Positions 1 to 64,000 of a stretch of DNA of 64,000 nucleotides are shown piece by piece. Below the pieces are notes generated by a model. That model did not search any database and was not told the DNA's origin. It saw nothing but the letters and a program-made list of their open reading frames with translations. How positions within the stretch are numbered: the stretch's first letter is position 1; the number at the start of each line of letters is the position of its first letter. The DNA is from Mesorhizobium australicum (lineage in GTDB: Bacteria > Pseudomonadota > Alphaproteobacteria > Rhizobiales > Rhizobiaceae), in NCBI RefSeq assembly GCF_900177325.1, contig NZ_FXBL01000004.1, positions 5,151,501-5,215,500 of the forward strand. Reading direction: 5' to 3'. The position numbers and the translations under genes were made by a program.

Positions 1-272
1 CGCCGCCCCTCCGGCGACTGCGCGATCCGCAGCCTGGCGATCTCATGGGTGGGCAGTTGCGTGATGTCGGTGCCGTTGAAGACGATGCGGCCCGATTTCG
101 CCCGCGGCGCGCCGAAGATCGTCATCATCAGCGTCGACTTGCCGGCGCCGTTGGCACCGATCAGGGCAACGATCTCGCCCTGGTTGACCTCCATCGTCAC
201 GCCGTTGAGCGCGCGGATGTTGCCGTAATAGGTCTCGACGCCGTCGACGGAGAGAAGCGGTTGCGTCGCCAT
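1..272 (-). CDS. livF: LivF, branched-chain amino acid ABC transporter ATP-binding protein (partial)
   Basis: Cytoplasmic ATPase subunit of the branched-chain amino acid (HAAT family) importer; it pairs with LivG to drive the LivH/LivM permease. Only the first 90 codons are in the window and the 3' end runs off the left edge. The translation begins [17 protein letters not shown] and holds a Walker A loop (GANGAGKST) around residues 38-46, followed by the NGTDITQLPTHEIARL stretch typical of LivF. Its ATG shares one base with the TGA of livG (TGATG), so the two are translationally coupled. It is the last gene of the livHMGF operon seen here. No substrate-binding protein gene (livK/livJ) is visible in the window. 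Confidence 0.93.
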   Translation of the reverse strand, partial: MATQPLLSVDGVETYYGNIRALNGVTMEVNQGEIVALIGANGAGKSTLMMTIFGAPRAKSGRIVFNGTDITQLPTHEIARLRIAQSPEGR

Positions 273-1923
273 CAGCCGCGTCCTCCGGTCTTACCGGCCT
301 TCGCCGGCTTGGCGCCCCTGGCGAAACGCCTGGCCTGGCCGACCCAGTCCTCGCGGGCGATGCGCCCGTCGAATTCGAGATAGGCCTCCGCCGCGACGAT
401 GTCCGCCTTCTTCCAGGCGGCGATCTGGGCGAAGGTGGTGATGCCGTGCTCGCCGAGCTTGCGCGCATTGACCGGGCCGATGCCCTTGATCAGCGTCAGG
501 TCGTCGGGAGCGGCCGTTGCCGCGCTTGCCGGAGCGGGCTTCGGCCGCGCAGGTTTCGCGGCGGCAGGCGATTTGGCTGGAACCGTGGCCTTGGCCGCCG
601 CCGGCTTCGGCGCTGGAACGGCCGCCTTGGCCACGGGCTTTGCCGATGCCTTGGCCGCGGGCGTCTCCGCTGGCTTCGCCTTGACGGTGGCCTTGGGCTT
701 TACCGCCGGGGCCGACATCAGCGACACGGGCGCCTGATCGGTCGGCTTCGCACGAGACCGCGCGGGCTTCGGGGCCGCCGGCTGCGCTACCGCGGCGTCG
801 GCCGCCGCCTCGGATTTGGCTTTGGGTGCTCTTGGAACCTTCGCCGGCTCCACGGCCGGCTTCGCCTTCGCGGCCGGCTTGGCCTTTGCGGAAGGAGCCT
901 TGGCGCTTTCGGCGGACTTGACGCGATCGGCCTTCGACGCACCGGGCGCCACCTTGACCAGCCCCTCGCTGTGGTCGGCATGCTCGATCGTGTCGGAGAC
1001 CGGCCCGGCCATCATCGATGACGACGGCGAAGGCCCCTGCTCGGGGTCGGGCGTGCCGTCGAACTGCTCGATGACATGCTCGTCGCCCACCTCGACCAGC
1101 ACCGTCTCGACCTCCTGGTCGTCGATGCCGAGATAGGCGGCGATGACCTTCGGGTCGCTCTTCACGAAGGACGGGTCGCCGTCGGAGATCTTGCGTCCAT
1201 ATTCGAGCACGACGACGTGGTCGGAGATCTGCATGACCACCGACATGTCGTGCTCGATGAGCAGGATCGAGGTGCCGGTATTGTCCTTGATGTCGTTGAG
1301 CAGCGTGTTGAGCGCCAGCGACTCCTTGGGATTGAGGCCCGCCGCCGGCTCGTCGAGACAGAGCAGTTCCGGCCCCGTGCACATCGCGCGCGCGATCTCG
1401 AGACGCCGCTGCGCGCCATAGGGCAGGTCGCCGGCCGGATCGTCGGCGCGGTCGATCAGGTCGGCCTTTTCCAGCCAGTGCGCCGCGAGATCGCGCGATT
1501 CCGCCGATGCCCTGCGGTAGGCCGGCGCGCCGAACAGGCCGAGCACCGTGAAACCGGACGCCAGCATCAGCTTGTTGTGCTGGGCGACGAGCAGGTTCTC
1601 CAGCACGGTCATGCCGGAGAACAGGCGGATGTTCTGGAAGGTGCGCGCAACCTTCGCCTTTGCGGGAATCTGGAAGTCCGGCAGGCGTTCGAGCAGATAG
1701 GCGGTGCCGTCGCGCCGCTTCAGCGTGATCATGCCCTCGGACGGCTTGTAGAAACCGGTGATGCAATTGAACACGGTCGTCTTGCCGGCGCCGTTGGGGC
1801 CGATCAGCGCGGTGATCTCGCCGCGCCGCGCCTCGAAGGACAGGTCGCCCACCGCGACCAGTCCGCCGAACTTCATCGACAGGTGCTCGACCTTGAGAAT
1901 GGGATCGGAAGCCACGATCGACA

Positions 1924-1924
<1 letters not shown>
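272..1924 (-). CDS. livG: LivG ATP-binding protein with a C-terminal low-complexity tail and helix-hairpin-helix domain
   Basis: The first ~265 residues are an ordinary LivG ATPase: Walker [10 protein letters not shown] at 42-50, the LPYGAQRR signature region and Walker B ending in [10 protein letters not shown]. Normal LivG proteins stop near 250-300 residues, but this frame runs on to 550. Residues ~280-470 are an Ala/Lys/Pro-rich linker. The last ~77 residues (from [20 protein letters not shown]) form a helix-hairpin-helix domain closely resembling the tail found on NuoE and ribosomal protein L21 of rhizobia. The start is an ATG sharing one base with the livM stop (TGATG), and the stop shares one base with the livF start. 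The long frame therefore fits the operon and is not a sequencing frameshift. The role of the tail is unknown. Confidence 0.9.
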
Positions 1925-3333
<1,409 letters not shown>

Positions 3334-3337
3334 GGCG

Positions 3338-4240
3338 CTAGACTTTCTCCACTTCCGGGCGGCCCATCAGGCCGGAGGGCAGGAAGATCAGCACGATCGC
3401 CAGGATCGAGAAGGCGGCGACGTCCTTGTAGTCGATCGAGAAATAGGCGGACCACAGGGACTCGATCGTGCCGATGAGCAGCCCGCCAAGCACCGCGCCC
3501 GGCAGCGAGCCGATGCCGCCGAGCACGGCCGCCGTGAACGCCTTCACGCCCGGCACGAAGCCGTCGGAGAAGGCGACGACGCCGTAATACATCAGGAACA
3601 GCGTGCCGGCGACGGCGGCGAGCGCGGCCCCCATGATGAAGGTGATCGAGATCGTCTTGTCCACGTCGACACCGAGCAGTGCCGCCATCTTGCGGTCCTG
3701 CTCGCAGGCGCGCTGCGCGCGGCCCAGCGGCGTCCTGTTGACGATGTACCAGAACACGGCGAGCAGCGTGACGGTGACCACCGCGATGACGATCTGCTTC
3801 AGCGAGATCGAGATGCCGCCGATGGTGTAGACCGAGGAGATCATCGGCGGGATCGGCTTGTTGCGCGGGCCCTGCGTGACCTGCACGAAGTTGGAGATGA
3901 AGATCGACATGCCGATCGCGGTGATCAGCGGCGCCAGCCGGAACGACCCGCGCAGCGGCCGGTAGGCGGCGCGCTCGATGGTCCAGTTCCACAGCGACGT
4001 GGTCAGCATGGCGACGATCATCATCACCAGGAGGAAGAACACCACGTGGATGGTTGTGAACATCGCGACCAGGATCAGGAAGACGATCATCGCGATAAAC
4101 GCGCCGAGCATGAAGATGTCGCCATGGGCAAAGTTGATCATGCCGATAATGCCGTAGACCATCGTGTAGCCGATCGCGATCAGCCCGTAGATAGATCCCA
4201 GCGTCAGCCCGTTGATGAGCTGCTGGATAAAGTATTCCAT
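3338..4240 (-). CDS. livH: LivH, branched-chain amino acid ABC transporter permease
   Basis: Permease subunit of 300 residues and first gene of the livHMGF transcript in this window. The N-terminus MEYFIQQLINGLTLGSIYGL is the family's usual start, followed by YTMVYGIIGMINFAHGDIFM. The frame can be extended 10 codons upstream to 4270. I chose 4240 because a purine-rich ribosome site (AGGGGAG) sits 10 bases before it and because it matches the family N-terminus. About eight hydrophobic segments are visible, with an EAA-type loop around ACEQDRKMAALLGVD. The ~300 bases upstream separate it from the hydroxyproline genes and probably hold the operon promoter, which I could not place. Confidence 0.94.
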   Translation of the reverse strand: MEYFIQQLINGLTLGSIYGLIAIGYTMVYGIIGMINFAHGDIFMLGAFIAMIVFLILVAMFTTIHVVFFLLVMMIVAMLTTSLWNWTIERAAYRPLRGSFRLAPLITAIGMSIFISNFVQVTQGPRNKPIPPMISSVYTIGGISISLKQIVIAVVTVTLLAVFWYIVNRTPLGRAQRACEQDRKMAALLGVDVDKTISITFIMGAALAAVAGTLFLMYYGVVAFSDGFVPGVKAFTAAVLGGIGSLPGAVLGGLLIGTIESLWSAYFSIDYKDVAAFSILAIVLIFLPSGLMGRPEVEKV

Positions 4241-4537
4241 CGTTTGTCGGCTCCCCTGGAATGTCGCCACCCCTGGCGCATTCCTTATGTGGTTCCCTTA
4301 AGTCGTAGCCGTACGATATCGGATTGCAATGTCAAAATGCGACATGCAGCCTGCCGGAGCGGCACTGCCTAAAATCGCGACATGGACGATCGACGACCTG
4401 GACCAAGCCGGACGCTAGCATTGGCCTACTGCGAAGTCTTCGACTTTCGGCGGAGACCGCGTCAGCCTTTCGTAGAATCCGTTACGGAAGCCCGGAAATC
4501 CGAGCTTTCCTGCGAGATCGCAGTGCTCTGCGGGGTC

Positions 4538-5539
4538 CTACTTCACCACGAAACCGTGCGCGTAGGGATCGCGGTCGTCGATGAAGATGGTGTTGTAGCC
4601 CGTGGTGCGGGCCCAGCCGCCAATCGATGGCACGATCGCCTTGCGGTTTGCGACAGTGGTTTCCTTTTCCACCCGGCCTTTGAACAACGAGCCGATGATG
4701 GACTCGTGCACGAAGCTCTCGCCCTCCTTGAGCAGGCCCTTGGCATGGCGCTGCGCCATGCGCGCCGAGGTGCCGGTGCCGCACGGGCTGCGATCGATCG
4801 CCTTGTCGCCGTAGAACACGGCATTGCGCGCATCGGCCCCGTCTACCGTCGGCGCGCCGGTCCACAGGATGTGCGACAGCCGGTTGATGCCGGGGTTTTC
4901 CGGATGCTCGAAGGTGTATTTGTCGTTCAGAGCCTTGCGCAGCACCGGGCTCCAGCCCACCAGCTCGCCGGCCGTATGGTCGGCGATGTCGCGGAAATTC
5001 TTCTGCGGTTCGACGATGGCGTAGAAATTGCCGCCATAGGCGACATCGACCACGATCTCGCCGAGGCCGGGCACCTCCGCCGACAGCCCCTCGGCATAAA
5101 GAAAAGACGGCACGTTGGTGATGCGCACCTCCTCGACATATTCGCCCTCCTGCCGGTATTCGGCGAGCACGAGGCCGGCCGGCGTGTCGAGGCGCAGCAG
5201 GCCCGGCGTCTTCGGCTTCACCAGCCCGTGCTCTATCGCCATCGTCACCGTGCCGATCGTCCCATGCCCGCACATCGGCAGGCAGCCGGAGGTCTCGATG
5301 AACAGGATCGCGATGTCGCAATCGGGACGGGTCGGCGGATAGAGGATCGAGCCCGACATCATGTCGTGCCCGCGCGGCTCGAACATCAGCCCGGTGCGGA
5401 TCCAGTCGTATTCGGCGAGGAAATGCGCCCGCCGCTCCATCATGGTCGAGCCGTCGAGCAGCGGCCCTCCCCCGGCGACGAGACGCACCGGATTGCCGCA
5501 GGTATGGCCGTCGATGATGTGGAAGGAATGGCGGGACAT
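4538..5539 (-). CDS. 4-hydroxyproline 2-epimerase (proline racemase family)
   Basis: Cytosolic, cofactor-independent epimerase predicted to convert trans-4-hydroxy-L-proline to cis-4-hydroxy-D-proline. It has 333 residues, the usual length. Both catalytic cysteines are present: Cys90 in MCGHGTIG and Cys253 in DRSPCGTGT. The second cysteine separates epimerases/racemases from the trans-3-hydroxyproline dehydratases, which carry Thr there. The start is one of two adjacent ATGs (5542 or 5539) behind AGGAG; 5539 has the better spacing. The gene is downstream of a FAD D-amino-acid dehydrogenase (56-base gap), the enzyme expected to take the next step, so the two form a small hydroxyproline catabolic unit. 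The later pathway genes (deaminase, dioxovalerate dehydrogenase) are not in the window. Confidence 0.9.
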   Translation of the reverse strand: MSRHSFHIIDGHTCGNPVRLVAGGGPLLDGSTMMERRAHFLAEYDWIRTGLMFEPRGHDMMSGSILYPPTRPDCDIAILFIETSGCLPMCGHGTIGTVTMAIEHGLVKPKTPGLLRLDTPAGLVLAEYRQEGEYVEEVRITNVPSFLYAEGLSAEVPGLGEIVVDVAYGGNFYAIVEPQKNFRDIADHTAGELVGWSPVLRKALNDKYTFEHPENPGINRLSHILWTGAPTVDGADARNAVFYGDKAIDRSPCGTGTSARMAQRHAKGLLKEGESFVHESIIGSLFKGRVEKETTVANRKAIVPSIGGWARTTGYNTIFIDDRDPYAHGFVVK

Positions 5540-5595
5540 CATGCGGCTCCTGTGGCGATGGCTAGGGGGGTGCCTAAGCGAACCATCGGTCGATC

Positions 5596-6855
5596 CTAGA
5601 ACCTCTGCGGCGAAAACGGCGCCAGGTCTATCGCCGGTGCGTCCCCCGTCACAAGGTCGCGCATCAACCGCCCCGTGGCCGCCGCCTGCGTCAGGCCGAG
5701 ATGGCCGTGGCCGAAGGCGTAGAAGACGTTTGGGGCCGAGCGCGACTTGCCCATGACCGGCAGCGAATCCGGCAGCGAGGGCCGATAGCCCATCCATTCG
5801 CGCCCGCCCTCTGTCTTGAGACCCGGCAGGAACGTCGCGGCCTTCGTGAGCATGGCTTTCGAGCGGGCATAATTGGGCGCACGCTGCAGGCCGGCGAACT
5901 CGACGGCCCCGCCGACACGCACGCCAGTCGACAACGGCGTGATGACGAAGCCATGACCGGCGAAGAACAGCTGGCGCTTCAGATCGAACGCCCCGACGGG
6001 CAGCGTCGTGTTGTAGCCACGCTCCGTCTCGAGCGGGATCGTGTCACCGAAACGCGACGCGAGCATGTGCGACCACGCGCCGGCGGCGATGATCAGGTGG
6101 CGGCCGGCAAGGACTCTGCCGTCTGTCAGCTTGATCCGCGCCGCGTCCCCCTCCGCGCCCACGGTGGCAACGACGCCGCGGACGAAGCGCGCGCCTTTGC
6201 TTTCCGCATAGGCCCAGATCGCCTTGCCCAGCAGCTTTGGATCGTCCACCGTTTTCCAGCCGGGCACGAAAGTACCCTTGACGAAGCGCGGGGAGAGGCC
6301 GGGCTGCAGCTCCGCCAGCGCCTTGCCCTCGACGTGGCGAAGCGCGATGCCATGCACCTCGCGCGCCGCCCAGCCTGGAAGCGATTCCTGGAACTCCCTT
6401 TCGCTTTCATACAGATCAAGCGAACCATCCTCGCGCAGCATCGCCCGTGTGCCGGACCGATCAAACAAACCCATCCACTCGGCCTCGGCGAGGCGCATCA
6501 GCGAGGCCTGCGCCGCGATCGCCGGCGTCGGGTCGGACTGCCCGGCGCGCCAGAAGCGCCACAGCCAGGGTGTCAAACGGGGCAGATAGGCGGGTGAAAT
6601 GGAGAGCGGGCCAAGCGGGTCTGACAACCATCGCGGCAGCTTCTTCATCATGCCCTTGTGGGCCAGCGGCAAGATCTCGGCGAAGGCGAGCGCCGCGGCA
6701 TTGCCCGAGCTCGTCTCCTCGCAGATGCCGGTGCGGTCGACGACCAGCACCCGCTTGCCGGCCTCGGCGAGGAACGCCGCCGCGCAGATGCCGACGATGC
6801 CCGCGCCGATCACGACGATGTCGGCGTCAGGGTCGGCGGGCTGGGCAGTGGGCAT
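5596..6855 (-). CDS. FAD-dependent D-amino acid (D-hydroxyproline) dehydrogenase
   Basis: A 419-residue DadA-type flavoprotein oxidoreductase. The dinucleotide-binding motif VVIGAGIVGICAAAFL lies at about residues 14-29, followed by an acidic strand end (VLVVDR). Near the C-terminus there is the FAD-contact stretch YAFGHGHLGLTQ. DadA-family enzymes oxidise D-amino acids and pass electrons to the respiratory chain from the inner face of the membrane. Its position directly upstream of the hydroxyproline epimerase makes cis-4-hydroxy-D-proline the most likely substrate (inference). A general D-amino acid dehydrogenase cannot be excluded from the sequence. Confidence 0.87.
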   Translation of the reverse strand: MPTAQPADPDADIVVIGAGIVGICAAAFLAEAGKRVLVVDRTGICEETSSGNAAALAFAEILPLAHKGMMKKLPRWLSDPLGPLSISPAYLPRLTPWLWRFWRAGQSDPTPAIAAQASLMRLAEAEWMGLFDRSGTRAMLREDGSLDLYESEREFQESLPGWAAREVHGIALRHVEGKALAELQPGLSPRFVKGTFVPGWKTVDDPKLLGKAIWAYAESKGARFVRGVVATVGAEGDAARIKLTDGRVLAGRHLIIAAGAWSHMLASRFGDTIPLETERGYNTTLPVGAFDLKRQLFFAGHGFVITPLSTGVRVGGAVEFAGLQRAPNYARSKAMLTKAATFLPGLKTEGGREWMGYRPSLPDSLPVMGKSRSAPNVFYAFGHGHLGLTQAAATGRLMRDLVTGDAPAIDLAPFSPQRF

Positions 6856-6876
6856 GGGCAGGGATCTATGAAGTAG

Positions 6877-6900
6877 TAAGGGGGCCGCGCGGCCCCCTTA
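6877..6900 (-). terminator. Perfect hairpin downstream of the aldolase gene
   Basis: A perfect 10-base inverted repeat (TAAGGGGGCC / GGCCCCCTTA) around a GCGC loop lies between the aldolase stop at 6951 and the dehydrogenase start at 6855, both on the minus strand. There is no long T tract after it, so it may be a weak terminator or a transcript-stabilising hairpin that insulates the aldolase from the hydroxyproline genes. Confidence 0.6.
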
Positions 6901-6950
6901 GCATTGTTCGCCGATGCAAGGCGACGGGAAAATCAGCCGGCGGGCGCCCT

Positions 6951-7841
6951 TCAGCGCGCGCGGGAGGCTTCGAAGATGCTGTCGATCGCCGACGCCAGCA
7001 CGGCGTTGAACTCGGCGTCGTTCTGCTTCGCCGAGAGGCCCTCGGTCAGGGCGCGCGAGAAGGACGCGATCACGCCGTCGTTTTCCATCAGCTTCTTGTT
7101 CGCCTCGTCGCGGGAATAGCCGCCCGACAGCGCCACCACGCGCATGACCTTCGGATGGTCGACCAGCGGCTTGTAGAGGTTCGCCTTCGTCGGCAGCGTC
7201 AGCTTGAGCATGACCTGCTGGCCGGCGGGAAGCTTGTCGAGATGCTTGAGGATCTCGGCGAGCAGGATCTCCTCGGCCTCCGCCTTGTCGGCAATCGAGA
7301 TCGTCACCTCCGGCTCGATGATCGGCACCAGCCCATGCGACAGGACCTGCGCGCCAACCTCGAACTGCTGCGCGACGATCGCCGCGATGCCCTTCGGGTT
7401 GGCGGCGTCGACCACCGAACGTTCCTTGGTGCCGAAGATGCCCTTGGCGACAGCGCGCTTGAGCAGGGCGTCGAGTTCCGGCATCGGCTTCATCAGCTGG
7501 ACGCCGTCAGCTGCCGGGGCGAGCCCCTTGTCGATCTTCAGGAACGGCACCACGCCGCGCTTCTCCCACAGATACTGCGCCGTCGGCGTGCCGTCGATGT
7601 CGCGGTCCATGGTCTGCTCGAACAGGATGGCGCCCATCACCTTGTCGCCGGTGAAGGCGGGCGACTTGATGATGCGCGCGCGCATCTGGTGGATGAGGTC
7701 GAACATCTCCGCTTCGTTCGACCAGGAACCTTCCTCGACGCCGTAGAGCCTGAGCGCCTTGGGCGTGGAGCCGCCCGACTGGTCGAGCGCCGCGATGAAA
7801 CCGTCCTTGTTCGCGGCCTGCGCGGCCATTTTCTCGTTCAT
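6951..7841 (-). CDS. Class I fructose-bisphosphate aldolase
   Basis: Cytosolic glycolytic/gluconeogenic enzyme of 296 residues that cleaves fructose-1,6-bisphosphate through a Schiff base. The bacterial class I hallmarks are visible: AALDQSGGSTPKAL near residue 20, LKIDKGL mid-protein, and VMLKLTLPTKANLY, whose first lysine is the likely Schiff-base residue. No metal-site motifs of class II enzymes are present. The start at 7841 follows AGGGAG. The open frame continues 58 codons upstream without typical aldolase sequence, so the longer version is rejected. It is one of four central-carbon genes (aldolase, pgk, gap, tkt) on the minus strand, here separated from pgk by the plus-strand tct operon. 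Confidence 0.93.
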   Translation of the reverse strand: MNEKMAAQAANKDGFIAALDQSGGSTPKALRLYGVEEGSWSNEAEMFDLIHQMRARIIKSPAFTGDKVMGAILFEQTMDRDIDGTPTAQYLWEKRGVVPFLKIDKGLAPAADGVQLMKPMPELDALLKRAVAKGIFGTKERSVVDAANPKGIAAIVAQQFEVGAQVLSHGLVPIIEPEVTISIADKAEAEEILLAEILKHLDKLPAGQQVMLKLTLPTKANLYKPLVDHPKVMRVVALSGGYSRDEANKKLMENDGVIASFSRALTEGLSAKQNDAEFNAVLASAIDSIFEASRAR

Positions 7842-8141
7842 GCCATTCTCCCTGTGTCGACCGATTTCCGTGTGTTTGCGCGCGCTTAGCAGGTATTCAT
7901 ACAAGACGGAATGGTGCGCGGACGCCCTCAATCGATTGAAAGTGGCGGGCATCGCGAAGATGGTTGACGATCCCGCGTCTGGAGGCGGGACGGCCCGCGA
8001 AACCTCCCCGCCCAAGCGGAATTCCTTGGTCCAGGGCCAATTTCACGTTTCTGAATCAGCCCGCGGCGGGCAATGTTCTTTTGCCGCCTTCCGGATCGGC
8101 CGATAGAGACGACGGACCGAAAATCGATCTGGGAGGAATAG
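7842..8141. other. Divergent intergenic region between aldolase and tctC
   Basis: Three hundred bases without a credible gene. It must hold the promoters for the aldolase (minus) and tctCBA (plus). I see the ribosome site GGGAGGAAT just before tctC but no convincing -35/-10 pair, operator palindrome or riboswitch-like fold. Confidence 0.5.
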
Positions 8142-9116
8142 ATGAAGGGTCTCAAGCTCTTTTTTGCGCTCGTGTCGCTGGCCCTGACGACGGGCCTCGC
8201 AAGGGCTGAGGACTGGCCGACGCGGCCGGTCACGTTCGTCGTGCCCTTCGCGGCCGGCGGCATCACCGACACCGTCGCGCGCCGCATGGCGACTGTCATG
8301 ACCGAGAAGCTCGGCCAGCCCGTGGTAGTGGAGAACCGTCCGGGTGCGGGCGGCATCGTCGGCACCGAAAGCGTCGCCAACGCGAAGGCGGACGGCTACA
8401 CGATCATCTATTCGTCGGGTGGACCGATGTCGATCCTGCCGCAGTTGCAGAAGGGCAAGCTGTCCTACGACCCGATCAAGGCCTTCATCCACATCCGCGG
8501 CGTCTCGTCGTCCAGCCAGATGATCGTGGCCAATCCGGCGACGCCCTACAACAACATCACCGAGCTGGTCGAATACGCCAAGGCCAATCCCGGCAAGGTG
8601 ACCTTCGGCTCGCCCGGCATCGGCACCGCCCAGCACCTCGTCGGCGAACTGCTGAAGTCGGCCGCCGGCATCGACATGCTGCACATCCCGTACAAGGCCG
8701 GCTCGGCGCAGATGACCGACCTGATGGCGGGCGTGATCGACCTGTCCTTCGACTACGTCTCGGTGGTGAAGCCCTATGTCGACTCGGGCAAGATGAAGGT
8801 CATCGGCACGACCGCGCCCGAGCGCAACGTCGCCTATCCCGACGCGCAGACGGTGGTCGAGGCTGGCTTCCCCGGCGGCGTCAACGTCGCGTCGAGCTGG
8901 GTGTCCGCACCGGCCGGCATCGACCAGGCGATCGTCGACAAGCTGTCCGCCGTCGTCGAGGAGACGATGAAGGACCCCGGCATCGTCGAGTTCTTCAAGA
9001 CGACCGGCCTGACGATCATCGGTGAAAAGGGTCCGGACGTGATGACCCAGTTCGTCATCGACGAGAACACCAAATACGGCAAGGTGATCGAGGAAGCCAA
9101 GATCGTCGCCCAGTAG
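8142..9116 (+). CDS. tctC: TctC-type periplasmic binding protein of a tripartite tricarboxylate transporter
   Basis: Periplasmic solute receptor, 324 residues. A signal peptide (about residues 1-22, ending LARA) is followed by WPTRPVTFVVPFAAGG, the family's diagnostic start of the mature protein, and VVVENRPGAGG, which lines the ligand pocket. TctC proteins bind carboxylates such as citrate, but this family is very large and ligand identity cannot be read from the sequence. The ribosome site GGGAGGAAT precedes the ATG. It is the first gene of the tctC-tctB-tctA operon, which faces away from the aldolase gene. The usual TctDE two-component regulators are not adjacent. Confidence 0.92.
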   Translation: MKGLKLFFALVSLALTTGLARAEDWPTRPVTFVVPFAAGGITDTVARRMATVMTEKLGQPVVVENRPGAGGIVGTESVANAKADGYTIIYSSGGPMSILPQLQKGKLSYDPIKAFIHIRGVSSSSQMIVANPATPYNNITELVEYAKANPGKVTFGSPGIGTAQHLVGELLKSAAGIDMLHIPYKAGSAQMTDLMAGVIDLSFDYVSVVKPYVDSGKMKVIGTTAPERNVAYPDAQTVVEAGFPGGVNVASSWVSAPAGIDQAIVDKLSAVVEETMKDPGIVEFFKTTGLTIIGEKGPDVMTQFVIDENTKYGKVIEEAKIVAQ

Positions 9117-9199
9117 CCGCGACCGGAGGTCGGGCACGAGATTGGTCGGCATTCCTGGCAGGGATGCCGACCTTCGCTTTTGAGAGCGGAGGAAACAGC

Positions 9200-9655
9200 A
9201 TGCACATCCGCAACCGGCGCGCCTTCGTCTCCGGCGCGCTCTTCCTGATCGTCGCAATCGCCTACCTTTCCATAGGCTGGGACTACGACCCCGGCTCCGC
9301 GGCGCGCATGGGACCGGGCTACTTCCCGCGCATGCTGGGCAGCCTGCTCGTCCTTCTCGGCCTCGCCATCATGATCGGCGCCATCCGACCGGGCGCAACG
9401 GAGGAGGGCCTGGACGGCTGGGACCTGAAGTCGCTCGCCTGGATCACCGGCTCGATTCTGCTTTTCGCCTTCCTGCTCAATGCGGCCGGACTGGTCGTGG
9501 CGCTTGTCGGCCTGCTGTTCGTGGCGAGCCTCGCCAGCCGTGAATTCACCTGGCGCGGCGCGATCGTCACCGTGATCGCGCTGACCGCGCTCGCGGTTCT
9601 CGCTTTCTATTACGGGCTCGGACTCCAGTTCGACCTTCTCCCCTCGTTCGTCTAG
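9200..9655 (+). CDS. tctB: TctB, small membrane subunit of the tripartite tricarboxylate transporter
   Basis: A 151-residue protein with four predicted membrane segments (near residues 9-25, 45-60, 80-110 and 120-140). It matches the poorly conserved TctB subunit, including RMGPGYFPRMLG between the first two segments. The start at 9200 is preceded by GGAGGAAA; an ATG 12 codons upstream lacks a ribosome site. It acts with TctA in the inner membrane. The position between tctC and tctA supports the call more than the sequence alone. Confidence 0.88.
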   Translation: MHIRNRRAFVSGALFLIVAIAYLSIGWDYDPGSAARMGPGYFPRMLGSLLVLLGLAIMIGAIRPGATEEGLDGWDLKSLAWITGSILLFAFLLNAAGLVVALVGLLFVASLASREFTWRGAIVTVIALTALAVLAFYYGLGLQFDLLPSFV

Positions 9656-9672
9656 GGCATTTCCAATGCCCT
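9654..9672. repeat. Short palindrome at the tctB stop
   Basis: AGGGCATT and AATGCCCT form an 8-base inverted repeat with a 3-base loop, beginning inside the tctB stop codon. Together with the larger palindrome that follows at 9689 it fills the tctB-tctA gap. Confidence 0.6.
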
Positions 9673-9688
9673 ATCCCTTTGTTTTTAC

Positions 9689-9732
9689 GCAATTCCGGAC
9701 GCAAAACCGCAGCGCACTTTTGCTGGAATTGC
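9689..9732. repeat. Interrupted palindromic repeat element in the tctB-tctA gap
   Basis: Outer arms GCAATTCC / GGAATTGC and inner arms GCAAAA / TTTTGC flank a central CCGCAGCGCAC. I recognise this arrangement as a common dispersed intergenic palindrome of rhizobial genomes; that part is recollection, the pairing is seen directly. It ends 4 bases before the AGGAG of tctA, so if transcribed it would fold right beside the tctA ribosome site and could tune the TctA/TctB ratio. Confidence 0.6.
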
Positions 9733-9746
9733 TTTAGGAGGCCGCC

Positions 9747-11249
9747 GTGGAGCTTCTGTCCAATCTCGCGCTTGGCTTCTCCCATGCGCTGACGCTGACC
9801 AATCTCTCCTACGCCTTCATCGGCTGCCTGCTCGGCACGCTGATCGGCGTGCTGCCGGGCCTCGGGCCGCTGGCGACGATCTCGATGCTCCTGCCGCTCA
9901 CCTATGTCCTGCCGCCGGATTCGGCGCTGATCATGCTGGCGGGCATCTACTACGGCGCACAATACGGCGGCTCGACCACCGCGATCGTCGTCAACCTGCC
10001 GGGTGAATCCTCCTCGGTCGTCACCGCGATCGACGGCCACCAGCTCGCCCGCCAGGGTCGCGCCGGCGTGGCGCTGTCGACGGCGGCCATCGGCTCGTTC
10101 TTCGCCGGCTGCGTCGCGACGCTGGCCATCGCCATGTTCGCCCCGATGCTGGCCGAAGTCGCCTTCGAGTTCGGTCCGAAGGAGTATTTCGCGCTGATGG
10201 TGCTGGGCCTGCTGCTCGCCACGGTGCTCTCAGACGGGCCGCTGCTGGAGAGCATCGCGATGGTCGTGCTGGGCGCCATGATCAGCCTGATCGGCACCGA
10301 CGTGAACACCGGCGAGCAGCGCTTCACCTTCGGCATCTCGCAGCTCTTCGACGGCATCGACTTCGTGCCGCTGGCGATGGGCATCTTCGGCTTCGCCGAG
10401 ATCGTGCGGAACCTGCACCCCAACGCCGAGGCGCGCTCGTTGCTCGCCTCGAAGATCACCAGCCTGTTCCCGACCCGCGAGGACTTCCGCAAGATGGCAG
10501 CACCCATCCTGCGTGGTTCGGCGCTGGGCACGATGCTGGGCGTGCTGCCCGGCGGCGGCGCGGCACTGGCCTCCTTCGCCTCTTACTCGCTGGAGAAGAA
10601 GGTGTCGCGCGAGCCTGAGACCTTCGGCAAGGGCGCGATCGCCGGCGTCGCCGGGCCGGAATCGGCCAACAATGCCGCGGCCCAGACCTCGTTCATCCCG
10701 CTGCTCACGCTCGGCCTGCCGTCGAACGCCGTAATGGCGCTGATCATCGCCGCGATGATGATCCACGACATCCAGCCCGGCCCGCGCGTCATGACGGCCG
10801 ATCCCGGCCTGTTCTGGGGCCTCATCGCCTCGATGTGGGTCGGCAACCTGATGCTCGTCCTGCTCAACCTGCCGCTGGTCGGGCTGTGGGTGAAGCTTTT
10901 GACGATCCCGTATCGCTTCCTCTACCCGGCGATCCTGATGTTCTGCTGCATTGGCATCTTTTCGCTGAAGAACGACACGTTCGAGATCTACCAGGCCGCG
11001 CTGTTCTGCATCATCGGCTACGCCATCCTGCAGCTGAAGCTGCCGCCGGCGCCGCTGCTGATGGGCCTGGTGCTCGGGCCGCAGGTGGAGGAGAACTTCC
11101 GCCGAGCCATGCTTCTGGCGCGCGGCGACGCGACGGTGTTCTTCACCTCGCCGCTGTCGGCGAGCCTGCTCGGCATCGCCGTGGTGATGCTGGTGTTCAT
11201 GGCGCTTCCCGCCATCCGCGCGCGGCGCAAGGAAGCGCTGCGGGAGTAG
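9747..11249 (+). CDS. tctA: TctA, large membrane subunit of the tripartite tricarboxylate transporter
   Basis: The 500-residue integral membrane channel subunit, with about 12 hydrophobic segments. Conserved TctA stretches are visible: GVLPGLGPLATISMLLPLTY near the N-terminus, YYGAQYGGSTTAI, and GVLPGGGAALASF in the second half, the two glycine-rich repeats being family hallmarks. Translation starts at GTG behind AGGAG. The gene ends one base before the pgk stop on the other strand, so there is no space for a terminator between the convergent genes. It uses the membrane potential to import the ligand delivered by TctC. Confidence 0.93.
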   Translation: MELLSNLALGFSHALTLTNLSYAFIGCLLGTLIGVLPGLGPLATISMLLPLTYVLPPDSALIMLAGIYYGAQYGGSTTAIVVNLPGESSSVVTAIDGHQLARQGRAGVALSTAAIGSFFAGCVATLAIAMFAPMLAEVAFEFGPKEYFALMVLGLLLATVLSDGPLLESIAMVVLGAMISLIGTDVNTGEQRFTFGISQLFDGIDFVPLAMGIFGFAEIVRNLHPNAEARSLLASKITSLFPTREDFRKMAAPILRGSALGTMLGVLPGGGAALASFASYSLEKKVSREPETFGKGAIAGVAGPESANNAAAQTSFIPLLTLGLPSNAVMALIIAAMMIHDIQPGPRVMTADPGLFWGLIASMWVGNLMLVLLNLPLVGLWVKLLTIPYRFLYPAILMFCCIGIFSLKNDTFEIYQAALFCIIGYAILQLKLPPAPLLMGLVLGPQVEENFRRAMLLARGDATVFFTSPLSASLLGIAVVMLVFMALPAIRARRKEALRE

Positions 11250-11250
11250 C

Positions 11251-12447
11251 CTACTTCTTCAGCGCCTCGACGCCCGGCAGCGCCTTGCCTTCCATCCATT
11301 CGAGGAAGGCGCCGCCGGCGGTGGAGATGTAGGTGAAGTCGTCGGCCACGCCGGCATGGTTGAGCGCGGCCACCGTGTCGCCGCCGCCCGCGACGGAGAC
11401 CAGCTTGCCGGCCTTCGTGCGCGCGGCCGCGTGTTTCGCCGCGGCCACCGTCGCGGTGTCGAAGGGCTCGATCTCGAAGGCGCCGAGCGGGCCGTTCCAG
11501 ACCAGCGTCGCGGCGCGGTCGATCCAGTCGGTCACCGCCTTCACGGTCTTCGGGCCCACGTCGAGGATCATCGCATCTGACGGCACGGCGGTGACATCGA
11601 CCGTCTCGTTGGCCGCGCCCGCCTTGAACTCGCGCGCGACCACGCCGTCGGTCGGCAGCACGATGGCGCAGCCCGTGGCGGCCGCCTCGATCATGATCTG
11701 CTTGGCGGTGGCCGCGAGGTCGTGCTCGCACAGCGACTTGCCGACATCCTCGCCGCGCGCGGCGAGGAAGGTGTTGGCCATGCCGCCGCCGATGACGAGG
11801 GCATCGACCTTGGTGACGAGGTTCATCAGCAGGTCGATCTTGGTCGACACCTTGGCGCCGCCGACGATGGCGACGACCGGACGCACCGGATTGCCGAGCC
11901 CCTTCTCCAGCGCCGAAAGCTCCTCCTCCATCGTGCGGCCGGCGAAGGCCGGCAGGATCTTGGCGATGCCTTCGGTCGAGGCATGCGCGCGGTGCGCGGC
12001 CGAGAAGGCGTCGTTGACGTAGAGGTCGCCGTTTTCCGCCAGCTTCGCGGCGAAGTCCGGATCGTTCTTCTCCTCGCCCTTGTGGAAGCGGGTGTTCTCA
12101 AGCAGCAGGATGCCGCCGTCGGGCAGGGCCGCGATGGCGCTGGCCGCGGACGGCCCGATGCAGTCGTCTGCGAAGGCGACGGCCCGGCCCAGCACCGAGG
12201 CGGTTGCGGTCGCGATCGGCGCGAGCGACTGCGCCGGATCGGGCGCACCCTTCGGACGGCCGAAATGCGCCAGCAGCACCACCTTGGCGCCCTTGTCGGA
12301 GAGTTCGAGGATGGTCGGCGTGACGCGCTCGATACGGGTAGCGTCGCTCACCGCACCGTCCTGCACCGGCACATTGAGATCGACCCGCACCAGCACGCGC
12401 TTGCCCTTCACCGCGCCGATGTCGTCGAGAGTCCTGAAATCGGCCAT
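11251..12447 (-). CDS. pgk: Phosphoglycerate kinase
   Basis: Cytosolic glycolytic kinase that converts 1,3-bisphosphoglycerate plus ADP to 3-phosphoglycerate plus ATP (reversible). It has 398 residues, the normal length. The signature [15 protein letters not shown] is at the N-terminus, AHFGRPKG follows near residue 62, and the nucleotide-binding GGGDTVAAL is near the C-terminus. The start at 12447 follows GGAGGA; an upstream extension of the same frame has no family similarity. It is a minus-strand member of the aldolase/pgk/gap/tkt set. The tail abuts tctA tail-to-tail. Confidence 0.96.
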
Positions 12448-12572
12448 GCCGTCCTCCATTGCCCGCCGGTCTCCACGCCGGCCAAATCGCGCCGGACCAT
12501 ACAGACGGCGAAGCCAAGCGCAAGAGACTGGCGACGGTTGGGGTTCGCTGTATCGATTTACCCCCACCCCTG

Positions 12573-12595
12573 CCCCTCCCCGCAAGGGGGAGGGG
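12573..12595. repeat. C/G-rich hairpin between pgk and the ankyrin gene
   Basis: CCCCTCCCC and GGGGAGGGG pair as a 9-base stem over a 5-base loop. It lies downstream of the ankyrin gene and upstream of pgk, both on the minus strand. No T tract follows, so it may be a dispersed palindrome or a weak terminator. Sequences of this type are frequent in rhizobial intergenic regions. Confidence 0.5.
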
Positions 12596-12642
12596 AACCT
12601 GCGGCGACACCAGCCGCCTCAGGAATCGACGAGTTCCATTGG

Positions 12643-14265
12643 CTATGTACGGCTCAACAGAAACTCCGCCACATCGTCCGAGAACCGCCTGCGCTTGCCG
12701 TCGATCACCACGTCGCCGGATCCTTCCGGGTCCGGCTCGCCGCGGGGCATGCCATGCGCGACGAGCGCCTCGGCGCAGCCGAGCCAGTCGCCGTCCGGCT
12801 CGGGCTCGTTGTTCGAGGCCCAGGAGAGCGTGCCGCAGACATTGTCGCCGAAGCCATGCTGCGAGCGCCAGTCCGCGCCCTGCTCCAACAGGAAACGAGC
12901 GAGCCCTGCGTCGCCGCGGAAGACGGCGAGATTGAGCGCCGACGCTCCCCAGTCGCCGCCCTTGACCTCGATCGGCCAGCCGACCCGGACCATGGCGCGG
13001 ACTGCCGCGTCGCGGCCGTTCGCGGCGAGCTCGGGCAACATCTTCAGACGCGCCTCCGGCAGGGAAGCTGGCAGGTCTGGTCGCCCCGCCTGTATCCGCC
13101 GCGCCTCGTCCTCGTCGCCCGCCGCGCAGGCTGCGACGAAGCTCTCCTCCTCCGACAAGGGTTCCGCGCCGGTTTCTCGCCTCAACAGGTCTGCGACATC
13201 CGTCAGCCCGTAGCGCAACGCGAGGCCGTAGGCGCTGGTGTCGTCGCGCGAGCGAACGCGGGGATCGGCACCTGCCGCCAGCAAGGCTTCAACATGCGCG
13301 ACCGAACGCCCGCGCCGGATCGCAAACAGCAACGGCAGGCTCCAGTCGATCGGCGGCTGTTCCCGCTTCCCGAAGTCGATCAGCACACGCAGGGATTCGA
13401 GATTGTCGAGATCGAACACCCGGTAGTTTGCATTGGTGCCCTCGATCCGCGCCCCGGCCGCCAGCAGAAGCCGCGTAACGTCGGGGCTTTCCAGCGAATG
13501 GTAGAGCGACTCGTTGTCGTTCGGATCCGCCCCCGCATCGAGCAGCAGCCGCGTCATCTGCGGATCGCGGTTCTGGCCGGCGGCGCCGTAGAGCGCGGAG
13601 AGGCGATGTTCCGTGGACGGTTCCGCCAGCGACGCGGGCGGCCAGCGGCTCCAGACCGACTGGTCGGGGTCTGCCCCGGCATCGAGCAGCAGCTTCGCGG
13701 CGGCATGCAGCCGGTCGCGGTACGCCGGCAGCCGCACGAGGCCGGAATGCGTGACCGCGACCAGCGGCGGCAGGTTCAGCTGTCCGCCGGGTCGGTTCAC
13801 CCAGCCCGGATCCCGGTTCACTGCCGCGGCGATGGCCACCGTGTCGCCGATCGCGCAGGCGAGCCAGGGATCGCCCGCCGTCAGCTCCGGCTGATCCTCC
13901 AGCAGGCGGGCAGCGGCGGCGGGACTGGCGCGGCTCGTACCGCCGGCAATGTCGCCCGGATAGACGAGCCGCAGCCAGTTGAGCACCAGCGTGGCGCGGT
14001 CGGTGGAGAAGGCGCGCCGGGCGGCGACATACGTGCCGAGCTCCGTCCACGAAGCGAAGCCATATTCGCGCGCGATGCAGGATTGCGCATCGTGCAGGCG
14101 CAGGCCAAGGGCCGCGATGGCCGCGTCGTCCCTGCCGGCGGCGAGCGGCAGGGCATCACGGAAGCGTGCAAGCGCGTCGGGATCGTTGCGCCGGTAGCCG
14201 GACAGCAGATCCTTGGCCTGCTTCTTCAACTGGTCGAGATTGGGATGGTCGGGAAGACGTTTCAT
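12643..14265 (-). CDS. Ankyrin repeat domain-containing protein
   Basis: A 540-residue cytosolic protein without signal peptide or membrane segments. At least five ankyrin-like units are visible through recurring LLLDAGADPN, LLLAAGA and LLAAGADPRVRS motifs between residues ~190 and 480. The first ~90 residues are a separate helical module containing DQLKKQAKDLLSGYRRND and AREYGFASWTEL. The same kind of motif occurs at the N-terminus of the DnaB-like ATPase at 61373-62086. Ankyrin repeats mediate protein-protein binding; the partner is unknown. A GGAGG site sits 4 bases before the ATG. Its place among glycolytic genes gives no clear functional hint. Confidence 0.85.
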   Translation of the reverse strand: MKRLPDHPNLDQLKKQAKDLLSGYRRNDPDALARFRDALPLAAGRDDAAIAALGLRLHDAQSCIAREYGFASWTELGTYVAARRAFSTDRATLVLNWLRLVYPGDIAGGTSRASPAAAARLLEDQPELTAGDPWLACAIGDTVAIAAAVNRDPGWVNRPGGQLNLPPLVAVTHSGLVRLPAYRDRLHAAAKLLLDAGADPDQSVWSRWPPASLAEPSTEHRLSALYGAAGQNRDPQMTRLLLDAGADPNDNESLYHSLESPDVTRLLLAAGARIEGTNANYRVFDLDNLESLRVLIDFGKREQPPIDWSLPLLFAIRRGRSVAHVEALLAAGADPRVRSRDDTSAYGLALRYGLTDVADLLRRETGAEPLSEEESFVAACAAGDEDEARRIQAGRPDLPASLPEARLKMLPELAANGRDAAVRAMVRVGWPIEVKGGDWGASALNLAVFRGDAGLARFLLEQGADWRSQHGFGDNVCGTLSWASNNEPEPDGDWLGCAEALVAHGMPRGEPDPEGSGDVVIDGKRRRFSDDVAEFLLSRT

Positions 14266-14440
14266 GGAACCTCCGTGCGTGAAACGCCGACGGTCCGCAA
14301 ATCCGGCTGCACAAAGGTCTGGAAAGACGTCTCAGCGATGCAAGTGGGTTCAACCCTTCCCGCGGACCCGGGCGCGGCTTGCACCGCAACATCGATCATA
14401 GGGCGGCATCGGCGCCACGGTCAATGGCGAGACAGGCCGA

Positions 14441-16282
14441 TCAGGACGCGGGAGGAGATGGCTCACCGGACGACGCCTTCACGCCCCGGCGCCGCAGGAA
14501 CGCGGCAATCCGGTCCTTGATCTCACCAGCCGTAAGCAGCAGGGGCATCGAGGGCGCCAGCTCCTGCGGTTCCAGCGACAGGCCGACCGAATCGATCACA
14601 CCCTTGTCGTCGGTGTCGCGCACGATCAGCTCGATCGGGCCGAGCAGGACCCGGTCGGCATATTCGGCATGGCCGCCAAGCCGCGCCAGCATCAGCTGCG
14701 CAATGGTGAGGTCGGCCTCTCCCTCACGCAGCTCCGCGCCATAGGCGGCGCTGATCTCGCTCGCCAGATGGTCGGGTTCGACGGTGAAGGCGCCGAAGAA
14801 CTCCTCGTCGTCGGCTGCGAGCGACACCTTGGTGGCGAACAGCCGATCGAGCAGGCGCGGATACCGGTCGGAGACGAAGATGTAGACGAGGTCGTCGGCC
14901 AGCAGGCGTCCGGCGTCCTGCGGCTTGAGCGAACGGCCTTCGCGGATGACCAGCGAAGGCCGCGCCCAGCGCGGGATGCGTCCTCCGCGCGCGACCGGGC
15001 TGCCGGCTGCCACGCGATAGGCGAGCAGTTCATGGTGCGCCGAACCCGGCAGTTCCAGCTCGACCTTGTCGAGCGGGCCGCTGCGCGGCGGGATGATCAG
15101 TCCGAGCCGTCGCGCGACGGGACCGATCGTCCAGCCCTGAACCAGGAGCGAGACGAGCACGACGATGAAGGCGATGTTGAACAGCTCCCTGCCGTTCTCC
15201 AGCCCGCCGATGATCGGCGCGAGCGCCAGAAGGATGGAGACAGCGCCGCGCAAGCCGACCCAGGAGATGAACGCCGTCTCGGCCCGCGCGAAGCGGAAGG
15301 GCAACAGGCAGAGCGACACCGCGACGGGCCGCGCGATGAAAATGAGGAACAGCGACAGCGCGATCGCAACCGGCAGGATCGAGATGAACTGCGACGGGGT
15401 GGCGAAGAGACCGAGCACCAGGAACATGATGATCTGGGCAAGCCAGGAGATGCCGTCCTGGAAACGCTTGAGCGTCGCGGTGGAACGCATGCCCGAGTTT
15501 CCGGCGACGAGACCTGCCGTGTAGACCGCGACGAAGCCCGAGCCATGCACCGCGCCGGTGATGCCGAACAAAACCAGCGCAACCGTGATGACGAAGATCG
15601 GCAGCAGGCCGGGATCCAGCTTCAGCCGGTTTACGAACATCACGATGAGGCGGCCGCCAATCAGCCCGGCGAACACACCGACGCCCATCTCCCGCAGGAA
15701 GCCGAGCACGACTCCTATGGCGAGTTCGCCCGGCTGGACGGCCGCGCCTGCTGCGATCAGCTCGACGAACGCTATGGTCAGGAAGATTGCAATCGGATCG
15801 TTGGAACCGGACTCGATTTCCAGCGTGTTGCGCACGCGTTCGCGAATGTGGAGATTGCCGGCGCGCAGCAGGAAGAACACCGCCGCCGCGTCGGTGGAGG
15901 CCACGATTGAGCCGAGCAGGAAAGATTCCAGCCAGTTCAGGTCGGTGATGGCGAAGGCGAAGACGCCGAAAAGTCCGGCCGTCAGGATCACGCCGAGCGT
16001 GGCCAGCGAAAGTGCCGGCGGCGCGGCCAGCCTCAGCGACGACAGCGCCGTGCCGAAGCCGGAATCGAACAGGATCACCGCCAGCGCGATCGAGCCGATG
16101 AAATAGGAGGCTGCGGCGTTGTCGAACGGGATGCCGAGCCCATCCTGACCCGCAAGCAGGCCGATGCCGAGAAAGAGCAGCAGGAGGGGAGCGCCGAAGC
16201 GGAAGGCGATCAGGCTCGAGAACGCCGCGGCGAGCACCATCGCGGTGCCGATGAGCGTGACGAGATAGACCCCTTCGAACAT
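14441..16282 (-). CDS. nhaP2: NhaP2/CvrA-type potassium/proton antiporter
   Basis: Inner-membrane cation/proton antiporter of the CPA1 family, 613 residues. Residues ~1-390 contain about 12 membrane segments, with the ion-site region STDAAAVFFLLR and ESGSNDPIAIFLT (conserved aspartates). The cytosolic part has a TrkA-C-like (RCK_C) domain around 400-480 and a CorC/HlyC-like domain at the end (~500-590), the architecture of NhaP2/CvrA. It would expel K+ or Na+ in exchange for protons, in cell-volume and pH control. It lies between the ankyrin gene and gap, on the same strand, with a terminator separating it from gap. Confidence 0.9.
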   Translation of the reverse strand: MFEGVYLVTLIGTAMVLAAAFSSLIAFRFGAPLLLLFLGIGLLAGQDGLGIPFDNAAASYFIGSIALAVILFDSGFGTALSSLRLAAPPALSLATLGVILTAGLFGVFAFAITDLNWLESFLLGSIVASTDAAAVFFLLRAGNLHIRERVRNTLEIESGSNDPIAIFLTIAFVELIAAGAAVQPGELAIGVVLGFLREMGVGVFAGLIGGRLIVMFVNRLKLDPGLLPIFVITVALVLFGITGAVHGSGFVAVYTAGLVAGNSGMRSTATLKRFQDGISWLAQIIMFLVLGLFATPSQFISILPVAIALSLFLIFIARPVAVSLCLLPFRFARAETAFISWVGLRGAVSILLALAPIIGGLENGRELFNIAFIVVLVSLLVQGWTIGPVARRLGLIIPPRSGPLDKVELELPGSAHHELLAYRVAAGSPVARGGRIPRWARPSLVIREGRSLKPQDAGRLLADDLVYIFVSDRYPRLLDRLFATKVSLAADDEEFFGAFTVEPDHLASEISAAYGAELREGEADLTIAQLMLARLGGHAEYADRVLLGPIELIVRDTDDKGVIDSVGLSLEPQELAPSMPLLLTAGEIKDRIAAFLRRRGVKASSGEPSPPAS

Positions 16283-16392
16283 CCCCGATCCCTTTCCCTC
16301 TCCTCCTCATGGGATAGTGCGGCGAAGAGAAGGCGCTGCGGAAACAAATGCATGACAGGGTTGATATTTTCTCCTGAACCGGCGTCCGAAAC

Positions 16393-16419
16393 GAAAAATG
16401 CCCGGCCGAAGCCGGGCAT
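16393..16419 (-). terminator. Rho-independent terminator of gap
   Basis: On the minus strand, ATGCCCGGC / GCCGGGCAT form a 9-base GC-rich stem over a TTCG loop, followed directly by TTTTTCG. It stands 24 bases after the gap stop codon, and the tetraloop and T run make this a clear intrinsic terminator. Confidence 0.85.
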
Positions 16420-16443
16420 CTGGAAATGAAACGGGACTGCGCG

Positions 16444-17454
16444 TCAGCCGATGAGCTTGCCAAGCGCGACGGCGGTGTCGCCCATGCGGTTCGAGAAGCC
16501 CCATTCGTTGTCGTACCAGGACAGGACGGAGACGAAGTTGCCATCCATGACCTTGGTTTGGTCGAGCGCGACCGTCGAGGAATGCGGGTCGTGGTTGAAG
16601 TCGATCGAGACATTCGGGTGCCGTGTCACCCCGAGGATGCCCTTGAGCCTGCCTTCGGACGCAGCGATCAGCGCGTTGTTGACCTCCTCGACCGTGGTGG
16701 CCTTCTTGGCGACGAACTTGAGGTCGACCAGCGACACGTTCGGGGTCGGCACGCGCACCGAGATGCCGTCCAGCTTGCCCTTGAGCTCCGGCAGCACCAG
16801 GCCGACGGCCTTGGCAGCGCCCGTCGAGGTCGGGATCTGCGACAGCGCGGCGGCGCGGCCGCGGTAGAGGTCCTTGTGCATCGTGTCGAGCGTCGGCTGG
16901 TCGCCGGTGTAGGAATGGATGGTGGTCATCATTCCCTTCTCGATGCCGATCGCGTCGTTCAGCACCTGGGCCACCGGCGCCAGGCAGTTGGTGGTGCAGG
17001 ACGCGTTGGAGATGACCATGTGGTCCTTCGACAGCTTGTCATGATTGACGCCGTAGACGACGGTCAGGTCGGCGCCGTCGGACGGGGCCGAGACGATGAC
17101 GCGCTTGGCGCCGGCGGTCAGGTGCGCCGCGGCCTTGTCGCGGGCGGTGAAGATGCCGGTGCATTCGAGCGCGATGTCGATGCCGAGTTCTTTCCAGGGA
17201 AGCTGCGACGGATCCTTGATCGCAGTAACCTTGAACGAGTCGGTGCCGATCGAGATGACGTCGCCCTTGACGGTCACCTCGCCCGGGAAGCGGCCGTGGA
17301 CGCTGTCGAAGCGGAGCAGGTGCGCATTGGTCTCGACCGGGCCGAGGTCGTTGACGGCCACCACGTCGATGTCCTTGCGGCCGGATTCATAGATGGCGCG
17401 GACGATGTTGCGGCCGATGCGGCCAAATCCGTTGACTGCTACCCTGACGGTCAT
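16444..17454 (-). CDS. gap: Type I glyceraldehyde-3-phosphate dehydrogenase
   Basis: Cytosolic homotetrameric enzyme converting glyceraldehyde-3-phosphate to 1,3-bisphosphoglycerate. It has 336 residues. The Rossmann motif NGFGRIGRN is at residues 8-16, and Asp36 (VNDLG) points to NAD rather than NADP preference. The catalytic Cys153 lies in SNASCTTN and the C-terminal [11 protein letters not shown] is intact. It is 51 bases downstream of tkt on the same strand, so the two probably share a transcript that ends at the terminator near 16400. Confidence 0.96.
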
Positions 17455-17505
17455 GTTCGATCTCCGAAAGTGCGGGAGGAAAGGCGGGCGCGGACGCCCG
17501 CCGGA

Positions 17506-19500
17506 TTACTTGGTGGGATGGAGCAGCTTCTCGGCGGCGGCGGCGGCGGCGTCCGCCGTGATGCCGAAATGCTCGTAGAGCTTCTCGTAGGGGCCGCTCG
17601 CGCCGAAGCCGTGCATGCCGATGAAGACGCCGTCGCGGCCGATGAAACGGTCCCAGCCCTGGCGGATGCCTGCCTCGATGGCGATGTTCACCTTCGAATT
17701 GCCGATGATCGCGGCCTGGTAGTCCTTGCTCTGCTGCTCGAACAGCTCGAAGCAGGGCACCGAGACGACGCGGGTCGGGTGGCCGTGCGCCTGCAGCTTG
17801 TCGCGGGCGGCGAGCGCGATCTCGACCTCGGAGCCGGTAGCGAAGATCGTCACCACCGCGTCGTCGGACGCCTGGGCCAGCTCATAGGCGCCGCGGGCCG
17901 ACAGGTTCTCCTCGGAATATTCCTTGCGCACCGCCGGCAGGTTCTGGCGGGTGAGCGCGATGGTGGAGGGCGCGGTGCGCGAGTTGAGCGCGATCTCCCA
18001 GCACTCCGCCGTCTCCATCGCATCCGCCGGGCGGAAGACGAGATGGTTCGGGATGGCGCGCAGCGCAGCCACCTGCTCGACCGGCTGGTGTGTCGGGCCA
18101 TCCTCGCCGAGGCCGATCGAATCGTGCGTCATCACGAAGACGACCCGCTGATGCATCAGCGAGGCCAGCCGCATCGCCGGCCGGGCATAGTCGGAAAAGA
18201 CCAGGAACGTGCCGGAATAGGGGATCAGGCCGCCATGCAGCGCCATGCCGTTCATGGCCGCGGCCATGCCGTGCTCGCGGATGCCGTAATAGACGTAGCG
18301 GCCGGAATAGTCGGTCGGGGTGACCGGCTTGGTCTGGCTGGTCTTGGTGTTGTTGGAGCCGGTCAGGTCGGCCGAGCCGCCGATCGTCTCCGGCACCGCC
18401 CCATTGAGGATCTCGAGCGCCATCTCGGAAGACTTGCGCGTCGCAACCTTCGGCTTGTCGGCGGCGAGCTTCTGCTTGTAGGCGGCCATCGCCGGCTCGA
18501 AGCCGCCCGGCAGGTCGCCGCGCATGCGGCGCTCGAATTCGGCGCGCTTGTCGGCTTCGCTCGCGGCGAGACGGGTCTCCCATTCCTTGCGCTTCTTGAC
18601 CGAGCGCAGGCCGGCCAGACGCCAGGCGTCGAGGATGTCGGACGGCACCTCGAAGGGGGCGGCCGTCCAGCCGAGCGCCTTCCGGGTGGCCTCGATCTCT
18701 TCCTTGCCGAGCGGCGAGCCGTGCACCTTGTTGGTGCCGGCCTTGTTCGGCGCGCCGAAGCCGATCGTCGTCTTGCAGGCGATCAGGCTGGGGCGAGGAT
18801 CGTTCCGCGCGGCCTCGATCGCCTGGGCAATCGCCTCCGGATCATGTCCGTCGCAGGCGATGGTGTGCCAGCCCGACGCCTCGAACCGTTCCAGCTGGTC
18901 GGTCGAATCCGACAGCGACACCGGCCCGTCGATCGAGATGTTGTTGTTGTCCCAGAACACGACCAGCTTGCCGAGCTTGAGATGCCCCGCGAGCGCGATC
19001 GCCTCCTGGCTGATGCCTTCCATCAGGCAGCCGTCGCCGGCGAGCACATAGGTCCAGTGGTCGACGAGGTCGTCGCCGAAGGAGGCGTTGAGGATGCGCT
19101 CCGCGAGCGCGAAGCCGACCGAGTTGGCGAGACCCTGGCCAAGCGGGCCGGTCGTCGTCTCGATGCCGGCGGCGTGGCCGTATTCGGGGTGGCCGGCGGT
19201 CTTCGAGCCGAGCTGGCGGAAGTTCTTGATCTCGTCGATCGTGATGTCCTCGTAGCCCGTCAGGTAGAGGAGCGAGTAGAGCAGCATCGAGCCATGGCCG
19301 GCCGAGAGGATGAAGCGGTCGCGGTCGGGCCAGTGCGGATTGGCCGGGTCGAAGGTCAGATATTTGGTGAACAGCACCGTGGCGATGTCGGCCGCGCCCA
19401 TCGGCAGGCCGGGATGGCCGGAATTGGCCTTTTCGACCGCATCCATCGACAGGAAGCGGATCGCGTTCGCCATCCGGTCGTGCTTTTCACGTGACGTCAT
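17506..19500 (-). CDS. tkt: Transketolase
   Basis: Thiamine-diphosphate enzyme of the pentose phosphate pathway, 664 residues. N-terminal [20 protein letters not shown], the cofactor-binding GDGCLMEG motif near residue 155, and the central [16 protein letters not shown] motif are all present, with a C-terminal transketolase domain. The start at 19500 ([10 protein letters not shown]) follows GAGG with 7-base spacing; the frame extends 33 codons further but without family similarity. It heads the tkt-gap unit and is divergent from DUF4164-zapA, an order I recognise from rhizobia. Confidence 0.96.
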
Positions 19501-19577
19501 CTTGTACCTCGAGACCTTGAAGGCCAGGAGCGGACGCGCATCAGCCGCATCCCCCCGGAAAATGCGAGGGACACATA

Positions 19578-19596
19578 GCAGGTGCCCGACACCTGT
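19578..19596. promoter_or_regulatory. Small inverted repeat in the tkt upstream region
   Basis: CAGGTG and CACCTG form a 6-base inverted repeat with a 5-base spacer, about 80 bases upstream of the tkt start. It could be an operator or the start of a leader hairpin. No regulator gene is adjacent, so the role is only a suggestion. Confidence 0.3.
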
Positions 19597-19671
19597 CAAC
19601 GCGCGGAGCGCTCGGATAGCAGGGGAAAGCCGGCGCGCTTTGTTGACGCCCGCTTCGCCCGACGCCTAAGC

Positions 19672-19699
19672 TTGACAGGATAATTCGTTCGAATAATGC
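19672..19699 (+). promoter_or_regulatory. Candidate sigma-70 type promoter for DUF4164-zapA
   Basis: TTGACA (19672-19677), 16 bases, then TAATGC (19694-19699) resemble a housekeeping promoter 36 bases upstream of the DUF4164 ATG. A short palindrome (ATTCG-TT-CGAAT) lies in the spacer. No experimental support is available from sequence. Confidence 0.4.
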
Positions 19700-19735
19700 G
19701 CGATTCGCGCGTCGGGACGGCTGGAACGCTCAACA

Positions 19736-20008
19736 ATGACCGGCGATGTCACCCTGAAGGAAGTCATCAACCGGCTCGGCAAGGCGATCGCCACGCTGGA
19801 GGATGCGGTGGCTGCGCGTCTGGAACGCGACCAGGATTACGCCGAAGCCGAGGCCGAGGTGCAGCGCATGAACGCCGACCGCGCCCGCCTCGCGCAGGAG
19901 CTCGACGCCTCGGAGGCCCGCGCCGAGCGGCTGGAGGGCGCCAACAAGGAAGTCTCGCGCCGCCTCGTGACGGCGATGGAGACGATCCGCGCCGTTCTGG
20001 ACAGGTAA
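19736..20008 (+). CDS. DUF4164 family small coiled-coil protein
   Basis: A 90-residue, charged, almost entirely helical protein. Heptad-like patterns across residues 20-85 (EAEAEVQRMN, LAQELDASEARAERLEG) suggest a coiled coil. It matches the DUF4164 family, which in rhizobia is encoded just upstream of zapA. The 12-base gap to zapA indicates one transcript, so a role linked to ZapA or cell division is plausible but unproven. No strong ribosome site precedes the ATG. Confidence 0.82.
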   Translation: MTGDVTLKEVINRLGKAIATLEDAVAARLERDQDYAEAEAEVQRMNADRARLAQELDASEARAERLEGANKEVSRRLVTAMETIRAVLDR

Positions 20009-20020
20009 CGGGAGGCCCGC

Positions 20021-20377
20021 ATGGCACAAGTCACCGTAACCATCGACGGCAAGCAGTATCGGATGGCCTGCGACGAGGGCCAGGAAGAGCACCTGATCGA
20101 CCTCGCGAACAGGTTCGACCGCTATGTCGGCCACCTCAAGGGCTCGTTCGGCGAGATCGGCGACCACCGGCTGACCGTCATGGCCGGCATCATGGTCATG
20201 GACGAGTTCTCGGAGCTGCAGCGCCGCGTGAAGGGCCTGGAAAGCGAGATCGAAACGCTGCGCAAGACCCGCGACGACGCCCTGATCAAAGCCGACAAGA
20301 ACGACGCCGCCCTTACCGGCGCGCTGGCGGGCCTGGCCGAGCGGATGGAAGTGCTGGCGGAGCGGATCAAGGGGTGA
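20021..20377 (+). CDS. zapA: Cell division protein ZapA
   Basis: A 118-residue ZapA homologue. The globular N-terminal part (VTVTIDGKQYRMACDEGQEEHL) is followed by a long helix with heptads (LQRRVKGLESEIETLRK) that in the family forms the dimer/tetramer coiled coil. ZapA binds and bundles FtsZ filaments at midcell. It is preceded by DUF4164 with a 12-base gap and followed by a large palindromic repeat that probably ends transcription. In many proteobacteria a 6S RNA gene follows zapA; I see none here. Confidence 0.88.
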   Translation: MAQVTVTIDGKQYRMACDEGQEEHLIDLANRFDRYVGHLKGSFGEIGDHRLTVMAGIMVMDEFSELQRRVKGLESEIETLRKTRDDALIKADKNDAALTGALAGLAERMEVLAERIKG

Positions 20378-20386
20378 GGCACCTCT

Positions 20387-20562
20387 CCTTCTCCCCTTGT
20401 GGGAGAAGGTGCCCCGGAGGGGCGGATGAGGGGTGCTGGACGGAGTGTGAGGGTGGAAGATTGGTGCTGGTAGCGCTAGCTTCTGAAGCTTTCCATTTCT
20501 TCCAACACCCCTCATCCGTCTCGGCCTTCGGCCGATCCACCTTCTCCCACAAGGGGAGAAGG
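20387..20562. repeat. Large inverted repeat of rhizobial type between zapA and a GNAT gene
   Basis: The left arm (20387-20411) and right arm (20538-20562) are reverse complements over about 25 bases, and each arm is itself a hairpin (CCTTCTCCC-CTTGT-GGGAGAAGG). Further in, GGATGAGGGGTG (20423-20434) pairs with CACCCCTCATCC (20506-20517). The element fills the gap between convergent zapA and GNAT genes and can act as a bidirectional terminator. I recognise this as a widespread dispersed repeat of rhizobial genomes (recollection). Confidence 0.7.
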
Positions 20563-20573
20563 ACAGGTGTCCC

Positions 20574-20873
20574 TCACCGCTTCACCACATCGTCCCAGTC
20601 CGGCGCGTGGCGGGTGATCTCGTCGGCGACGAACCAGCAGGTCGGCGTGATCTTCCAGCCGTTGGCGCGGGCGTCGGCGATCAGGCGTTCGACCATCGCC
20701 TCGGCGATGCCGTCGCCGCGATAGGGCACCGGCACGAAGGTGTGGTCGGCGATGATGTGGCCGTCCGACACCTTGACGAAGGTCAGCCGCGAATCCTCCC
20801 CGTTGGGCATCGGGACGAAGTAGCGGCCGCCCTTCGGCGTGGTCTCGAATCGGATGGAAGCGTCGTGGTCCAT
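20574..20873 (-). CDS. NATD1/YjdJ-like GNAT acetyltransferase, diverged paralogue
   Basis: A 99-residue minimal GNAT-fold protein. It aligns end to end with the neighbour at 20919-21215: both begin with ~16 residues then GRYF, followed by an acyl-CoA-binding-like YRGDGIAEAMVERLI here versus FRGQGAGLKLVTRAV there. That alignment supports the start at 20873 over an ATG six codons upstream. The C-terminal region (ITPTCWFVADEITRHAPDW) is more divergent than the usual PLCPFAA pattern. The substrate is unknown. It appears to be a tandem duplicate. Confidence 0.8.
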   Translation of the reverse strand: MDHDASIRFETTPKGGRYFVPMPNGEDSRLTFVKVSDGHIIADHTFVPVPYRGDGIAEAMVERLIADARANGWKITPTCWFVADEITRHAPDWDDVVKR

Positions 20874-20918
20874 GCTGGAGGCTCCGTTCATCTCACCCGG
20901 GTCAATGCGCGAGCGGGG

Positions 20919-21215
20919 TCAATGTTTCAGCACGTCGGCCCATTCCGGATGCCGGCGGAACTGCGCGGCGGCGAAGGGGCAGAGCGGGATGACCGTCTTG
21001 CCCGCCTTGCGGATGTCCTCCACCGCGCGGGTGACGAGCTTGAGCCCCGCCCCCTGCCCGCGGAAGGCATCCGGCACCTCGGTGTGGTCGATGATGACCT
21101 GGTGCTCGCCGACCTTGGTGAAGGTCATCTCGGCCTCCTCGCCGGTGGCGAGACGGATGAAGTAGCGGCCCTTGGAGCCGGTCTCCTCGAGCTGGATTTC
21201 GGGAAGTTCGGACAT
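20919..21215 (-). CDS. NATD1/YjdJ-like GNAT acetyltransferase
   Basis: A 98-residue small GNAT-fold protein with the family motifs HTEVPDAFRGQGAG (acetyl-CoA pyrophosphate loop) and VIPLCPFAAAQFRRHPEW. This compact family is widespread, but its acceptor is not established. It starts 2 bases after the stop of the mhqD-like hydrolase and uses GGAG inside the end of that gene, so it is co-translated with the mhqO/mhqD pair. The paralogue at 20574 follows 45 bases later. Confidence 0.85.
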   Translation of the reverse strand: MSELPEIQLEETGSKGRYFIRLATGEEAEMTFTKVGEHQVIIDHTEVPDAFRGQGAGLKLVTRAVEDIRKAGKTVIPLCPFAAAQFRRHPEWADVLKH

Positions 21216-21217
21216 GA

Positions 21218-21829
21218 TCAGGCTCCGACAGGCTGGAGGAAACGGCGCGCGGCCTCGACTTCGTTCGGGCGCACCTCATGCGCGCCGTCGTGCCAGTCGA
21301 GGATGACATCCGCACCCGCGTCGCGCAACCAGGCCTCCAGCCGGCTGGTGTAGACCGGCGGGCAGATCGGGTCGCGGCGGCCGGCGGTGATGAGGATCCG
21401 CCTGCCCTTGAGGTCGCCGTCGATGCGCGGCTCGAAGGGGATCAGCGGATGCATCAGCACCACGGCGTCGAACAGGCCTGGCGCGGCGAAAAGCGTCGAG
21501 GCGAGGATGTTCGCCCCGTTGGAATAGCCGAGACCGTAGACGGCCGACGGCTTGGCCGCCGCGACATGTGCCTCCGCATAGGCCTTCATCTTCGCCGTCG
21601 CCCGTGCGAGATCGTCCATGTCGTAGACACCCTCGCCCGTGCGGCGGAAGAAGCGCGCCGCGCCATGTTCCGAGACGTCGCCGCGCGGCGACACGATGGT
21701 CGCATCGGCCAGCAGATCCCGCCCGAAGGCGGGGAACTGGTTTTCATCGCCGCCGGTGCCGTGGAAGGTGAAGAGGAGCGGTCCGCCCGGCTTCCCGGGC
21801 AGGACCTTCTCGATATAGCTCTGGGTCAT
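21218..21829 (-). CDS. mhqD: MhqD-like phospholipase/carboxylesterase family hydrolase
   Basis: A 203-residue alpha/beta hydrolase. Visible features are the oxyanion strand FTFHGTGGDENQF near residue 20, the nucleophile elbow GYSNGAN, a catalytic aspartate in RRDPICP and a histidine in DGAHEVRP. It resembles MhqD, which in Bacillus is encoded beside the ring-cleaving dioxygenase MhqO; here too the dioxygenase gene is immediately upstream (2-base gap). The pair suggests quinone or hydroquinone detoxification (inference). The start at 21829 follows AGGA; the frame upstream overlaps the dioxygenase gene and is a shadow. Confidence 0.82.
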   Translation of the reverse strand: MTQSYIEKVLPGKPGGPLLFTFHGTGGDENQFPAFGRDLLADATIVSPRGDVSEHGAARFFRRTGEGVYDMDDLARATAKMKAYAEAHVAAAKPSAVYGLGYSNGANILASTLFAAPGLFDAVVLMHPLIPFEPRIDGDLKGRRILITAGRRDPICPPVYTSRLEAWLRDAGADVILDWHDGAHEVRPNEVEAARRFLQPVGA

Positions 21830-21831
21830 GG

Positions 21832-22764
21832 TCAGTCCTCGATCGGCTGCAGGTGGCCTTCGAGCATCGTCCGCAGGTGCTCGTGCTGCCTCGGCAGCTT
21901 GAGCGCCTCGCCGAGGTGCTTCGTGTCCTCGTCTCGGTCGAAACCCGGCTCGTTGGTGGCGACCTCGAACAGCACGCCGCCCGGCGTACGGAAGTAGATC
22001 GCCCAGAAATAGTCGCGGTCGATCACCGGGGTCACCTGATATCCCGTATCCATCAGCGCCTTGCGCACCTCGAGCTGCTTGGCCCTGTTCTCTACCGCGA
22101 ACGCGATGTGATGCACCGAGCCGGCGCCCTGCCGCGCAAACGGCGTGACCGGCAGCGCCTCGATGTCGATGACGTCCGCGCCCATGCCGTCCGGCACGGC
22201 GAAGCGGGTCACGTTCTTCGACTGGTCGACCTGGCTGTAGCCCATGAACTTCAGAAGCTCGCTCGTCGCCCCGCCGTCGCGCAGCCGCATCGAGGCCGAG
22301 TGGAAGCCGCGAATGGCATAGTCGTCCGGCACGCCGCCCTTGGTCCACGGCGCGCGCGTGTCGCCGGTGTGCTCGACCAGCGCGAAGCCGTCATTGTCGG
22401 GGCCCTTGAAGAGGAGCCGCTTCTCGCCGAACGACTCGCCAGGCTCCAGGCCGGCCACGTTCTCCTTCGCCAGATGCTCCTGCCACCAGCCGAGCGACCC
22501 CTCGGGCACGGAGAAGACGGTCGTACCGACCTCGCCGACGCCAGGCTGGCCCTTGGCGATGTGCGGGAACGGGAAATAGGTCATCACCGAGCCCGGCGTA
22601 CCGACCTCGTCGCCATAGTAGAGATGATAGACGTCCGGCGCGTCGAAATTCACGGTCTTCTTGACCCGGCGCAGGCCGAGCGTCTTGGTGAAGAAGTGGT
22701 TGTTCTCGCTGGCGTCGGCCGCCATCGAGGTGACGTGGTGCAGTCCCTTGATCTGATCGAGCAT
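21832..22764 (-). CDS. mhqO: MhqO-like ring-cleaving dioxygenase (VOC/glyoxalase fold)
   Basis: A 310-residue protein with two vicinal-oxygen-chelate domains. GLHHVTSMAAD at the start and SVHHIAFAVEN mid-protein supply candidate metal-binding histidines, and GGVLFEVATNEPGF supplies the glutamate. The family includes the Bacillus MhqO/MhqA/MhqE hydroquinone dioxygenases. It is the first gene of an apparent mhqO-mhqD-GNAT-GNAT unit. No MarR-type repressor (MhqR) gene is adjacent. The start at 22764 gives the usual MLDQIKGLHH N-terminus; the 16 codons upstream are not family-like. Confidence 0.85.
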   Translation of the reverse strand: MLDQIKGLHHVTSMAADASENNHFFTKTLGLRRVKKTVNFDAPDVYHLYYGDEVGTPGSVMTYFPFPHIAKGQPGVGEVGTTVFSVPEGSLGWWQEHLAKENVAGLEPGESFGEKRLLFKGPDNDGFALVEHTGDTRAPWTKGGVPDDYAIRGFHSASMRLRDGGATSELLKFMGYSQVDQSKNVTRFAVPDGMGADVIDIEALPVTPFARQGAGSVHHIAFAVENRAKQLEVRKALMDTGYQVTPVIDRDYFWAIYFRTPGGVLFEVATNEPGFDRDEDTKHLGEALKLPRQHEHLRTMLEGHLQPIED

Positions 22765-22894
22765 CGTCTTGCTCCCTTGTGTTCGGCGGCCCGCGCCGCC
22801 CGTCGCGTCCATATGTCGGTCGCGAGGGACGGAAGGAAAGCCGCCGGTCGCAGCAAGGACTGTGCTGTGTTTGTGAACGATCGGATGAAATCGT

Positions 22895-23350
22895 TCACCG
22901 ATCCGCCAGCGAACTGCGCAAGCGCTCGGCCGCCTCGGCCATCTCCTCGCCGGATGGTCGCGGCGGATGCCTGTAGGTCACGACCTCCTCGGCGATGTAG
23001 CGCCGCGAGGTCAGGTCGTCGAACCGCACCAGCGGCACGACATGCGCGTGGGCATGCGAGATATCGGTGCCGGTAAACATGAAGCCCACCCTCTGTACCT
23101 GCCAGATCTGCTTCTGAGCCCGCGCAATGCGCTGGCCGAGCATGATGATCCGCCCGGCAGTCTCCGGCGGCAGGTCGTCGAAATAGGGATGATGCGCGCG
23201 CGGCACGATCTGCACGTGACCGGTCCGGATGGGATTGATGTCGAGGAAGGCGACAAGATCGTCCTCTTCCGCGACGATGGCGGCGGGAATGTCGCCCGAG
23301 GCGATGCGGCAGAAGATGCAATCGGACCTGCTCATGTCGTATTCCGGCAT
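22895..23350 (-). CDS. HIT family nucleotide-binding protein
   Basis: A 151-residue histidine triad protein. CIFCRIASGDIPA near the N-terminus is the classical opening and the active-site triad reads HAHAHVVPL. HIT proteins hydrolyse or transfer nucleotide monophosphates (for example AMP-lysine or dinucleoside polyphosphates); the substrate here is unknown. Two starts are possible: 23350 (MPEYDMSRSD) and 23335 (MSRSD). Neither has a strong ribosome site, and the second fits the family better. It is 8 bases downstream of the small secreted protein gene. Confidence 0.88.
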   Translation of the reverse strand: MPEYDMSRSDCIFCRIASGDIPAAIVAEEDDLVAFLDINPIRTGHVQIVPRAHHPYFDDLPPETAGRIIMLGQRIARAQKQIWQVQRVGFMFTGTDISHAHAHVVPLVRFDDLTSRRYIAEEVVTYRHPPRPSGEEMAEAAERLRSSLADR

Positions 23351-23358
23351 CGATACCG

Positions 23359-23664
23359 CTATTGGGCGCAGTCCGGCTCGCCAGGAACCGCCTTGAACTT
23401 GCGCGGCCCGACAAGGCCCGGCTGGGTGGGCAGGTCCTCGATGCGCACGTCGAGCACGCAGGTTTCGGTCTGCACGCGGTAGAGGTCGACGTCGAGCCGC
23501 TGGACGCTCTCGATCGGACGCATTCCCAGCACCCCGGCCGCCGCGTCGACCACGGCCGTCAGTTCCTTTGCCCGCTGGAACTGCGGCGGCAGCGCGGCGT
23601 GCGCCACCGATGCCGAGGCGACCGATGCGATCCCCAGGAAAAGTGTCCGCCGTCCGATGCCCAT
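23359..23664 (-). CDS. Small secreted protein of unknown function
   Basis: A 101-residue protein with a signal peptide (residues ~1-23: GIGRRTLFLGIASVASASVA, with an RR pair near the start that could be Tat-like). The mature part is about 78 residues with two cysteines (TETCVLDV and the C-terminal DCAQ) that could form one disulfide. I do not recognise a family. The start at 23664 follows GGGGGA; an ATG 60 codons upstream would overlap the divergent sulfatase. It is probably transcribed with the HIT gene. Confidence 0.7.
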   Translation of the reverse strand: MGIGRRTLFLGIASVASASVAHAALPPQFQRAKELTAVVDAAAGVLGMRPIESVQRLDVDLYRVQTETCVLDVRIEDLPTQPGLVGPRKFKAVPGEPDCAQ

Positions 23665-23731
23665 GTTCTTTCCCCCGTTGGATGAGGCTGCTAGCAGATC
23701 ACGGCAAGGCCCGGTTGGGAAGGAGCACGAC

Positions 23732-25279
23732 GTGGAGAGGCAGACGAAGCAGGCAGCGCGGCCGAACGTGCTCTTCATCACCTGCGACCAGTGGCGCGGC
23801 GACAGCCTGTCGGCCGTCGGCCATCCGGTGGTACGCACGCCCAATGTCGACCGTCTGGCGAAGGAGGGCGTTCTGTTCTCGCGCCATTATGCGGGTGCGG
23901 CACCCTGTTCGCCTGCCCGGGCCTGCATCTATACCGGCCTCTACCAGATGAACAATCGCGTCTGCCGCAACGGGACGCCGCTGGACGCCCGGCATGATAA
24001 TGTCGCGCTCGCCGCCCGCCGCGCCGGCTACACGCCGACCCTGTTCGGCTACACCGACACCTCGCCCGATCCGCGCAGGCTCGATCCGTCTGACCCCGCA
24101 CTGAGGACCTATGAGGGCATTCTGCCCGGCTTCGTGCCGCGCGTGCTGTTGCCCGAGCACCAGAAGCCGTGGCTGTCCTGGCTCGCCGCGCGCGGCGTGA
24201 AGACCGACGCCGGCTTCCCGGAGATCCACAAGCCGGCGAAGCGTTCGCCCGAAGTGTCCCCCGCCCCGCCGGTCTATTCCAAGGACGAGACCCCCGCCGC
24301 CTTCATCGTCGGCGAGTTCGTCCGCTGGCTGGGCGAGCAGGCCGAGCCCTGGTTCGCCCATCTCTCCTTCATCAGCCCGCACCCGCCCTTCATCGTGCCG
24401 GAACCGTTCAACACGATGTACGATCCAGCCGACGGGCCGGCGCTGCGGCGGGCTGCCGACCTCGATGCGGAGGCCGCCATCCATCCCTTCGCCGCCTGGG
24501 CGATGGAGCGGCTGAAGAAGACCAAGTTCATTCCGGGCGCGAAGGGCAAGGTGCGCGACTGGAGCGAGGACGAGTTCCGGCAGATCCGGGCAATCTACTG
24601 GGGCATGATCTCCGAGGTCGACGGCCAGCTCGGCCGCATCTTCGACGCGATCGCCGCACGCGGCGCGTGGGACGACACGGTCGTCGTCTTCATGTCCGAC
24701 CACGCGGAGATGATGGGCGACCACTTCTCGATGGGAAAGGGCGGCTTCTTCGACCAGAGCTATCACGTGCCCCTCGTGATCCGCGATCCACGCCGCATCA
24801 AGGCACGCGGGCGCCTGGTCGATGCCTTCACCGAGGCCGTCGATATCATGCCGACGCTGCTCGACCTGATCGGCGCGCCGGTGCCCGCCCATCTCGACGG
24901 CCAGTCTCTGTTACCCTTCCTCGACGGGACGCCGCCGAAGGCCTGGCGCAATGCGGCGCACTGGGAGTTCGACTTCCGATCTGTGAGCAGCGGCAAGGCG
25001 GAGAAGCGGTTCGGCCTCTCCTCGCGTCAGTGCAACCTGTCGGTCGTCCGCACCAAGCGCTGGAAATACGTCCATTTCGGCGGCGGACTGCCGCCGGTGC
25101 TGTTCGATCTGGAGAACGATCCGGCCGAGACCCGCAACCTCGCGGCCGATCCTGCCTATGCTTCCGCGCGCCTCGAAATGGCCGAGCGCCTGCTCGAATG
25201 GCGTGCAGAGCATCTCGATCAGTCGCTGGCCTTGCTGGAGCTGACGGAGAACGGTGTAGCCGGCAAACAGTACCTCTGA
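23732..25279 (+). CDS. Phosphonate monoester hydrolase-type sulfatase
   Basis: A 515-residue member of the alkaline phosphatase superfamily. Metal ligands begin at LFITCDQWRGD. The sequence CSPAR, in PCSPARACIYTG, is a complete formylglycine-modification motif (CxPxR), and FMSDHAEMMGDH gives the second metal site. The overall pattern, including YVHFGGGLPPVLFDLENDP near the end, matches rhizobial phosphonate monoester hydrolases/phosphodiesterases more than true arylsulfatases. No export signal is seen, in line with that family. Translation likely starts at GTG 23732 behind AGGAG; an upstream ATG at 23657 would overlap the divergent secreted-protein gene. No formylglycine-generating enzyme gene is nearby. 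Confidence 0.85.
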   Translation: MERQTKQAARPNVLFITCDQWRGDSLSAVGHPVVRTPNVDRLAKEGVLFSRHYAGAAPCSPARACIYTGLYQMNNRVCRNGTPLDARHDNVALAARRAGYTPTLFGYTDTSPDPRRLDPSDPALRTYEGILPGFVPRVLLPEHQKPWLSWLAARGVKTDAGFPEIHKPAKRSPEVSPAPPVYSKDETPAAFIVGEFVRWLGEQAEPWFAHLSFISPHPPFIVPEPFNTMYDPADGPALRRAADLDAEAAIHPFAAWAMERLKKTKFIPGAKGKVRDWSEDEFRQIRAIYWGMISEVDGQLGRIFDAIAARGAWDDTVVVFMSDHAEMMGDHFSMGKGGFFDQSYHVPLVIRDPRRIKARGRLVDAFTEAVDIMPTLLDLIGAPVPAHLDGQSLLPFLDGTPPKAWRNAAHWEFDFRSVSSGKAEKRFGLSSRQCNLSVVRTKRWKYVHFGGGLPPVLFDLENDPAETRNLAADPAYASARLEMAERLLEWRAEHLDQSLALLELTENGVAGKQYL

Positions 25280-25282
25280 CGC

Positions 25283-25316
25283 AAAAAATCGGCCCGCCGG
25301 TTTCCCGGCGGGCCGA
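25283..25316 (-). terminator. Intrinsic terminator of the PRC-barrel gene
   Basis: On the minus strand, TCGGCCCGCCGG / CCGGCGGGCCGA form a 12-base stem with a 4-base loop followed by TTTTTT, 18 bases past the PRC-barrel stop. The hairpin also lies 10 bases after the convergent sulfatase stop and can serve both. Confidence 0.88.
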
Positions 25317-25334
25317 AGCAACGGTGATCGAGCC

Positions 25335-26315
25335 TTAGTTCGGCACGACGCGCATCTCGTCGCGCTTGGCGGCATAATTGGCCTCGTCGTAGGCCGGCGC
25401 CGCGTCCAGCTGCTCCTTGGTGAAGGTCGTGTAGAGGTAATGGTCGCCATCCTCGTCGGCCATGAAGGTCAGATTGTCCATACCGACGGCCACTTCCTTC
25501 TCGCCCATGCCGAGGAAACCGCCGACATCGATGATCACAGCGTCAACCTTTTCGCCCTGCAGGACGACGTCGCCGATCTCGCCGATGTTCTCGTCATTGG
25601 CGCCATAGACGGTGGTGCCCACCAAATCCTCGGAGCGAATCTCGGCCGTATTCACCTCCTTCAGCGTCGAACGGTCGATCGCGGCCGTCTCAGTCTTGTC
25701 GGTCGCGGCCGGAGCCTGGGCGTCGGGAGCCTTGGTCATGGCGTCCTGTCCGGCGGGCTTCGTTGCGTCGTTCTGGCTCATGTCGGTCGACGGCGCAGTG
25801 GTCGCCGGCGGAGTCGTCGCCTGAGGAGCTGCCGCGTCGTTGGAAGCGACGGCAGCCGGCGCATAGGCGCTGCGATCGAAGTCAGGCAGTTCCTTCAGCT
25901 GGTCGGCCGTGGCCTCGATCACGATCCAGCGGTCGCCGTCGCGTTCGGCCCAGTCGATCGTCTTGTAGTCGATCGCAACGTCCTTCTCACCGATGCCGAG
26001 GAAGCCGCCGACGCCGATCACGATGGCTTCGATCATGCCGTCCTTCGAGATCACGAGGTCGTTCACGTTGCCGACAGTCTGAGCATCATCGGCGGTGCTG
26101 TTATAGACGGTCTCGCCAATGATGTTGGAGGCGATCTGCCCGTCGGCCGAGACCTCGGACTGGTCGACGGCAACGCCAGGCGCGAGCGGCGCGGCCGGTG
26201 CAGCCTCGCTGGCGGCCGGCGGTGTCGCAGGCGCAGGCTGGGTGCTCGACTGGGCAAAGGCGCCGGTCGAAACGATCGTCAGAATGGCGGTAGTCGCCAA
26301 GAGCTTGCGGATCAT
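25335..26315 (-). CDS. Secreted protein with two PRC-barrel domains
   Basis: A 326-residue exported protein. After a signal peptide (residues ~1-21, ending GAFAQ) and a Pro/Ala linker, two PRC-barrel units repeat: GETVYNSTADDAQTVGNVNDLVI with GGFLGIGEKDVAI near 80-130, and GTTVYGANDENIGEIGDVVL with GGFLGMGEKEVAV near 235-290. An acidic Ala/Pro/Thr-rich linker joins them. The start at 26315 follows GGAGAG. A perfect EcfG-type promoter is 93 bases upstream, so the gene is probably induced by the general stress response. The molecular function of such periplasmic PRC-barrel proteins is not known. Confidence 0.87.
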   Translation of the reverse strand: MIRKLLATTAILTIVSTGAFAQSSTQPAPATPPAASEAAPAAPLAPGVAVDQSEVSADGQIASNIIGETVYNSTADDAQTVGNVNDLVISKDGMIEAIVIGVGGFLGIGEKDVAIDYKTIDWAERDGDRWIVIEATADQLKELPDFDRSAYAPAAVASNDAAAPQATTPPATTAPSTDMSQNDATKPAGQDAMTKAPDAQAPAATDKTETAAIDRSTLKEVNTAEIRSEDLVGTTVYGANDENIGEIGDVVLQGEKVDAVIIDVGGFLGMGEKEVAVGMDNLTFMADEDGDHYLYTTFTKEQLDAAPAYDEANYAAKRDEMRVVPN

Positions 26316-26407
26316 GATATTCTCTCCTTCGTGCAGGGTTTTTCTTTGCACGGCCGCGCCGTTACCGATCGTCGCTGTGAGGGCCGGCGCGGCCTCTACA
26401 GTCCGCT

Positions 26408-26432
26408 AACGCAGGCTCGCCGATACGGTTCC
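26408..26432 (-). promoter_or_regulatory. EcfG-type promoter for the PRC-barrel gene
   Basis: On the minus strand GGAAC (26432-26428), 16 bases, CGTT (26411-26408): a perfect match to the alphaproteobacterial EcfG consensus, 93 bases upstream of the start at 26315. Confidence 0.8.
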
Positions 26433-26491
26433 CCTGATCGAGCGGCGGAATCCGCGATCGTCTTTGGCATTGATTTTGCTGGAAAAAGTGC

Positions 26492-26516
26492 GGAACCTTT
26501 TGACTGTCTGCGCGTT
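26492..26516 (+). promoter_or_regulatory. EcfG-type promoter for the diacylglycerol kinase-like gene
   Basis: GGAAC (26492-26496), 16 bases, CGTT (26513-26516): a perfect EcfG-type match 54 bases upstream of the ATG at 26571 and divergent from the site at 26408-26432. Confidence 0.8.
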
Positions 26517-26570
26517 TATCGGCGCCTTGCTGCGAACCAGTTCTCTCTCAACCCGTCCGGAGCTTAGACC

Positions 26571-27470
26571 ATGCGGTTCATCGCCGTGCTGAACAGGGGC
26601 GGAGGAACGCTGCGCACGATGGACCTCGACGCGTTCGAGTCTCGGATGCGCGATCGTCTGGGTGAGGCCGGACATACGGTGGAGGTCCGGACCGTGGAGG
26701 GCCGCGACCTTATGGACGCGCTGCGCGAGGCAGTGGCAGCCCCCGAAGCGGATGTGGTGCTGGCGGGCGGAGGAGACGGCACGATCTCGGCGGCCGCGTC
26801 CGTGGTCATGGACACCGGCAAGGCGCTCGCAGTTCTGCCGGCGGGAACGATGAACCTGTTCGCCCGCTCGCTCGGCATGCCGCTCGACCTCGACTCCGCG
26901 CTCGCGGCCTTCGCCACCGGCGAGATCCGCGAGGTCGACGTGGCGACCGCCAATGGCAGACCGTTCGTGCACCAGTATTCGGTCGGCCTGCACGCCAAGC
27001 TGGTGAAAATCCGCGATCAGATGAAGTTCTCTTCGCGCCTCGGCAAGATGCGCGCCTCCGTCAGGGCAGCCTTCGCGACGCTGATCCGGCCGCCATCGAT
27101 GGTGGTTTCGATCGACATCGATGGCGCGGAGATCATTGTCCGCGCCTCCGGCATCGGCGTGACCAACAACCTTTTCGGCGAAGGGCACCTGCCCTATGCG
27201 GACCATCCCGACGGGGGAACCCTCGGCGTCTATGTAACGACGGCGCGCAGGCTACCGCAGCTTTTGTCGGCGCTTGCCCACATGCTCGTCGGCCGCTGGA
27301 ACCGCAACGCGCATGTGGAAATCCATACCGGCAAGGAAGTGGTTCTGAAGTTCAACCGCCTGCACAGGCGCCATCGCTGCGTGATCGACGGCGAGCTGTC
27401 CCCGATCGAGCACGAGACCGCGATCCGCATCCATCCGAAATCGCTGCGGGTCCTCGTGCCCCACGCCTGA
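26571..27470 (+). CDS. Diacylglycerol/lipid kinase family protein
   Basis: A 299-residue DAGK_cat-fold protein. The nucleotide-binding GGGDGT is at residues 66-71, followed by LAVLPAGTMNLFARSLGMP, another family hallmark; the C-terminal half is the beta-rich lipid/sphingosine kinase-like domain. Members phosphorylate lipid alcohols at the membrane; the substrate here cannot be told. It sits behind a perfect EcfG-type promoter, suggesting stress-induced lipid remodelling (inference). Its stop is one base from the stop of the convergent small membrane protein gene. Confidence 0.87.
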   Translation: MRFIAVLNRGGGTLRTMDLDAFESRMRDRLGEAGHTVEVRTVEGRDLMDALREAVAAPEADVVLAGGGDGTISAAASVVMDTGKALAVLPAGTMNLFARSLGMPLDLDSALAAFATGEIREVDVATANGRPFVHQYSVGLHAKLVKIRDQMKFSSRLGKMRASVRAAFATLIRPPSMVVSIDIDGAEIIVRASGIGVTNNLFGEGHLPYADHPDGGTLGVYVTTARRLPQLLSALAHMLVGRWNRNAHVEIHTGKEVVLKFNRLHRRHRCVIDGELSPIEHETAIRIHPKSLRVLVPHA

Positions 27471-27471
27471 A

Positions 27472-27669
27472 TCAGCCGCCCGCCGGTGCGGGAGGTGCGC
27501 CGGTCGTCGGTTGGGTCGCGTTGGTCTGCGGGGTCTGGATCGACGTTCCGTAGATCTCGACGACGAACCAGACCGCGCAGGCCAATGCCAGCGAGACCAG
27601 CAGGATGACGAGAACCGGATAGCCTTGCTTGCCCTGACGAGCGTCGCGGGCCGAGAACAATCTACGCAT
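27472..27669 (-). CDS. Small single-span membrane protein, probably stress-regulated
   Basis: A 65-residue protein: a basic N-terminus (RRLFSARDARQGKQG), one hydrophobic helix (about residues 17-38, YPVLVILLVSLALACAVWFV) and a Pro/Thr/Ala-rich tail likely outside the cytoplasm. The ATG at 27669 has GGAG 6 bases upstream; a GTG one codon earlier is an alternative. A near-consensus EcfG promoter (GGAAC, 17 bases, CATT) precedes it. I do not recognise a family. Confidence 0.72.
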   Translation of the reverse strand: MRRLFSARDARQGKQGYPVLVILLVSLALACAVWFVVEIYGTSIQTPQTNATQPTTGAPPAPAGG

Positions 27670-27697
27670 CACATGCTCCTACAATGGTCGCATGCCA

Positions 27698-27723
27698 AAT
27701 GCGCGCCGCCGGGATTAGGTTCC
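27698..27723 (-). promoter_or_regulatory. EcfG-like promoter for the small membrane protein
   Basis: On the minus strand GGAAC (27723-27719), 17 bases, CATT (27701-27698). The -10 differs from CGTT at one base, the same variant as in the nepR-ecfG promoter. It lies 29 bases upstream of the start at 27669. Confidence 0.6.
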
Positions 27724-27756
27724 GGATTCGGCAGGTAGTCGAGCAATCAGAGAGAC

Positions 27757-28203
27757 TTAGGCGTCGGGATCCTCGTCCCGGTCGCTGTTCTCCTTGTAGA
27801 TTGCATAGGCGGCCATGGCGGCCACCGGCGTCAGGAGAGACAGGAGCCCGCCACGTCCCTTCAGAAGCGCAGGAAGAATGGCAAACGCCGTGGCTCCCGC
27901 AAGCGCCTGGAGTTGAGCAGCCCGCGCTTCTTCAGCACGGCGCTTTGCCTGAATGCCGGAAACGATGCGGTGCACGATCAGCGCCACGCCGGCCAGCGCA
28001 ATGAATCCAAGGCCGAACCCGACCGCCGTGTAGAGCGGACCATACCGCTCGGCGACGAAGATGTAGGCGGCCGCGATCAGGAAGCCGAGGCCAATCGCGA
28101 GACAGATCCCCGCGATCATGTAGTCGATCATGGCGCGCCTGACACGCTTCGCCGCTCGCGATGTCTCTCCGGAAACGATAGATTGGATCAGTGCCGCGAG
28201 CAT
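27757..28203 (-). CDS. Holin-X/DUF1469-like small membrane protein
   Basis: A 148-residue protein with two strong hydrophobic segments (about 27-50 and 58-82: GICLAIGLGFLIAAAYIFV and TAVGFGLGFIALAGVALIV) flanked by charged helices, and a third weaker segment near the C-terminus. This pattern resembles the phage-holin/Actinobacterial Holin-X (DUF1469) family, which in non-phage settings is encoded beside DUF883 proteins, as here. The start at 28203 lies 25 bases after the DUF883 stop, so both are probably read from the same EcfG-type promoter. No phage genes are near. Confidence 0.75.
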   Translation of the reverse strand: MLAALIQSIVSGETSRAAKRVRRAMIDYMIAGICLAIGLGFLIAAAYIFVAERYGPLYTAVGFGLGFIALAGVALIVHRIVSGIQAKRRAEEARAAQLQALAGATAFAILPALLKGRGGLLSLLTPVAAMAAYAIYKENSDRDEDPDA

Positions 28204-28228
28204 GGACGTTCCGGGATAGGCCAAGGCG

Positions 28229-28576
28229 TCAGCGGCGTGTGAGCAATGCGAAGAGGAAGCCGACGCCGGCGGCAATAGCGAGCGACGTGACCGGCTTCTC
28301 GCGCACCCGGGCGACAATCTCGCCCTCGATGTCGCTGGCCTCGCTCTTCAGACCCTGCACCGCGGCCTCCCCCTTGGCCCGCATCTGGGTGGCGCCTTCC
28401 TGCGCGATGGATTTCAGCGCTTCGAGCGATTTCTCGCCCGAACTCTGCACCTGCGCCGTCAGCTTGGCGATCTCCGCCTTCAGGGTCTCGATCTGAGCCT
28501 CCATCTCCGAGATGGACGGATCCGTGGCCCTGGAACCGTTGGCGGGCTTTTCGGTTTTAGCTGTGGAAGATGGCAT
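28229..28576 (-). CDS. DUF883 (ElaB/YqjD-like) membrane-anchored protein
   Basis: A 115-residue protein. Residues 20-90 are a long amphipathic helix (SISEMEAQIETLKAEIAKLTAQVQ region) and the C-terminus is a hydrophobic anchor (TSLAIAAGVGFLFALLTRR), the layout of ElaB/YqjD/YgaM. In E. coli these are stationary-phase proteins that tether ribosomes to the inner membrane. The start at 28576 follows AGGAG. A perfect EcfG-type promoter lies 30 bases upstream, consistent with stress or stationary-phase control. Confidence 0.83.
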   Translation of the reverse strand: MPSSTAKTEKPANGSRATDPSISEMEAQIETLKAEIAKLTAQVQSSGEKSLEALKSIAQEGATQMRAKGEAAVQGLKSEASDIEGEIVARVREKPVTSLAIAAGVGFLFALLTRR

Positions 28577-28605
28577 GGCGGGCTCCTTTGCGTTTGCGTG
28601 TTCCA

Positions 28606-28630
28606 AACGCGGGACCGGCGGCGAAGTTCC
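28606..28630 (-). promoter_or_regulatory. EcfG-type promoter for the DUF883/holin-like operon
   Basis: On the minus strand GGAAC (28630-28626), 16 bases, CGTT (28609-28606): perfect consensus, 30 bases upstream of the start at 28576. Confidence 0.8.
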
Positions 28631-28683
28631 TCGGACCTGCCAGCATCAAAATGCCTTTCACGGCGCGAGTCCAGCCGGATTTC

Positions 28684-29439
28684 TCACATCAGCGGGCGGC
28701 GCTGGTCGCCAAGCCCCTCCCATCGTGCAATCCCGCAGAGCGTTTCCTCGTCGAGCACCTCGCAGCCGCGGTCGAGCCAGCGGATCGCCTTGCGGTCGAT
28801 CAGCTTCCTGAGTGTCTTGTTGGTGTGGACGATAGAGAGCCCGAGCGTGTCGGCCACATGCTGCTGCGTAATGGGGATTTCCGCCTTTCCCTTGCCATAA
28901 AGCTGCACGGATCGCGCCCGCTGGTGGAGAAAGGCGATGAGATACGCCGCGCGCTCCAGCGCGCTGCGACGTCCGACGCTGAGCAGGTTCTCGTCGAGCA
29001 TCTGCTCCTCGCGCGCGGCGAGCCAGGTGAGGTCGTAGGCGAGGCCGGGATGGTTGCGGTAGAGCGAGAAAAGCTGTTCGCGCTCGAAGACGCACAGCAT
29101 CATCGGCGACAGCGCCTCGACCGAATGCTGCATTTCGCCGGTGAGGCTGCCCTGCAGGCCGATCAGGTCGCCCGGCACGACATAGTTGAGGATCTGGCGT
29201 CGGCCGTCCGGCAGCAGCTTGTAGCGGAATCCCCAGCCGGACAGGGCGGTGTAGAGATGCGCGCTGTGATTGCCCTCGACGAGCACGGTCGCGCCGCGAT
29301 CGATGGTGAGCTCGCCGGTCTTGAACCGGCTGATGAAGCCGAGTTCGGCAGAAGTGAAGTCCCTGAAGACCCCCAGCGGCCGCAACGGGCATTTCTCGCA
29401 CGGATACTTCTTGGCCGAACTGGCCGGCGCTGGCGTCAT
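28684..29439 (-). CDS. Crp/Fnr family transcriptional regulator
   Basis: A 251-residue regulator. Near the N-terminus there is a CEKCPLRPL segment, a pair of cysteines reminiscent of Fnr-like proteins but too few for a classical four-cysteine 4Fe-4S site. A cyclic-nucleotide-binding-like beta barrel spans ~30-150, and the C-terminal winged helix contains ITQQHVADTLGLSIVHTNKTLRKL, a typical Crp recognition helix. Ligand and targets are unknown. The ATG at 29439 has AGGAAG ~10 bases upstream; an earlier ATG at 29478 lacks a ribosome site. It is divergent from the orphan response regulator. Confidence 0.87.
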   Translation of the reverse strand: MTPAPASSAKKYPCEKCPLRPLGVFRDFTSAELGFISRFKTGELTIDRGATVLVEGNHSAHLYTALSGWGFRYKLLPDGRRQILNYVVPGDLIGLQGSLTGEMQHSVEALSPMMLCVFEREQLFSLYRNHPGLAYDLTWLAAREEQMLDENLLSVGRRSALERAAYLIAFLHQRARSVQLYGKGKAEIPITQQHVADTLGLSIVHTNKTLRKLIDRKAIRWLDRGCEVLDEETLCGIARWEGLGDQRRPLM

Positions 29440-29549
29440 GGACCCGTCTTCCTTCCGCTGCCCCCGGCGCTCCGGCATGTCAAAGTTAAATGACGGGAGG
29501 GGAATTTATCTGCGATCGGTACAGCAATGCGAATTCGGAGAAAGCCATT

Positions 29550-29942
29550 TTGACCAAGCTGCCGCTCGACGGCCTTAGGGTTCTCGTCCTCGAGGACGAG
29601 TTTCTCATCGCGATGGAGGTCGAGCAGGCCTGTCGCGACAGCGGCGCGGCGGAAGTTCGGATCTGCCGAACGCTCGAGGAAGTCGGTACGACACTGTCGG
29701 GAGCGCTCGATTTCGACGTGGCCGTGATCGACCTGAGGCTGGGCCTCATATCGTCTGTCGACTTCGCGCGCACCTTGTTCGAAGCGGGCGTGCCATTCAT
29801 CTTCGCAACCGGCTATGCCGACTCGCAGGAGATGTCGGAGAACTTCCCCGGCGTGCGGGTCGTCACCAAGCCTTATCTGGGTAATGAAGTGGTCGACGCT
29901 CTGGCGGATACCCTGCAACGTGTCCCTCAACGGCTCGACTGA
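29550..29942 (+). CDS. Orphan single-domain response regulator (FAT GUY type)
   Basis: A ~130-residue receiver domain with no output domain. VLVLEDEFLIA holds the acidic pocket, VAVIDLRLG the phosphoacceptor aspartate, and IFATGYAD followed by VTKPY is the FAT GUY signature of receivers that serve in alphaproteobacterial general stress phosphorelays. I prefer a TTG start at 29550 (CGGAG upstream, conserved domain begins at once). An ATG at 29490 in frame has no ribosome site and would add 20 unrelated residues. With nepR-ecfG immediately downstream on the other strand, it may modulate the PhyR phosphorelay. Confidence 0.82.
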   Translation: MTKLPLDGLRVLVLEDEFLIAMEVEQACRDSGAAEVRICRTLEEVGTTLSGALDFDVAVIDLRLGLISSVDFARTLFEAGVPFIFATGYADSQEMSENFPGVRVVTKPYLGNEVVDALADTLQRVPQRLD

Positions 29943-29959
29943 GACTGGACGCCGGCGGG

Positions 29960-30505
29960 TCACACCGCCGTGCTGAGGATCTGAACCGTGATCGAATCCG
30001 GGCCGAACTCGCCTTCGCCGGAAATGCCGAGCTGCTCCTGCAGGCGGGCGCGGGCGCGGCTCACCCGGCTCTTGATCGTGCCCACGGCACAGCCGCAGAT
30101 CTCCGCCGCCTCCTCGTAGGAAAAGCCGGATGCGCCGATCAGGATGATCGCCTCTCGCTGATCCTCCGGCAGCATTTCGAGCGCGCCGCGGAAGTCTTCC
30201 AGGTCGAGCGCGCCCTGCTGGCTCGGATGCACCGCCAGGCGGCCGGTCATGATCCCGTCTGAATCCTGCACCTCGCGACCGCGCTTGCGCATCTGCGAAT
30301 AGAACTCGTTGCGCAGGATGGTGAACAGCCACGCTTTGAGGTTCGTCCCCGGCTGGAAGCTCTCGTGCTTGTCCCAGGCCTTCACGAGGGTTTCCTGCAC
30401 GAGGTCGTCCGCGCGGTCCGTATTGTGCGTCAGCGACACCGCGAACGCACGCAGGTTGGGAATCGACGCAAGCAGTCCGGACTTGAAGTCGGCTGATACC
30501 GCCAT
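29960..30505 (-). CDS. ecfG: EcfG, general stress response ECF sigma factor
   Basis: A 181-residue ECF15-type sigma factor. Region 2 includes AVSLTHNTDRADDLVQETLVKAW, with the -10-reading helix. Region 4 includes ILIGASGFSYEEAAEICGC and VGTIKSRVSRARARL, the -35-reading helix-turn-helix. It directs RNA polymerase to GGAAC/CGTT promoters, of which ten candidates occur around it. It is co-transcribed with nepR (4-base gap). The frame extends 52 codons upstream inside nepR but that part is a shadow. Activity is held in check by NepR. Confidence 0.93.
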   Translation of the reverse strand: MAVSADFKSGLLASIPNLRAFAVSLTHNTDRADDLVQETLVKAWDKHESFQPGTNLKAWLFTILRNEFYSQMRKRGREVQDSDGIMTGRLAVHPSQQGALDLEDFRGALEMLPEDQREAIILIGASGFSYEEAAEICGCAVGTIKSRVSRARARLQEQLGISGEGEFGPDSITVQILSTAV

Positions 30506-30509
30506 CGGC

Positions 30510-30704
30510 TCACTCCGACTTTCCGGCAGTTTCTGCCTTGTCGAGCTGCTGGAGCAATTGCGCGAAACGGTCGGGAACCTCTTCGGACACGAGACCGTCA
30601 TAGTACTGGCGCAGCTTGCGTCCGATTTCGGAGTTGGTGCCGAGGAGGTCCGCGCTTCCAAGCAGGCCCGCCTGCCGCTCGGAGGTGTTTTTCTTGTTGG
30701 TCAT
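30510..30704 (-). CDS. nepR: NepR, anti-sigma factor of EcfG
   Basis: A 64-residue anti-sigma factor. The conserved core GRKLRQYYDGLVSEEVPDRF followed by LLQQLD is the NepR family signature of two helices that clamp EcfG. Under stress, phosphorylated PhyR binds NepR and frees EcfG. The ATG at 30704 (MTNKKNTSER) is preceded by AAGGA immediately and AGGGCGAG further up; translation from further upstream would run through the promoter. It heads the nepR-ecfG unit and is divergent from phyR. Confidence 0.92.
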   Translation of the reverse strand: MTNKKNTSERQAGLLGSADLLGTNSEIGRKLRQYYDGLVSEEVPDRFAQLLQQLDKAETAGKSE

Positions 30705-30801
30705 TCCTTGAACTCGCCCTTTGTCTTTACCGGCAGCGCCCACCGTCCCTGATGGCGTACATGCCGGCATTGCGGCCCGCCGACAGCAATGTCCGGGCTG
30801 A

Positions 30802-30826
30802 AATGCGCCGCCGCGAAAAAAGTTCC
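30802..30826 (-). promoter_or_regulatory. EcfG-like promoter for nepR-ecfG
   Basis: On the minus strand GGAAC (30826-30822), 16 bases, CATT (30805-30802), about 98 bases upstream of nepR. It gives positive autoregulation of the sigma factor together with its anti-sigma factor. The -10 has one deviation from CGTT. Confidence 0.7.
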
Positions 30827-30834
30827 CTCCGCCC

Positions 30835-30859
30835 GGAACTTTTTTTGTCGACGCCCGTT
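30835..30859 (+). promoter_or_regulatory. EcfG-type promoter for phyR
   Basis: GGAAC (30835-30839), 16 bases, CGTT (30856-30859): perfect consensus, 63 bases upstream of phyR. Its -35 is only 8 bases from the -35 of the divergent nepR promoter, so two EcfG holoenzymes would be back to back. Confidence 0.82.
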
Positions 30860-30921
30860 GAACCGACACATGCGCCCCTATTCTCTGCGGCGCAGTTCGT
30901 CATTGAGGGAGACGTCATCAC

Positions 30922-31716
30922 ATGAGCCTGTCTGCAAGCATCGCCCCGCATCTGCCGTTCCTGCGCCGCTTCGCGCGCGCGGTTTCCGGCTCTCAGTCGA
31001 GCGGTGACGCCCATGTCGCCGCCGCGCTGGAGGCGATCATTGCCGATGTAAGCATTTTCCCGAAAGCCTCCAGCGACCGGGTCGCGCTCTACAAGGTGTT
31101 TGCCAAGCTGTTTTCCTCCGTCGCGTCGAACATGCCGGCGGAGCAGCCGGTCCAGGCCTGGGAACGGCGCGCCGCGGCCAATCTCGGCTCGCTCTCGCCG
31201 CTGCCACGCCAGGCCTTCGTGCTGGTTGCGGTTGAAGGCTTCAGCGACGAGCAGGCGGCCGAGATCCTCGACGTGAGCGAGGAGGATTTCACCGACCTGA
31301 TCGCGGAGGCGTCGCGCGAGATCTCGAAGCAGGTCGCGACCGATATCCTCATCATCGAGGACGAGCCACTGATCGCGATGGACATCGAGGAGATGGTGGA
31401 AAGCCTCGGCCACCGCGTCGTCGGCACGGCACGCACCCATAAGGAGGCGGTCGGCCTCTTCCAGAAGACGCAGCCCAAGATGGTGCTCGCCGACATCCAG
31501 CTCGCCGACGGCAGCTCGGGCATCGATGCCGTCAACGAGATTCTGTCGTCGACCGCGGTGCCGGTGATCTTCATCACCGCCTTCCCGGAGCGCCTGCTCA
31601 CCGGCGAGCGTCCGGAACCGGCCTTCCTCGTCACCAAGCCGTTCAATCCGGAGATGGTCAAGGCCCTGATCAGCCAGGCTTTGTTCTTCGACCGGCAGGC
31701 AAAAGCAGCCGCCTGA
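30922..31716 (+). CDS. phyR: PhyR, response regulator and anti-anti-sigma factor
   Basis: A 264-residue master regulator of the alphaproteobacterial general stress response. Residues ~1-130 mimic an ECF sigma factor (LSPLPRQAFVLVAVEGFSDEQ) but lack DNA-binding quality. Residues ~140-255 are a receiver with IIEDEPLIAMD, the phosphoacceptor Asp191 in LADIQLADG, and the FAT GUY-type segment FITAFPERLL followed by VTKPF. When phosphorylated it opens and binds NepR. It lies divergent to nepR-ecfG with its own perfect EcfG-type promoter, the classical arrangement. Confidence 0.95.
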   Translation: MSLSASIAPHLPFLRRFARAVSGSQSSGDAHVAAALEAIIADVSIFPKASSDRVALYKVFAKLFSSVASNMPAEQPVQAWERRAAANLGSLSPLPRQAFVLVAVEGFSDEQAAEILDVSEEDFTDLIAEASREISKQVATDILIIEDEPLIAMDIEEMVESLGHRVVGTARTHKEAVGLFQKTQPKMVLADIQLADGSSGIDAVNEILSSTAVPVIFITAFPERLLTGERPEPAFLVTKPFNPEMVKALISQALFFDRQAKAAA

Positions 31717-31717
31717 C

Positions 31718-31742
31718 GGAACAAAAGGCGCCGCGGCGCGTT
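31718..31742 (+). promoter_or_regulatory. EcfG-type promoter for the DUF1328 gene
   Basis: GGAAC (31718-31722), 16 bases, CGTT (31739-31742): perfect consensus starting 2 bases after the phyR stop, 97 bases upstream of the small membrane protein start at 31839. Confidence 0.8.
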
Positions 31743-31838
31743 GTTTTATAATGGCAGGACCGTTCGGCCACAATTTTGCCAGAACACGGGAGATGCGCTC
31801 CTGCGGAGCCATCGGCCCGCAGATTTCAGGAGAGTAGA

Positions 31839-32006
31839 ATGCTGTACTGGACCGTCGTTTTCCTCGTCGTCGCCATCATCGCCGGTGCGTTGGGCTTTGG
31901 GGGGATCGCGGGGGCATCTGCCGGTATCGCGCAGATTCTGTTCTTTGTCTTCCTTGCATTCCTTGCGATCTCGCTCATCGCCGGCCTGGTGCGCCGGGCG
32001 AGCTAG
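31839..32006 (+). CDS. DUF1328 (UPF0391) small membrane protein
   Basis: A 55-residue protein that is almost entirely two hydrophobic helices: [20 protein letters not shown] and a second from about residue 28 to 48 with a glycine/alanine turn between, ending in VRRAS. This matches the DUF1328/UPF0391 family, small inner-membrane proteins of unknown function often induced under stress. GGAGAG stands before the ATG. A perfect EcfG-type promoter is upstream and an intrinsic terminator downstream, so it is an isolated stress-regulated transcription unit. Confidence 0.85.
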
Positions 32007-32077
32007 GGCGGGGCGACCGCAAGGCTACCCGTTCCGGGGAGCCAACAAATCCCCCTCAGCGGCTTCCCGGAGCCGAA

Positions 32078-32118
32078 GCCGGACCGCGGTCTTTCGGGAT
32101 CGCGGTCCGGCGGCTTTT
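32078..32118 (+). terminator. Terminator after the DUF1328 gene
   Basis: GCCGGACCGCG / CGCGGTCCGGC form an 11-base stem with a 12-base loop, then GGCTTTTG. It lies 72 bases after the stop and just upstream of the EcfG-like promoter of the HWE kinase. Confidence 0.7.
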
Positions 32119-32159
32119 GCGTCGTCCTGTCGAACCGGCCTGCCCCGCGTCAGAGCGAG

Positions 32160-32184
32160 GGAACTTTGCGCACCGTCAGCAGTT
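32160..32184 (+). promoter_or_regulatory. EcfG-like promoter for the HWE kinase
   Basis: GGAAC (32160-32164), 16 bases, AGTT (32181-32184). The -10 deviates from CGTT at one base. It lies 33 bases upstream of the kinase ATG at 32217. Confidence 0.5.
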
Positions 32185-32216
32185 TGTCCCGAAGGTAACC
32201 AGCAGGGCGGCAGCAA

Positions 32217-33227
32217 ATGACTGAAGCGGGGAAGAGCGAGCGTATGTCGCCGACTTCGCGCGCCCATGCCGATCAGGCCGACCAGGCCAGCCTCGTCCGT
32301 GCACTTGCCAACGCAAATGTCGCGATCCTCGCGCAGGACACTTCGCTTGCCTATCTTTGGAGTGAAAATGCGCCCGCCAAGTGGGGACTTGGGAAGATTG
32401 TCGGGCGCAGGGACGCCGACATCTTCTCCGACGCGGTTGCCGAGGAGCTGACCGGCCTCAAGAAGGAAGTGCTCGCGGGAACCGAGCGGCGCCATACCGA
32501 GATCGCGGTTTCGGGTCCGGAAGGCCTGAGCTGGTTCGAGATATGGCTGGACCCGCTGAGGAACAACGAGGGCTCCGTCGTTGGCGTGGTGACGACCGCC
32601 ACGGAGATCACCGAGCAGCGGCAGCGCGAGCAGACGCTGCGCACCCTGCTTCGGGAGGTGAGCCATCGCTCGAAGAACCTGCTCGCCATCATTCAGAGCA
32701 TTGCGGCCCAGACCGGCCGCTACACCGATACGGTCGAGCAGTTCCTGACCCGGTTCCGCGGGCGGCTTCAGTCGCTCTCTTCCTCGCAGGACCTCGTGAC
32801 CTCGTCCAACTGGCGCGGGGCCGACCTGTCGCAGCTCGTGGCCGGCCAGGTCGCGCGCTACTGCGCCGAGCCGTCGCGCAATCTGGTCGTCAGCGGCGAG
32901 AACCCGTATCTCAACCCGAACGCAGCGCTTCACGTCGGGCTGGCCCTGCACGAGCTCGCCGTCAACTCGGTGAGCTATGGCGCGCTGTCCTCGCCCGACG
33001 GCCAGGTCAAGATCGAGGTCCGCCTCCTGCCGGACGGAGAGATGGAGCTTCTCTGGAGCGAGCCGCTCATCCGGCCCGACGCCGGCCCGGAGCGAAAGCG
33101 CTTCGGCACCGTGGCGCTGGAACGGGTGGTGCCGTCCTCGCTCAACAGCACCGCCAGCCTGTCGACGGGCGCGGGCCGGCTCGTCTATCGGCTGGTCCTG
33201 CCCGCCGACAGTTTTCACCTCGACTAG
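32217..33227 (+). CDS. PAS-HWE family sensor histidine kinase, candidate PhyR kinase
   Basis: A 336-residue soluble kinase with no membrane segments. Residues ~25-135 form a PAS domain (ANANVAILAQDTSLAYLWSE opening, closing at TATEITEQR). The HWE/HisKA_2 dimerisation box follows with His150 in REVSHRSKNLLAIIQS, and the ATPase N-box is ALHELAVNSVSYGALS. Such kinases are the usual activators of PhyR in rhizobia and Caulobacter relatives; location next to phyR and an EcfG-like promoter support this (inference). The final ~60 residues are short compared with full ATPase domains but retain FGTVALERVVPS. Confidence 0.88.
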   Translation: MTEAGKSERMSPTSRAHADQADQASLVRALANANVAILAQDTSLAYLWSENAPAKWGLGKIVGRRDADIFSDAVAEELTGLKKEVLAGTERRHTEIAVSGPEGLSWFEIWLDPLRNNEGSVVGVVTTATEITEQRQREQTLRTLLREVSHRSKNLLAIIQSIAAQTGRYTDTVEQFLTRFRGRLQSLSSSQDLVTSSNWRGADLSQLVAGQVARYCAEPSRNLVVSGENPYLNPNAALHVGLALHELAVNSVSYGALSSPDGQVKIEVRLLPDGEMELLWSEPLIRPDAGPERKRFGTVALERVVPSSLNSTASLSTGAGRLVYRLVLPADSFHLD

Positions 33228-33294
33228 AAAGAATGTGAGCCGGCATCTTAATCGGGCTTCAACCAGAATGTGCGACGGTTCGCTGCGGGAATTG

Positions 33295-33319
33295 GGAACC
33301 GGCTGGGGAGGAGGCCGTT
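33295..33319 (+). promoter_or_regulatory. EcfG-type promoter for a small membrane protein
   Basis: GGAAC (33295-33299), 16 bases, CGTT (33316-33319): perfect consensus, 35 bases upstream of the GTG at 33354. Confidence 0.78.
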
Positions 33320-33353
33320 TACGCTGGCGAATTCGGTTGGAGAGGAGCAGGGC

Positions 33354-33521
33354 GTGAACACGAGGATCCATCTGGAGGATGCCGCGCGGCTCGCGATGGG
33401 CAGCTTTGCCATCGAGGAACGTCCGCCGGCCTCCGTCGCGCCCTATGCGGTTCGCCGTATCGCCATCATCGCGGCCGCCGCAGCGGTCGCCGCCATCCTC
33501 GCCCTTGCCTACCTGGCATAA
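33354..33521 (+). CDS. Small tail-anchored membrane protein, stress promoter upstream
   Basis: A 55-residue protein starting at GTG behind GGAGAGGAGC. Residues 1-33 are hydrophilic (NTRIHLEDAARLAMGSFA) and residues ~35-54 form one hydrophobic helix (RIAIIAAAAAVAAILALAYLA), a C-tail anchor. I do not recognise a family. The perfect EcfG-type promoter 35 bases upstream is the main argument that the gene is real. Confidence 0.65.
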   Translation: MNTRIHLEDAARLAMGSFAIEERPPASVAPYAVRRIAIIAAAAAVAAILALAYLA

Positions 33522-33586
33522 CCGCTGCTTGTCCGGGGAAGGCAAACGATCCTTCCGGCCGGACTATTCGCAATTCCGCCAGAAAT

Positions 33587-33612
33587 GGAACCAAATAAAA
33601 CGGAAGAACGTT
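33587..33612 (+). promoter_or_regulatory. EcfG-type promoter for the gene at 33635
   Basis: GGAAC (33587-33591), 17 bases, CGTT (33609-33612): consensus elements with the longer permitted spacer, 23 bases upstream of the ATG at 33635. Confidence 0.75.
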
Positions 33613-33634
33613 CCAGGGCCGAAAGGATTCGGCC

Positions 33635-33946
33635 ATGGAACACATTGCTGCGCTGTTGCTGATCGTCGGATGTTCGCAGGATATGAAGCAGTGCGAGGAA
33701 CTGCCGTCGCCGGTCACCGTCTACGAGACGTCGGTGGAATGCGATACGGAGCTGCCGGCGATCCTCGGGCGGCTCGATCATTTGCGGCCGCGGGTGATGG
33801 GAACCTGCGTATTCGTCGATCCGGCCCTCGAGGAGCAGGACGCCGAACTGGTTTGGGATGTGACGCCCGACGGCGCCTTGCGCGCTTCGATCGAAGCCGT
33901 CTCGATGAACGTGGCATCGGTGAAGGGGAAAACCCTTCACGAATGA
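33635..33946 (+). CDS. Hypothetical protein with conserved-looking cysteines, stress promoter upstream
   Basis: A 103-residue protein, MEHIAALLLIVGCSQDMKQC at the start, with four cysteines (Cys13, Cys20, Cys36 and one in MGTCVFVD). The short hydrophobic start could be a signal or a lipoprotein-like LIVGC box, though it has only one charged residue before it. No family is recognised. The start lies 23 bases after the -10 of an EcfG-type promoter, which leaves little leader sequence; a GAAAGG site is present. Confidence 0.68.
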   Translation: MEHIAALLLIVGCSQDMKQCEELPSPVTVYETSVECDTELPAILGRLDHLRPRVMGTCVFVDPALEEQDAELVWDVTPDGALRASIEAVSMNVASVKGKTLHE

Positions 33947-34098
33947 GCAACCAAGATTGGATCGGGACGAGGCGAAACCGAACTGTTACGTTCAATGCAT
34001 ACTCCTCCCGGTCTAGATATTCCGGCAGTCCGCCGGATTTTTGCTCGCATCGCGTGTAGGAAACATTCGGGCGGGTCGTTTCTGAAGGAGAGAGCGCA

Positions 34099-34362
34099 AT
34101 GAAGAAGATCATCATCGCCCTGGTGGCGGCAGGGGCGATCGCCGGCTGCACCACGGCTGAGCAAGATGCGGCAGGTGGCGCCGTGGTGGGCGCGGCCGTC
34201 GGCGGCATCGCCACGGGTCGTGTAGAAGGGGCGCTTGTGGGCGCCGTGGTCGGTGGCGCGACAGGTGTTCTGCTGGGTCAGGCCACGCGTCGCGGTGAGT
34301 GCCGCTACCGCGACCGTCGCGGCCGCATCTACATCGCCGCCTGCCCGGCCGGCTACTACTGA
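34099..34362 (+). CDS. Glycine-zipper lipoprotein
   Basis: An 87-residue lipoprotein. The signal MKKIIIALVAAGAIAGC ends in a good lipobox with Cys17. The mature protein has a glycine-zipper region (GGAVVGAAVGGIATG, then GALVGAVVGGATGVLLG), which often inserts in or packs along membranes as in osmotically inducible and 17-kDa-antigen-type proteins, then a short C-terminal part with CRYRDRRGRIYIAACPAGYY. A strong AAGGAGAG site precedes the ATG. No EcfG-type promoter is seen upstream. A terminator follows. Confidence 0.82.
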   Translation: MKKIIIALVAAGAIAGCTTAEQDAAGGAVVGAAVGGIATGRVEGALVGAVVGGATGVLLGQATRRGECRYRDRRGRIYIAACPAGYY

Positions 34363-34378
34363 TCTGCTACGCAGACGC

Positions 34379-34406
34379 GAAGGGGCCGCGACAGCGCGGC
34401 CCCTTC
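34379..34406. terminator. Bidirectional terminator between lipoprotein and CHASE kinase genes
   Basis: GAAGGGGCCGCG / CGCGGCCCCTTC make a perfect 12-base stem with an ACAG loop, in the 60-base gap between convergent genes. Short C/T and G/A runs flank it; it can stop transcription from both sides. Confidence 0.75.
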
Positions 34407-34422
34407 CTCACGTACGGCCGCC

Positions 34423-36039
34423 TCAGCGTTTGAGCGGAATGAAGATCTCGATATCGATCCCGTCCTCGGGATAGCGTCGCTCGACCGAGCCGCCGAGTTC
34501 GCGCACGATGTTGGCGTCGATCAGCCGCGTGCCGAAGCCCTTGCGTTCGGGCGGCTCCACCTTGCCGCCGCCGCGCTCGCGCCAGAACAGGCGCAATCCG
34601 CCCCTTGTCAGGCTCCACGTCACCGCGACTGTGCCCTTGCCCGTGCCGGCCGCGCCGTATTTAAGCGCATTGGTCGCCAGCTCGTGGAAGGTCAGGCCGA
34701 GCGCCTGCGTGGTCGCCTCGTCGATCTCGACCTGCGGGCCGGTCAGCCGGTCGGCATCCATGCCGTTGCCCAGCACTTGCTCCACCTCGGTGAGCAGCAG
34801 TTCGCGCAGGTCCGCCTTCTGCCAGCGCGAGCGGGTCAGCATGTCCTGCGAGGCCGACATCGCCTGCAGCCGCGCGCTGAACGAGGCGGAGAAATCCTCG
34901 ACCGTCTTCGCGCCCGACGCCGTCTGGCGGGCGATCGCCAGCACGCGGGCGAGCGAGTTCTTGATCCGGTGCTTCATCTCCTGCAGCAGAAGATCCTTCT
35001 CCTGCAACGCCTTCTCGCCCGCCTCGTTGAGCGCGCGCACCGCCTCGTAGGCCTTTTCGCCGGAGCGCACGACATAGGCGAGCGCGGTCGCCAGGGCCAG
35101 GCCGAAGAGGCCGAGCGCGATGGCTGCCATGCGCGAGGCCGGCCAGGCGAAGTTCGAGGTCGGCTCGAAGCGGAGCAGCCAGGTGCGGCCGGCCACCTGC
35201 ACCTGCCGGCTGGTCCCGAACCTGCCCATCGACCGGTCGGGCGGCGTCTGCGAGCGGAAGATCAGCGTCTCGGGCTTCGGCTCGCCGTCATAGACCTCGA
35301 TCGCCAGCGGCAGGAGCGGCGCTCTCGACAGGGCCGCGCCGAAGAGGTCGGCCGCCCGGAACGGCGCATAGACGAAGCCGGCCGTCGCCGCCATGCGCTG
35401 GGCGACGGGGGCATCGTCGGAGGCGCCGAGCACCAGCGGCAGATAGATCAGGAATCCCGGCTGCGACATGGAGCCGGCGTCCCGCACCAGCGGCACCAGG
35501 CCGGTGGCGCGCGGCTCCCCCATCTCCATCGCGCGCATCATCGCGGCGCGGCGGGTCGGCTCGCTCATCATGTCGTAGCCCAACGCGCCCCGATTGCTTT
35601 CGTCGAGCGGTTCGAGAAGGGTGATCGGCGTGCGCTGCGAGCCGCCCTCGGGCGGCCATACCCTGATCTCGCCGCCGTAGTTGCGCGCCAGATCGTCCTC
35701 CGCCGCCTTCTCGCCGCCCTTGCGCAGCAGCCGCGCATAGCCGAGGCCGCGGATGCCGGCATAGCGATCCTTGATGTCGAGAGCGGCGACGAAGGAACGC
35801 AGCGCGTCGCGGCTCACCATGCCGTTGCCGGTCTTGAACAGCGCAAGCGTCGCCCGCAGCATGGAAAGATGCAGCTCCAGCCGCGTCTCGATGCGGTTGA
35901 CGGCGTCGTCGGCCGTGCTCTCGAACTTGATGCGCGCCGCATCGGTCGCCGCGACATAGGCGTAGCCTGCCATGGCGAGGCTTGCAGTCGCGACCGACAC
36001 GAACACGACCACGGGGAATAACCGTTTCACGCGCTCCAC
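34423..36039 (-). CDS. CHASE domain HWE family sensor histidine kinase
   Basis: A 538-residue membrane kinase. The first membrane segment is at residues ~8-30, a periplasmic CHASE-type sensor domain (~40-265, including YAGIRGLGYARLL and LGYDMMSEPTRR) follows, and a second membrane segment is at ~302-324. The cytosolic part has the HWE/HisKA_2 box with His357 in LQEMKHRIKNSLARV and the N-box TFHELATNALKYGAAG. CHASE domains sense small extracellular molecules. It could be a further input to the PhyR pathway, since HWE kinases typically are (inference), but there is no EcfG-type promoter upstream. Confidence 0.88.
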   Translation of the reverse strand: MERVKRLFPVVVFVSVATASLAMAGYAYVAATDAARIKFESTADDAVNRIETRLELHLSMLRATLALFKTGNGMVSRDALRSFVAALDIKDRYAGIRGLGYARLLRKGGEKAAEDDLARNYGGEIRVWPPEGGSQRTPITLLEPLDESNRGALGYDMMSEPTRRAAMMRAMEMGEPRATGLVPLVRDAGSMSQPGFLIYLPLVLGASDDAPVAQRMAATAGFVYAPFRAADLFGAALSRAPLLPLAIEVYDGEPKPETLIFRSQTPPDRSMGRFGTSRQVQVAGRTWLLRFEPTSNFAWPASRMAAIALGLFGLALATALAYVVRSGEKAYEAVRALNEAGEKALQEKDLLLQEMKHRIKNSLARVLAIARQTASGAKTVEDFSASFSARLQAMSASQDMLTRSRWQKADLRELLLTEVEQVLGNGMDADRLTGPQVEIDEATTQALGLTFHELATNALKYGAAGTGKGTVAVTWSLTRGGLRLFWRERGGGKVEPPERKGFGTRLIDANIVRELGGSVERRYPEDGIDIEIFIPLKR

Positions 36040-36138
36040 CAGAATCCCGCAAATCGCGGACGACTCTTATCGGATGAATCACGTAATGCAATCAGTGGTC
36101 CGCCGCCCAGATCGGACCCAACGTTAGCCCAGGCCGGG

Positions 36139-36936
36139 TCAGGCCGCGTGCGCCGGCTCCTGCATTGCCCCCGGTCCAGGAATGGCGCCGGGCGGGCACT
36201 TGCCGAGGATGATCATGCCGAGCACCTCGTCCTTGGTCACGTCCTGCGTGCGCGCCGTGCCGACAACCTGGCCGTTCTTCATCACGCAGACGCGATCCGC
36301 GAGGTCGAACACGTCGTGGATGTCGTGGCTGATCAGGAAGATGCCGATGCCGTCGGCCTTGAGCTGCTTGACCAGCTCGCCGACCTGGGCGGTCTCCTGC
36401 GGGCCGAGCGCCGCCGTCGGCTCGTCCATGATCAGGATGCGGGCGTTGAACAGGATGGCGCGGGCGATCGCGACAGACTGGCGCTGGCCTCCGGAGAGCT
36501 TGATCACCGGTTCCTTGAAGCGCTGGAAGCGCGGATTGAGCCGGCCCATCACCTTGCGCGCCTCGGCCTCCATCGCGACGTCGTCGAGCGTGCCGTATCT
36601 CGTCATCAGCTCGCGGCCGAGGAAGAGATTGGCGGCCGCGTCGACATTGTCGGCGAGCGCCAGCGTCTGGTAGATCGTCTCGATGCCGTATTTCTTGGCG
36701 TCGCGCGGGTTGTTGATCGTCGCTTCCTCGCCGTTGACGAAGATCTGGCCGGCGTCGCGCTTGTAGGCCCCCGACAGGATCTTGATCAGCGTCGACTTGC
36801 CGGCCCCGTTATGGCCGAGCAGCGCCATGACCTCGCCCGGATAGAGGTCGCAGGACGCGTCGTCCACGGCGCGGATGCCGCCGAAGGCGATCGATATATT
36901 GCGCAGGTCGACGAGAGGGGTACGGCTCTCGGCCAT
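36139..36936 (-). CDS. xylG: XylG-type sugar ABC transporter ATP-binding protein (single ABC domain)
   Basis: Cytosolic ATPase of a CUT2 sugar importer, 265 residues. Walker A is GHNGAGKST near residue 41, signature [14 protein letters not shown], Walker [12 protein letters not shown], and the H-loop [11 protein letters not shown]. Classical E. coli XylG has two fused ABC domains (~510 residues); this one has a single domain, as in several rhizobial sugar systems such as the FrcA type, so it would work as a homodimer. It is 10 bases downstream of the permease gene. Substrate assigned by context to xylose or a related sugar. Confidence 0.85.
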
Positions 36937-36946
36937 CGTCGTTCTC

Positions 36947-38260
36947 CTAGATCCGCTTGCGATAGAGGGTGTCGAGCCAGACGGCGAGCACGAGCACCGC
37001 GCCGACGACGATGTTCTGCAGCGGCGTATCGATGCCGAGCAGCACCATGCCCGACTGCAGCGACTGCATCAAAAGCGCGCCGAGCATGGCGCCCGCGATG
37101 GTGCCCGCGCCGCCGGCGAGCGAGGTGCCGCCGATGACGGCCGCGGCGATGGTCAGCAGCTCGTCGAGGGTGCCCTGCGCATTGGTCGCCGCGTTGAGGC
37201 GCGCGGTCGAGATCGCCGACGCGATTGCCACCAGCGCCCCCATCAGCATGAAGATCTTCAGCGTCACCCAGCGGGTGTTGATGCCGGCGAGCTCGGCCGC
37301 CTCCGGATTGCCGCCGATCGCGAAGACGTAGCGGCCGAAGCGGGTGCGGGTGGCAAGGAAGGTCATCGCGATGCCGACGCCGATGGCGATGAGTACCGGA
37401 ATGGCGATGCCATGCGCGATGAAGGCGTCCTCCGGCACCGGCAGTCCCTGCGCCTCGTAATAGCGGCGCACGATGCCGATCGGCCAGGGATAGGAATTGG
37501 CGATCCATACCGCGCCGAGGATCGCACCGCATGTGACGATGCCGAGGAAGACCTCCGCCCAGACGGGCCGCAGCGGGAACTTGAAGCGCTTGCGCTGCGA
37601 ACGGCCGTTGAGGAGCATCAGCACGACCGCAATGCAGGCGACGATGGCGACGACCCAGCTCCAGGTCGCGCCGATCGAGCCGTCCGGCCCGCCGCCCATC
37701 AGGCGGAAGGTCGCGTCCATCGGCGCCACGGTGCGGCCGCTCGTCACCCACCACGCCGCTCCGCGCCAGACGAGCAGGCCGCCGAGCGTCACGATGAAGG
37801 CCGGAACGCCGAGATAGGCGATGATGTAGCCCTGGAACGCCCCGATCGCCGCGCCGACCACGAGGCCGGCAATCAGCGCGATGATCCAGATCGAGGGGTC
37901 GCCGAGCGAGAAGCCGAAGCTGCGCACGAGGACCTCCGCCTGCAGCACGCCCATCACCATGCCGACGAAGCCGAGGATCGAGCCCACGGACAGGTCGATG
38001 TTGCGCGTGACGATGACCAGCACCATGCCCGTCGACATCACGGCGACGGAGGCCGACTGCACTGACAGGTTCCACAGGTTGCGCGGCGTGAGGAACAGGC
38101 CGCCGGAGAGGAAATGCAGGCCGAGCCAGATGACCACCAGCGCCCCGACCATCCCGAGCATGCGGGTGTCGAGCTCCGTGGCCTTGAGGAAGCGCTCCAC
38201 CGCGTTGAGTTCCGCGGCGCGAGCCCGGTCCGGAGCCGCATTCGAGGTAGCGTCGGTCAT
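36947..38260 (-). CDS. xylH: XylH-type sugar ABC transporter permease
   Basis: A 437-residue inner-membrane permease of the CUT2 family with about ten membrane segments. Conserved stretches are [19 protein letters not shown] ([19 protein letters not shown]), [14 protein letters not shown] and [15 protein letters not shown]. It is longer than RbsC-type permeases, and matches the XylH length class. It lies between the binding protein (112-base gap containing a strong hairpin) and the ATPase (10-base gap). Confidence 0.9.
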
Positions 38261-38316
38261 GACAGTCCTCCCGTGCCGCAGTCTGAAGCTGCTTTTCGGC
38301 GTATCTACCTTAGTGA

Positions 38317-38347
38317 AACGCCGCGGTTTTCGTCAAACCGCGGCGTT
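38317..38347 (-). terminator. Intercistronic hairpin between xylF and xylH
   Basis: AACGCCGCGGTTT / AAACCGCGGCGTT form a perfect 13-base stem with a 5-base loop, 26 bases after the binding-protein stop. No T tract follows on the minus strand. In binding-protein operons such hairpins protect the upstream message and reduce read-through, giving an excess of the periplasmic protein. Confidence 0.7.
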
Positions 38348-38372
38348 CCGATGAGTTGGCTTCGCGCCGCGA

Positions 38373-39413
38373 TCAGTTGCAGGCCGCGACGGAACCCGCC
38401 GCCACGCCCTGGCAGACCACGTCCTTGGTCACCCAGCCGGCGTCGATGACGACGTTCAGGTTGTCCTTGGTGATCGCGATCGGGGTCAGGAAGACCGAGT
38501 TGGTCTCGTTGCCGCCCGGCGTCGTGAACTTCACGACATTCGGGATTTCTTCCATCTTCTTGCCGTCGGCGAGCTGCGAGGCGATCTCGGCCGCGTTCTT
38601 GCCGAGTTCGCGCGCGTCCTTCCACACCGACACGGTCTGCGTGCCGAGCGCGACGCGGTTCAGCGCGGCGTGGTCGCCGTCCTGGCCGGAGACCGGCACG
38701 GAGCCCGCGAGGCCCTGCGCGGCGAGCGCCGCGATTGCGCCGCCGGCCGTGCCGTCATTGGAGGCCACGACCGCGTCAACCTTGTTGTCGTTGGTCGTCA
38801 GGATCTGCTCCATGTTCTTCTGCGCGTTCGCCGGCAGCCAGCCGTCCGTGTAGGCCTCGCCGACATTCTTCACCTTGCCGGAATCGATCGCCTCCTTCAG
38901 CACTTCCATCTGGCCGGAGAACAGGAAATCGGCGTTCGGATCGGCCGACGAGCCCTTGATGAAGGCATAGTTGCCCTCGGGCTTGACCTTGAACACTTCG
39001 CGGGCCTGCAGGCGGCCCACTTCCTTGTTGTCGAAAGTCAGGTAGAAGACGTCCTTGTTCTCGATCAGACGATCATAGCCCACGACCGGAATGCCTTCCG
39101 CCAGAGCCTTCTCGACAGCCGGCCCGATGGCCGACGCATCCTGCGACAGGATGATGAGCGCGTTCGCGCCCTGCGCGATCAGGGCTTCGACGTCGGTGAG
39201 CTGCTTGGCGGCGGACGACTGGGCGTCGGCCGAGATGTATTTGTCGCCGGCGGCCTCGATCGCCGCCTTCATCGCGGCTTCGTCCGTCTTCCAGCGCTCT
39301 TCCTGGAAATTGGACCACGAAACGCCGATGATCTTGTCCTTCGCCTCTGCGACGGCGGCGAGCGACATCGACATGGCGACGCCCGCCAGCATGGCGGTTG
39401 CTAATTTCTTCAT
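38373..39413 (-). CDS. xylF: XylF-type periplasmic sugar-binding protein
   Basis: A 346-residue periplasmic receptor. Signal peptide ~1-23 (ending AVAEA). The mature protein shows the type I sugar-binding fold, with [17 protein letters not shown] near its start (compare the LERWQKD of E. coli XylF), [27 protein letters not shown], and [15 protein letters not shown], all matching XylF positions. An AGGAGG-like site precedes the ATG at 39413. It is the first gene of xylFHG, divergent from the ROK regulator with a palindrome between them. Confidence 0.9.
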
Positions 39414-39476
39414 GAAGTCCTCCCTGGGCGCCTCGCGGGCGCGTGACGTTGGCAATGCGCCAAGTTGCGAAGCTCT

Positions 39477-39497
39477 TTTTTTCGAGCCTCGAAAAAA
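39477..39497. promoter_or_regulatory. Palindromic candidate operator of the ROK regulator
   Basis: TTTTTTCGA and TCGAAAAAA are perfect 9-base inverted arms around a GCC centre. The palindrome lies 64 bases upstream of xylF and 97 bases upstream of the ROK gene. Its T-rich/CGA/A-rich form resembles the NagC/Mlc operators bound by ROK proteins. It likely represses xylFHG, and perhaps the regulator itself, in the absence of sugar. Confidence 0.65.
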
Positions 39498-39593
39498 TTA
39501 ATGACTCATGCCCCCCGCTCTGTCAATATCCCTTCGCGCGCCGAGAGGAGGTCGCCCGACGAGGTGGACACGGCGCAGGGGAGGATGGCGAAC

Positions 39594-40832
39594 ATGACGG
39601 TAGGCATCCGTCACGACGACCTGCGCCGCCGTAACCGCGCGATGGTGATCGCGGCGGTGCGCCGGGCCGGCCAGCCGTCGCGCACCGAGATCGCCGCGAC
39701 GACGGCGCTCAGCCCTTCGACCATCTCGGCTATCACCGCCGACCTGATCGCCGAGGGCATCCTCGTCGAGAGCCGCTCGGGCGACACGACCGCCGCGCGG
39801 CGCGGGCGGCCGCAGGTGGCGGTGCGGCTCAGCCCGGCGGCGGCGACCATTGTCACCATGGTCCTGTCGATGAACCAGCTGTCTGCGGCGCTGATCGACT
39901 ATGCGGGGGAGACGGTGGCCGAGGAGCGGCGCAAGCTGCCGACCCTCGACCTGTCGCGCGAGGCCCTCGTCCACGAAGTGGTCGGCATCCTGCGCGATCT
40001 CGTCGGCCGGATGCCGCAAGGGCGGCGGCCGATCCTGCGCATCGTGTTCGCCATCCAGGGCATCACCGATTCCGGTGAGCGCAAGCTGTTGTGGTCGCCG
40101 ATCACGCCCCATGCCGACATCGATTTCGCCTCCATCCTGGAAGAGGAATTCGGCATCCCGGTCACGGTCGAGAACGACTGCAACATGATCGCGGTCGGCC
40201 TGCGCTGGCGTAATCCGGAGCGCTACGCCCGCGACTTCATCGCCGTGCTTCTGTCGCACGGCATCGGCATGGGCATGGTTCTGCGCGGCGAGCTGTTCAC
40301 CGGCACGCAGTCGTCCGGCGGCGAGTTCGGCCACATGATCCACCGCCCGGATGGAGCGCTGTGCCGCTGCGGGCGGCGCGGCTGCATCGAGGCCTATGCG
40401 GGCAACTACGCCATCTGGCGCAACGCCAGGGGCCTGCCGGAGACGGAGGCGGTCGCGCGCGACGTGACCGATGACGACATCCGCGCGCTGGCCGAGGTCG
40501 CGCGCAGGCAGCCTGGCCCCGAGCGCGAGGCGTTCCGCACTGCCGGCGAGGCGATCGGCTTCGGCCTCGGCAGCCTGTTCGCGCTGATCGATCCGGCGCC
40601 GGTGGCGATCGTCGGCCACGGCGCCAACGCCTTCGACCTGATGGAGAAGCCGATGCTGGACGCCATCGCGCGCACCGCCGGCGGCGTGCATTCGGGCGCG
40701 ATCTCCTTCGACACCGAGCCGGACGAGATGCCGCTGATCCGCGAGGGATGCGCCATGCGGGCGCTGACCTTCATCGACCAGGAAGTCTTCTCCCCCGCGC
40801 AGGCGCCCGCCCCGGGCCGGAACGTCGCCTGA
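39594..40832 (+). CDS. ROK family transcriptional regulator (XylR/NagC type)
   Basis: A 412-residue repressor. The N-terminus is a winged helix (GQPSRTEIAATTALSPSTIS) and the rest a ROK sugar-kinase-like domain, including ATP-type loop remnants and the zinc-binding motif CRCGRRGCIEAYAG. ROK repressors release their operator when a sugar binds. It is divergent from xylFHG, the typical place for a local regulator. Two ATGs, at 39585 and 39594, are possible; the second has GGGGAGG at a proper 9-base distance. Its stop abuts the stop of the convergent ASPIC gene. Confidence 0.86.
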   Translation: MTVGIRHDDLRRRNRAMVIAAVRRAGQPSRTEIAATTALSPSTISAITADLIAEGILVESRSGDTTAARRGRPQVAVRLSPAAATIVTMVLSMNQLSAALIDYAGETVAEERRKLPTLDLSREALVHEVVGILRDLVGRMPQGRRPILRIVFAIQGITDSGERKLLWSPITPHADIDFASILEEEFGIPVTVENDCNMIAVGLRWRNPERYARDFIAVLLSHGIGMGMVLRGELFTGTQSSGGEFGHMIHRPDGALCRCGRRGCIEAYAGNYAIWRNARGLPETEAVARDVTDDDIRALAEVARRQPGPEREAFRTAGEAIGFGLGSLFALIDPAPVAIVGHGANAFDLMEKPMLDAIARTAGGVHSGAISFDTEPDEMPLIREGCAMRALTFIDQEVFSPAQAPAPGRNVA

Positions 40833-42428
40833 TCAGCCGGCGGGACGCCACCTGCGCGGCGGCTGCCCGCGGATGATATCGTAGAAGCCGTTCGCCTCCA
40901 CCGCCTGCCATTCGCCCTCGCTCCCGTCCGGCCACAGCACGCGCACCTCGGCCTTCGTCTCGTCGCCGAGGCCGAAATGGATCCAGCCGAGCTGCCCGCC
41001 GGCGTGCCCGCCGCCGACGGTGATCTCGCGGCGAAGCGTGCGCGCGCCGCAACGCACCTCCACCCAGGCGCCGATCGCGTCGACATTGGGCGGCGGCTGG
41101 CCGAGCGCAAACGCCGCCCAGTTGCCCGCGACGCCGCCATTGCGCCACAGCCGCGCCTTGCCGTTGCGGTTGACGACGACGAGATCGACCTGGCCGTCGA
41201 GATTGAAATCGGCAAGCGCTGCTCCCCTGCCCGTATCGAAGCTCGCGATGCCCGCCGCCTCGCCCGCCTCCTCGAAGGTGCCGTCGGGCTTCTGAAGGAG
41301 AAGATTGTCGGGGTCCTTCATCGCGAAGTCGGGCATCTCCGAGACGTTCCCCTTGGCGACGAAGAGATCGGCGAAGCCGTCATTGTTCACGTCCTCGAAC
41401 TGGGCGTGCCATGCGGTCGACGGCTTCACCTCGCCGCCCGTATAGGGCCGGTGCGCCGTGACGCCCTTCGCGAGGGCGATGTCGGCGAAGCTCGCCTTGG
41501 GTGCACCGCCGTCCGGCCTGGGGGCGAGCGTCTGGAGCTTGTTGTCCGCCATCGAGGTGAGGAAATATTCGGGGTATCCGTCGCCGTCGAGGTCGGTGCT
41601 GGCGATGCCCATGCCCCAGATCTTGAGCGGCTTCCAGCCGTCGGCCGGACCATAGAGGGCGGGCGGCTGGCCGGGATCGATCCGCCACATCTGCTCCTGC
41701 CCGCCCTTGTAATATTCACGGTCGTCGGAAACACGCAGCGACGGCGTGCCCGACCGGTTCCAGTCGGTGAACAGCATGGACAGGGCGCAGTAGCTGGGCT
41801 TGAGCGGCAGGGGCGAAGCGAACCGGCGCTCCTCGCCTGCCGGGCGGTGCAGCCAGTTGTCGGTGCAGGAGCCCCACGGAAACGCATCCTGCGTCCGGTC
41901 GATATAGTTGCCGACGGCGATGGTGGGGAACCCCGCGCCTTTCTCCCATGTCGCGGCAAGAGCCGTCGACCAGGCGTCGCCGCCGTCGAAGCCCAGGGCC
42001 TCGTTGGCGCGCTCGAAGCGGCAGGCTCCCAGCCCCCTCATCACAACGTTCTCGCCGACCCGCAGCAGGACGAGGTCCGTAGTGCCGTCGCCGTCGATAT
42101 CGAGCGGATAGGCGCCCGACACCATGTCGAGTTCCAGGCCGCTCTCCTGCGCGGCGAAAGAGAGCGGGCCGCCGACCGCGCCCGTGTTGCGGTAGAACGT
42201 CGCCGGCGCGGTTCCGCCCGCGAGCAGCATGTCAGGCATTCGGTCGCCGTTGCAGTCGAATACGGCCGCGCCGCCGCCGACCATGAACTCCCATTCGCCG
42301 GTGAAGACGTGGTCGATCCCGGCCGAAGCCGTCTCGTCGGCGAATGTCGGCACGGCGCTTTCGAACGCCATCGCCGCGGGAGAGCCGACGGCGAGGAGCG
42401 TGGCCAGAAGGACGGGGATCAGGCGCAT
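40833..42428 (-). CDS. Secreted FG-GAP/ASPIC-UnbV repeat protein (CRTAC1-like)
   Basis: A 531-residue exported protein with signal peptide ~1-22 (ending AMA). The mature protein has calcium-binding-like FG-GAP/VCBS repeats: DIDGDGTTDLVLL, DLDGDGYPEYFLT, DVNNDGFADLFVA and DFNLDGQVDLVVV, spaced as blades of a beta propeller. The C-terminal ASPIC/UnbV domain contains GWIHFGLGDETKAEVRVLWPDG. Such proteins are extracellular; function is unclear. It is 4 bases downstream of the haloperoxidase-like gene, so they are co-expressed. The name derives from human CRTAC1; no functional inference follows from that. Confidence 0.86.
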   Translation of the reverse strand: MRLIPVLLATLLAVGSPAAMAFESAVPTFADETASAGIDHVFTGEWEFMVGGGAAVFDCNGDRMPDMLLAGGTAPATFYRNTGAVGGPLSFAAQESGLELDMVSGAYPLDIDGDGTTDLVLLRVGENVVMRGLGACRFERANEALGFDGGDAWSTALAATWEKGAGFPTIAVGNYIDRTQDAFPWGSCTDNWLHRPAGEERRFASPLPLKPSYCALSMLFTDWNRSGTPSLRVSDDREYYKGGQEQMWRIDPGQPPALYGPADGWKPLKIWGMGIASTDLDGDGYPEYFLTSMADNKLQTLAPRPDGGAPKASFADIALAKGVTAHRPYTGGEVKPSTAWHAQFEDVNNDGFADLFVAKGNVSEMPDFAMKDPDNLLLQKPDGTFEEAGEAAGIASFDTGRGAALADFNLDGQVDLVVVNRNGKARLWRNGGVAGNWAAFALGQPPPNVDAIGAWVEVRCGARTLRREITVGGGHAGGQLGWIHFGLGDETKAEVRVLWPDGSEGEWQAVEANGFYDIIRGQPPRRWRPAG

Positions 42429-42432
42429 GGCG

Positions 42433-43755
42433 TCAGTTCCTCGTCCTGAGCGCGTTGGCATAGGCGCCGATACAGCGCCCCTGGTCGAGCCCGCGCTCGA
42501 TCGCCGAGCGGAAGTGGATCCCGCCATAGAGCCGCGAAATGCCGGCCTCTTCCGCCGCCGCCCAGAAGCTCGCGAAACGGCGCGCGGGAAGCCCGTCGTC
42601 GGAATGCGTGCCGTCCTCGAAGGCATAGGCCGGCCCGAACATATCGGTCAGCACCGTCGCGGCCGCCCCGGATTGCGTCGAATGTCCGCTCGGATATTCG
42701 GGAAAGGGCGGCGTATTGAGGATCGCCTCCCACTTCGGGTCGATGCGGCGGCGGATATAGGTGAGCGGACGGACGAGGTCGTAGCGGTATTTCGCATCCC
42801 AGCAGCCGATGAAGGCGTCGGCCAGCGTGACGCCCAGCCGCACCAGCGTCTCGGCGCTGGTGACGAGATCGGCATCCTCCTTCTCCAGGATGCCGATTGC
42901 GATGGAAATCCAGTGGCCGGGCGGCGTGGGCGACAGCATCGGATCGTCGGACCAGAAACGCGCGATCGCCCGCTGCTCGTCGGTGAGGCCGTTGACCGCG
43001 TCCCGCACCTCGATGGCCTCGATGTAGAACTGCGAGTCGGGCGCCTCGCTGTAGGCCGGAGGCGGCGGCAGCCCGCACGATGCGCCGTCGGGCATGGCGA
43101 AGGTGCGCGTCCTGCCCCAGTCGGGCAGGAGCGGAAACTGCTGCTGCTGGACGAGACTGGTCGGCACCCAGTGCGCCGGCCCCTCGGTCAGCGTGTAGTC
43201 CAGCGGAAAGCCCATGTTCTCGATCGCCGCGCCGCCGTCGGTCGCCGCCCAGGCGAGGATGTGCCGCGCAACCGCCCGGCCATACTCCTCGCTGCGGCGC
43301 ACCACATCCTCCGGCACGCCGCGCGCGGCGTCGGCCGCGGCTCTCTTCTCCATCGCAGCCATGGCGCGCTGGCCCGTCGGGCCAGTGTTCTCGAACAGCG
43401 CCGCGGCGGCATGCGCCATCGCCGCCTGCACGACGACGGCGCCGTCATAGGACTGCCCCGCCTCGCGGGACGGAACGGGCGTCAGCTCGTTCAGCTGGCC
43501 GGCAAGCGAATGCAGACCGTCCGATCCGGTCGCGAGCGCCTCGAAGGCGGTCACGCCGAGATAGGCGAAGGCACGGCTTGCGACAGGCGGCGAATAGGTC
43601 GCCGTATGGCGGACGAGCTCCAGCACGAGCCGATGCCAGACGAGCAGCGCGTGGCGCGAGCGCGCCGGCTCGGACGCGGGCTGCTGCGCGGTGGCAACGG
43701 TCGCTCCGCAGATCAGAACCGCCACAACGACCCACAATGTCCGCACGATGCGCAT
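42433..43755 (-). CDS. Vanadium-dependent haloperoxidase/PAP2 superfamily protein, exported
   Basis: A 440-residue protein with signal peptide ~1-24 (ending ATAQ). All three parts of the phosphatase/vanadate-binding signature are intact: KYRYDLVRP (K-x6-RP), YPSGHST (PSGH) and SRLYGGIHF (SR-x5-H). This is the family of vanadium haloperoxidases and acid phosphatases; sequence does not say whether it binds vanadate and oxidises halide or acts as a phosphatase. The start at 43755 follows GGGGAGGG. It is the first gene of a two-gene operon with the ASPIC/UnbV protein, and lies 85 bases downstream of phoB on the same strand without an obvious terminator. Confidence 0.87.
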   Translation of the reverse strand: MRIVRTLWVVVAVLICGATVATAQQPASEPARSRHALLVWHRLVLELVRHTATYSPPVASRAFAYLGVTAFEALATGSDGLHSLAGQLNELTPVPSREAGQSYDGAVVVQAAMAHAAAALFENTGPTGQRAMAAMEKRAAADAARGVPEDVVRRSEEYGRAVARHILAWAATDGGAAIENMGFPLDYTLTEGPAHWVPTSLVQQQQFPLLPDWGRTRTFAMPDGASCGLPPPPAYSEAPDSQFYIEAIEVRDAVNGLTDEQRAIARFWSDDPMLSPTPPGHWISIAIGILEKEDADLVTSAETLVRLGVTLADAFIGCWDAKYRYDLVRPLTYIRRRIDPKWEAILNTPPFPEYPSGHSTQSGAAATVLTDMFGPAYAFEDGTHSDDGLPARRFASFWAAAEEAGISRLYGGIHFRSAIERGLDQGRCIGAYANALRTRN

Positions 43756-43840
43756 GCGCAGCCCTCCCCGGCCTCCGTCAGGCGAGAGAAGCACGCGGAC
43801 GCCCGTCGCGGCAAGCAGCCGGAACGATCGGCGGCTCCGC

Positions 43841-44530
43841 CTAATCCTCGCGGATGGCGTAGCCCGAGCCGCGGATGGTGCGGATGACGTCCGTCTGGCG
43901 GCCGTTGTTGACCGCCTTGCGCAGGCGGCCGACATGCACGTCGACGGTGCGCTCGTCGATGTAGTTGGTGTCGCCCCAGACATTGTCCAGCAGCTGGCCG
44001 CGCGTATAGACGCGGCCGGGATGCTGCATCAGGAACTCGAGCAGCCGGAACTCGGTGGGCCCGAGGCGGATCTCGTTCTTCTTGCGGTAAACGCGGTGCG
44101 ATTCGCGGTCGAGCACGATGTCGCCGACCTTGAGCACGCTGGACAGCACTTCGGGCTTCGCCCGGCGCAGGAGCGCCCTCACCCGCGCCATGAACTCCGG
44201 CGTCGAGAACGGCTTGACGAGATAATCGTCCGCCCCGGTCGACAGCCCGCGCACGCGGTCGCTCTCCTCGCCGCGCGCGGTCAGCATGATGATCGGCAGG
44301 CGCTCGGTCTCGGAACGCATCCTGAGCCGCCGGCAGAGCTCGATGCCGGAGACGGCGGGCACCATCCAGTCGAGCACCAGGAGGTCGGGCACGCTTTCCT
44401 GCAGCCTGAGCTCCGCCTCGTCGCCACGGGTGACGATCTCGACCTGGTAGCCTTCCGCCTCGAGGTTGTAGCGCAGGAGGACGCCGAGCGGCTCCTCGTC
44501 CTCCACGACCATGATCTTCGGGGCAATCAT
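43841..44530 (-). CDS. phoB: PhoB, phosphate regulon response regulator
   Basis: A 229-residue OmpR-family regulator. The receiver has the acidic pocket MVVEDEEPL, phosphoacceptor Asp54 in LVLDWMVP and Lys in YLVKPF. The C-terminal winged helix reads GPTEFRLLEFLMQHPGRVYTR with RTVDVHVGRLRKA. It binds Pho boxes to induce phosphate-starvation genes, including the pst operon of which it is the last gene here. It lies 16 bases after phoU. Its kinase gene phoR is not adjacent. Confidence 0.95.
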   Translation of the reverse strand: MIAPKIMVVEDEEPLGVLLRYNLEAEGYQVEIVTRGDEAELRLQESVPDLLVLDWMVPAVSGIELCRRLRMRSETERLPIIMLTARGEESDRVRGLSTGADDYLVKPFSTPEFMARVRALLRRAKPEVLSSVLKVGDIVLDRESHRVYRKKNEIRLGPTEFRLLEFLMQHPGRVYTRGQLLDNVWGDTNYIDERTVDVHVGRLRKAVNNGRQTDVIRTIRGSGYAIRED

Positions 44531-44546
44531 CGTTCGTCGCGGTCCA

Positions 44547-45251
44547 TCAGGCGGCGGACATCGCCGCCGTCTCGTCCACCTTGGGACGGTTGGCCGGCAG
44601 CAGCGTCCCGGTCATGACATAATACGCGTTCTCCGCGATATTGGTCACGTGGTCGCCGATGCGCTCGAGGTTCTTGGCGCAGAACAGGAGATGCGTGCAC
44701 GCCGTGATGTTGCGCGGATCTTCCATCATGTAGGTGAGGAGTTCGCGGAAGACGGCCGTATACTGGATGTCGATCTTCTCGTCGTCGGCGCGCAGCGTCT
44801 TCAGCGCCTCGGCGTCTCGCGCCACGTAATGGCCGATCACCTTGTTGACCTGTTCGAGAACCAGCGTAGCCATCGTGTCGATCGAATGCGACAGGTTGCG
44901 CGGGGTCGAGGTCTGCCCGACCGCGCCGACGCGCTTGGCGATGTTCTTGGCCAGGTCGCCGACGCGCTCCAGGTCGGCCGCCATGCGGATGGCGCCGACG
45001 ACGGCGCGCAGGTCCTGCGCCATCGGCTGGCGCTTGGCGATCAGCGTGACGGAGGCGTCGTCCAGCTCGCGCTGCTTGGCGTCCATGATCGCATCGTCCG
45101 AGACGACGCGCTGCGCCAGCGCATTGTCGGACGTCAGAAGTGCCCGCGTCGAACCTGCCAGCATCGATCCGGCCAGATCTCCCATGTCGCGGATCAGCCG
45201 GTCGATGTGCTCGAGTTCCTCGTCGAAGGAGGTGACGGTATGCTCGCCCAT
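44547..45251 (-). CDS. phoU: PhoU, phosphate signalling accessory protein
   Basis: A 234-residue cytosolic protein of two repeated three-helix bundles. The metal-site motifs DLRAVVGAIRMAADLERVGDLAKNI and NLERIGDHVTNIAE (repeats of the E-R-x-G-D pattern) are intact. PhoU links the Pst transporter to PhoR/PhoB and damps signalling when phosphate is ample. It is 25 bases downstream of pstB in the pstSCAB-phoU-phoB operon. Confidence 0.95.
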   Translation of the reverse strand: MGEHTVTSFDEELEHIDRLIRDMGDLAGSMLAGSTRALLTSDNALAQRVVSDDAIMDAKQRELDDASVTLIAKRQPMAQDLRAVVGAIRMAADLERVGDLAKNIAKRVGAVGQTSTPRNLSHSIDTMATLVLEQVNKVIGHYVARDAEALKTLRADDEKIDIQYTAVFRELLTYMMEDPRNITACTHLLFCAKNLERIGDHVTNIAENAYYVMTGTLLPANRPKVDETAAMSAA

Positions 45252-45276
45252 TGTTCTGTCCTCGTGGCTCGATCGG

Positions 45277-46101
<825 letters not shown>

Positions 46102-46122
46102 AGCAATCTGCCTCCAGGACGC

Positions 46123-47442
46123 CTACCAGCGCCGCTCGAAGCGGCGGCGGAGGATGATGGCGGTGATGTTCATGGCCATCAGGAAAACGAGCAGGATGAT
46201 GATCGCGCCCGACATGCGCTCCACGAAGGCGCGTTCGGCCTCGTTCGCCCACATGTAGATCTGCACGGGGAGCGCGGTCGCGGGATCGAGCGGCGTGGTC
46301 GGATAGTCGGCGACGAAGGCGACCATGCCGATCAGGAGCAGCGGCGCCGTCTCGCCGAGCGCGCGGGCGAGACCGATGATCGTGCCGGTCAGGATGCCGG
46401 GCATCGCCAGCGGCAGGACGTGGTGGAACACCATCTGCATCTTGGATGCGCCGAGGCCAAGGGCCGCCGCGCGGATCGAGGGCGGCACGGCGGCGAGCGC
46501 CGCGCGGGTGGCGATGATGATCGTCGGCAGCGTCATCAGCGACAGCGTGATGCCGCCGACGAGTGAGGCCGAGCGCGGCATGCCGAGGAAGTTGATGAAC
46601 ACCGCGAGGCCGAGCAGACCGAACACGATCGACGGGACGGCGGCCAGATTGTTGATGTTCACCTCGATCAGGTCGGTCAGCCGGTTCTTCGGCGCGAACT
46701 CCTCGAGATAGATCGACGCGGCGACGCCGACGGCGAGCGCCAGCACCAGCACGATCAGCATCATGTAGAGCGAGCCGACCATGGCGACGCCGATACCCGA
46801 CGTTTCCGGCCGGCTGGACGCGCCATAGGAGAACAGGCCGGTGTTGAACTTCTCGGCCAGCGTGCCGTCGGAGGCGAGCTGGTTCATCCAGGTCACCTGC
46901 TGGTCCTTCACCTTCCGGCGCGCCTCCGGCACGGACAGGTCGACCTGCCCCTTGAAGGCGGAATCGATGTTCGCGGAGGCCAGCATCGACACGTCGACGG
47001 TCTTGCCGACCACAGACGGATCTGCCGCTACGATGTCGCGCAGGGCGATGCGCACGCTGTCGGACAGGAAGCCGCGCAGCTTGGCCACGGCCGCCTTGTC
47101 CTGCGGGTCGATGCCGAGCTTCTGGATCATCGCGTTCTGGGCGAGCTTGTCGTAGTTCGCCCGGATCAGCACCGACGGATCGCTGTCGCGCTTGTTGTCC
47201 GGATCGATGATCGCGGCGTCGAACGTGATCGGCAGCGTGACGTTGGTCTGCCAGAAGGCCGTGTAGCCCTTGCCGAAGATCGAGACCAGCATGATCACCA
47301 GGAACAGCAGGCCGAAGGTGATGGCCGCGATGCCGTATGCCTTGAACCGGGCCTCGGCGGCGTAGCGCCGCTTGATGCCGATGTCGCGGCGGGGCGGCCG
47401 CGCGGTGACGGGGAGAGTGCCGTCGGCGCTGATGGCGGTCAT
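46123..47442 (-). CDS. pstA: PstA, phosphate ABC transporter permease with long N-terminal domain
   Basis: A 439-residue permease. After one membrane segment (~38-58) there is a ~150-residue extra domain (DUF3333-like; TFDAAIIDPDNKRDSD onwards) probably facing the periplasm. The five-segment core then carries the EAA loop ALGLGASKMQMVFHHVLPLAMPG. It overlaps pstC by four bases (ATGA), so the two permeases are translationally coupled. The extra domain is usual in alphaproteobacteria and absent from E. coli PstA. Confidence 0.93.
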   Translation of the reverse strand: MTAISADGTLPVTARPPRRDIGIKRRYAAEARFKAYGIAAITFGLLFLVIMLVSIFGKGYTAFWQTNVTLPITFDAAIIDPDNKRDSDPSVLIRANYDKLAQNAMIQKLGIDPQDKAAVAKLRGFLSDSVRIALRDIVAADPSVVGKTVDVSMLASANIDSAFKGQVDLSVPEARRKVKDQQVTWMNQLASDGTLAEKFNTGLFSYGASSRPETSGIGVAMVGSLYMMLIVLVLALAVGVAASIYLEEFAPKNRLTDLIEVNINNLAAVPSIVFGLLGLAVFINFLGMPRSASLVGGITLSLMTLPTIIIATRAALAAVPPSIRAAALGLGASKMQMVFHHVLPLAMPGILTGTIIGLARALGETAPLLLIGMVAFVADYPTTPLDPATALPVQIYMWANEAERAFVERMSGAIIILLVFLMAMNITAIILRRRFERRW

Positions 47443-48887
47443 TCGTACTGCTCCCGATACTTGCGCACGATGTAGAGGGCGAAGACGTTCATCCCGAGCG
47501 TCACGAAGAACAGCGTGATGCCGAGCGCGAAGGCCACCAGTGTCTGCGGCGAGTTGAACTCGAGGTCGCCTGTCAGCTGGTTGACGATCTTGACGGTGAT
47601 CGTCGTCATCGCCTCGAAGGGATTGAGGGTCAGGTTGGCCGCCACGCCGGCCGCCAGCACCACGATCATCGTCTCGCCGATGGCGCGCGAGGCCGTCAGC
47701 AGCACGGCGCCGACGATGCCGGGCAGGGCCGCGGGAAGGATGACCTTGCGGATGGTCTCGGACTGCGTCGCGCCGAGGCCGAGCGAGCCGTCGCGCATCG
47801 CCTGCGGTACGGCGGTGATGATGTCGTCCGAGAGCGAGGAGACGACCGGGATCAGCATCACGCCCATCACCAGGCCGGCGGTGAAGATCGACTGCGCCTG
47901 GATGAAGGGCGAGCCGCCCGCAAGCGCCGCGCTCAGGTCGCGCAGCCAGGGGCCGAGCGTCACCAGCGCGAAGATGCCGTAGACGATGGTCGGGATGCCG
48001 GCGAGCAGCTCCAGCGCCGGCTTGACCACCGAGCGCACCGGGCGCGGCGCATACTCGGACATGTAAACCGCCGACATCAGTCCGACCGGGACTGCGACGA
48101 GCAGCGCCACCAGCGCGATGTAGAGCGTGCCGGCGAGCAGCGGGATCAGGCCGAACTGGCCTTCGGACCCGCCCGACCCGGCGGCTGCGAAGCGCGGATC
48201 CCATACGGTGCCGAAGAAGAAGTTGAGCGGCGAGACCTCGCTGAAGAAGGTGATGGTCTGGAAGAGCATCGACAGCACGATGCCGATCGTCGTGATGATG
48301 GCGATGGTCGACGCCGAGAACAGCGTGCCGAACACCACCTTCTCGACCTTGTCGCGCGCCTTGGCGCGGACGGCGATCTGCGACAGGCCGAACAGGGCGC
48401 CGGCGATGGAGAGCACGGCGGCGATGATGCCGCCGGCCCAGGCCAGCCGCGCCTGCGAGGCGATGGCCGCCTTGGCGATCGGGATCATGTAGTCCTGGGT
48501 GTCGGTCGCGAGCGTGACGCCCTTCGCGGCGAGCAGCGGCGACAGTTGCGCCATGGTCGCCGGTATCTCGGTCTGGCTGTCGAGCTTGCTGATGCCGCTG
48601 GCGAGGCTCTTCACCAGCGTCAGGGAGGTGTGCGCGGTGCTTCCGGACTGCGCCTGCACCTGGCTGGCGATCGAGCTGTCCAGCCACGCCGCCTGGCCGA
48701 TGGACCAGAGGATGAAGAAGGCGAGCGCCGGCAACGTCGCCAGGAGCATCGCCCAGGAACCGTGATAGAGCGGCCGCGAATGCACCTTGCGACCGCCGGT
48801 ATCCAGCGCGCCAGCCCTCGCCCGGCCCACGAACTGAGCAACCAGACCGATCAGCACGATCAGCGCGATGACGAGAAATCCTGACAT
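47439..48887 (-). CDS. pstC: PstC, phosphate ABC transporter permease
   Basis: A 482-residue permease with an extended N-terminal half: membrane segments near 2-20, 45-65 and 145-168, and a periplasmic loop between. The core has the EAA loop SLGLGATQSETIRKVILPAALPG. It pairs with PstA to move phosphate delivered by PstS. It is separated from pstS by 167 bases holding a hairpin, which fits lower expression of the permease than of the binding protein. Confidence 0.93.
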   Translation of the reverse strand: MSGFLVIALIVLIGLVAQFVGRARAGALDTGGRKVHSRPLYHGSWAMLLATLPALAFFILWSIGQAAWLDSSIASQVQAQSGSTAHTSLTLVKSLASGISKLDSQTEIPATMAQLSPLLAAKGVTLATDTQDYMIPIAKAAIASQARLAWAGGIIAAVLSIAGALFGLSQIAVRAKARDKVEKVVFGTLFSASTIAIITTIGIVLSMLFQTITFFSEVSPLNFFFGTVWDPRFAAAGSGGSEGQFGLIPLLAGTLYIALVALLVAVPVGLMSAVYMSEYAPRPVRSVVKPALELLAGIPTIVYGIFALVTLGPWLRDLSAALAGGSPFIQAQSIFTAGLVMGVMLIPVVSSLSDDIITAVPQAMRDGSLGLGATQSETIRKVILPAALPGIVGAVLLTASRAIGETMIVVLAAGVAANLTLNPFEAMTTITVKIVNQLTGDLEFNSPQTLVAFALGITLFFVTLGMNVFALYIVRKYREQYE

Positions 48888-49012
48888 GAACCTCTATCCC
48901 CTGGCGCCTGCGTTGGCCGGACGGAAGATTTTGCGATCGGCCGCATGAGCTGGCCAGGATCAGCAGTGTCAAGCCTTGCGTGAAGACTGCAAGGCGTCAA
49001 CCCGAAGAGGAA

Positions 49013-49052
49013 GCCTGGGGGAAGCCGGCAAATGACCGGCCTCCCCCAAGGC
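49013..49052 (-). terminator. Hairpin between pstS and pstC
   Basis: Directly after the pstS stop, a long imperfect stem (GCCTTGGGGGAGGCCGG against CCGGCTTCCCCCAGGC on the minus strand, one bulge and one mismatch) has a 7-base loop. There is no T tract. It most likely acts as a partial terminator and 3' stabiliser that keeps PstS in excess over PstCAB. Confidence 0.65.
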
Positions 49053-49054
49053 AA

Positions 49055-50092
49055 TTACATGGTCTTGCCGCCGGAGAAGGCGTCGCGCTGTTCCTGGCGC
49101 TCTGCTTCCGGAGCCGGAACGAGACCGTATTCGGCCAGCGGGCCGTCCGAACCGACCATCTGCTCGTCGAGGAAGAACTCTACATATTCCTTCAGGCCGG
49201 GAACGACGCCGAGATGCGCCTTCTTGACGTAGAAGTAGAGCGGACGCGAGACCGGGTATTCGCCGGCAGAGATCGTCTCGACCGAAGGCGTCACGCCGCC
49301 GACGGTGGCGACCTTCAGCTTGTCGGCGTTGTTCTCGTAGAAGGACAGGCCGAACACGCCCACGCCGGTCTTGTTGGAGTCGATGCGGGCCAGCGTCTCG
49401 GTGTAGTCGCCGTCGATGTCGACAGCCTTGCCGTCCTTGCGAACCGCCTTGCAGGCGGCTTCCGCGGCCTTCTCGTCCATGCCGCCGGCTTTGGCAGCGT
49501 CGACGCCCCCCAGCTTGTGGCAGCCGGCGATCAGCAGCTTCTCTTCGAACACTTCACGGGTACCGTGCTTCTCGCCCGGGATGTAGGCGGCGATGTCCCA
49601 GTCCGGCAGGGCCGGGTTGACCTGGTTCCACTTGGTGTTCGGGTTGGCGACGAGCTTGCCGTCGACGACGATCTGCGCGGCGAGCGCCTTGTAGATGTCT
49701 TCCGGCGTCAGAGCCCAGTCCGGGCCGTTGGCGTCGGTGGCGAACACGATGCCGTCATAGCCGAACTTGACTTCCTGGATCTCGGTCACGCCGGCCGACT
49801 TGCAGGACTCGACCTCGGAGTCCTTGATCTTGCGCGACGAGTTGGCGATGTCGATCGTGTCCTCGCCGGCGCCCTTGCAGAATTCCTTGATGCCGGCGCC
49901 CGAACCGCCGGACTCGACGACGGGGGTCTTGAAGTTGGTGAAGGTCTCGCCGAAGCGCTCGGCAACGATCTTGGCATAGGGGAGAACGGTCGAGGAACCA
50001 GCGACCTGGACCTGATCGCGCGCCGCGGCGATGCCGATGGATGCGGCGAGGGCGAGCGAAGCCGCCGAAGCCGTAAGGAGGAATTTCTTCAT
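49055..50092 (-). CDS. pstS: PstS, periplasmic phosphate-binding protein
   Basis: A 345-residue periplasmic protein with signal peptide ~1-24 (ending IAAARD). The mature start DQVQVAGSSTVLPYAKIVAE carries the phosphate-loop TSS-like GSST, and ESGGSGAGIKEFCKG and IANSSRKIKDSE supply the other phosphate contacts. Four to five cysteines are present in the mature part and could form disulfides. It is the first gene after a Pho box. Confidence 0.95.
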   Translation of the reverse strand: MKKFLLTASAASLALAASIGIAAARDQVQVAGSSTVLPYAKIVAERFGETFTNFKTPVVESGGSGAGIKEFCKGAGEDTIDIANSSRKIKDSEVESCKSAGVTEIQEVKFGYDGIVFATDANGPDWALTPEDIYKALAAQIVVDGKLVANPNTKWNQVNPALPDWDIAAYIPGEKHGTREVFEEKLLIAGCHKLGGVDAAKAGGMDEKAAEAACKAVRKDGKAVDIDGDYTETLARIDSNKTGVGVFGLSFYENNADKLKVATVGGVTPSVETISAGEYPVSRPLYFYVKKAHLGVVPGLKEYVEFFLDEQMVGSDGPLAEYGLVPAPEAERQEQRDAFSGGKTM

Positions 50093-50174
50093 GTGCCTAC
50101 TCCCGTTCGGAATTCGGAAAAGATGAATTCTGTCGACGCCCCGAAGGCGACACGGGTGGCATTAAAGGGGCTGT

Positions 50175-50192
50175 GTTACAGTTGGATGACAG
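50175..50192 (-). promoter_or_regulatory. Pho box upstream of pstS
   Basis: On the minus strand CTGTCATCCAACTGTAAC: two 7-base CTGTMAY-like half sites with a 4-base spacer, matching the PhoB consensus, 83 bases upstream of pstS. It marks the phosphate-starvation promoter of pstSCAB-phoU-phoB and implies autoregulation of phoB. Confidence 0.85.
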
Positions 50193-50249
50193 TTTTATGT
50201 CCGGAATAATTCCCTCCCCGGCCCGTCGCGCCCGAGGCGAAAGGCTGCA

Positions 50250-53144
50250 TCAGCCGGCGACGGTGCGCGAGGCCCTGTCGTCCATCCAGAGCTCGACCTT
50301 GGCGAGCAGCGCGTTCGGGCTGATCGGCTTGGAAAGGTAGTCGTCCATTCCCGCTTCGAGGCAGCGTTCGCGGTCGCCCTTGAGCGCATGCGCCGTGACG
50401 CCGACGATCGGGACGTGTCCGCCGACGGCCGCCTCGCGCTCGCGGATCGCGGCCGTGGCCTCCAGCCCGTTCATCATCGGCATCGAGATGTCCATCAGGA
50501 TCATCCGCGGCTGCAGCGCCTCGAACGCCTCCAGCGCGCGCCGGCCGTTGTCGACGATCTCGAACGTATGGCCGGTCTCGCCCAGGATCTGCGTGAACAC
50601 CAGCTGGTTCACCTCGTTGTCCTCGGCGACCAGAATGTCGATCCGGTGCCGCCCTTCCGCGCGGACGGGAGCCGGCTTCGGAACCTGCGGCTCCGGCCCC
50701 GATACCGCTGGCCTTTCGACCGGCGCCGTAGCGATGACCGGCGGCGCGCGATGGCGCTGGATCGTCGTCACCAGCGCATCGAGCAGCACCGACGAGCGGG
50801 CCGGCTTGATCAGGTGGGCATCGATGTCGAGGTCGCGGTAGCTCTTGTTCGACAGCGACTGGTCGACCGAGGTGAGCAGGATCAGCGGCGTATCCGCGAG
50901 CGCGGGATTGGCGCGCACCGCTCTCGCCACGTCGGCTCCCGTCATTCCCGGCATCTGGTAGTCGAGGATCGCGCAGTCGACCTTGAGCCCGAGCCGCGAG
51001 GCGGTTTCGAGCACCAGCAGGCCTTCCGCCCCGCTCCGCGCCGCGCAGGCGTCGAACGCCCAGGACTGCATCTGCTCCATCAGGATCGCCCGGTTGACCG
51101 GATTGTCGTCGATCACCAGGATCCGCGCGCCCGTCACGTCGAGCGGCGCCACGCGCCGCGGCTTCTGGTCGGCCGCCACCGGAAGCTCCAGGCTGACCGT
51201 GAAGGTCGACCCCTTGCCCTCGGCGCTCTGCACCTCGACGCTGCCGTTCATCATCTCGACCAGCCTCGACGTGATCGCGAGGCCGAGGCCCGTGCCCTCG
51301 TGGCGGCGGGTCGAGGAGCCGTCCACCTGGCTGAACTTCTCGAAGACCAGCTTGAGCTTGTCGGTCGGGATCCCGATGCCCGTATCGGTGACGGCAATGG
51401 TAATCCGGGTGACGGACCCGTCCACCTCGCCGTTGACGTCGACCAGGACGTGGCCCGAATCGGTGAACTTGACGGCATTGCCGACGAGATTGGTGATGAT
51501 CTGCCGGATGCGGCCGACATCGCCGACGAACAGCGCCGGCAGGTCCGGCTGCACGCGCACGATCAGCTCCAGGTCCTTCTCCTTGGCGCGGGTCGAGACC
51601 AGCGTCGCCACGTCCTCGATCGCCTCGGCGAGGTTGAAGGGGGCGGGATCGAGCACGAGCTGGCCGGCGTCGATCTTCGAGAAGTCGAGGATGTCGTTGA
51701 TGATCTTCAAGAGCGCATTGCCCGACTTGAGGATGATGTCGGTGAAGGTGCGCTGCTTGGCATCGAGGCTCGACTTGGACAGCAGTTCCGCCATGCCCAG
51801 CACGCCGTTCATCGGCGTGCGGATCTCGTGGCTCATATTCGCCAGGAACTCGGACTTGGCGCGGTCGGCGAGCACCGCCCGCCGCTGCGCCTGCTCCAGC
51901 TCGATCTCGCGCTGCTTCAGCTCGGTCACGTCTGTGCTGGAGCCGATGAGGTGGACGATACCGTCGTCGAGCGACAGCCGGCTCTTGCGGGCGATCAATT
52001 GCCTTACCGATCCGTCACGGTGGGTCAGTGTCTCCTCGGTCTCGTTGACGATGCCCGTCGAGAGCACCGCGAGGTCGCGGTGCGCGAAGTCCTCGCCCTG
52101 GACGCCGAACAGGTCGAGATCGCTGCGGCCGGCGGCCTCGTCCTTGCCGATGCCGGTCAGCGCGCACCAGGCCTTGTTGACGAAGCGGATCGAGAGGTCG
52201 TCGTCCTTGACGTAGGCCGCGACCGGCAACTCGTCGAGCACATGGCGGAACAGGTCGATCTGGCGCGTGAAGTCGCGCAGGGCGACCTCGCGCTCCCTGA
52301 TTTCGGAAATGTCGAAAATGAAGCCGGCGACATAGTCTTTGCCGCTGTCGGTGCGGATGCGGGTCTTGCGCACGATGCGCGACTTGCCGACGCCGTCGAC
52401 CTCGAAGTCTTCCTCGACCTCGTAGGCTTCGCCGGTTTCCAGCACCCGGCGCTCCGTGAGCTCGAACCGCACGGCATCGTCCGGCGCGACGAAATCGCCG
52501 CCGGGCCTGCCCGCCATCTGCGCCGGCTTCACGCCGAACATGCTCGCGAACGCCTTGTTGACGTAGACGAAGCGAAGCTGGCTGTCCTTGACGAACACCG
52601 GATTGTTGATGCCGTCGATCACTGCGTCGGCCAGCCCGGCCCGCTCCAGCGCCTCCGCCAGCTCCGCCTCGCGCTGCTTCAGGTCGGAGATGTCGAAATA
52701 GGTCACCAGGCGCTTGCCGCCGGACAGCTCCGTGACCTCGTAGACCATGGTGCAGCCATCCGCCCGACGAAACTCCCGCGGCGCGATACTGCCGGCGGAG
52801 ATCTCGCGCGACCGGGAGGCGACGTAGTCCTCCCACTTGTCGTCGGAGACGTCGTAGACGCCGTTGTGCCGGTTGATGTCCATCAGCGCCCGGAACGGAC
52901 TGCCGACCGAAACGTCACGCGGCGTTACTTTCCAGATGTCGTAGAAGGCGCGGTTGATGATCTCAGCGCGCAGATCGGCGTCGAGCACCACGACACCCAT
53001 GCGCATGGCGTCGACGGTGCGCTGCAGGTCTTCCAGCAGTTCGCTCGTCCGACGGTCGACCGCAACGCCGGGCAGGCGCATGGTTTCGTCGCCGGCCTTC
53101 GCGGACTCGCCGGGCATGTCGCTCGACGCCTCGCCCAAGGTCAA
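50250..53144 (-). CDS. Hybrid sensor histidine kinase with three PAS domains and two receivers
   Basis: A ~964-residue cytosolic kinase without membrane segments. Three PAS domains (~35-155, ~165-285, ~295-410; each ends in an F-D-I-S or S-S-T-D-V type strand followed by KQRE) lead to a HisKA domain with its histidine in NMSHEIRTPMNG (about residue 439) and a complete HATPase (NLVGNAVKFT, DTGIGIP, GTGLGLAI). Two receivers follow, VIDDNPVNRAI with ILDYQMPGM and VAEDNEVNQLV with LMDISMPMMNG. No Hpt domain is fused. I favour a TTG start at 53144 behind AAGGGGAC; ATGs at 53180 and 53117 are alternatives without clear ribosome sites. Cognate partner unknown. Confidence 0.87.
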   Translation of the reverse strand: MTLGEASSDMPGESAKAGDETMRLPGVAVDRRTSELLEDLQRTVDAMRMGVVVLDADLRAEIINRAFYDIWKVTPRDVSVGSPFRALMDINRHNGVYDVSDDKWEDYVASRSREISAGSIAPREFRRADGCTMVYEVTELSGGKRLVTYFDISDLKQREAELAEALERAGLADAVIDGINNPVFVKDSQLRFVYVNKAFASMFGVKPAQMAGRPGGDFVAPDDAVRFELTERRVLETGEAYEVEEDFEVDGVGKSRIVRKTRIRTDSGKDYVAGFIFDISEIREREVALRDFTRQIDLFRHVLDELPVAAYVKDDDLSIRFVNKAWCALTGIGKDEAAGRSDLDLFGVQGEDFAHRDLAVLSTGIVNETEETLTHRDGSVRQLIARKSRLSLDDGIVHLIGSSTDVTELKQREIELEQAQRRAVLADRAKSEFLANMSHEIRTPMNGVLGMAELLSKSSLDAKQRTFTDIILKSGNALLKIINDILDFSKIDAGQLVLDPAPFNLAEAIEDVATLVSTRAKEKDLELIVRVQPDLPALFVGDVGRIRQIITNLVGNAVKFTDSGHVLVDVNGEVDGSVTRITIAVTDTGIGIPTDKLKLVFEKFSQVDGSSTRRHEGTGLGLAITSRLVEMMNGSVEVQSAEGKGSTFTVSLELPVAADQKPRRVAPLDVTGARILVIDDNPVNRAILMEQMQSWAFDACAARSGAEGLLVLETASRLGLKVDCAILDYQMPGMTGADVARAVRANPALADTPLILLTSVDQSLSNKSYRDLDIDAHLIKPARSSVLLDALVTTIQRHRAPPVIATAPVERPAVSGPEPQVPKPAPVRAEGRHRIDILVAEDNEVNQLVFTQILGETGHTFEIVDNGRRALEAFEALQPRMILMDISMPMMNGLEATAAIREREAAVGGHVPIVGVTAHALKGDRERCLEAGMDDYLSKPISPNALLAKVELWMDDRASRTVAG

Positions 53145-53228
53145 AATTCCGTCCCCTTTGCACGCCCCTCGATTAACCATACGAGGGCAACGCTTAACGA
53201 TCCGCTAAGCATGAATCCGGCTGAAGGC

Positions 53229-53894
53229 TTAGCTGGCATCCCCGCCGAGACGGCGCGCATGGTCGGCGCAGACGCGCAGGATGACGACGGCGCCCTTGAG
53301 CAGCTCGTCGCGGCTCAGCGTGAACACGCGTTTGGCGCGGGCGGGATCGAGCGCCGGAAGCTGGTCGGCGAGGAACGGCACGTGGACGAAGCCCGATATC
53401 TTCGGGCCGAACCGCGAGATCGTGCCCGAGCGCGACAGGTAGAAGACGTGGTTGCACAGATAGGCGCCGGCATTGGACGAGAGCTGCACCGGCAAGCCCT
53501 CGGCGTCGAGCGCCGCCGCGATGTCGGGCAGCGGCAGCGTCGAGCGCAACGTGGCCGGTCCCTCGCAGACGCGCGCCTGGGCCGGCAGCAGCCCCGCTGC
53601 ATCGACGGCGAGCGTCGACGAGCGGTTGCGCGCCGTGGATTCGAGGCGGAAGCCCCGCGCCGTGTCAGCGAGGCCGAAATGCACCGCCACGTCCGCCGCG
53701 AACGCCGCCCCGATCTCGCCGAGCGCCTGCGGCGCGCGCGCATATTCGACCGGCAGCACCAGCGTGCGCAGCTCGACGGCCGGCCCGAGGTCCGGAGCGG
53801 CCTTTTCGAGCAGCCCCATCAGCACCTCGGTCGGATTGACCGGCGCGCGCGGGAAGGCGGAGAAGCCCGTGGCGAGAATGCGAAGTGGGGTCAT
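53229..53894 (-). CDS. pcp: Pyroglutamyl-peptidase I (peptidase C15)
   Basis: A 221-residue cytosolic cysteine peptidase that removes N-terminal pyroglutamate. The N-terminal TGFSAFPRAPVNPTE matches the family's TGFEPFGGxxxNPS. The triad is intact: Glu in FRLESTARN, Cys in SNAGAYLCNHVFY and His in FVHVPFL. It lies 15 bases downstream of the sulfotransferase-like gene and is probably co-transcribed with it. Somewhat divergent from characterised enzymes in the C-terminal third. Confidence 0.88.
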   Translation of the reverse strand: MTPLRILATGFSAFPRAPVNPTEVLMGLLEKAAPDLGPAVELRTLVLPVEYARAPQALGEIGAAFAADVAVHFGLADTARGFRLESTARNRSSTLAVDAAGLLPAQARVCEGPATLRSTLPLPDIAAALDAEGLPVQLSSNAGAYLCNHVFYLSRSGTISRFGPKISGFVHVPFLADQLPALDPARAKRVFTLSRDELLKGAVVILRVCADHARRLGGDAS

Positions 53895-53909
53895 GGCGGT
53901 CCTGGCAGG

Positions 53910-55019
53910 CTACTCATCGGCCTCCCGTTCGAGATAGCGGCCGTACATTGCGCTCGCGATGCGCGCGGTCACGGCCGCCTGTCTGCGCAGCACGATATCC
54001 GGGTCGGCACGCCGCCGCTGCGCTTCCTGCGCGATCGCCTCCTCGACCTCCTCCCGCGTCACGAACCGCCTCGGCAGGAAATAGTCCTCGGCCAGCCCGT
54101 ATTCCAGGCAGAAGGCGCGGTTGGACGCTTCAAAGCGCGTGTCGACGAAATCCTTGAGCACATCGAGGAAATCGTCCGTCCCGGACCGCTCGACCGGACG
54201 GCGGAAGTTGCTGTTCCGATCGAAGAAGGCGCCGTGCTGATGCGGCCCCGGAGCCGGCAGGCCGAGCTCGACGGCGAGATGGACAGCCTCCACCAGATCC
54301 GGATCGAACTGCGCGTTCACCGGGGTCTCGTCCCTTTCGGGCAGCGCCGGCGAGGAAAGCCCGCATCGCCGGTAGAAGTCGTCGAGCAGGGAGAACCCGT
54401 AACCCTCGCGCGGGATGAAGCCGGCCGAGATCCTGACGCCGAAAGGAGCGAGCAGGCGGGCGATCTCGCCATAGACCGCGTGCCAGTCGAGGATCAGGTT
54501 GTTCGAGAGCTGGCGCGCCGAGCGCATGTCGGTCTTCACGGCAGCGATGAAGCACGCCTCCAGCCCGGTGAAGTGCAGCGGCTCAAGGCCTGCCGCGCGC
54601 AATGCCTCGCCCACCTCGCGCGTCCGCTCCGGCGAGCGGAACAGCCACTGGCTGTAGGCGGACTGGATGAAGCCCGACTGCCGCCGCGAATAGCCGACCA
54701 CCGTCACGTCCTTCACCACCGGCCGCAGCAGCGCCACGATGTTGCGCAGCGCCACAGGACGCTGGAACATCGTCTCATGGCTGATGACCACCCGGTCGCC
54801 GCGCGCGAACAGGCCGGACACGATGTCGAGGAGCTTGGCGGCGGCGTCCGGGGGCACCGTCTCCTCGATGAGCTGCTTTAGCAGTGCCAGCGGCAGCATG
54901 ACGGAGCGCCCGTCGAAGGGGCTCCCCGCGCGGGCGATCTCCCTCTGGATCGACGACGAGCCGCATTTCGCGGGACCGACGTGCAGGATCAGCGACTTGG
55001 CCAAAACGGTCCTCGGCAT
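53910..55019 (-). CDS. Sulfotransferase-like P-loop protein
   Basis: A 369-residue protein. LILHVGPAKCGSSSIQREI near the N-terminus is a 5'-phosphosulfate-binding-type P-loop (G-x-x-K-x-G-S-S), as in sulfotransferases, and VTVVGYSRRQSGFIQSAYSQW resembles the second PAPS-contact strand with its Arg. The C-terminal half is helical and I do not recognise it. Sulfotransferases of this loose class modify surface glycans or lipids; that is only suggested here. The ATG at 55019 has GGAG 8 bases upstream; a start at 55052 is possible. Confidence 0.68.
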   Translation of the reverse strand: MPRTVLAKSLILHVGPAKCGSSSIQREIARAGSPFDGRSVMLPLALLKQLIEETVPPDAAAKLLDIVSGLFARGDRVVISHETMFQRPVALRNIVALLRPVVKDVTVVGYSRRQSGFIQSAYSQWLFRSPERTREVGEALRAAGLEPLHFTGLEACFIAAVKTDMRSARQLSNNLILDWHAVYGEIARLLAPFGVRISAGFIPREGYGFSLLDDFYRRCGLSSPALPERDETPVNAQFDPDLVEAVHLAVELGLPAPGPHQHGAFFDRNSNFRRPVERSGTDDFLDVLKDFVDTRFEASNRAFCLEYGLAEDYFLPRRFVTREEVEEAIAQEAQRRRADPDIVLRRQAAVTARIASAMYGRYLEREADE

Positions 55020-55129
55020 GGCTGGCTCCGCGATCCGCCCTCGTCCTGACACGGCATCGTGCCGGCCCCGTCGGAAGGCGAACCGCGGCGGTATTGCCTC
55101 TCATTCTTCGCAGAGTGTGCGGCCGTCTT

Positions 55130-55738
55130 TCAAGAGCGTCGGCCGGACCTCTCCCATCGCGTCAGGGTCACCCCGTTGTCGGGGTCGATCGACCGCCTCT
55201 CGAATGGCGCGAGGCCGGCCGCGGCGAGCACGGCGCGCGGATGGCCGGCGCCGAAACAGGATATGCCGCCCGGAAGCACGAACGGCTCGACCTCCGCCAG
55301 CATGAACTCGTCGTAGAACGGCAGGAAATGGTCGAACACCCGCTGGCCGCCGGTGACCGCGACGACACCCTCCGGCACGTCCAGCCGCGCGAGCAGATCG
55401 CCGATCGCCATGCCGGCCGGATTGTAGAACGTCGCCAGCCGATCGGCCGCATCAGGCGCGAACCGTTCCACCGAACCGGTGAAGACGAGCCTGCGCCGCC
55501 CCGGATTGGGATGCCGCCCGTGGCCGAGGCTGCCGAGAACGACGAGGCTCGACCTGTCCAGCGCCGCCTGGAAGATCCCCCAGTCGGCATCGTTCCTCAG
55601 CGGCGCAGGCATCAACCCCCGCGCATCGGCGATCATGCCGTCAGCCGAAACGATGGCATGGCCGGCCACGCGATAGGACTTTCCGTGGCTGGAGACTATC
55701 GGCAGGACGCTGTTCCTCGGATTGGGCAGGGCCATCAC
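55130..55738 (-). CDS. RibD C-terminal/dihydrofolate reductase-like protein
   Basis: A 202-residue protein of the DHFR/RibD_C fold. AIVSADGMIADARG near residue 28 matches the family's opening strand (S-x-D-G-x-I-A), LVVLGSLGH the second NADP-contact strand, and VVAVTGGQRVFDHFLPFYDEFML the GGxxV-F region. Such proteins reduce pterin or flavin precursors; this one is not fused to a deaminase and is shorter than FolA-adjacent relatives, so its substrate is unknown. Two adjacent ATGs (55738, 55735) are possible. Confidence 0.75.
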   Translation of the reverse strand: MMALPNPRNSVLPIVSSHGKSYRVAGHAIVSADGMIADARGLMPAPLRNDADWGIFQAALDRSSLVVLGSLGHGRHPNPGRRRLVFTGSVERFAPDAADRLATFYNPAGMAIGDLLARLDVPEGVVAVTGGQRVFDHFLPFYDEFMLAEVEPFVLPGGISCFGAGHPRAVLAAAGLAPFERRSIDPDNGVTLTRWERSGRRS

Positions 55739-55902
55739 CGCCCACCGCCTTCGGTATCGGCAGTCCGGCTCGGCGGCAAGCCTCGGAACGACCGGCGGTC
55801 CACACCAGAGCTCGGATCGAATCTACACAAACCATCCAAAACGACAGCCGCGACATCCAGCACCGGCCGTAAAAATATCAGCACTTTCAATGGATTGTCA
55901 GT

Positions 55903-55977
55903 TGGTACGCCCAAGGGGAATCGAACCCCTGTTTGCGCCGTGAGAGGGCGCCGTCCTAACCGCTAGACGATGGGCGC
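55903..55977 (-). tRNA. tRNA-Glu (anticodon CTC)
   Basis: On the minus strand the gene begins GCGCCCATCGTCTAGCGG and folds into a full cloverleaf. Acceptor GCGCCCA pairs with TGGGCGT, the D-loop has the GGTTAGGAC segment, the anticodon stem GCGCC/GGCGC carries loop CTCTCAC with anticodon CTC, and the T arm is AGGGGTTCGATTCCCCT. The 3' CCA is encoded. It is a single tRNA gene between a reductase gene and DUF3108. No duplicated 3' end suggesting an integrated element was found within the window. Confidence 0.95.
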
Positions 55978-56291
55978 ATACCGAACTGGGCGGGATATAT
56001 TCTGCCTCCGCGCGAAATGCAACCGTCGGGCGGGAAATCCTGGCGCGGGCAAGGCGCCCCATGTTTCGCGGCTGCGGCGACCACGTCTGGAGGCGGCGCT
56101 GCCTGTCAAAGTCCTTGCTGTATATATTCCTCATCGCCACGCAGCGGGCCCGGTCGCGGTGCATCAAGCCCCCGTCGCGCGGCAGGGCCTTCCGTCCGTG
56201 GCCTGCTTCATATTAATGTCCAATTCCAAGGAGTAAGATCAAGCGGTCCCGTGCGGCGTCGCCCGCGGGAACGAAGCCGGAATTGCCGTCC
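55978..56291. other. Intergenic region between tRNA-Glu and the DUF3108 gene
   Basis: About 310 bases without a credible gene. It must hold the divergent promoters for tRNA-Glu and DUF3108. An AAGGAG stretch near 56228-56233 is not followed by a reading frame of useful length. I see no clear palindrome. Confidence 0.5.
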
Positions 56292-57077
56292 ATGATCGCT
56301 CGAATGCTTGCCGTGCTGGCGCTTGCCGGCCTGACATCCACCTCCGTTGCGGCGGAGGGGCCCAAATCGTTCCGTGTCGACTATTCGGTGTCGATCCTGG
56401 GGCTGAACATCGCGCGCTCGAGCTTCGAGAGCACGATCGAGCCGCGCACCTTCTCCGTCTCCGGCACCGTGGCCTCAAGCGGCATTGCCCGCATCTTCGA
56501 CCAGACCGAGGGCACCGCCGAGGTGCGGGGCAATTTCGGCGACGACGGCGCGCAGGGCAACCGCTTCCTGCTCAACTACACATCCGGCAAGAAGAAGAAG
56601 AGCACCGAGATCGCCTTCTCTAAGGGCACCGTCACCCGCGCGCTCAATACGCCCGCCCGCAAGCCCGACCCAAAGGTCTGGGTGCCCGTGAAGAAGGCCG
56701 ACCTCGTCTCGGTCGCCGACCCGCTCTCGGCCTCGCTGGTCAAGGCCTCCGGCCTGCGCGACGTCTGCGACAGGACAATCAAGGTGTTCGACGGCGAGAT
56801 GCGGATGGACCTGAGGCTCTCCTATGTCGACACCGGCACCGCCGAGACGCGCGGCTATTCCGGCCAGACGGTCACCTGCCGCGCCCGCTTCGTGCCGATC
56901 GGCGGCTACAAGGGCGACCACAAGTCGATCGCGTTCCTGAAGAACAAGAGCAAGATCCTGATCTCCTTCGCCCCGCTCGGCACCACTGGCGTTTACGCCC
57001 CGATCAAGGTATCGGCGACCACGGAGATCGGAACGCTGGTCGTCAACGCGCGGCGGTTCGAAGCAATCAGCCAGTAG
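56292..57077 (+). CDS. DUF3108 exported protein
   Basis: A 261-residue exported protein. Signal peptide about 1-22 (MIARMLAVLALAGLTSTSVA), then a beta-rich domain starting FRVDYSVSILGLNIARSSFES, the usual opening of DUF3108 proteins, and GYSGQTVTCRARFVPIGGYKGDH with one of two mature cysteines. The family is periplasmic or outer-membrane associated, with unknown function. A TTG three codons upstream (56283) could also be the start. It lies 30 bases before the exporter gene and may share its transcript. Confidence 0.83.
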   Translation: MIARMLAVLALAGLTSTSVAAEGPKSFRVDYSVSILGLNIARSSFESTIEPRTFSVSGTVASSGIARIFDQTEGTAEVRGNFGDDGAQGNRFLLNYTSGKKKKSTEIAFSKGTVTRALNTPARKPDPKVWVPVKKADLVSVADPLSASLVKASGLRDVCDRTIKVFDGEMRMDLRLSYVDTGTAETRGYSGQTVTCRARFVPIGGYKGDHKSIAFLKNKSKILISFAPLGTTGVYAPIKVSATTEIGTLVVNARRFEAISQ

Positions 57078-57107
57078 ACCGTCCCCCGCGGACGGCGGGG
57101 AGCGGAA

Positions 57108-57998
57108 GTGGGCCGCGCGACACTCATCGGGTTTTCGGCCGTCGCCATGTGGGCGCTGCTGGCGCTGCTCACCGACGCGTCCGGCGCGGTGCCGCCTTTC
57201 CTCCTCTCCGCGCTCGCCTTCTCGATCGGGGCGGCGATCGGTTTCGCCGCCCGCCTCGCCGGCCTGTCGCCGCCGCCGACGGAACCCGTGCCCGCCGCCG
57301 TCTGGGTCATCGGCATCGCCGGCCTGTTCGGCTACCACTTCTTCTATTTCACCGCGCTGCGCGCCGCCCCCGCGGTCGAGGCGAGCCTGATCGCCTATCT
57401 CTGGCCGCTGTTCATCGTGGTCGGCTCGGCGCTGATGCCGGGCGAACGGCTGCGCTGGTTCCACGTCGCGGGTGCGCTGCTTGGCCTTGCCGGCACGGCC
57501 CTGATCGTCACCAAGGGCGGCGCGGTCGCCTTCGAGGCGCGCTACGGTTTCGGCTATGCGATGGCGCTGGTCTGCGCCTTCGTCTGGGCAATCTACTCGC
57601 TGGCCTCCCGCCGCTTTCCGCAAGTGCCGACCTCCGTCGTCACCTGGTTCTGCCTCGCCACCGCCATCCTGTCGGCGCTCTGCCATCTGGCGCTGGAAGA
57701 AACCGTCTGGCCGCAGGGCGCCGGCCAGTGGCTCGCCGTCGCCGGCCTCGGCCTGATGCCGGTAGGGGCCGCCTTCTACGCCTGGGATTACGGCGTCAAG
57801 CACGGCAACATCCAGGTGCTGGGAGCTGCGAGCTATGCGGCCCCGCTGCTGTCGACGCTGGTGCTGATTGCCGGCGGCGCGGCGAAAGCCGAGCCCGCAA
57901 TCCTCGGCGCCTGCGTGCTGATCACGGCGGGCGCGGTGCTGGCGGCAAAGAACATGCTGTTCCGGGCAAGCGGCGCAGCCGAGGGAGCCAAGCCATGA
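57108..57998 (+). CDS. EamA/DMT family exporter, YddG-like
   Basis: A 296-residue inner-membrane transporter with ten predicted membrane segments in two EamA halves. LFGYHFFYFTALRAAPAVEASLIAYLWPLFIV in the first half and GLMPVGAAFYAWDYGVKHGNIQVLGAASY in the second match the YddG aromatic amino acid exporter group. Substrate is inferred and could be other amino acids. Translation starts at GTG behind GGGGAGCGGAA. It overlaps the next gene by four bases (ATGA). Confidence 0.83.
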   Translation: MGRATLIGFSAVAMWALLALLTDASGAVPPFLLSALAFSIGAAIGFAARLAGLSPPPTEPVPAAVWVIGIAGLFGYHFFYFTALRAAPAVEASLIAYLWPLFIVVGSALMPGERLRWFHVAGALLGLAGTALIVTKGGAVAFEARYGFGYAMALVCAFVWAIYSLASRRFPQVPTSVVTWFCLATAILSALCHLALEETVWPQGAGQWLAVAGLGLMPVGAAFYAWDYGVKHGNIQVLGAASYAAPLLSTLVLIAGGAAKAEPAILGACVLITAGAVLAAKNMLFRASGAAEGAKP

Positions 57999-58666
57999 TG
58001 CCCTTCCCGGACGGCATGGCGGGAACGGCGAATGGCACGCTGATCTTCAGCGTGCTCCTCGCCCTCTACTACGGCATCATCGTGCACCGCGCTCCCTCGC
58101 TCAGGCGCACGATCGTCAAGACCGGCTCGGTCGCCCTGCTCGTGCTTCTCGCCTGGCTGCAAGGTGGGCCGCCGCTGTTGATCTCGGCCCTTGCGCTCAG
58201 CGCCGTCGGCGACGCCTGCCTGGCGCAGGAGGGCGAGACGCCGTTCCTCGCAGGGCTCGCAAGCTTCCTCTGCGCCCACGTCGCCTATGTCGCTCTGTTC
58301 TGGACCAAGGGCGGCGGCATCGCCGAGATCCTGTCCGAGCCGTCCCGCATCGTCATCGCCGTGGCCCTGGTCGCGGCGGTGGCGCTCATCCTGTCGCGGC
58401 TCTGGCCGGCACTTGAGGCGGCAATGCGCCCGCCGGTGGCGCTCTACTGCGTCGCGATCCTGGCGATGGGCATCTCGTCGCTGTCCGAACTCGGCGCGAC
58501 GGTGGTGTTGGGCGCGGTGCTGTTCATGGCGTCGGACGCGATCCTGGCCGCGGGACGCTTCCTCGTGCCGGCGGGCGATCCGCGCCATGCCTGGATTCAG
58601 CCGCTGGTCTGGGCGCTCTATTACGCGGCCCAGCTGCTGCTGACGCTCAGCTTCGTCGTCGCCTGA
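57995..58666 (+). CDS. YhhN/TMEM86-type lysoplasmalogenase family protein
   Basis: A 223-residue integral membrane protein with about eight segments. LSAVGDACLAQ and LFMASDAILAAGRF match the two conserved aspartate motifs (GD and SD) of the YhhN/TMEM86 family, whose animal members hydrolyse lysoplasmalogens. The bacterial role is largely unknown. It is translationally coupled to the upstream exporter by an ATGA overlap. Its stop abuts that of the convergent small gene at TGATCA. Confidence 0.82.
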   Translation: MMPFPDGMAGTANGTLIFSVLLALYYGIIVHRAPSLRRTIVKTGSVALLVLLAWLQGGPPLLISALALSAVGDACLAQEGETPFLAGLASFLCAHVAYVALFWTKGGGIAEILSEPSRIVIAVALVAAVALILSRLWPALEAAMRPPVALYCVAILAMGISSLSELGATVVLGAVLFMASDAILAAGRFLVPAGDPRHAWIQPLVWALYYAAQLLLTLSFVVA

Positions 58667-58930
58667 TCAGACCTCGCAATAGGCCGACGCGACCGCGTCG
58701 TAGCTCGCGCTCGCCTCGCCGCGCGGCGGCTGCGTCAGCGCGATGACGGCGGCGGCGTCGGCCCGCGTGATGTTGGACAGGAAGAGCCTGAGCTGATCGG
58801 CATCGGCCTCCTGGCCGCGCCGCCCGGCCTGCGGCTGAACCGGCCCCGTCGCCGACTGTGCGGATTGCGGCTGCGCACCGGCGCGCGCCATCGGCACGCC
58901 GACGGCGTCCGACCTTACGTTTCCAAGCAT
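58667..58930 (-). CDS. Small hypothetical protein
   Basis: An 87-residue protein, Ala/Gln/Pro-rich in the first half and ending DAVASAYCEV. No signal peptide, membrane segment or family recognised. It is preceded by an AGGGGG stretch and its downstream neighbour is the convergent lysoplasmalogenase-like gene. It could be a genuine conserved small protein of rhizobia or an open frame by chance in GC-rich DNA; I consider it somewhat more likely real. Confidence 0.5.
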   Translation of the reverse strand: MLGNVRSDAVGVPMARAGAQPQSAQSATGPVQPQAGRRGQEADADQLRLFLSNITRADAAAVIALTQPPRGEASASYDAVASAYCEV

Positions 58931-59033
58931 GTGAGCCCCCTCAACGCTGGCTATGCCCTAGAGATAGCAGGCCGCGTTTGAGGTTGCGTTGCAGCATGCC
59001 GGAGCAATCGACTCAAACTTTAGCGGTTGGCGA

Positions 59034-59729
59034 TTACGAGCCGGTCGCCGTCCGCACCAGCGCCTTGGCGTCCTCGCTCGCCCACTCGGCCGGACCGTTC
59101 ATATTGGCGATCAGGCAGCCGTCGCGGTCGACGAGCAGCGTCACCGGCAGGCCGAGCGCCAGGCCGCGCTTCTTCAGTTCGTTGAAGAGCGCCAGCGTGT
59201 TCTCCCGATAGTAGCCGAGGCTCGACACGCCTGTTTCGGCGAGGAACTTCTTCGGCTTGGTGTCGTCGCCGGTGTCGACATTGACGGCGACCACTTCGAA
59301 ACCGTCCGACCCCATCTCCTTCTGCAGCGCGTCCAGCGCCGGCATCTCGGCGCGGCAGGGCGCGCACCAGGTGGCCCAGAGATTGACCAGCAGCACCTTG
59401 CCCGACATCGCGCCGAAGGTGGTCTTCGCGCCCGACGGATCGTTGAGCGACAGGCCCGCCAGCGACTGAGGCGGGTTTGCCGCAAGCATCGCCGCCACCT
59501 CGCCCTTAGCGGCTGCCGCGACCGTATTGGCCCGGTCGGACTTCTGCGCGCACTGGGCGATGTCGGCCTCGGCGCCCGCAGGGCGCGCGAGCGCAGCCGG
59601 TTCCTCGGGCAGATTGTTGCCAGAGGGCACCCCGCTCACGTATACCGCCACCGCGCCGGTCGCCAGACCCGCGACCGCCGCGAGGAGGACCGGGCGAAGC
59701 CCCGGAAATCCGCTTTTTCTGTCCGCCAT
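59034..59729 (-). CDS. TlpA-type membrane-anchored thioredoxin
   Basis: A 231-residue protein with an N-terminal membrane anchor (~12-32: [21 protein letters not shown]) and a periplasmic thioredoxin domain whose active site is WCAPC in [17 protein letters not shown]. The cis-Pro region is [13 protein letters not shown]. TlpA/ResA proteins reduce disulfides in the periplasm, often for cytochrome c or cytochrome oxidase assembly; an additional Cys pair in other parts is not obvious. The start at 59729 is preceded by GAGACGAGAACGG; ATGs further upstream would overlap argH. It is divergent from argH with a 31-base gap. Confidence 0.88.
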
Positions 59730-59760
59730 CCGTTCTCGTCTCCGGAGCGCCGTAAACACC

Positions 59761-61161
59761 ATGTCCGAGAAAAAGGCCAGCAATGAGATGTGGGGCGGGC
59801 GTTTCGCCTCAGGTCCGGCCGCGATCATGGAGGCGATCAACGCCTCGATCGGCTTCGACAAGAAGCTCTACGCGCAGGACATCGCCGGCTCGCTGGCGCA
59901 TTCGGAAATGCTGGCCGAACAGGGCATCATCGCAAAAGCCGATCAAGAAAAGATCGCTCACGGGCTGAACACGATCCTGTCAGAGATCGAAGCCGGCACC
60001 TTCGTCTTCTCGACCAAGCTCGAAGACATCCACATGAACGTGGAATCGCGGCTTGCCGAACTGATCGGCCCGGCGGCCGGCCGGCTGCACACCGCGCGCT
60101 CTCGCAACGACCAGGTGGCGGTCGACTTCCGCCTGTGGACGAAGAACGAGCTGACCCGCACCGCCGAAGCCCTGAAGGGCCTGATCGCCGCTTTCCTCGA
60201 CAAGGCCGAAGCGCATGCCGCCACCGTCATGCCCGGCTTCACCCATCTCCAGACCGCGCAGCCGGTGACCTTCGGCCATCACTGCATGGCCTATGTCGAG
60301 ATGTTCGGCCGCGACCTCTCGCGCGTCCGCGACGCGATCGAGCGGCTGGACGAGAGCCCGCTGGGCGCGGCCGCACTCGCCGGCACCGGCTTCCCGATCG
60401 ACCGCCACAGGACGGCGTCGGCACTCGGCTTCCGCGAGCCGACCCGCAACTCGATCGACAGCGTCTCCGACCGCGACTATGCGCTGGAGTTCCTGTCGGT
60501 CGCCGCCATCTGCGCCACGCATCTGTCGCGGCTGGCGGAGGAGATCGTCATCTGGTCGACGCCGCAATTCGCCTTCGTGCGCCTGTCGGACCAGTTCTCC
60601 ACCGGCTCCTCGATCATGCCGCAGAAGAAGAACCCGGATGCCGCCGAGCTGGTGCGCGCCAAGACCGGCCGCATCAACGGCCATCTCGTCGGCCTCCTGA
60701 CCGTCATGAAGGGCCTGCCGCTTGCCTATTCCAAGGACATGCAGGAGGACAAGGAGGCCGTCTTCGACGCTGCCGAGACACTCGACCTGATGATCGCGGC
60801 GATGACCGGCATGGTCGGCGACATGACGATCAATACCGACGCGATGAAACGCGCCGCCGGCTCCGGCTTCTCCACCGCAACCGACCTCGCCGACTGGCTG
60901 GTGCGCGAGGCCGGCCTGCCCTTCCGCGAGGCCCACCACGTCACCGGCCGCGCCGTCGCCATGGCCGAGGCGCAGAAGAAGGGCCTCGAAAAACTGTCGA
61001 TCGAGGACCTCCGCTCGCTGAACCCGGCCATTACCGAGGACGTCTATTCGGTCCTGTCGGTCAACAATTCGGTCAAGAGCCGCAAGTCCTTCGGCGGCAC
61101 CGCGCCCGCCGAAGTGAAGCGCCAGATCAGGTACTGGAGGAAGCGGCTGGCGAAGGCGTGA
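59761..61161 (+). CDS. argH: Argininosuccinate lyase
   Basis: Cytosolic enzyme of arginine synthesis, cleaving argininosuccinate to arginine and fumarate; 466 residues. The superfamily signature [12 protein letters not shown] is present around residue 280, [11 protein letters not shown] near 110, and the N-terminal MWGGRF. The ATG at 59761 is the family start. Downstream there is a palindromic repeat and then a gene on the opposite strand, before lptM and lysA. Confidence 0.96.
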
Positions 61162-61178
61162 GCGCCTACACCCGAGGC

Positions 61179-61359
61179 CGTCATCCTCGGGCTTGTCCCG
61201 AGGATTTACCCACGGTCGAGCGCCTGAACGGTCCCAGAAACCCGCCAACGACGGCAGATCCTCGGGGTGAGATCGCGGTTTGACCATCGGGCAAATTGCA
61301 AGGTCCAGTGGACCTTGCAAAGCCAATCGAACGCCCGAAGGGCAGGCCCGAGGATGACG
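61179..61359. repeat. Composite inverted-repeat element after argH
   Basis: CGTCATCCTCGGGC (61179-61192) and GCCCGAGGATGACG (61346-61359) are perfect 14-base inverted ends. Inside them a perfect 25-base palindrome (TTGCAAGGTCCA / TGGACCTTGCAA around one G) lies at 61296-61320. The CCTCGGGC-type ends are familiar from dispersed rhizobial repeats (recollection). It occupies the gap between argH and the convergent ATPase gene. Confidence 0.65.
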
Positions 61360-61372
61360 TCAGCGAAAAGCG

Positions 61373-62086
61373 TCAAGCCGCTTCGGAGAGCCTTATCTCC
61401 CCGCCATTCAGAAACACCGCTCTGTCGAACAGCGCCAAATCGAGCGGGTTGGGCAGGCGCACGTCCGACCAGTCCGGCACAGACTTCTTTCCTGCATCAT
61501 AGGCCCGGTCGATCTGCGAGATGAAGACGAGGATGACGCCGCGGTCGGCCGCGAACGCCTTCAGCCGGCGCACCTGCGTCGCGAGGTCGGGATTGTCCCG
61601 CCTCTGGTCGAGCAGCTGCAGGTAGTCGATCACGGCGAGCGCGCCGCGCGGCGCCTCTGCCAGCGCCTTCATCACGTGATCCGCGCTGATTGCGTCCGAC
61701 AGGTCGACCTCGAAGCGCCCTTCCAGGCCGGACGGCTCCACGCCGATCGCCCGCAGCCGGTCGAGCACGTCCCTCATCGTGTATTCGAGCGTGAAGAACA
61801 CGCTCCTGTGCCCCGCCTTCGCCGCCTCGACGGCAAGCTCCAGGCTGAGCAGCGTCTTGCCCTGGCCCGGCCGGGCGCCGACCAGCACGAGGTCGCCGGG
61901 ACGCAGGCGCACATGCAGTTCGCGGGCCGATATCGAGCAGGTATGCCGCGCGGCGAGCAGGCTCCAGCTCGCAAAGCCCTCCTCGCGGGCGACGCCGTCG
62001 AGCGCGGCGTGGAGCGGCAGTCCGGCCGAGCGGGCGGCGAGCTTCGCCTTGCGCTTGAGATGGGGAATGGATGCGGTGAGTTTCAT
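61373..62086 (-). CDS. DnaB-like RecA-fold ATPase with a short helical N-terminal module
   Basis: A 237-residue protein. Residues ~45-237 form a RecA/DnaB-type ATPase core: Walker A GARPGQGKT (~70-78), a FFTLEYTM strand with the catalytic glutamate, Walker B-like LAVIDYLQLLDQ and VFISQID, corresponding to DnaB motifs H1, H1a, H2 and H3. There is no DnaB N-terminal primase-binding domain. Residues ~5-45 instead hold a helical module ending AREEGFASWSLLA. The function is unknown; family members are annotated as small DNA helicases. It lies on the opposite strand between argH and lptM-lysA, so it may be an insertion into a conserved order. Confidence 0.8.
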   Translation of the reverse strand: MKLTASIPHLKRKAKLAARSAGLPLHAALDGVAREEGFASWSLLAARHTCSISARELHVRLRPGDLVLVGARPGQGKTLLSLELAVEAAKAGHRSVFFTLEYTMRDVLDRLRAIGVEPSGLEGRFEVDLSDAISADHVMKALAEAPRGALAVIDYLQLLDQRRDNPDLATQVRRLKAFAADRGVILVFISQIDRAYDAGKKSVPDWSDVRLPNPLDLALFDRAVFLNGGEIRLSEAA

Positions 62087-62334
62087 CGAATGCCTCCTGA
62101 TGCGGGCGGTCTTCGCAATCCCTCCTCATGCGCAGCGCCCGAACAGCAGGTTCGACGATCGATATGCCCCGCATGAAAAATGCTTCCCCGTCGGAGGGAG
62201 GAGGCTCGGGCCGAGCCGAATCGGATGATAGGCGAATTGCCGCCGGCATGAAACATCGACGGCATGCGCACATGAGGGTGCAATTAACTGCAATCTCGGT
62301 TATGAGCATTTCACATCTCGTTCGGACCCGCTCC

Positions 62335-62547
62335 ATGACCACATCCCGCCTGATCTTCTCCACGGTGCTGATCCTCGCCGTCGTCGGCGTGTCGGCCTGC
62401 GGCCGTCGCGCGCCGCTCGACCGGCCGATCGACGTGCAGTACGAGCAGGAGAAGGAAGCGGCGCGGAAGGCGGGCCGCCCGGCGCCGCAGAAACCGTCGA
62501 CCGACGTGCCCGAGCGGCCGTTCATCCTCGACGGCCTGATCGACTGA
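62335..62547 (+). CDS. lptM: LptM-type small lipoprotein
   Basis: A 70-residue lipoprotein. Signal peptide ends in VGVSAC, a good lipobox with Cys22, and continues CGRRAPLDRPID, the LptM/YifL-like opening after the lipid-bearing Cys. LptM in E. coli helps assemble the LptD/LptE lipopolysaccharide translocon. It is 22 bases upstream of lysA, as in many proteobacteria, and probably co-transcribed. An in-frame ATG at 62302 is possible but gives a worse signal peptide. Confidence 0.82.
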   Translation: MTTSRLIFSTVLILAVVGVSACGRRAPLDRPIDVQYEQEKEAARKAGRPAPQKPSTDVPERPFILDGLID

Positions 62548-62569
62548 CCCTTTCGCCGGGACCATTTCC

Positions 62570-63835
62570 GTGAATCATTTCGAGTATCGCGACGGCGTCC
62601 TCCACGCCGAAGACGTGCCTCTGCCCGAGATCGCGGCAGCCGTCGGCACGCCGTTCTACTGCTATTCCACCGCCACGCTGACCCGGCACTTCCGCGTCTT
62701 CAGCCAGGCTTTTTCCGGCCTCGACGCGCTGGTCTGCTACGCCATGAAGGCCAACTCCAACCAGGCGGTGCTGAAGACGCTGGCAAAGCTCGGCTCCGGC
62801 GCCGACGTCGTCTCCGAGGGCGAGCTGCGCCGCGCGCTGGCCGCCGGCATCCCGGCCTCGAAGATCATGTTCTCCGGCGTCGGCAAGACCGCGCGCGAAA
62901 TGGACTTTGCCCTTTCCGCCGGCATCCACTGCTTCAACGTCGAATCCGAGCCGGAGCTGGAGCTGCTCTCGGCGCGCGCCGTGGCGGCCGGCAAGGTGGC
63001 GCCCGTCTCGGTGCGCATCAATCCGGACGTCGACGCCAAGACGCATCGCAAGATCGCCACCGGCAAGGCCGAGAACAAGTTCGGCATTCCGTGGCAGCGC
63101 GCCCGCAAGGTCTACGCCCGCGTCCGCGATCTGCCCGGCGTGCGCGCGGTCGGCATCGACATGCATATCGGCTCGCAGATCACCGAGCTGAAGCCCTTCG
63201 ACGACGCCTTCGCGCTGCTGGCCGAGCTCGTCGGCACGCTCCGAAACGACGGCCACGACATCGCCCATGTCGATCTCGGCGGCGGGCTGGGCGTGCCCTA
63301 CCGCTTCGACAACGACCCGCCGCCGCTGCCCGACGCCTATGCCGACATTGTGCGCAAGCACGTGACGAAGCTCGGCGTGAAGGTGATCTTCGAGCCCGGC
63401 CGGCTGATCGTCGCCAATGCCGGCATCCTCGTCTCCGAGGTCATCTACCTCAAGGAAGGCGACGCGAAGAACTTCCTCATCGTCGACGCGGCGATGAACG
63501 ACCTGATCCGCCCGACGCTCTACGACGCCTACCACGACATCCGCCCGGTGGTGGAGCAGCCCGCCGACGCGCCGCGGCTCACCGTCGATGTCGTCGGCCC
63601 GGTCTGCGAGACGGGCGATTATCTCGGCCACGACCGCAACCTGCCGCGCCTTGAGGCTGGAGATCTGATCGCGGTCGGCACCGCCGGCGCCTATGGCGCG
63701 GTGCAGGCCGGCACCTACAACACCCGCCTGCTCGTGCCGGAAGTGCTGGTCGACGGCGACCGGTTCCACATCGTGCGCCCGCGCCGCACCTACGAGGATC
63801 TGATCGGGCTGGACAGCCTGCCGGACTGGCTCTGA
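62570..63835 (+). CDS. lysA: Diaminopimelate decarboxylase
   Basis: PLP enzyme of the last step of lysine synthesis (meso-diaminopimelate to lysine), 421 residues. The PLP lysine is Lys60 in YAMKANSNQ, DLGGGLGVPY contacts the phosphate, and GPVCETGD carries the catalytic Cys from the partner subunit. Translation starts at GTG 62570; the site before it (CGGGACC) is weak, consistent with coupling to lptM. It is followed by the probable start of the next gene. Confidence 0.95.
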   Translation: MNHFEYRDGVLHAEDVPLPEIAAAVGTPFYCYSTATLTRHFRVFSQAFSGLDALVCYAMKANSNQAVLKTLAKLGSGADVVSEGELRRALAAGIPASKIMFSGVGKTAREMDFALSAGIHCFNVESEPELELLSARAVAAGKVAPVSVRINPDVDAKTHRKIATGKAENKFGIPWQRARKVYARVRDLPGVRAVGIDMHIGSQITELKPFDDAFALLAELVGTLRNDGHDIAHVDLGGGLGVPYRFDNDPPPLPDAYADIVRKHVTKLGVKVIFEPGRLIVANAGILVSEVIYLKEGDAKNFLIVDAAMNDLIRPTLYDAYHDIRPVVEQPADAPRLTVDVVGPVCETGDYLGHDRNLPRLEAGDLIAVGTAGAYGAVQAGTYNTRLLVPEVLVDGDRFHIVRPRRTYEDLIGLDSLPDWL

Positions 63836-63944
63836 CCCCCGGAAGGCGGCGCATTCACGTTTTGGTGGGCTGCCTCGCCTTTGCCGCGTTTGCTGTTATC
63901 CTCATACATGAGTCCGCGCGGCTGATGCGCCGGGCTTCCTGGAG

Positions 63945-64000
63945 ATGAAGCGGCCGATGGCGGGCATCAAGGCGCAGGACGACCAACCCGAAGCGAATGC
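63945..64000 (+). CDS. Possible start of the next gene (partial)
   Basis: An ATG at 63945 opens a frame that stays open to the window edge (MKRPMAGIKAQDDQPEA). CTGGAG stands just before it; an in-frame ATG at 63957 has GGAG at 12 bases. In related genomes the gene after lysA encodes a large TIGR02302-type membrane protein, but the 18 residues available do not prove this. Confidence 0.35.
   Translation, partial: MKRPMAGIKAQDDQPEAN

Follow-up and report, generated by a model that had tools for sequence, protein, structure and literature searches.

The 64-kb stretch of DNA analysed here (the window) was found to hold all seven of its perfect EcfG-type promoter sites (GGAAC-N16/17-CGTT) between positions 26408 and 33612, where they surround ecfG itself. 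Very probably this region is where a Mesorhizobium-like soil alphaproteobacterium carries its general stress response locus on the chromosome, here enlarged to a regulon island. Most of its gene units have an EcfG-type promoter, and it is read as a canonical NepR-EcfG-PhyR locus with its kinase, ringed by independently promoted target genes. The arrangement extends the known stress-response locus, is no new kind of system and is well conserved; it is common to relatives, and is weaker and not present in every locus of other alphaproteobacterial families. It is also old. The original prediction of a physically clustered regulon is supported by the retention of its promoters in 80 related loci, by the density of the sites and by the identities of the core genes.

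Core genes and target genes

Searches with Pfam returned the core genes as they had been named in the original prediction: NepR, an EcfG-type sigma factor, PhyR (with sigma-like and receiver parts) and a HWE kinase (Table 1). The ecfG product matched models for sigma-70 regions 2 and 4 and PhyR_sigma2 above their cut-offs, and is predicted to be an EcfG (ECF15) sigma factor, an assignment made from its Pfam domains, its position with nepR and its relatives rather than with a dedicated ECF classifier. It is 79-93% identical to EcfG in 79 of the 80 relatives, while its closest paralog in the genome, an ECF sigma factor at C4:2417402, is only 36% identical. The nepR gene, the sole NepR match in the genome at an E value of 0.001, lies upstream of and adjoins ecfG, with which it probably forms an operon, and phyR is divergent from this pair. 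Promoters of the general stress response type precede both, that of phyR being perfect and that of nepR one base off. Two HWE/HisKA2 kinases with an HRxxN motif are encoded nearby, the second of these just outside the island. A single-domain response regulator was also identified, which matched the PhyR receiver model NF006623 weakly (38.8 versus 240 bits).

Table 1. Genes and EcfG-type sites in and beside the island, with counts among the related loci.
Feature	Position	Strand	Basis	Relatives
Two-PRC-barrel protein	25335..26318	-	PF05239, two stretches, 87.1 bits	
PRC-barrel gene promoter, perfect	26408..26432	-	89 bases before ATG	
Lipid-kinase promoter, perfect, divergent from PRC-barrel site	26492..26516	+	site scan	perfect in 66 of 69 with the gene
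YegS/diacylglycerol-kinase-like lipid kinase	26571..27470	+	PF00781 79.8 bits, PF19279 38.8 bits	
65-aa small protein, unrecognised	27472..27669	-	no Pfam/NCBIfam match	present in 51 of 80
65-aa gene promoter, one-base variant CATT, N17	27698..27723	-	site scan	of 51: perfect 41, variant 9, none 1
Membrane protein (by inspection) downstream of DUF883-like gene, start uncertain	27757..28203	-	no Pfam/NCBIfam match	of 76: no own site 73, variant 3
DUF883-like protein	28229..28576	-	DUF883_C 23.9 bits, below 27-bit cut-off	
DUF883-like unit promoter, perfect	28606..28630	-	site scan	perfect in 76 of 77
Crp/Fnr-type regulator, no EcfG site in window	28684..29442	-	PF00027, PF13545	perfect site in 47 of 63
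Single-domain response regulator, no EcfG site	29490..29942	+	PF00072 28.2 bits, below 30.2 cut-off	
ecfG, general stress response sigma factor	29960..30508	-	PF08281, PF04542, PF22029	
nepR, anti-sigma factor	30510..30704	-	PF18557 62.2 bits, cut-off 25.7	
nepR-ecfG promoter, one-base variant CATT	30802..30826	-	site scan	perfect 74 of 80, variant 6 of 80
phyR promoter, perfect, divergent from nepR site	30835..30859	+	site scan	perfect in 80 of 80
phyR, anti-anti-sigma response regulator	30922..31716	+	PF22029, PF22233, PF00072, all over cut-off	
DUF1328 gene promoter, perfect	31718..31742	+	site scan	perfect in 79 of 79
DUF1328 small membrane protein	31839..32006	+	PF07043 54.3 bits	
HWE kinase promoter, one-base variant AGTT	32160..32184	+	site scan	of 79: perfect 59, variant 5, none 15
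PAS-HWE histidine kinase, HRxxN motif HRSKN	32217..33227	+	PF07536 87.5 bits, PF08448	
55-aa gene promoter, perfect	33295..33319	+	site scan	perfect in 4, variant in 1
55-aa small protein, GTG start, unrecognised	33354..33521	+	no Pfam/NCBIfam match	present in only 5 of 80
103-aa gene promoter, perfect, N17	33587..33612	+	site scan	perfect in 66 of 67
103-aa protein, unrecognised	33635..33946	+	no Pfam/NCBIfam match	present in 67 of 80
CHASE-HWE histidine kinase (HWE2), HRxxN motif HRIKN, no EcfG site	34423..36039	-	PF03924 157.8 bits, PF07536 77.4 bits	of 79: no site 75, variant 1, start beyond locus 3

The surrounding targets appear to be mostly small or envelope-type proteins, to judge from inspection of small hydrophobic sequences and from weak family matches. 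An apparent signal peptide was noted by inspection in the PRC-barrel protein, and one apparent membrane helix in each of the 65-aa and 55-aa proteins. Where a DUF883/holin-like operon had been proposed, the DUF883 part held below threshold only and the holin-like part was not upheld by any Pfam or NCBIfam match at an E value of 0.01; the DUF883-like gene is probably the first of a two-gene unit.

This layout resembles the canonical nepR-ecfG/phyR/HWE kinase locus, in which nepR-ecfG and phyR are divergent, both have EcfG-type promoters and an HRxxN kinase lies nearby (excerpts of PMC8103513). Unlike that locus, the window has about seven further independently promoted units within 7 kb, forming an effector regulon patch. 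By analogy with the known family, a stress signal would reach PhyR through HWE-family kinases, phosphorylated PhyR would remove NepR from EcfG through the partner switch, and EcfG-RNA polymerase would recognize these sites and initiate at some ten distinct promoters spread over 7 kb. Three of them, before nepR-ecfG, phyR and a kinase gene, would provide feedback, with the remainder driving the PRC-barrel protein, the lipid kinase, the DUF883-like unit, the DUF1328 protein and the three small proteins. Induction would thereby reach the signalling components and an initial group of effectors at once, and the same sigma factor would also serve scattered genes elsewhere. We infer that the island genes depend on EcfG.

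Density and placement of the sites

The sites are promoter-like in form and position. All ten that had been listed in the original prediction were located at their coordinates (seven perfect and three one-base variants), each oriented like the gene that follows it and 22-97 bases before the start codon. In Sphingomonas melonis, too, the best EcfG motifs cluster no more than 100 bases from the start codon (excerpts of PMC6599016).

Perfect sites were approximately 64 times denser in the island than in the remainder of the genome (Poisson P 3e-11, window-corrected 3e-8). A chance expectation of about 0.1 perfect sites per 7.2 kb had been put forward earlier and proved right, as the rest of the genome gives 0.11, with dinucleotide shuffles giving 0.67 per 64 kb. 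The genome scan for equal density elsewhere, which had been suggested as a means of refutation, found nothing comparable: the other 7.2-kb stretches listed held at most three perfect sites each, the next densest group being three sites in approximately 0.7 kb and the remainder pairs or single sites. Perfect sites in promoter position made up seven of seven in the island versus 40 of 89 elsewhere, so that the island, 0.12% of the genome by length, accounts for 7 of its 47 such sites (15%); the figure of seven of seven is no independent test, because the 16 genes used to retrain the gene model came partly from the island itself and partly from its flanks. That model recovered the island genes, some with different starts, and the starts of island genes rest also on open frames and family matches. 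Training a caller on the longest open frames taught it the antisense shadow frames of this GC-rich genome, and as it misplaced genes it was rejected. Both the density, far above that of the genome, and the placement before genes thus mark the region as a clustered island.

The alternative that the cluster is an effect of chance or composition can be dismissed almost entirely: genome-wide the perfect motif does occur near the chance rate (96 sites, the reversed pattern giving 85), and across 60 other genomes it is slightly rarer than the reversed pattern (4435 versus 4957), but the density, positioning, spacing specificity and conservation of the sites refute this reading.

The island is a dense part of the regulon and not the whole, as the regulon also extends elsewhere. 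Several outside sites precede genes of the CsbD, DUF892, DUF1328 and DUF3008 families; of 40 proteins encoded downstream of such sites, ten matched no Pfam family and some appear to be housekeeping proteins (ArgJ, YacG). A scan for RNA families returned one match only, a tRNA far from the island.

One-base variants numbered nine in the 7.4 kb of the island versus 21 in the remaining 56.6 kb of the window, and six of the nine, by position, do not precede a gene start on their own strand; variants are therefore weak evidence on their own. The three variants proposed as promoters are supported by conservation, since close relatives retain variant sites at these places even where the spacers have diverged. 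The CATT of the 65-aa gene and of nepR is also found in the relatives L031, L032 and L033 (with diverged spacers at nepR), while the HWE kinase site reads AGTT in L031 and L032 and GGTT in L033. Three of the ten promoters are thus one-base variants, including one expected to autoregulate nepR-ecfG.

Conservation and turnover among relatives

Eighty phyR loci of the Mesorhizobium group, mostly of one genus and so not independent, were compared, and every one of them held between 5 and 12 perfect sites. Of the 713 perfect sites, 709 fall between -7 and +3 kb of phyR. Spacing was specific, with 623 sites at N16 and 90 at N17 versus 1 to 65 for each other spacing from 12 to 22. Neighbouring genes served as internal negatives, a sulfatase gene being without a site in 63 of 66 relatives, HWE2 in 75 of 79 and an ABC gene in 68 of 74. 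The PRC-barrel gene was preceded by a perfect site within 900 bp in all 73 relatives that hold it; an initial count of 15 of 73 (14 perfect, one variant) is taken to be an artefact of longer N-termini. In the per-gene count 107 perfect sites were left unassigned, many of them where the PRC-barrel and 65-aa genes are, and the three that were translated all belonged to these genes. The subclade of the window differs in that the promoter of the Crp/Fnr-type gene is missing and the 55-aa gene is present.

A further set of 60 nepR loci, 57 outside the family of the window and three within it, showed sites enriched around nepR and thinning over approximately 10 kb (266 sites, the reversed pattern giving 18). 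At least one perfect site was found in 57 of the 60, and at least one away from nepR and phyR in 53, leaving some other-family loci with little or no clustering (three without a perfect site, seven with none away from nepR and phyR). Among the 202 proteins behind these sites, predicted with the gene model from the island and unchecked against annotation in those families, 112 matched an island gene (57 of these being NepR or PhyR) and 90 did not, although six of the 90 cluster with island genes. The DUF1328, PRC-barrel, DUF883-like and Crp families recur near nepR in other families. The ecfG gene lay within 3 kb of nepR in 58 of the 60 loci, and the two without it showed no significant difference (p 0.33); a separate ecfG has been reported in Methylobacterium extorquens (excerpts of PMC4814048). 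Because many of the genes behind the sites differ in these further loci, and because the subclade of the window stands apart in its Crp promoter and 55-aa gene, turnover within a retained cluster is suggested.

Why the promoters lie beside ecfG

It is quite possible, though short of probable, that the cluster reflects inherited synteny only, having been put together a single time in an ancestor of the Mesorhizobium group and left unbroken, with nearness to ecfG serving no function. The recurrence of the promoters and most genes in the 80 related loci agrees with this, as do the reappearance of several island families near nepR in other families and the scarcity of clustering in some of those loci. 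Set against it are the subclade changes described above and the enrichment that persists overall in the 60 further loci, where many of the genes behind the sites nevertheless differ. Tentatively, selection across the alphaproteobacteria may hold EcfG promoters near ecfG while the genes carrying them change by family, as nearness to the source of a scarce sigma factor, or co-inheritance with it, could speed or tighten the first wave of the response.

A second ECF sigma factor that recognizes a similar motif could drive some of the promoters, in which case the island would not be a pure EcfG regulon. The genome does encode the 36% identical paralog, and RpoE6, an ECF26 factor of Sinorhizobium meliloti, upregulates 27 members of the RpoE2 regulon (excerpts of PMC6180224). 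This is nonetheless unlikely, given that GGAAC is complete in ten of ten sites and CGTT in seven of ten, that the sites surround ecfG and not the paralog, and that the genome has one NepR only.

That the genes beside ecfG were recruited when an EcfG promoter already present was duplicated nearby appears slightly more doubtful still. Sites are often close, and close pairs (150 bp or less) are divergent in 36 of 41 cases in the 60 loci and 149 of 152 in the 80 loci, but such pairs are necessarily divergent if each gene has one promoter. Identity of N16 spacers and flanks was 0.289 within a locus versus 0.274 between loci, and one pair in 365 exceeded 50% identity versus 0.38 expected, showing no similarity beyond chance; old duplications could have lost theirs. 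When sites were redistributed among the heads of transcription units, as predicted with the gene model from the island, doubly sited divergent pairs in the 57 other-family loci (11) were in modest excess over two shuffles (5.8 and 6.9; p 0.015 and 0.013), an excess not significant in the three loci of the family of the window.

Other rhizobia offer close comparisons. At the ecfG1-phyR-tcrY locus of Rhizobium etli, an additional EcfG1-dependent transcript, the non-coding RNA ReC64, starts at an EcfG motif just downstream of phyR-tcrY (excerpts of PMC3892343); one short RNA is described there, whereas the matching stretch beyond the kinase gene in the window has two small protein genes with EcfG-type promoters. 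In Sinorhizobium meliloti, motif and target types of the RpoE2 regulon agree with the window: a PRC-barrel protein and the hypothetical genes SMc01508-SMc01509 are RpoE2-dependent (excerpts of PMC6180224), the latter presumably close to rpoE2 by locus number, and rsiA1 and rsiB1 have RpoE2 promoters, while SMc01507, close by number, has an RpoH-like promoter (excerpts of PMC3616915). The RpoE2 targets listed bear locus names of all three replicons, and the excerpts of both papers describe no dense island around rpoE2. Within the portions of the open-access literature covered, no count of EcfG promoters by distance from ecfG was found, and the titles and abstract openings on Mesorhizobium, EcfG and the general stress response included none about this locus.

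Much is known about the core switch of the alphaproteobacterial stress response, yet many of the genes it controls lack an assigned function, and the conserved set of approximately ten independently promoted units next to the sigma factor marks the targets likely to matter most. The island offers a clean case for asking why regulons cluster round their regulators, be it through proximity, co-inheritance or drift, and the gradient, which spans approximately 10 kb in many families and involves partly different genes, opens this question to measurement.

Gene content and promoters of the island

The core of the island is the canonical general stress response set of NepR, EcfG, PhyR and a PAS-HWE kinase. 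NepR was identified with PF18557 (over the cut-off, and the single match in the genome), PhyR was found to possess both sigma-like domains and a receiver, and the kinase carries HRxxN, the signature given for such kinases in a passage of the review PMC8103513. This core is flanked by a two-PRC-barrel protein, a YegS-like lipid kinase, a DUF1328 protein and a DUF883-like protein with a membrane protein downstream of it; no family match was found for three small island proteins. Also encoded within the island, with no site, are a Crp/Fnr regulator and a single-domain response regulator; a second kinase, the CHASE-HWE protein HWE2, lies just beyond it, also without a site. The closest EcfG paralog in the genome, at 36% identity, is an ECF sigma factor (L112) followed by an open frame that resembles a membrane anti-sigma factor by inspection; this sigma factor might also recognise similar promoters.

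Direct scanning of the 64-kb window located the seven perfect sites (GGAAC-N16/17-CGTT) of the original prediction, all inside the island, together with its three one-base variants. Each of the ten sites was found, from open frames and sequence, to lie 22-97 bases 5' of a start codon on the gene's own strand. Dinucleotide shuffles of the window gave 0.67 perfect sites per window, with seven reached in 0 of 100 shuffles. The motif is nearly symmetric (AAC ... GTT). At the 103-aa gene, the perfect site is overlapped by a one-mismatch site on the opposite strand, and other genomes (genome G131; loci L140 and L156) have perfect sites that overlap between the two strands.

Locations of the island and of individual features (window positions, or positions on contig C4 of the same genome)
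Feature	Location	Strand
Stress response island	26408-33612	
Crp/Fnr gene	28684-29442	
nepR site (CATT variant)	30802-30826	
103-aa gene site with overlapping site	33587-33614	both
Glycine-zipper gene, lipoprotein-like, just past island	34099-34362	
Second-densest perfect-site group	C4:3083112-3083817 (L111, ~5113-5818)	minus
ECF sigma factor, EcfG paralog (L112)	C4:2417402-2417863	

Density of EcfG sites across the genome

A scan of the whole genome (5.86 Mb, four contigs) identified 96 perfect sites versus 85 for the reversed pattern, the same motif read backwards; the overall number of perfect sites is therefore close to that expected by chance. The rest of the genome gives an expectation of 0.11 sites per 7.2 kb, and the island holds seven (P 3.4e-11, or 2.8e-8 once multiplied by the number of windows). 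Among the listed sites, no other 7.2-kb stretch was found to contain more than three, in agreement with the physical clustering originally proposed. The second-densest group consists of three sites in ~0.7 kb, with a BA14K-like protein and an unrecognised protein of 162 aa nearby and an open frame ~2 kb away that is transposase-like by inspection.

The surroundings of all 89 sites outside the island (30 + 59 loci) were examined using a codon model for gene calling, trained on 16 genes from the island and its flanks. Forty of these sites were promoter-positioned, 41 lay within genes and eight were otherwise intergenic; under the same model, trained as it was on island and flank genes, all 7 of the island sites were promoter-positioned. 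The island thus accounts for 7/47 (15%) of promoter-positioned perfect sites in 0.12% of the genome.

All 40 proteins behind the outside promoter-positioned sites were scanned against Pfam (E 0.001), with no match at this threshold for 10 of them. The matches included CsbD (2), DUF892 (2), DUF982 (2), DUF1328, DUF3008, DUF421 and HU, together with an ATP-dependent DNA ligase and a sigma-70 region 2 protein. Both CsbD and DUF892 are families typical of stress regulons, and the EcfG regulon thus very probably reaches beyond the island. ArgJ and YacG, also present, are housekeeping proteins by appearance, and sites before such genes may be due to chance.

Conservation and turnover in the Mesorhizobium group

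Related phyR loci were taken as the best 80 of 245 candidates that encoded a relative (named genomes, 80-91% protein identity); these are mostly of one genus and not independent. Perfect sites numbered 5-12 per locus (mean 8.9), whereas the reversed pattern averaged 0.34; counted in 1-kb bins, 709 of 713 fell in the ten bins that span -7 to +3 kb relative to phyR, and four fell outside. Spacers were N16 in 623 cases and N17 in 90, every other length from 12 to 22 giving 1 to 65. A perfect site was found before phyR (80/80), the DUF1328 gene (79/79), the PRC-barrel gene (73/73, longer N-termini allowed for), and the genes for the DUF883-like protein (76/77), the 103-aa protein (66/67), the lipid kinase (66/69), NepR (74/80, a variant in the remaining 6), the 65-aa protein (41/51), the HWE kinase (59/79) and Crp (47/63).

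Neighbouring genes served as internal negatives. No site was found upstream of HWE2 in 75/79 loci (a variant in 1, start off the locus in 3), of the ABC gene in 68/74 (variants in 6) or of the sulfatase in 63/66 (variants in 3), and the glycine-zipper gene had no perfect site in 74 relatives, with a one-base variant in 23/74.

At the promoter expected to autoregulate nepR-ecfG, a -10 element CATT replaces the CGTT of 74/80 relatives in the window and in its three closest relatives (L031, L032, L033); this subclade may have weaker feedback on its sigma factor. The three relatives also have CATT before the 65-aa gene, and AGTT, AGTT and GGTT, respectively, before the kinase gene. Spacers of the variant sites differ among these four loci, and the retention of variants while spacers diverged argues for their function. 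Furthermore, the Crp/Fnr gene promoter is absent in the subclade, and a 55-aa gene found in 5/80 loci is present there with its promoter, so island members come and go.

Sites at nepR loci of other families

The search for NepR covered 120 genomes from the order, 67 of them with a match above the cut-off, and 114 from the class, 15 with such a match; M. australicum is counted in each. Sixty further loci were taken: 46 from the order set, which had 66 other matching genomes (chosen mostly as one per genus), and 14 from the class set, where every other matching genome was used; three belong to the window's family, 43 to other families of the order and 14 to other orders. These contained 266 perfect sites versus 18 for the reversed pattern, of which 205 and 2, respectively, were promoter-positioned. 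On the phyR side, site density in the first kb was 1.28 per kb; it fell to 0.02-0.09 per kb at a distance of 8-10 kb, with a mean over the 60 whole genomes of 0.016 per kb (4435 sites in 274.5 Mb; reversed pattern, 4957).

The trend is not universal: sites away from nepR/phyR were absent in 7/60 loci and numbered three or more in 31/60. No perfect site was present in the stretch taken for three of the 60 loci, L129 (G031), L130 (G032) and L166 (G168), where another EcfG motif dialect may be used or clustering may have been lost. At E 0.001, 112 of the 202 proteins behind sites matched an island gene (57 nepR or phyR, 16 DUF1328, 8 PRC-barrel, 8 DUF883-like and 6 Crp, among others) and 90 did not, counts in which some relationships of short proteins may have been missed. 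Six of the 90 cluster with island genes even so, and 13 form one CsbD-like group by inspection; 46 of 66 protein clusters were singletons. The gathering around nepR thus persists across families, with a membership that partly changes.

Local promoter duplication as the origin of the cluster was not supported. Site pairs within 150 bp were divergent in 36 of 41 cases in the 60 loci, ~20 of the 36 being the nepR-phyR pair itself; divergence of close pairs is to be expected where each gene has one promoter. Elsewhere, a modest excess of doubly sited divergent pairs was observed (11 vs 5.8 and 6.9 in two shuffles, p 0.015 and 0.013). ecfG lies within 3 kb in 58/60 loci.

Linkage of the core and its autoregulation are established (PMC8103513, PMC4814048, PMC7083833). 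Individual additions have been described singly, namely the extra EcfG-driven transcript ReC64 at the Rhizobium etli locus (PMC3892343) and the RpoE2-dependent SMc01508-SMc01509 of Sinorhizobium meliloti (PMC6180224), which locus numbers would place close to rpoE2. A profile of EcfG sites by distance was not found in the open-access literature, the main subscription reviews being outside the search. The island is an unusually dense and well-conserved case of a known locus type, and raises the question of why regulons cluster.
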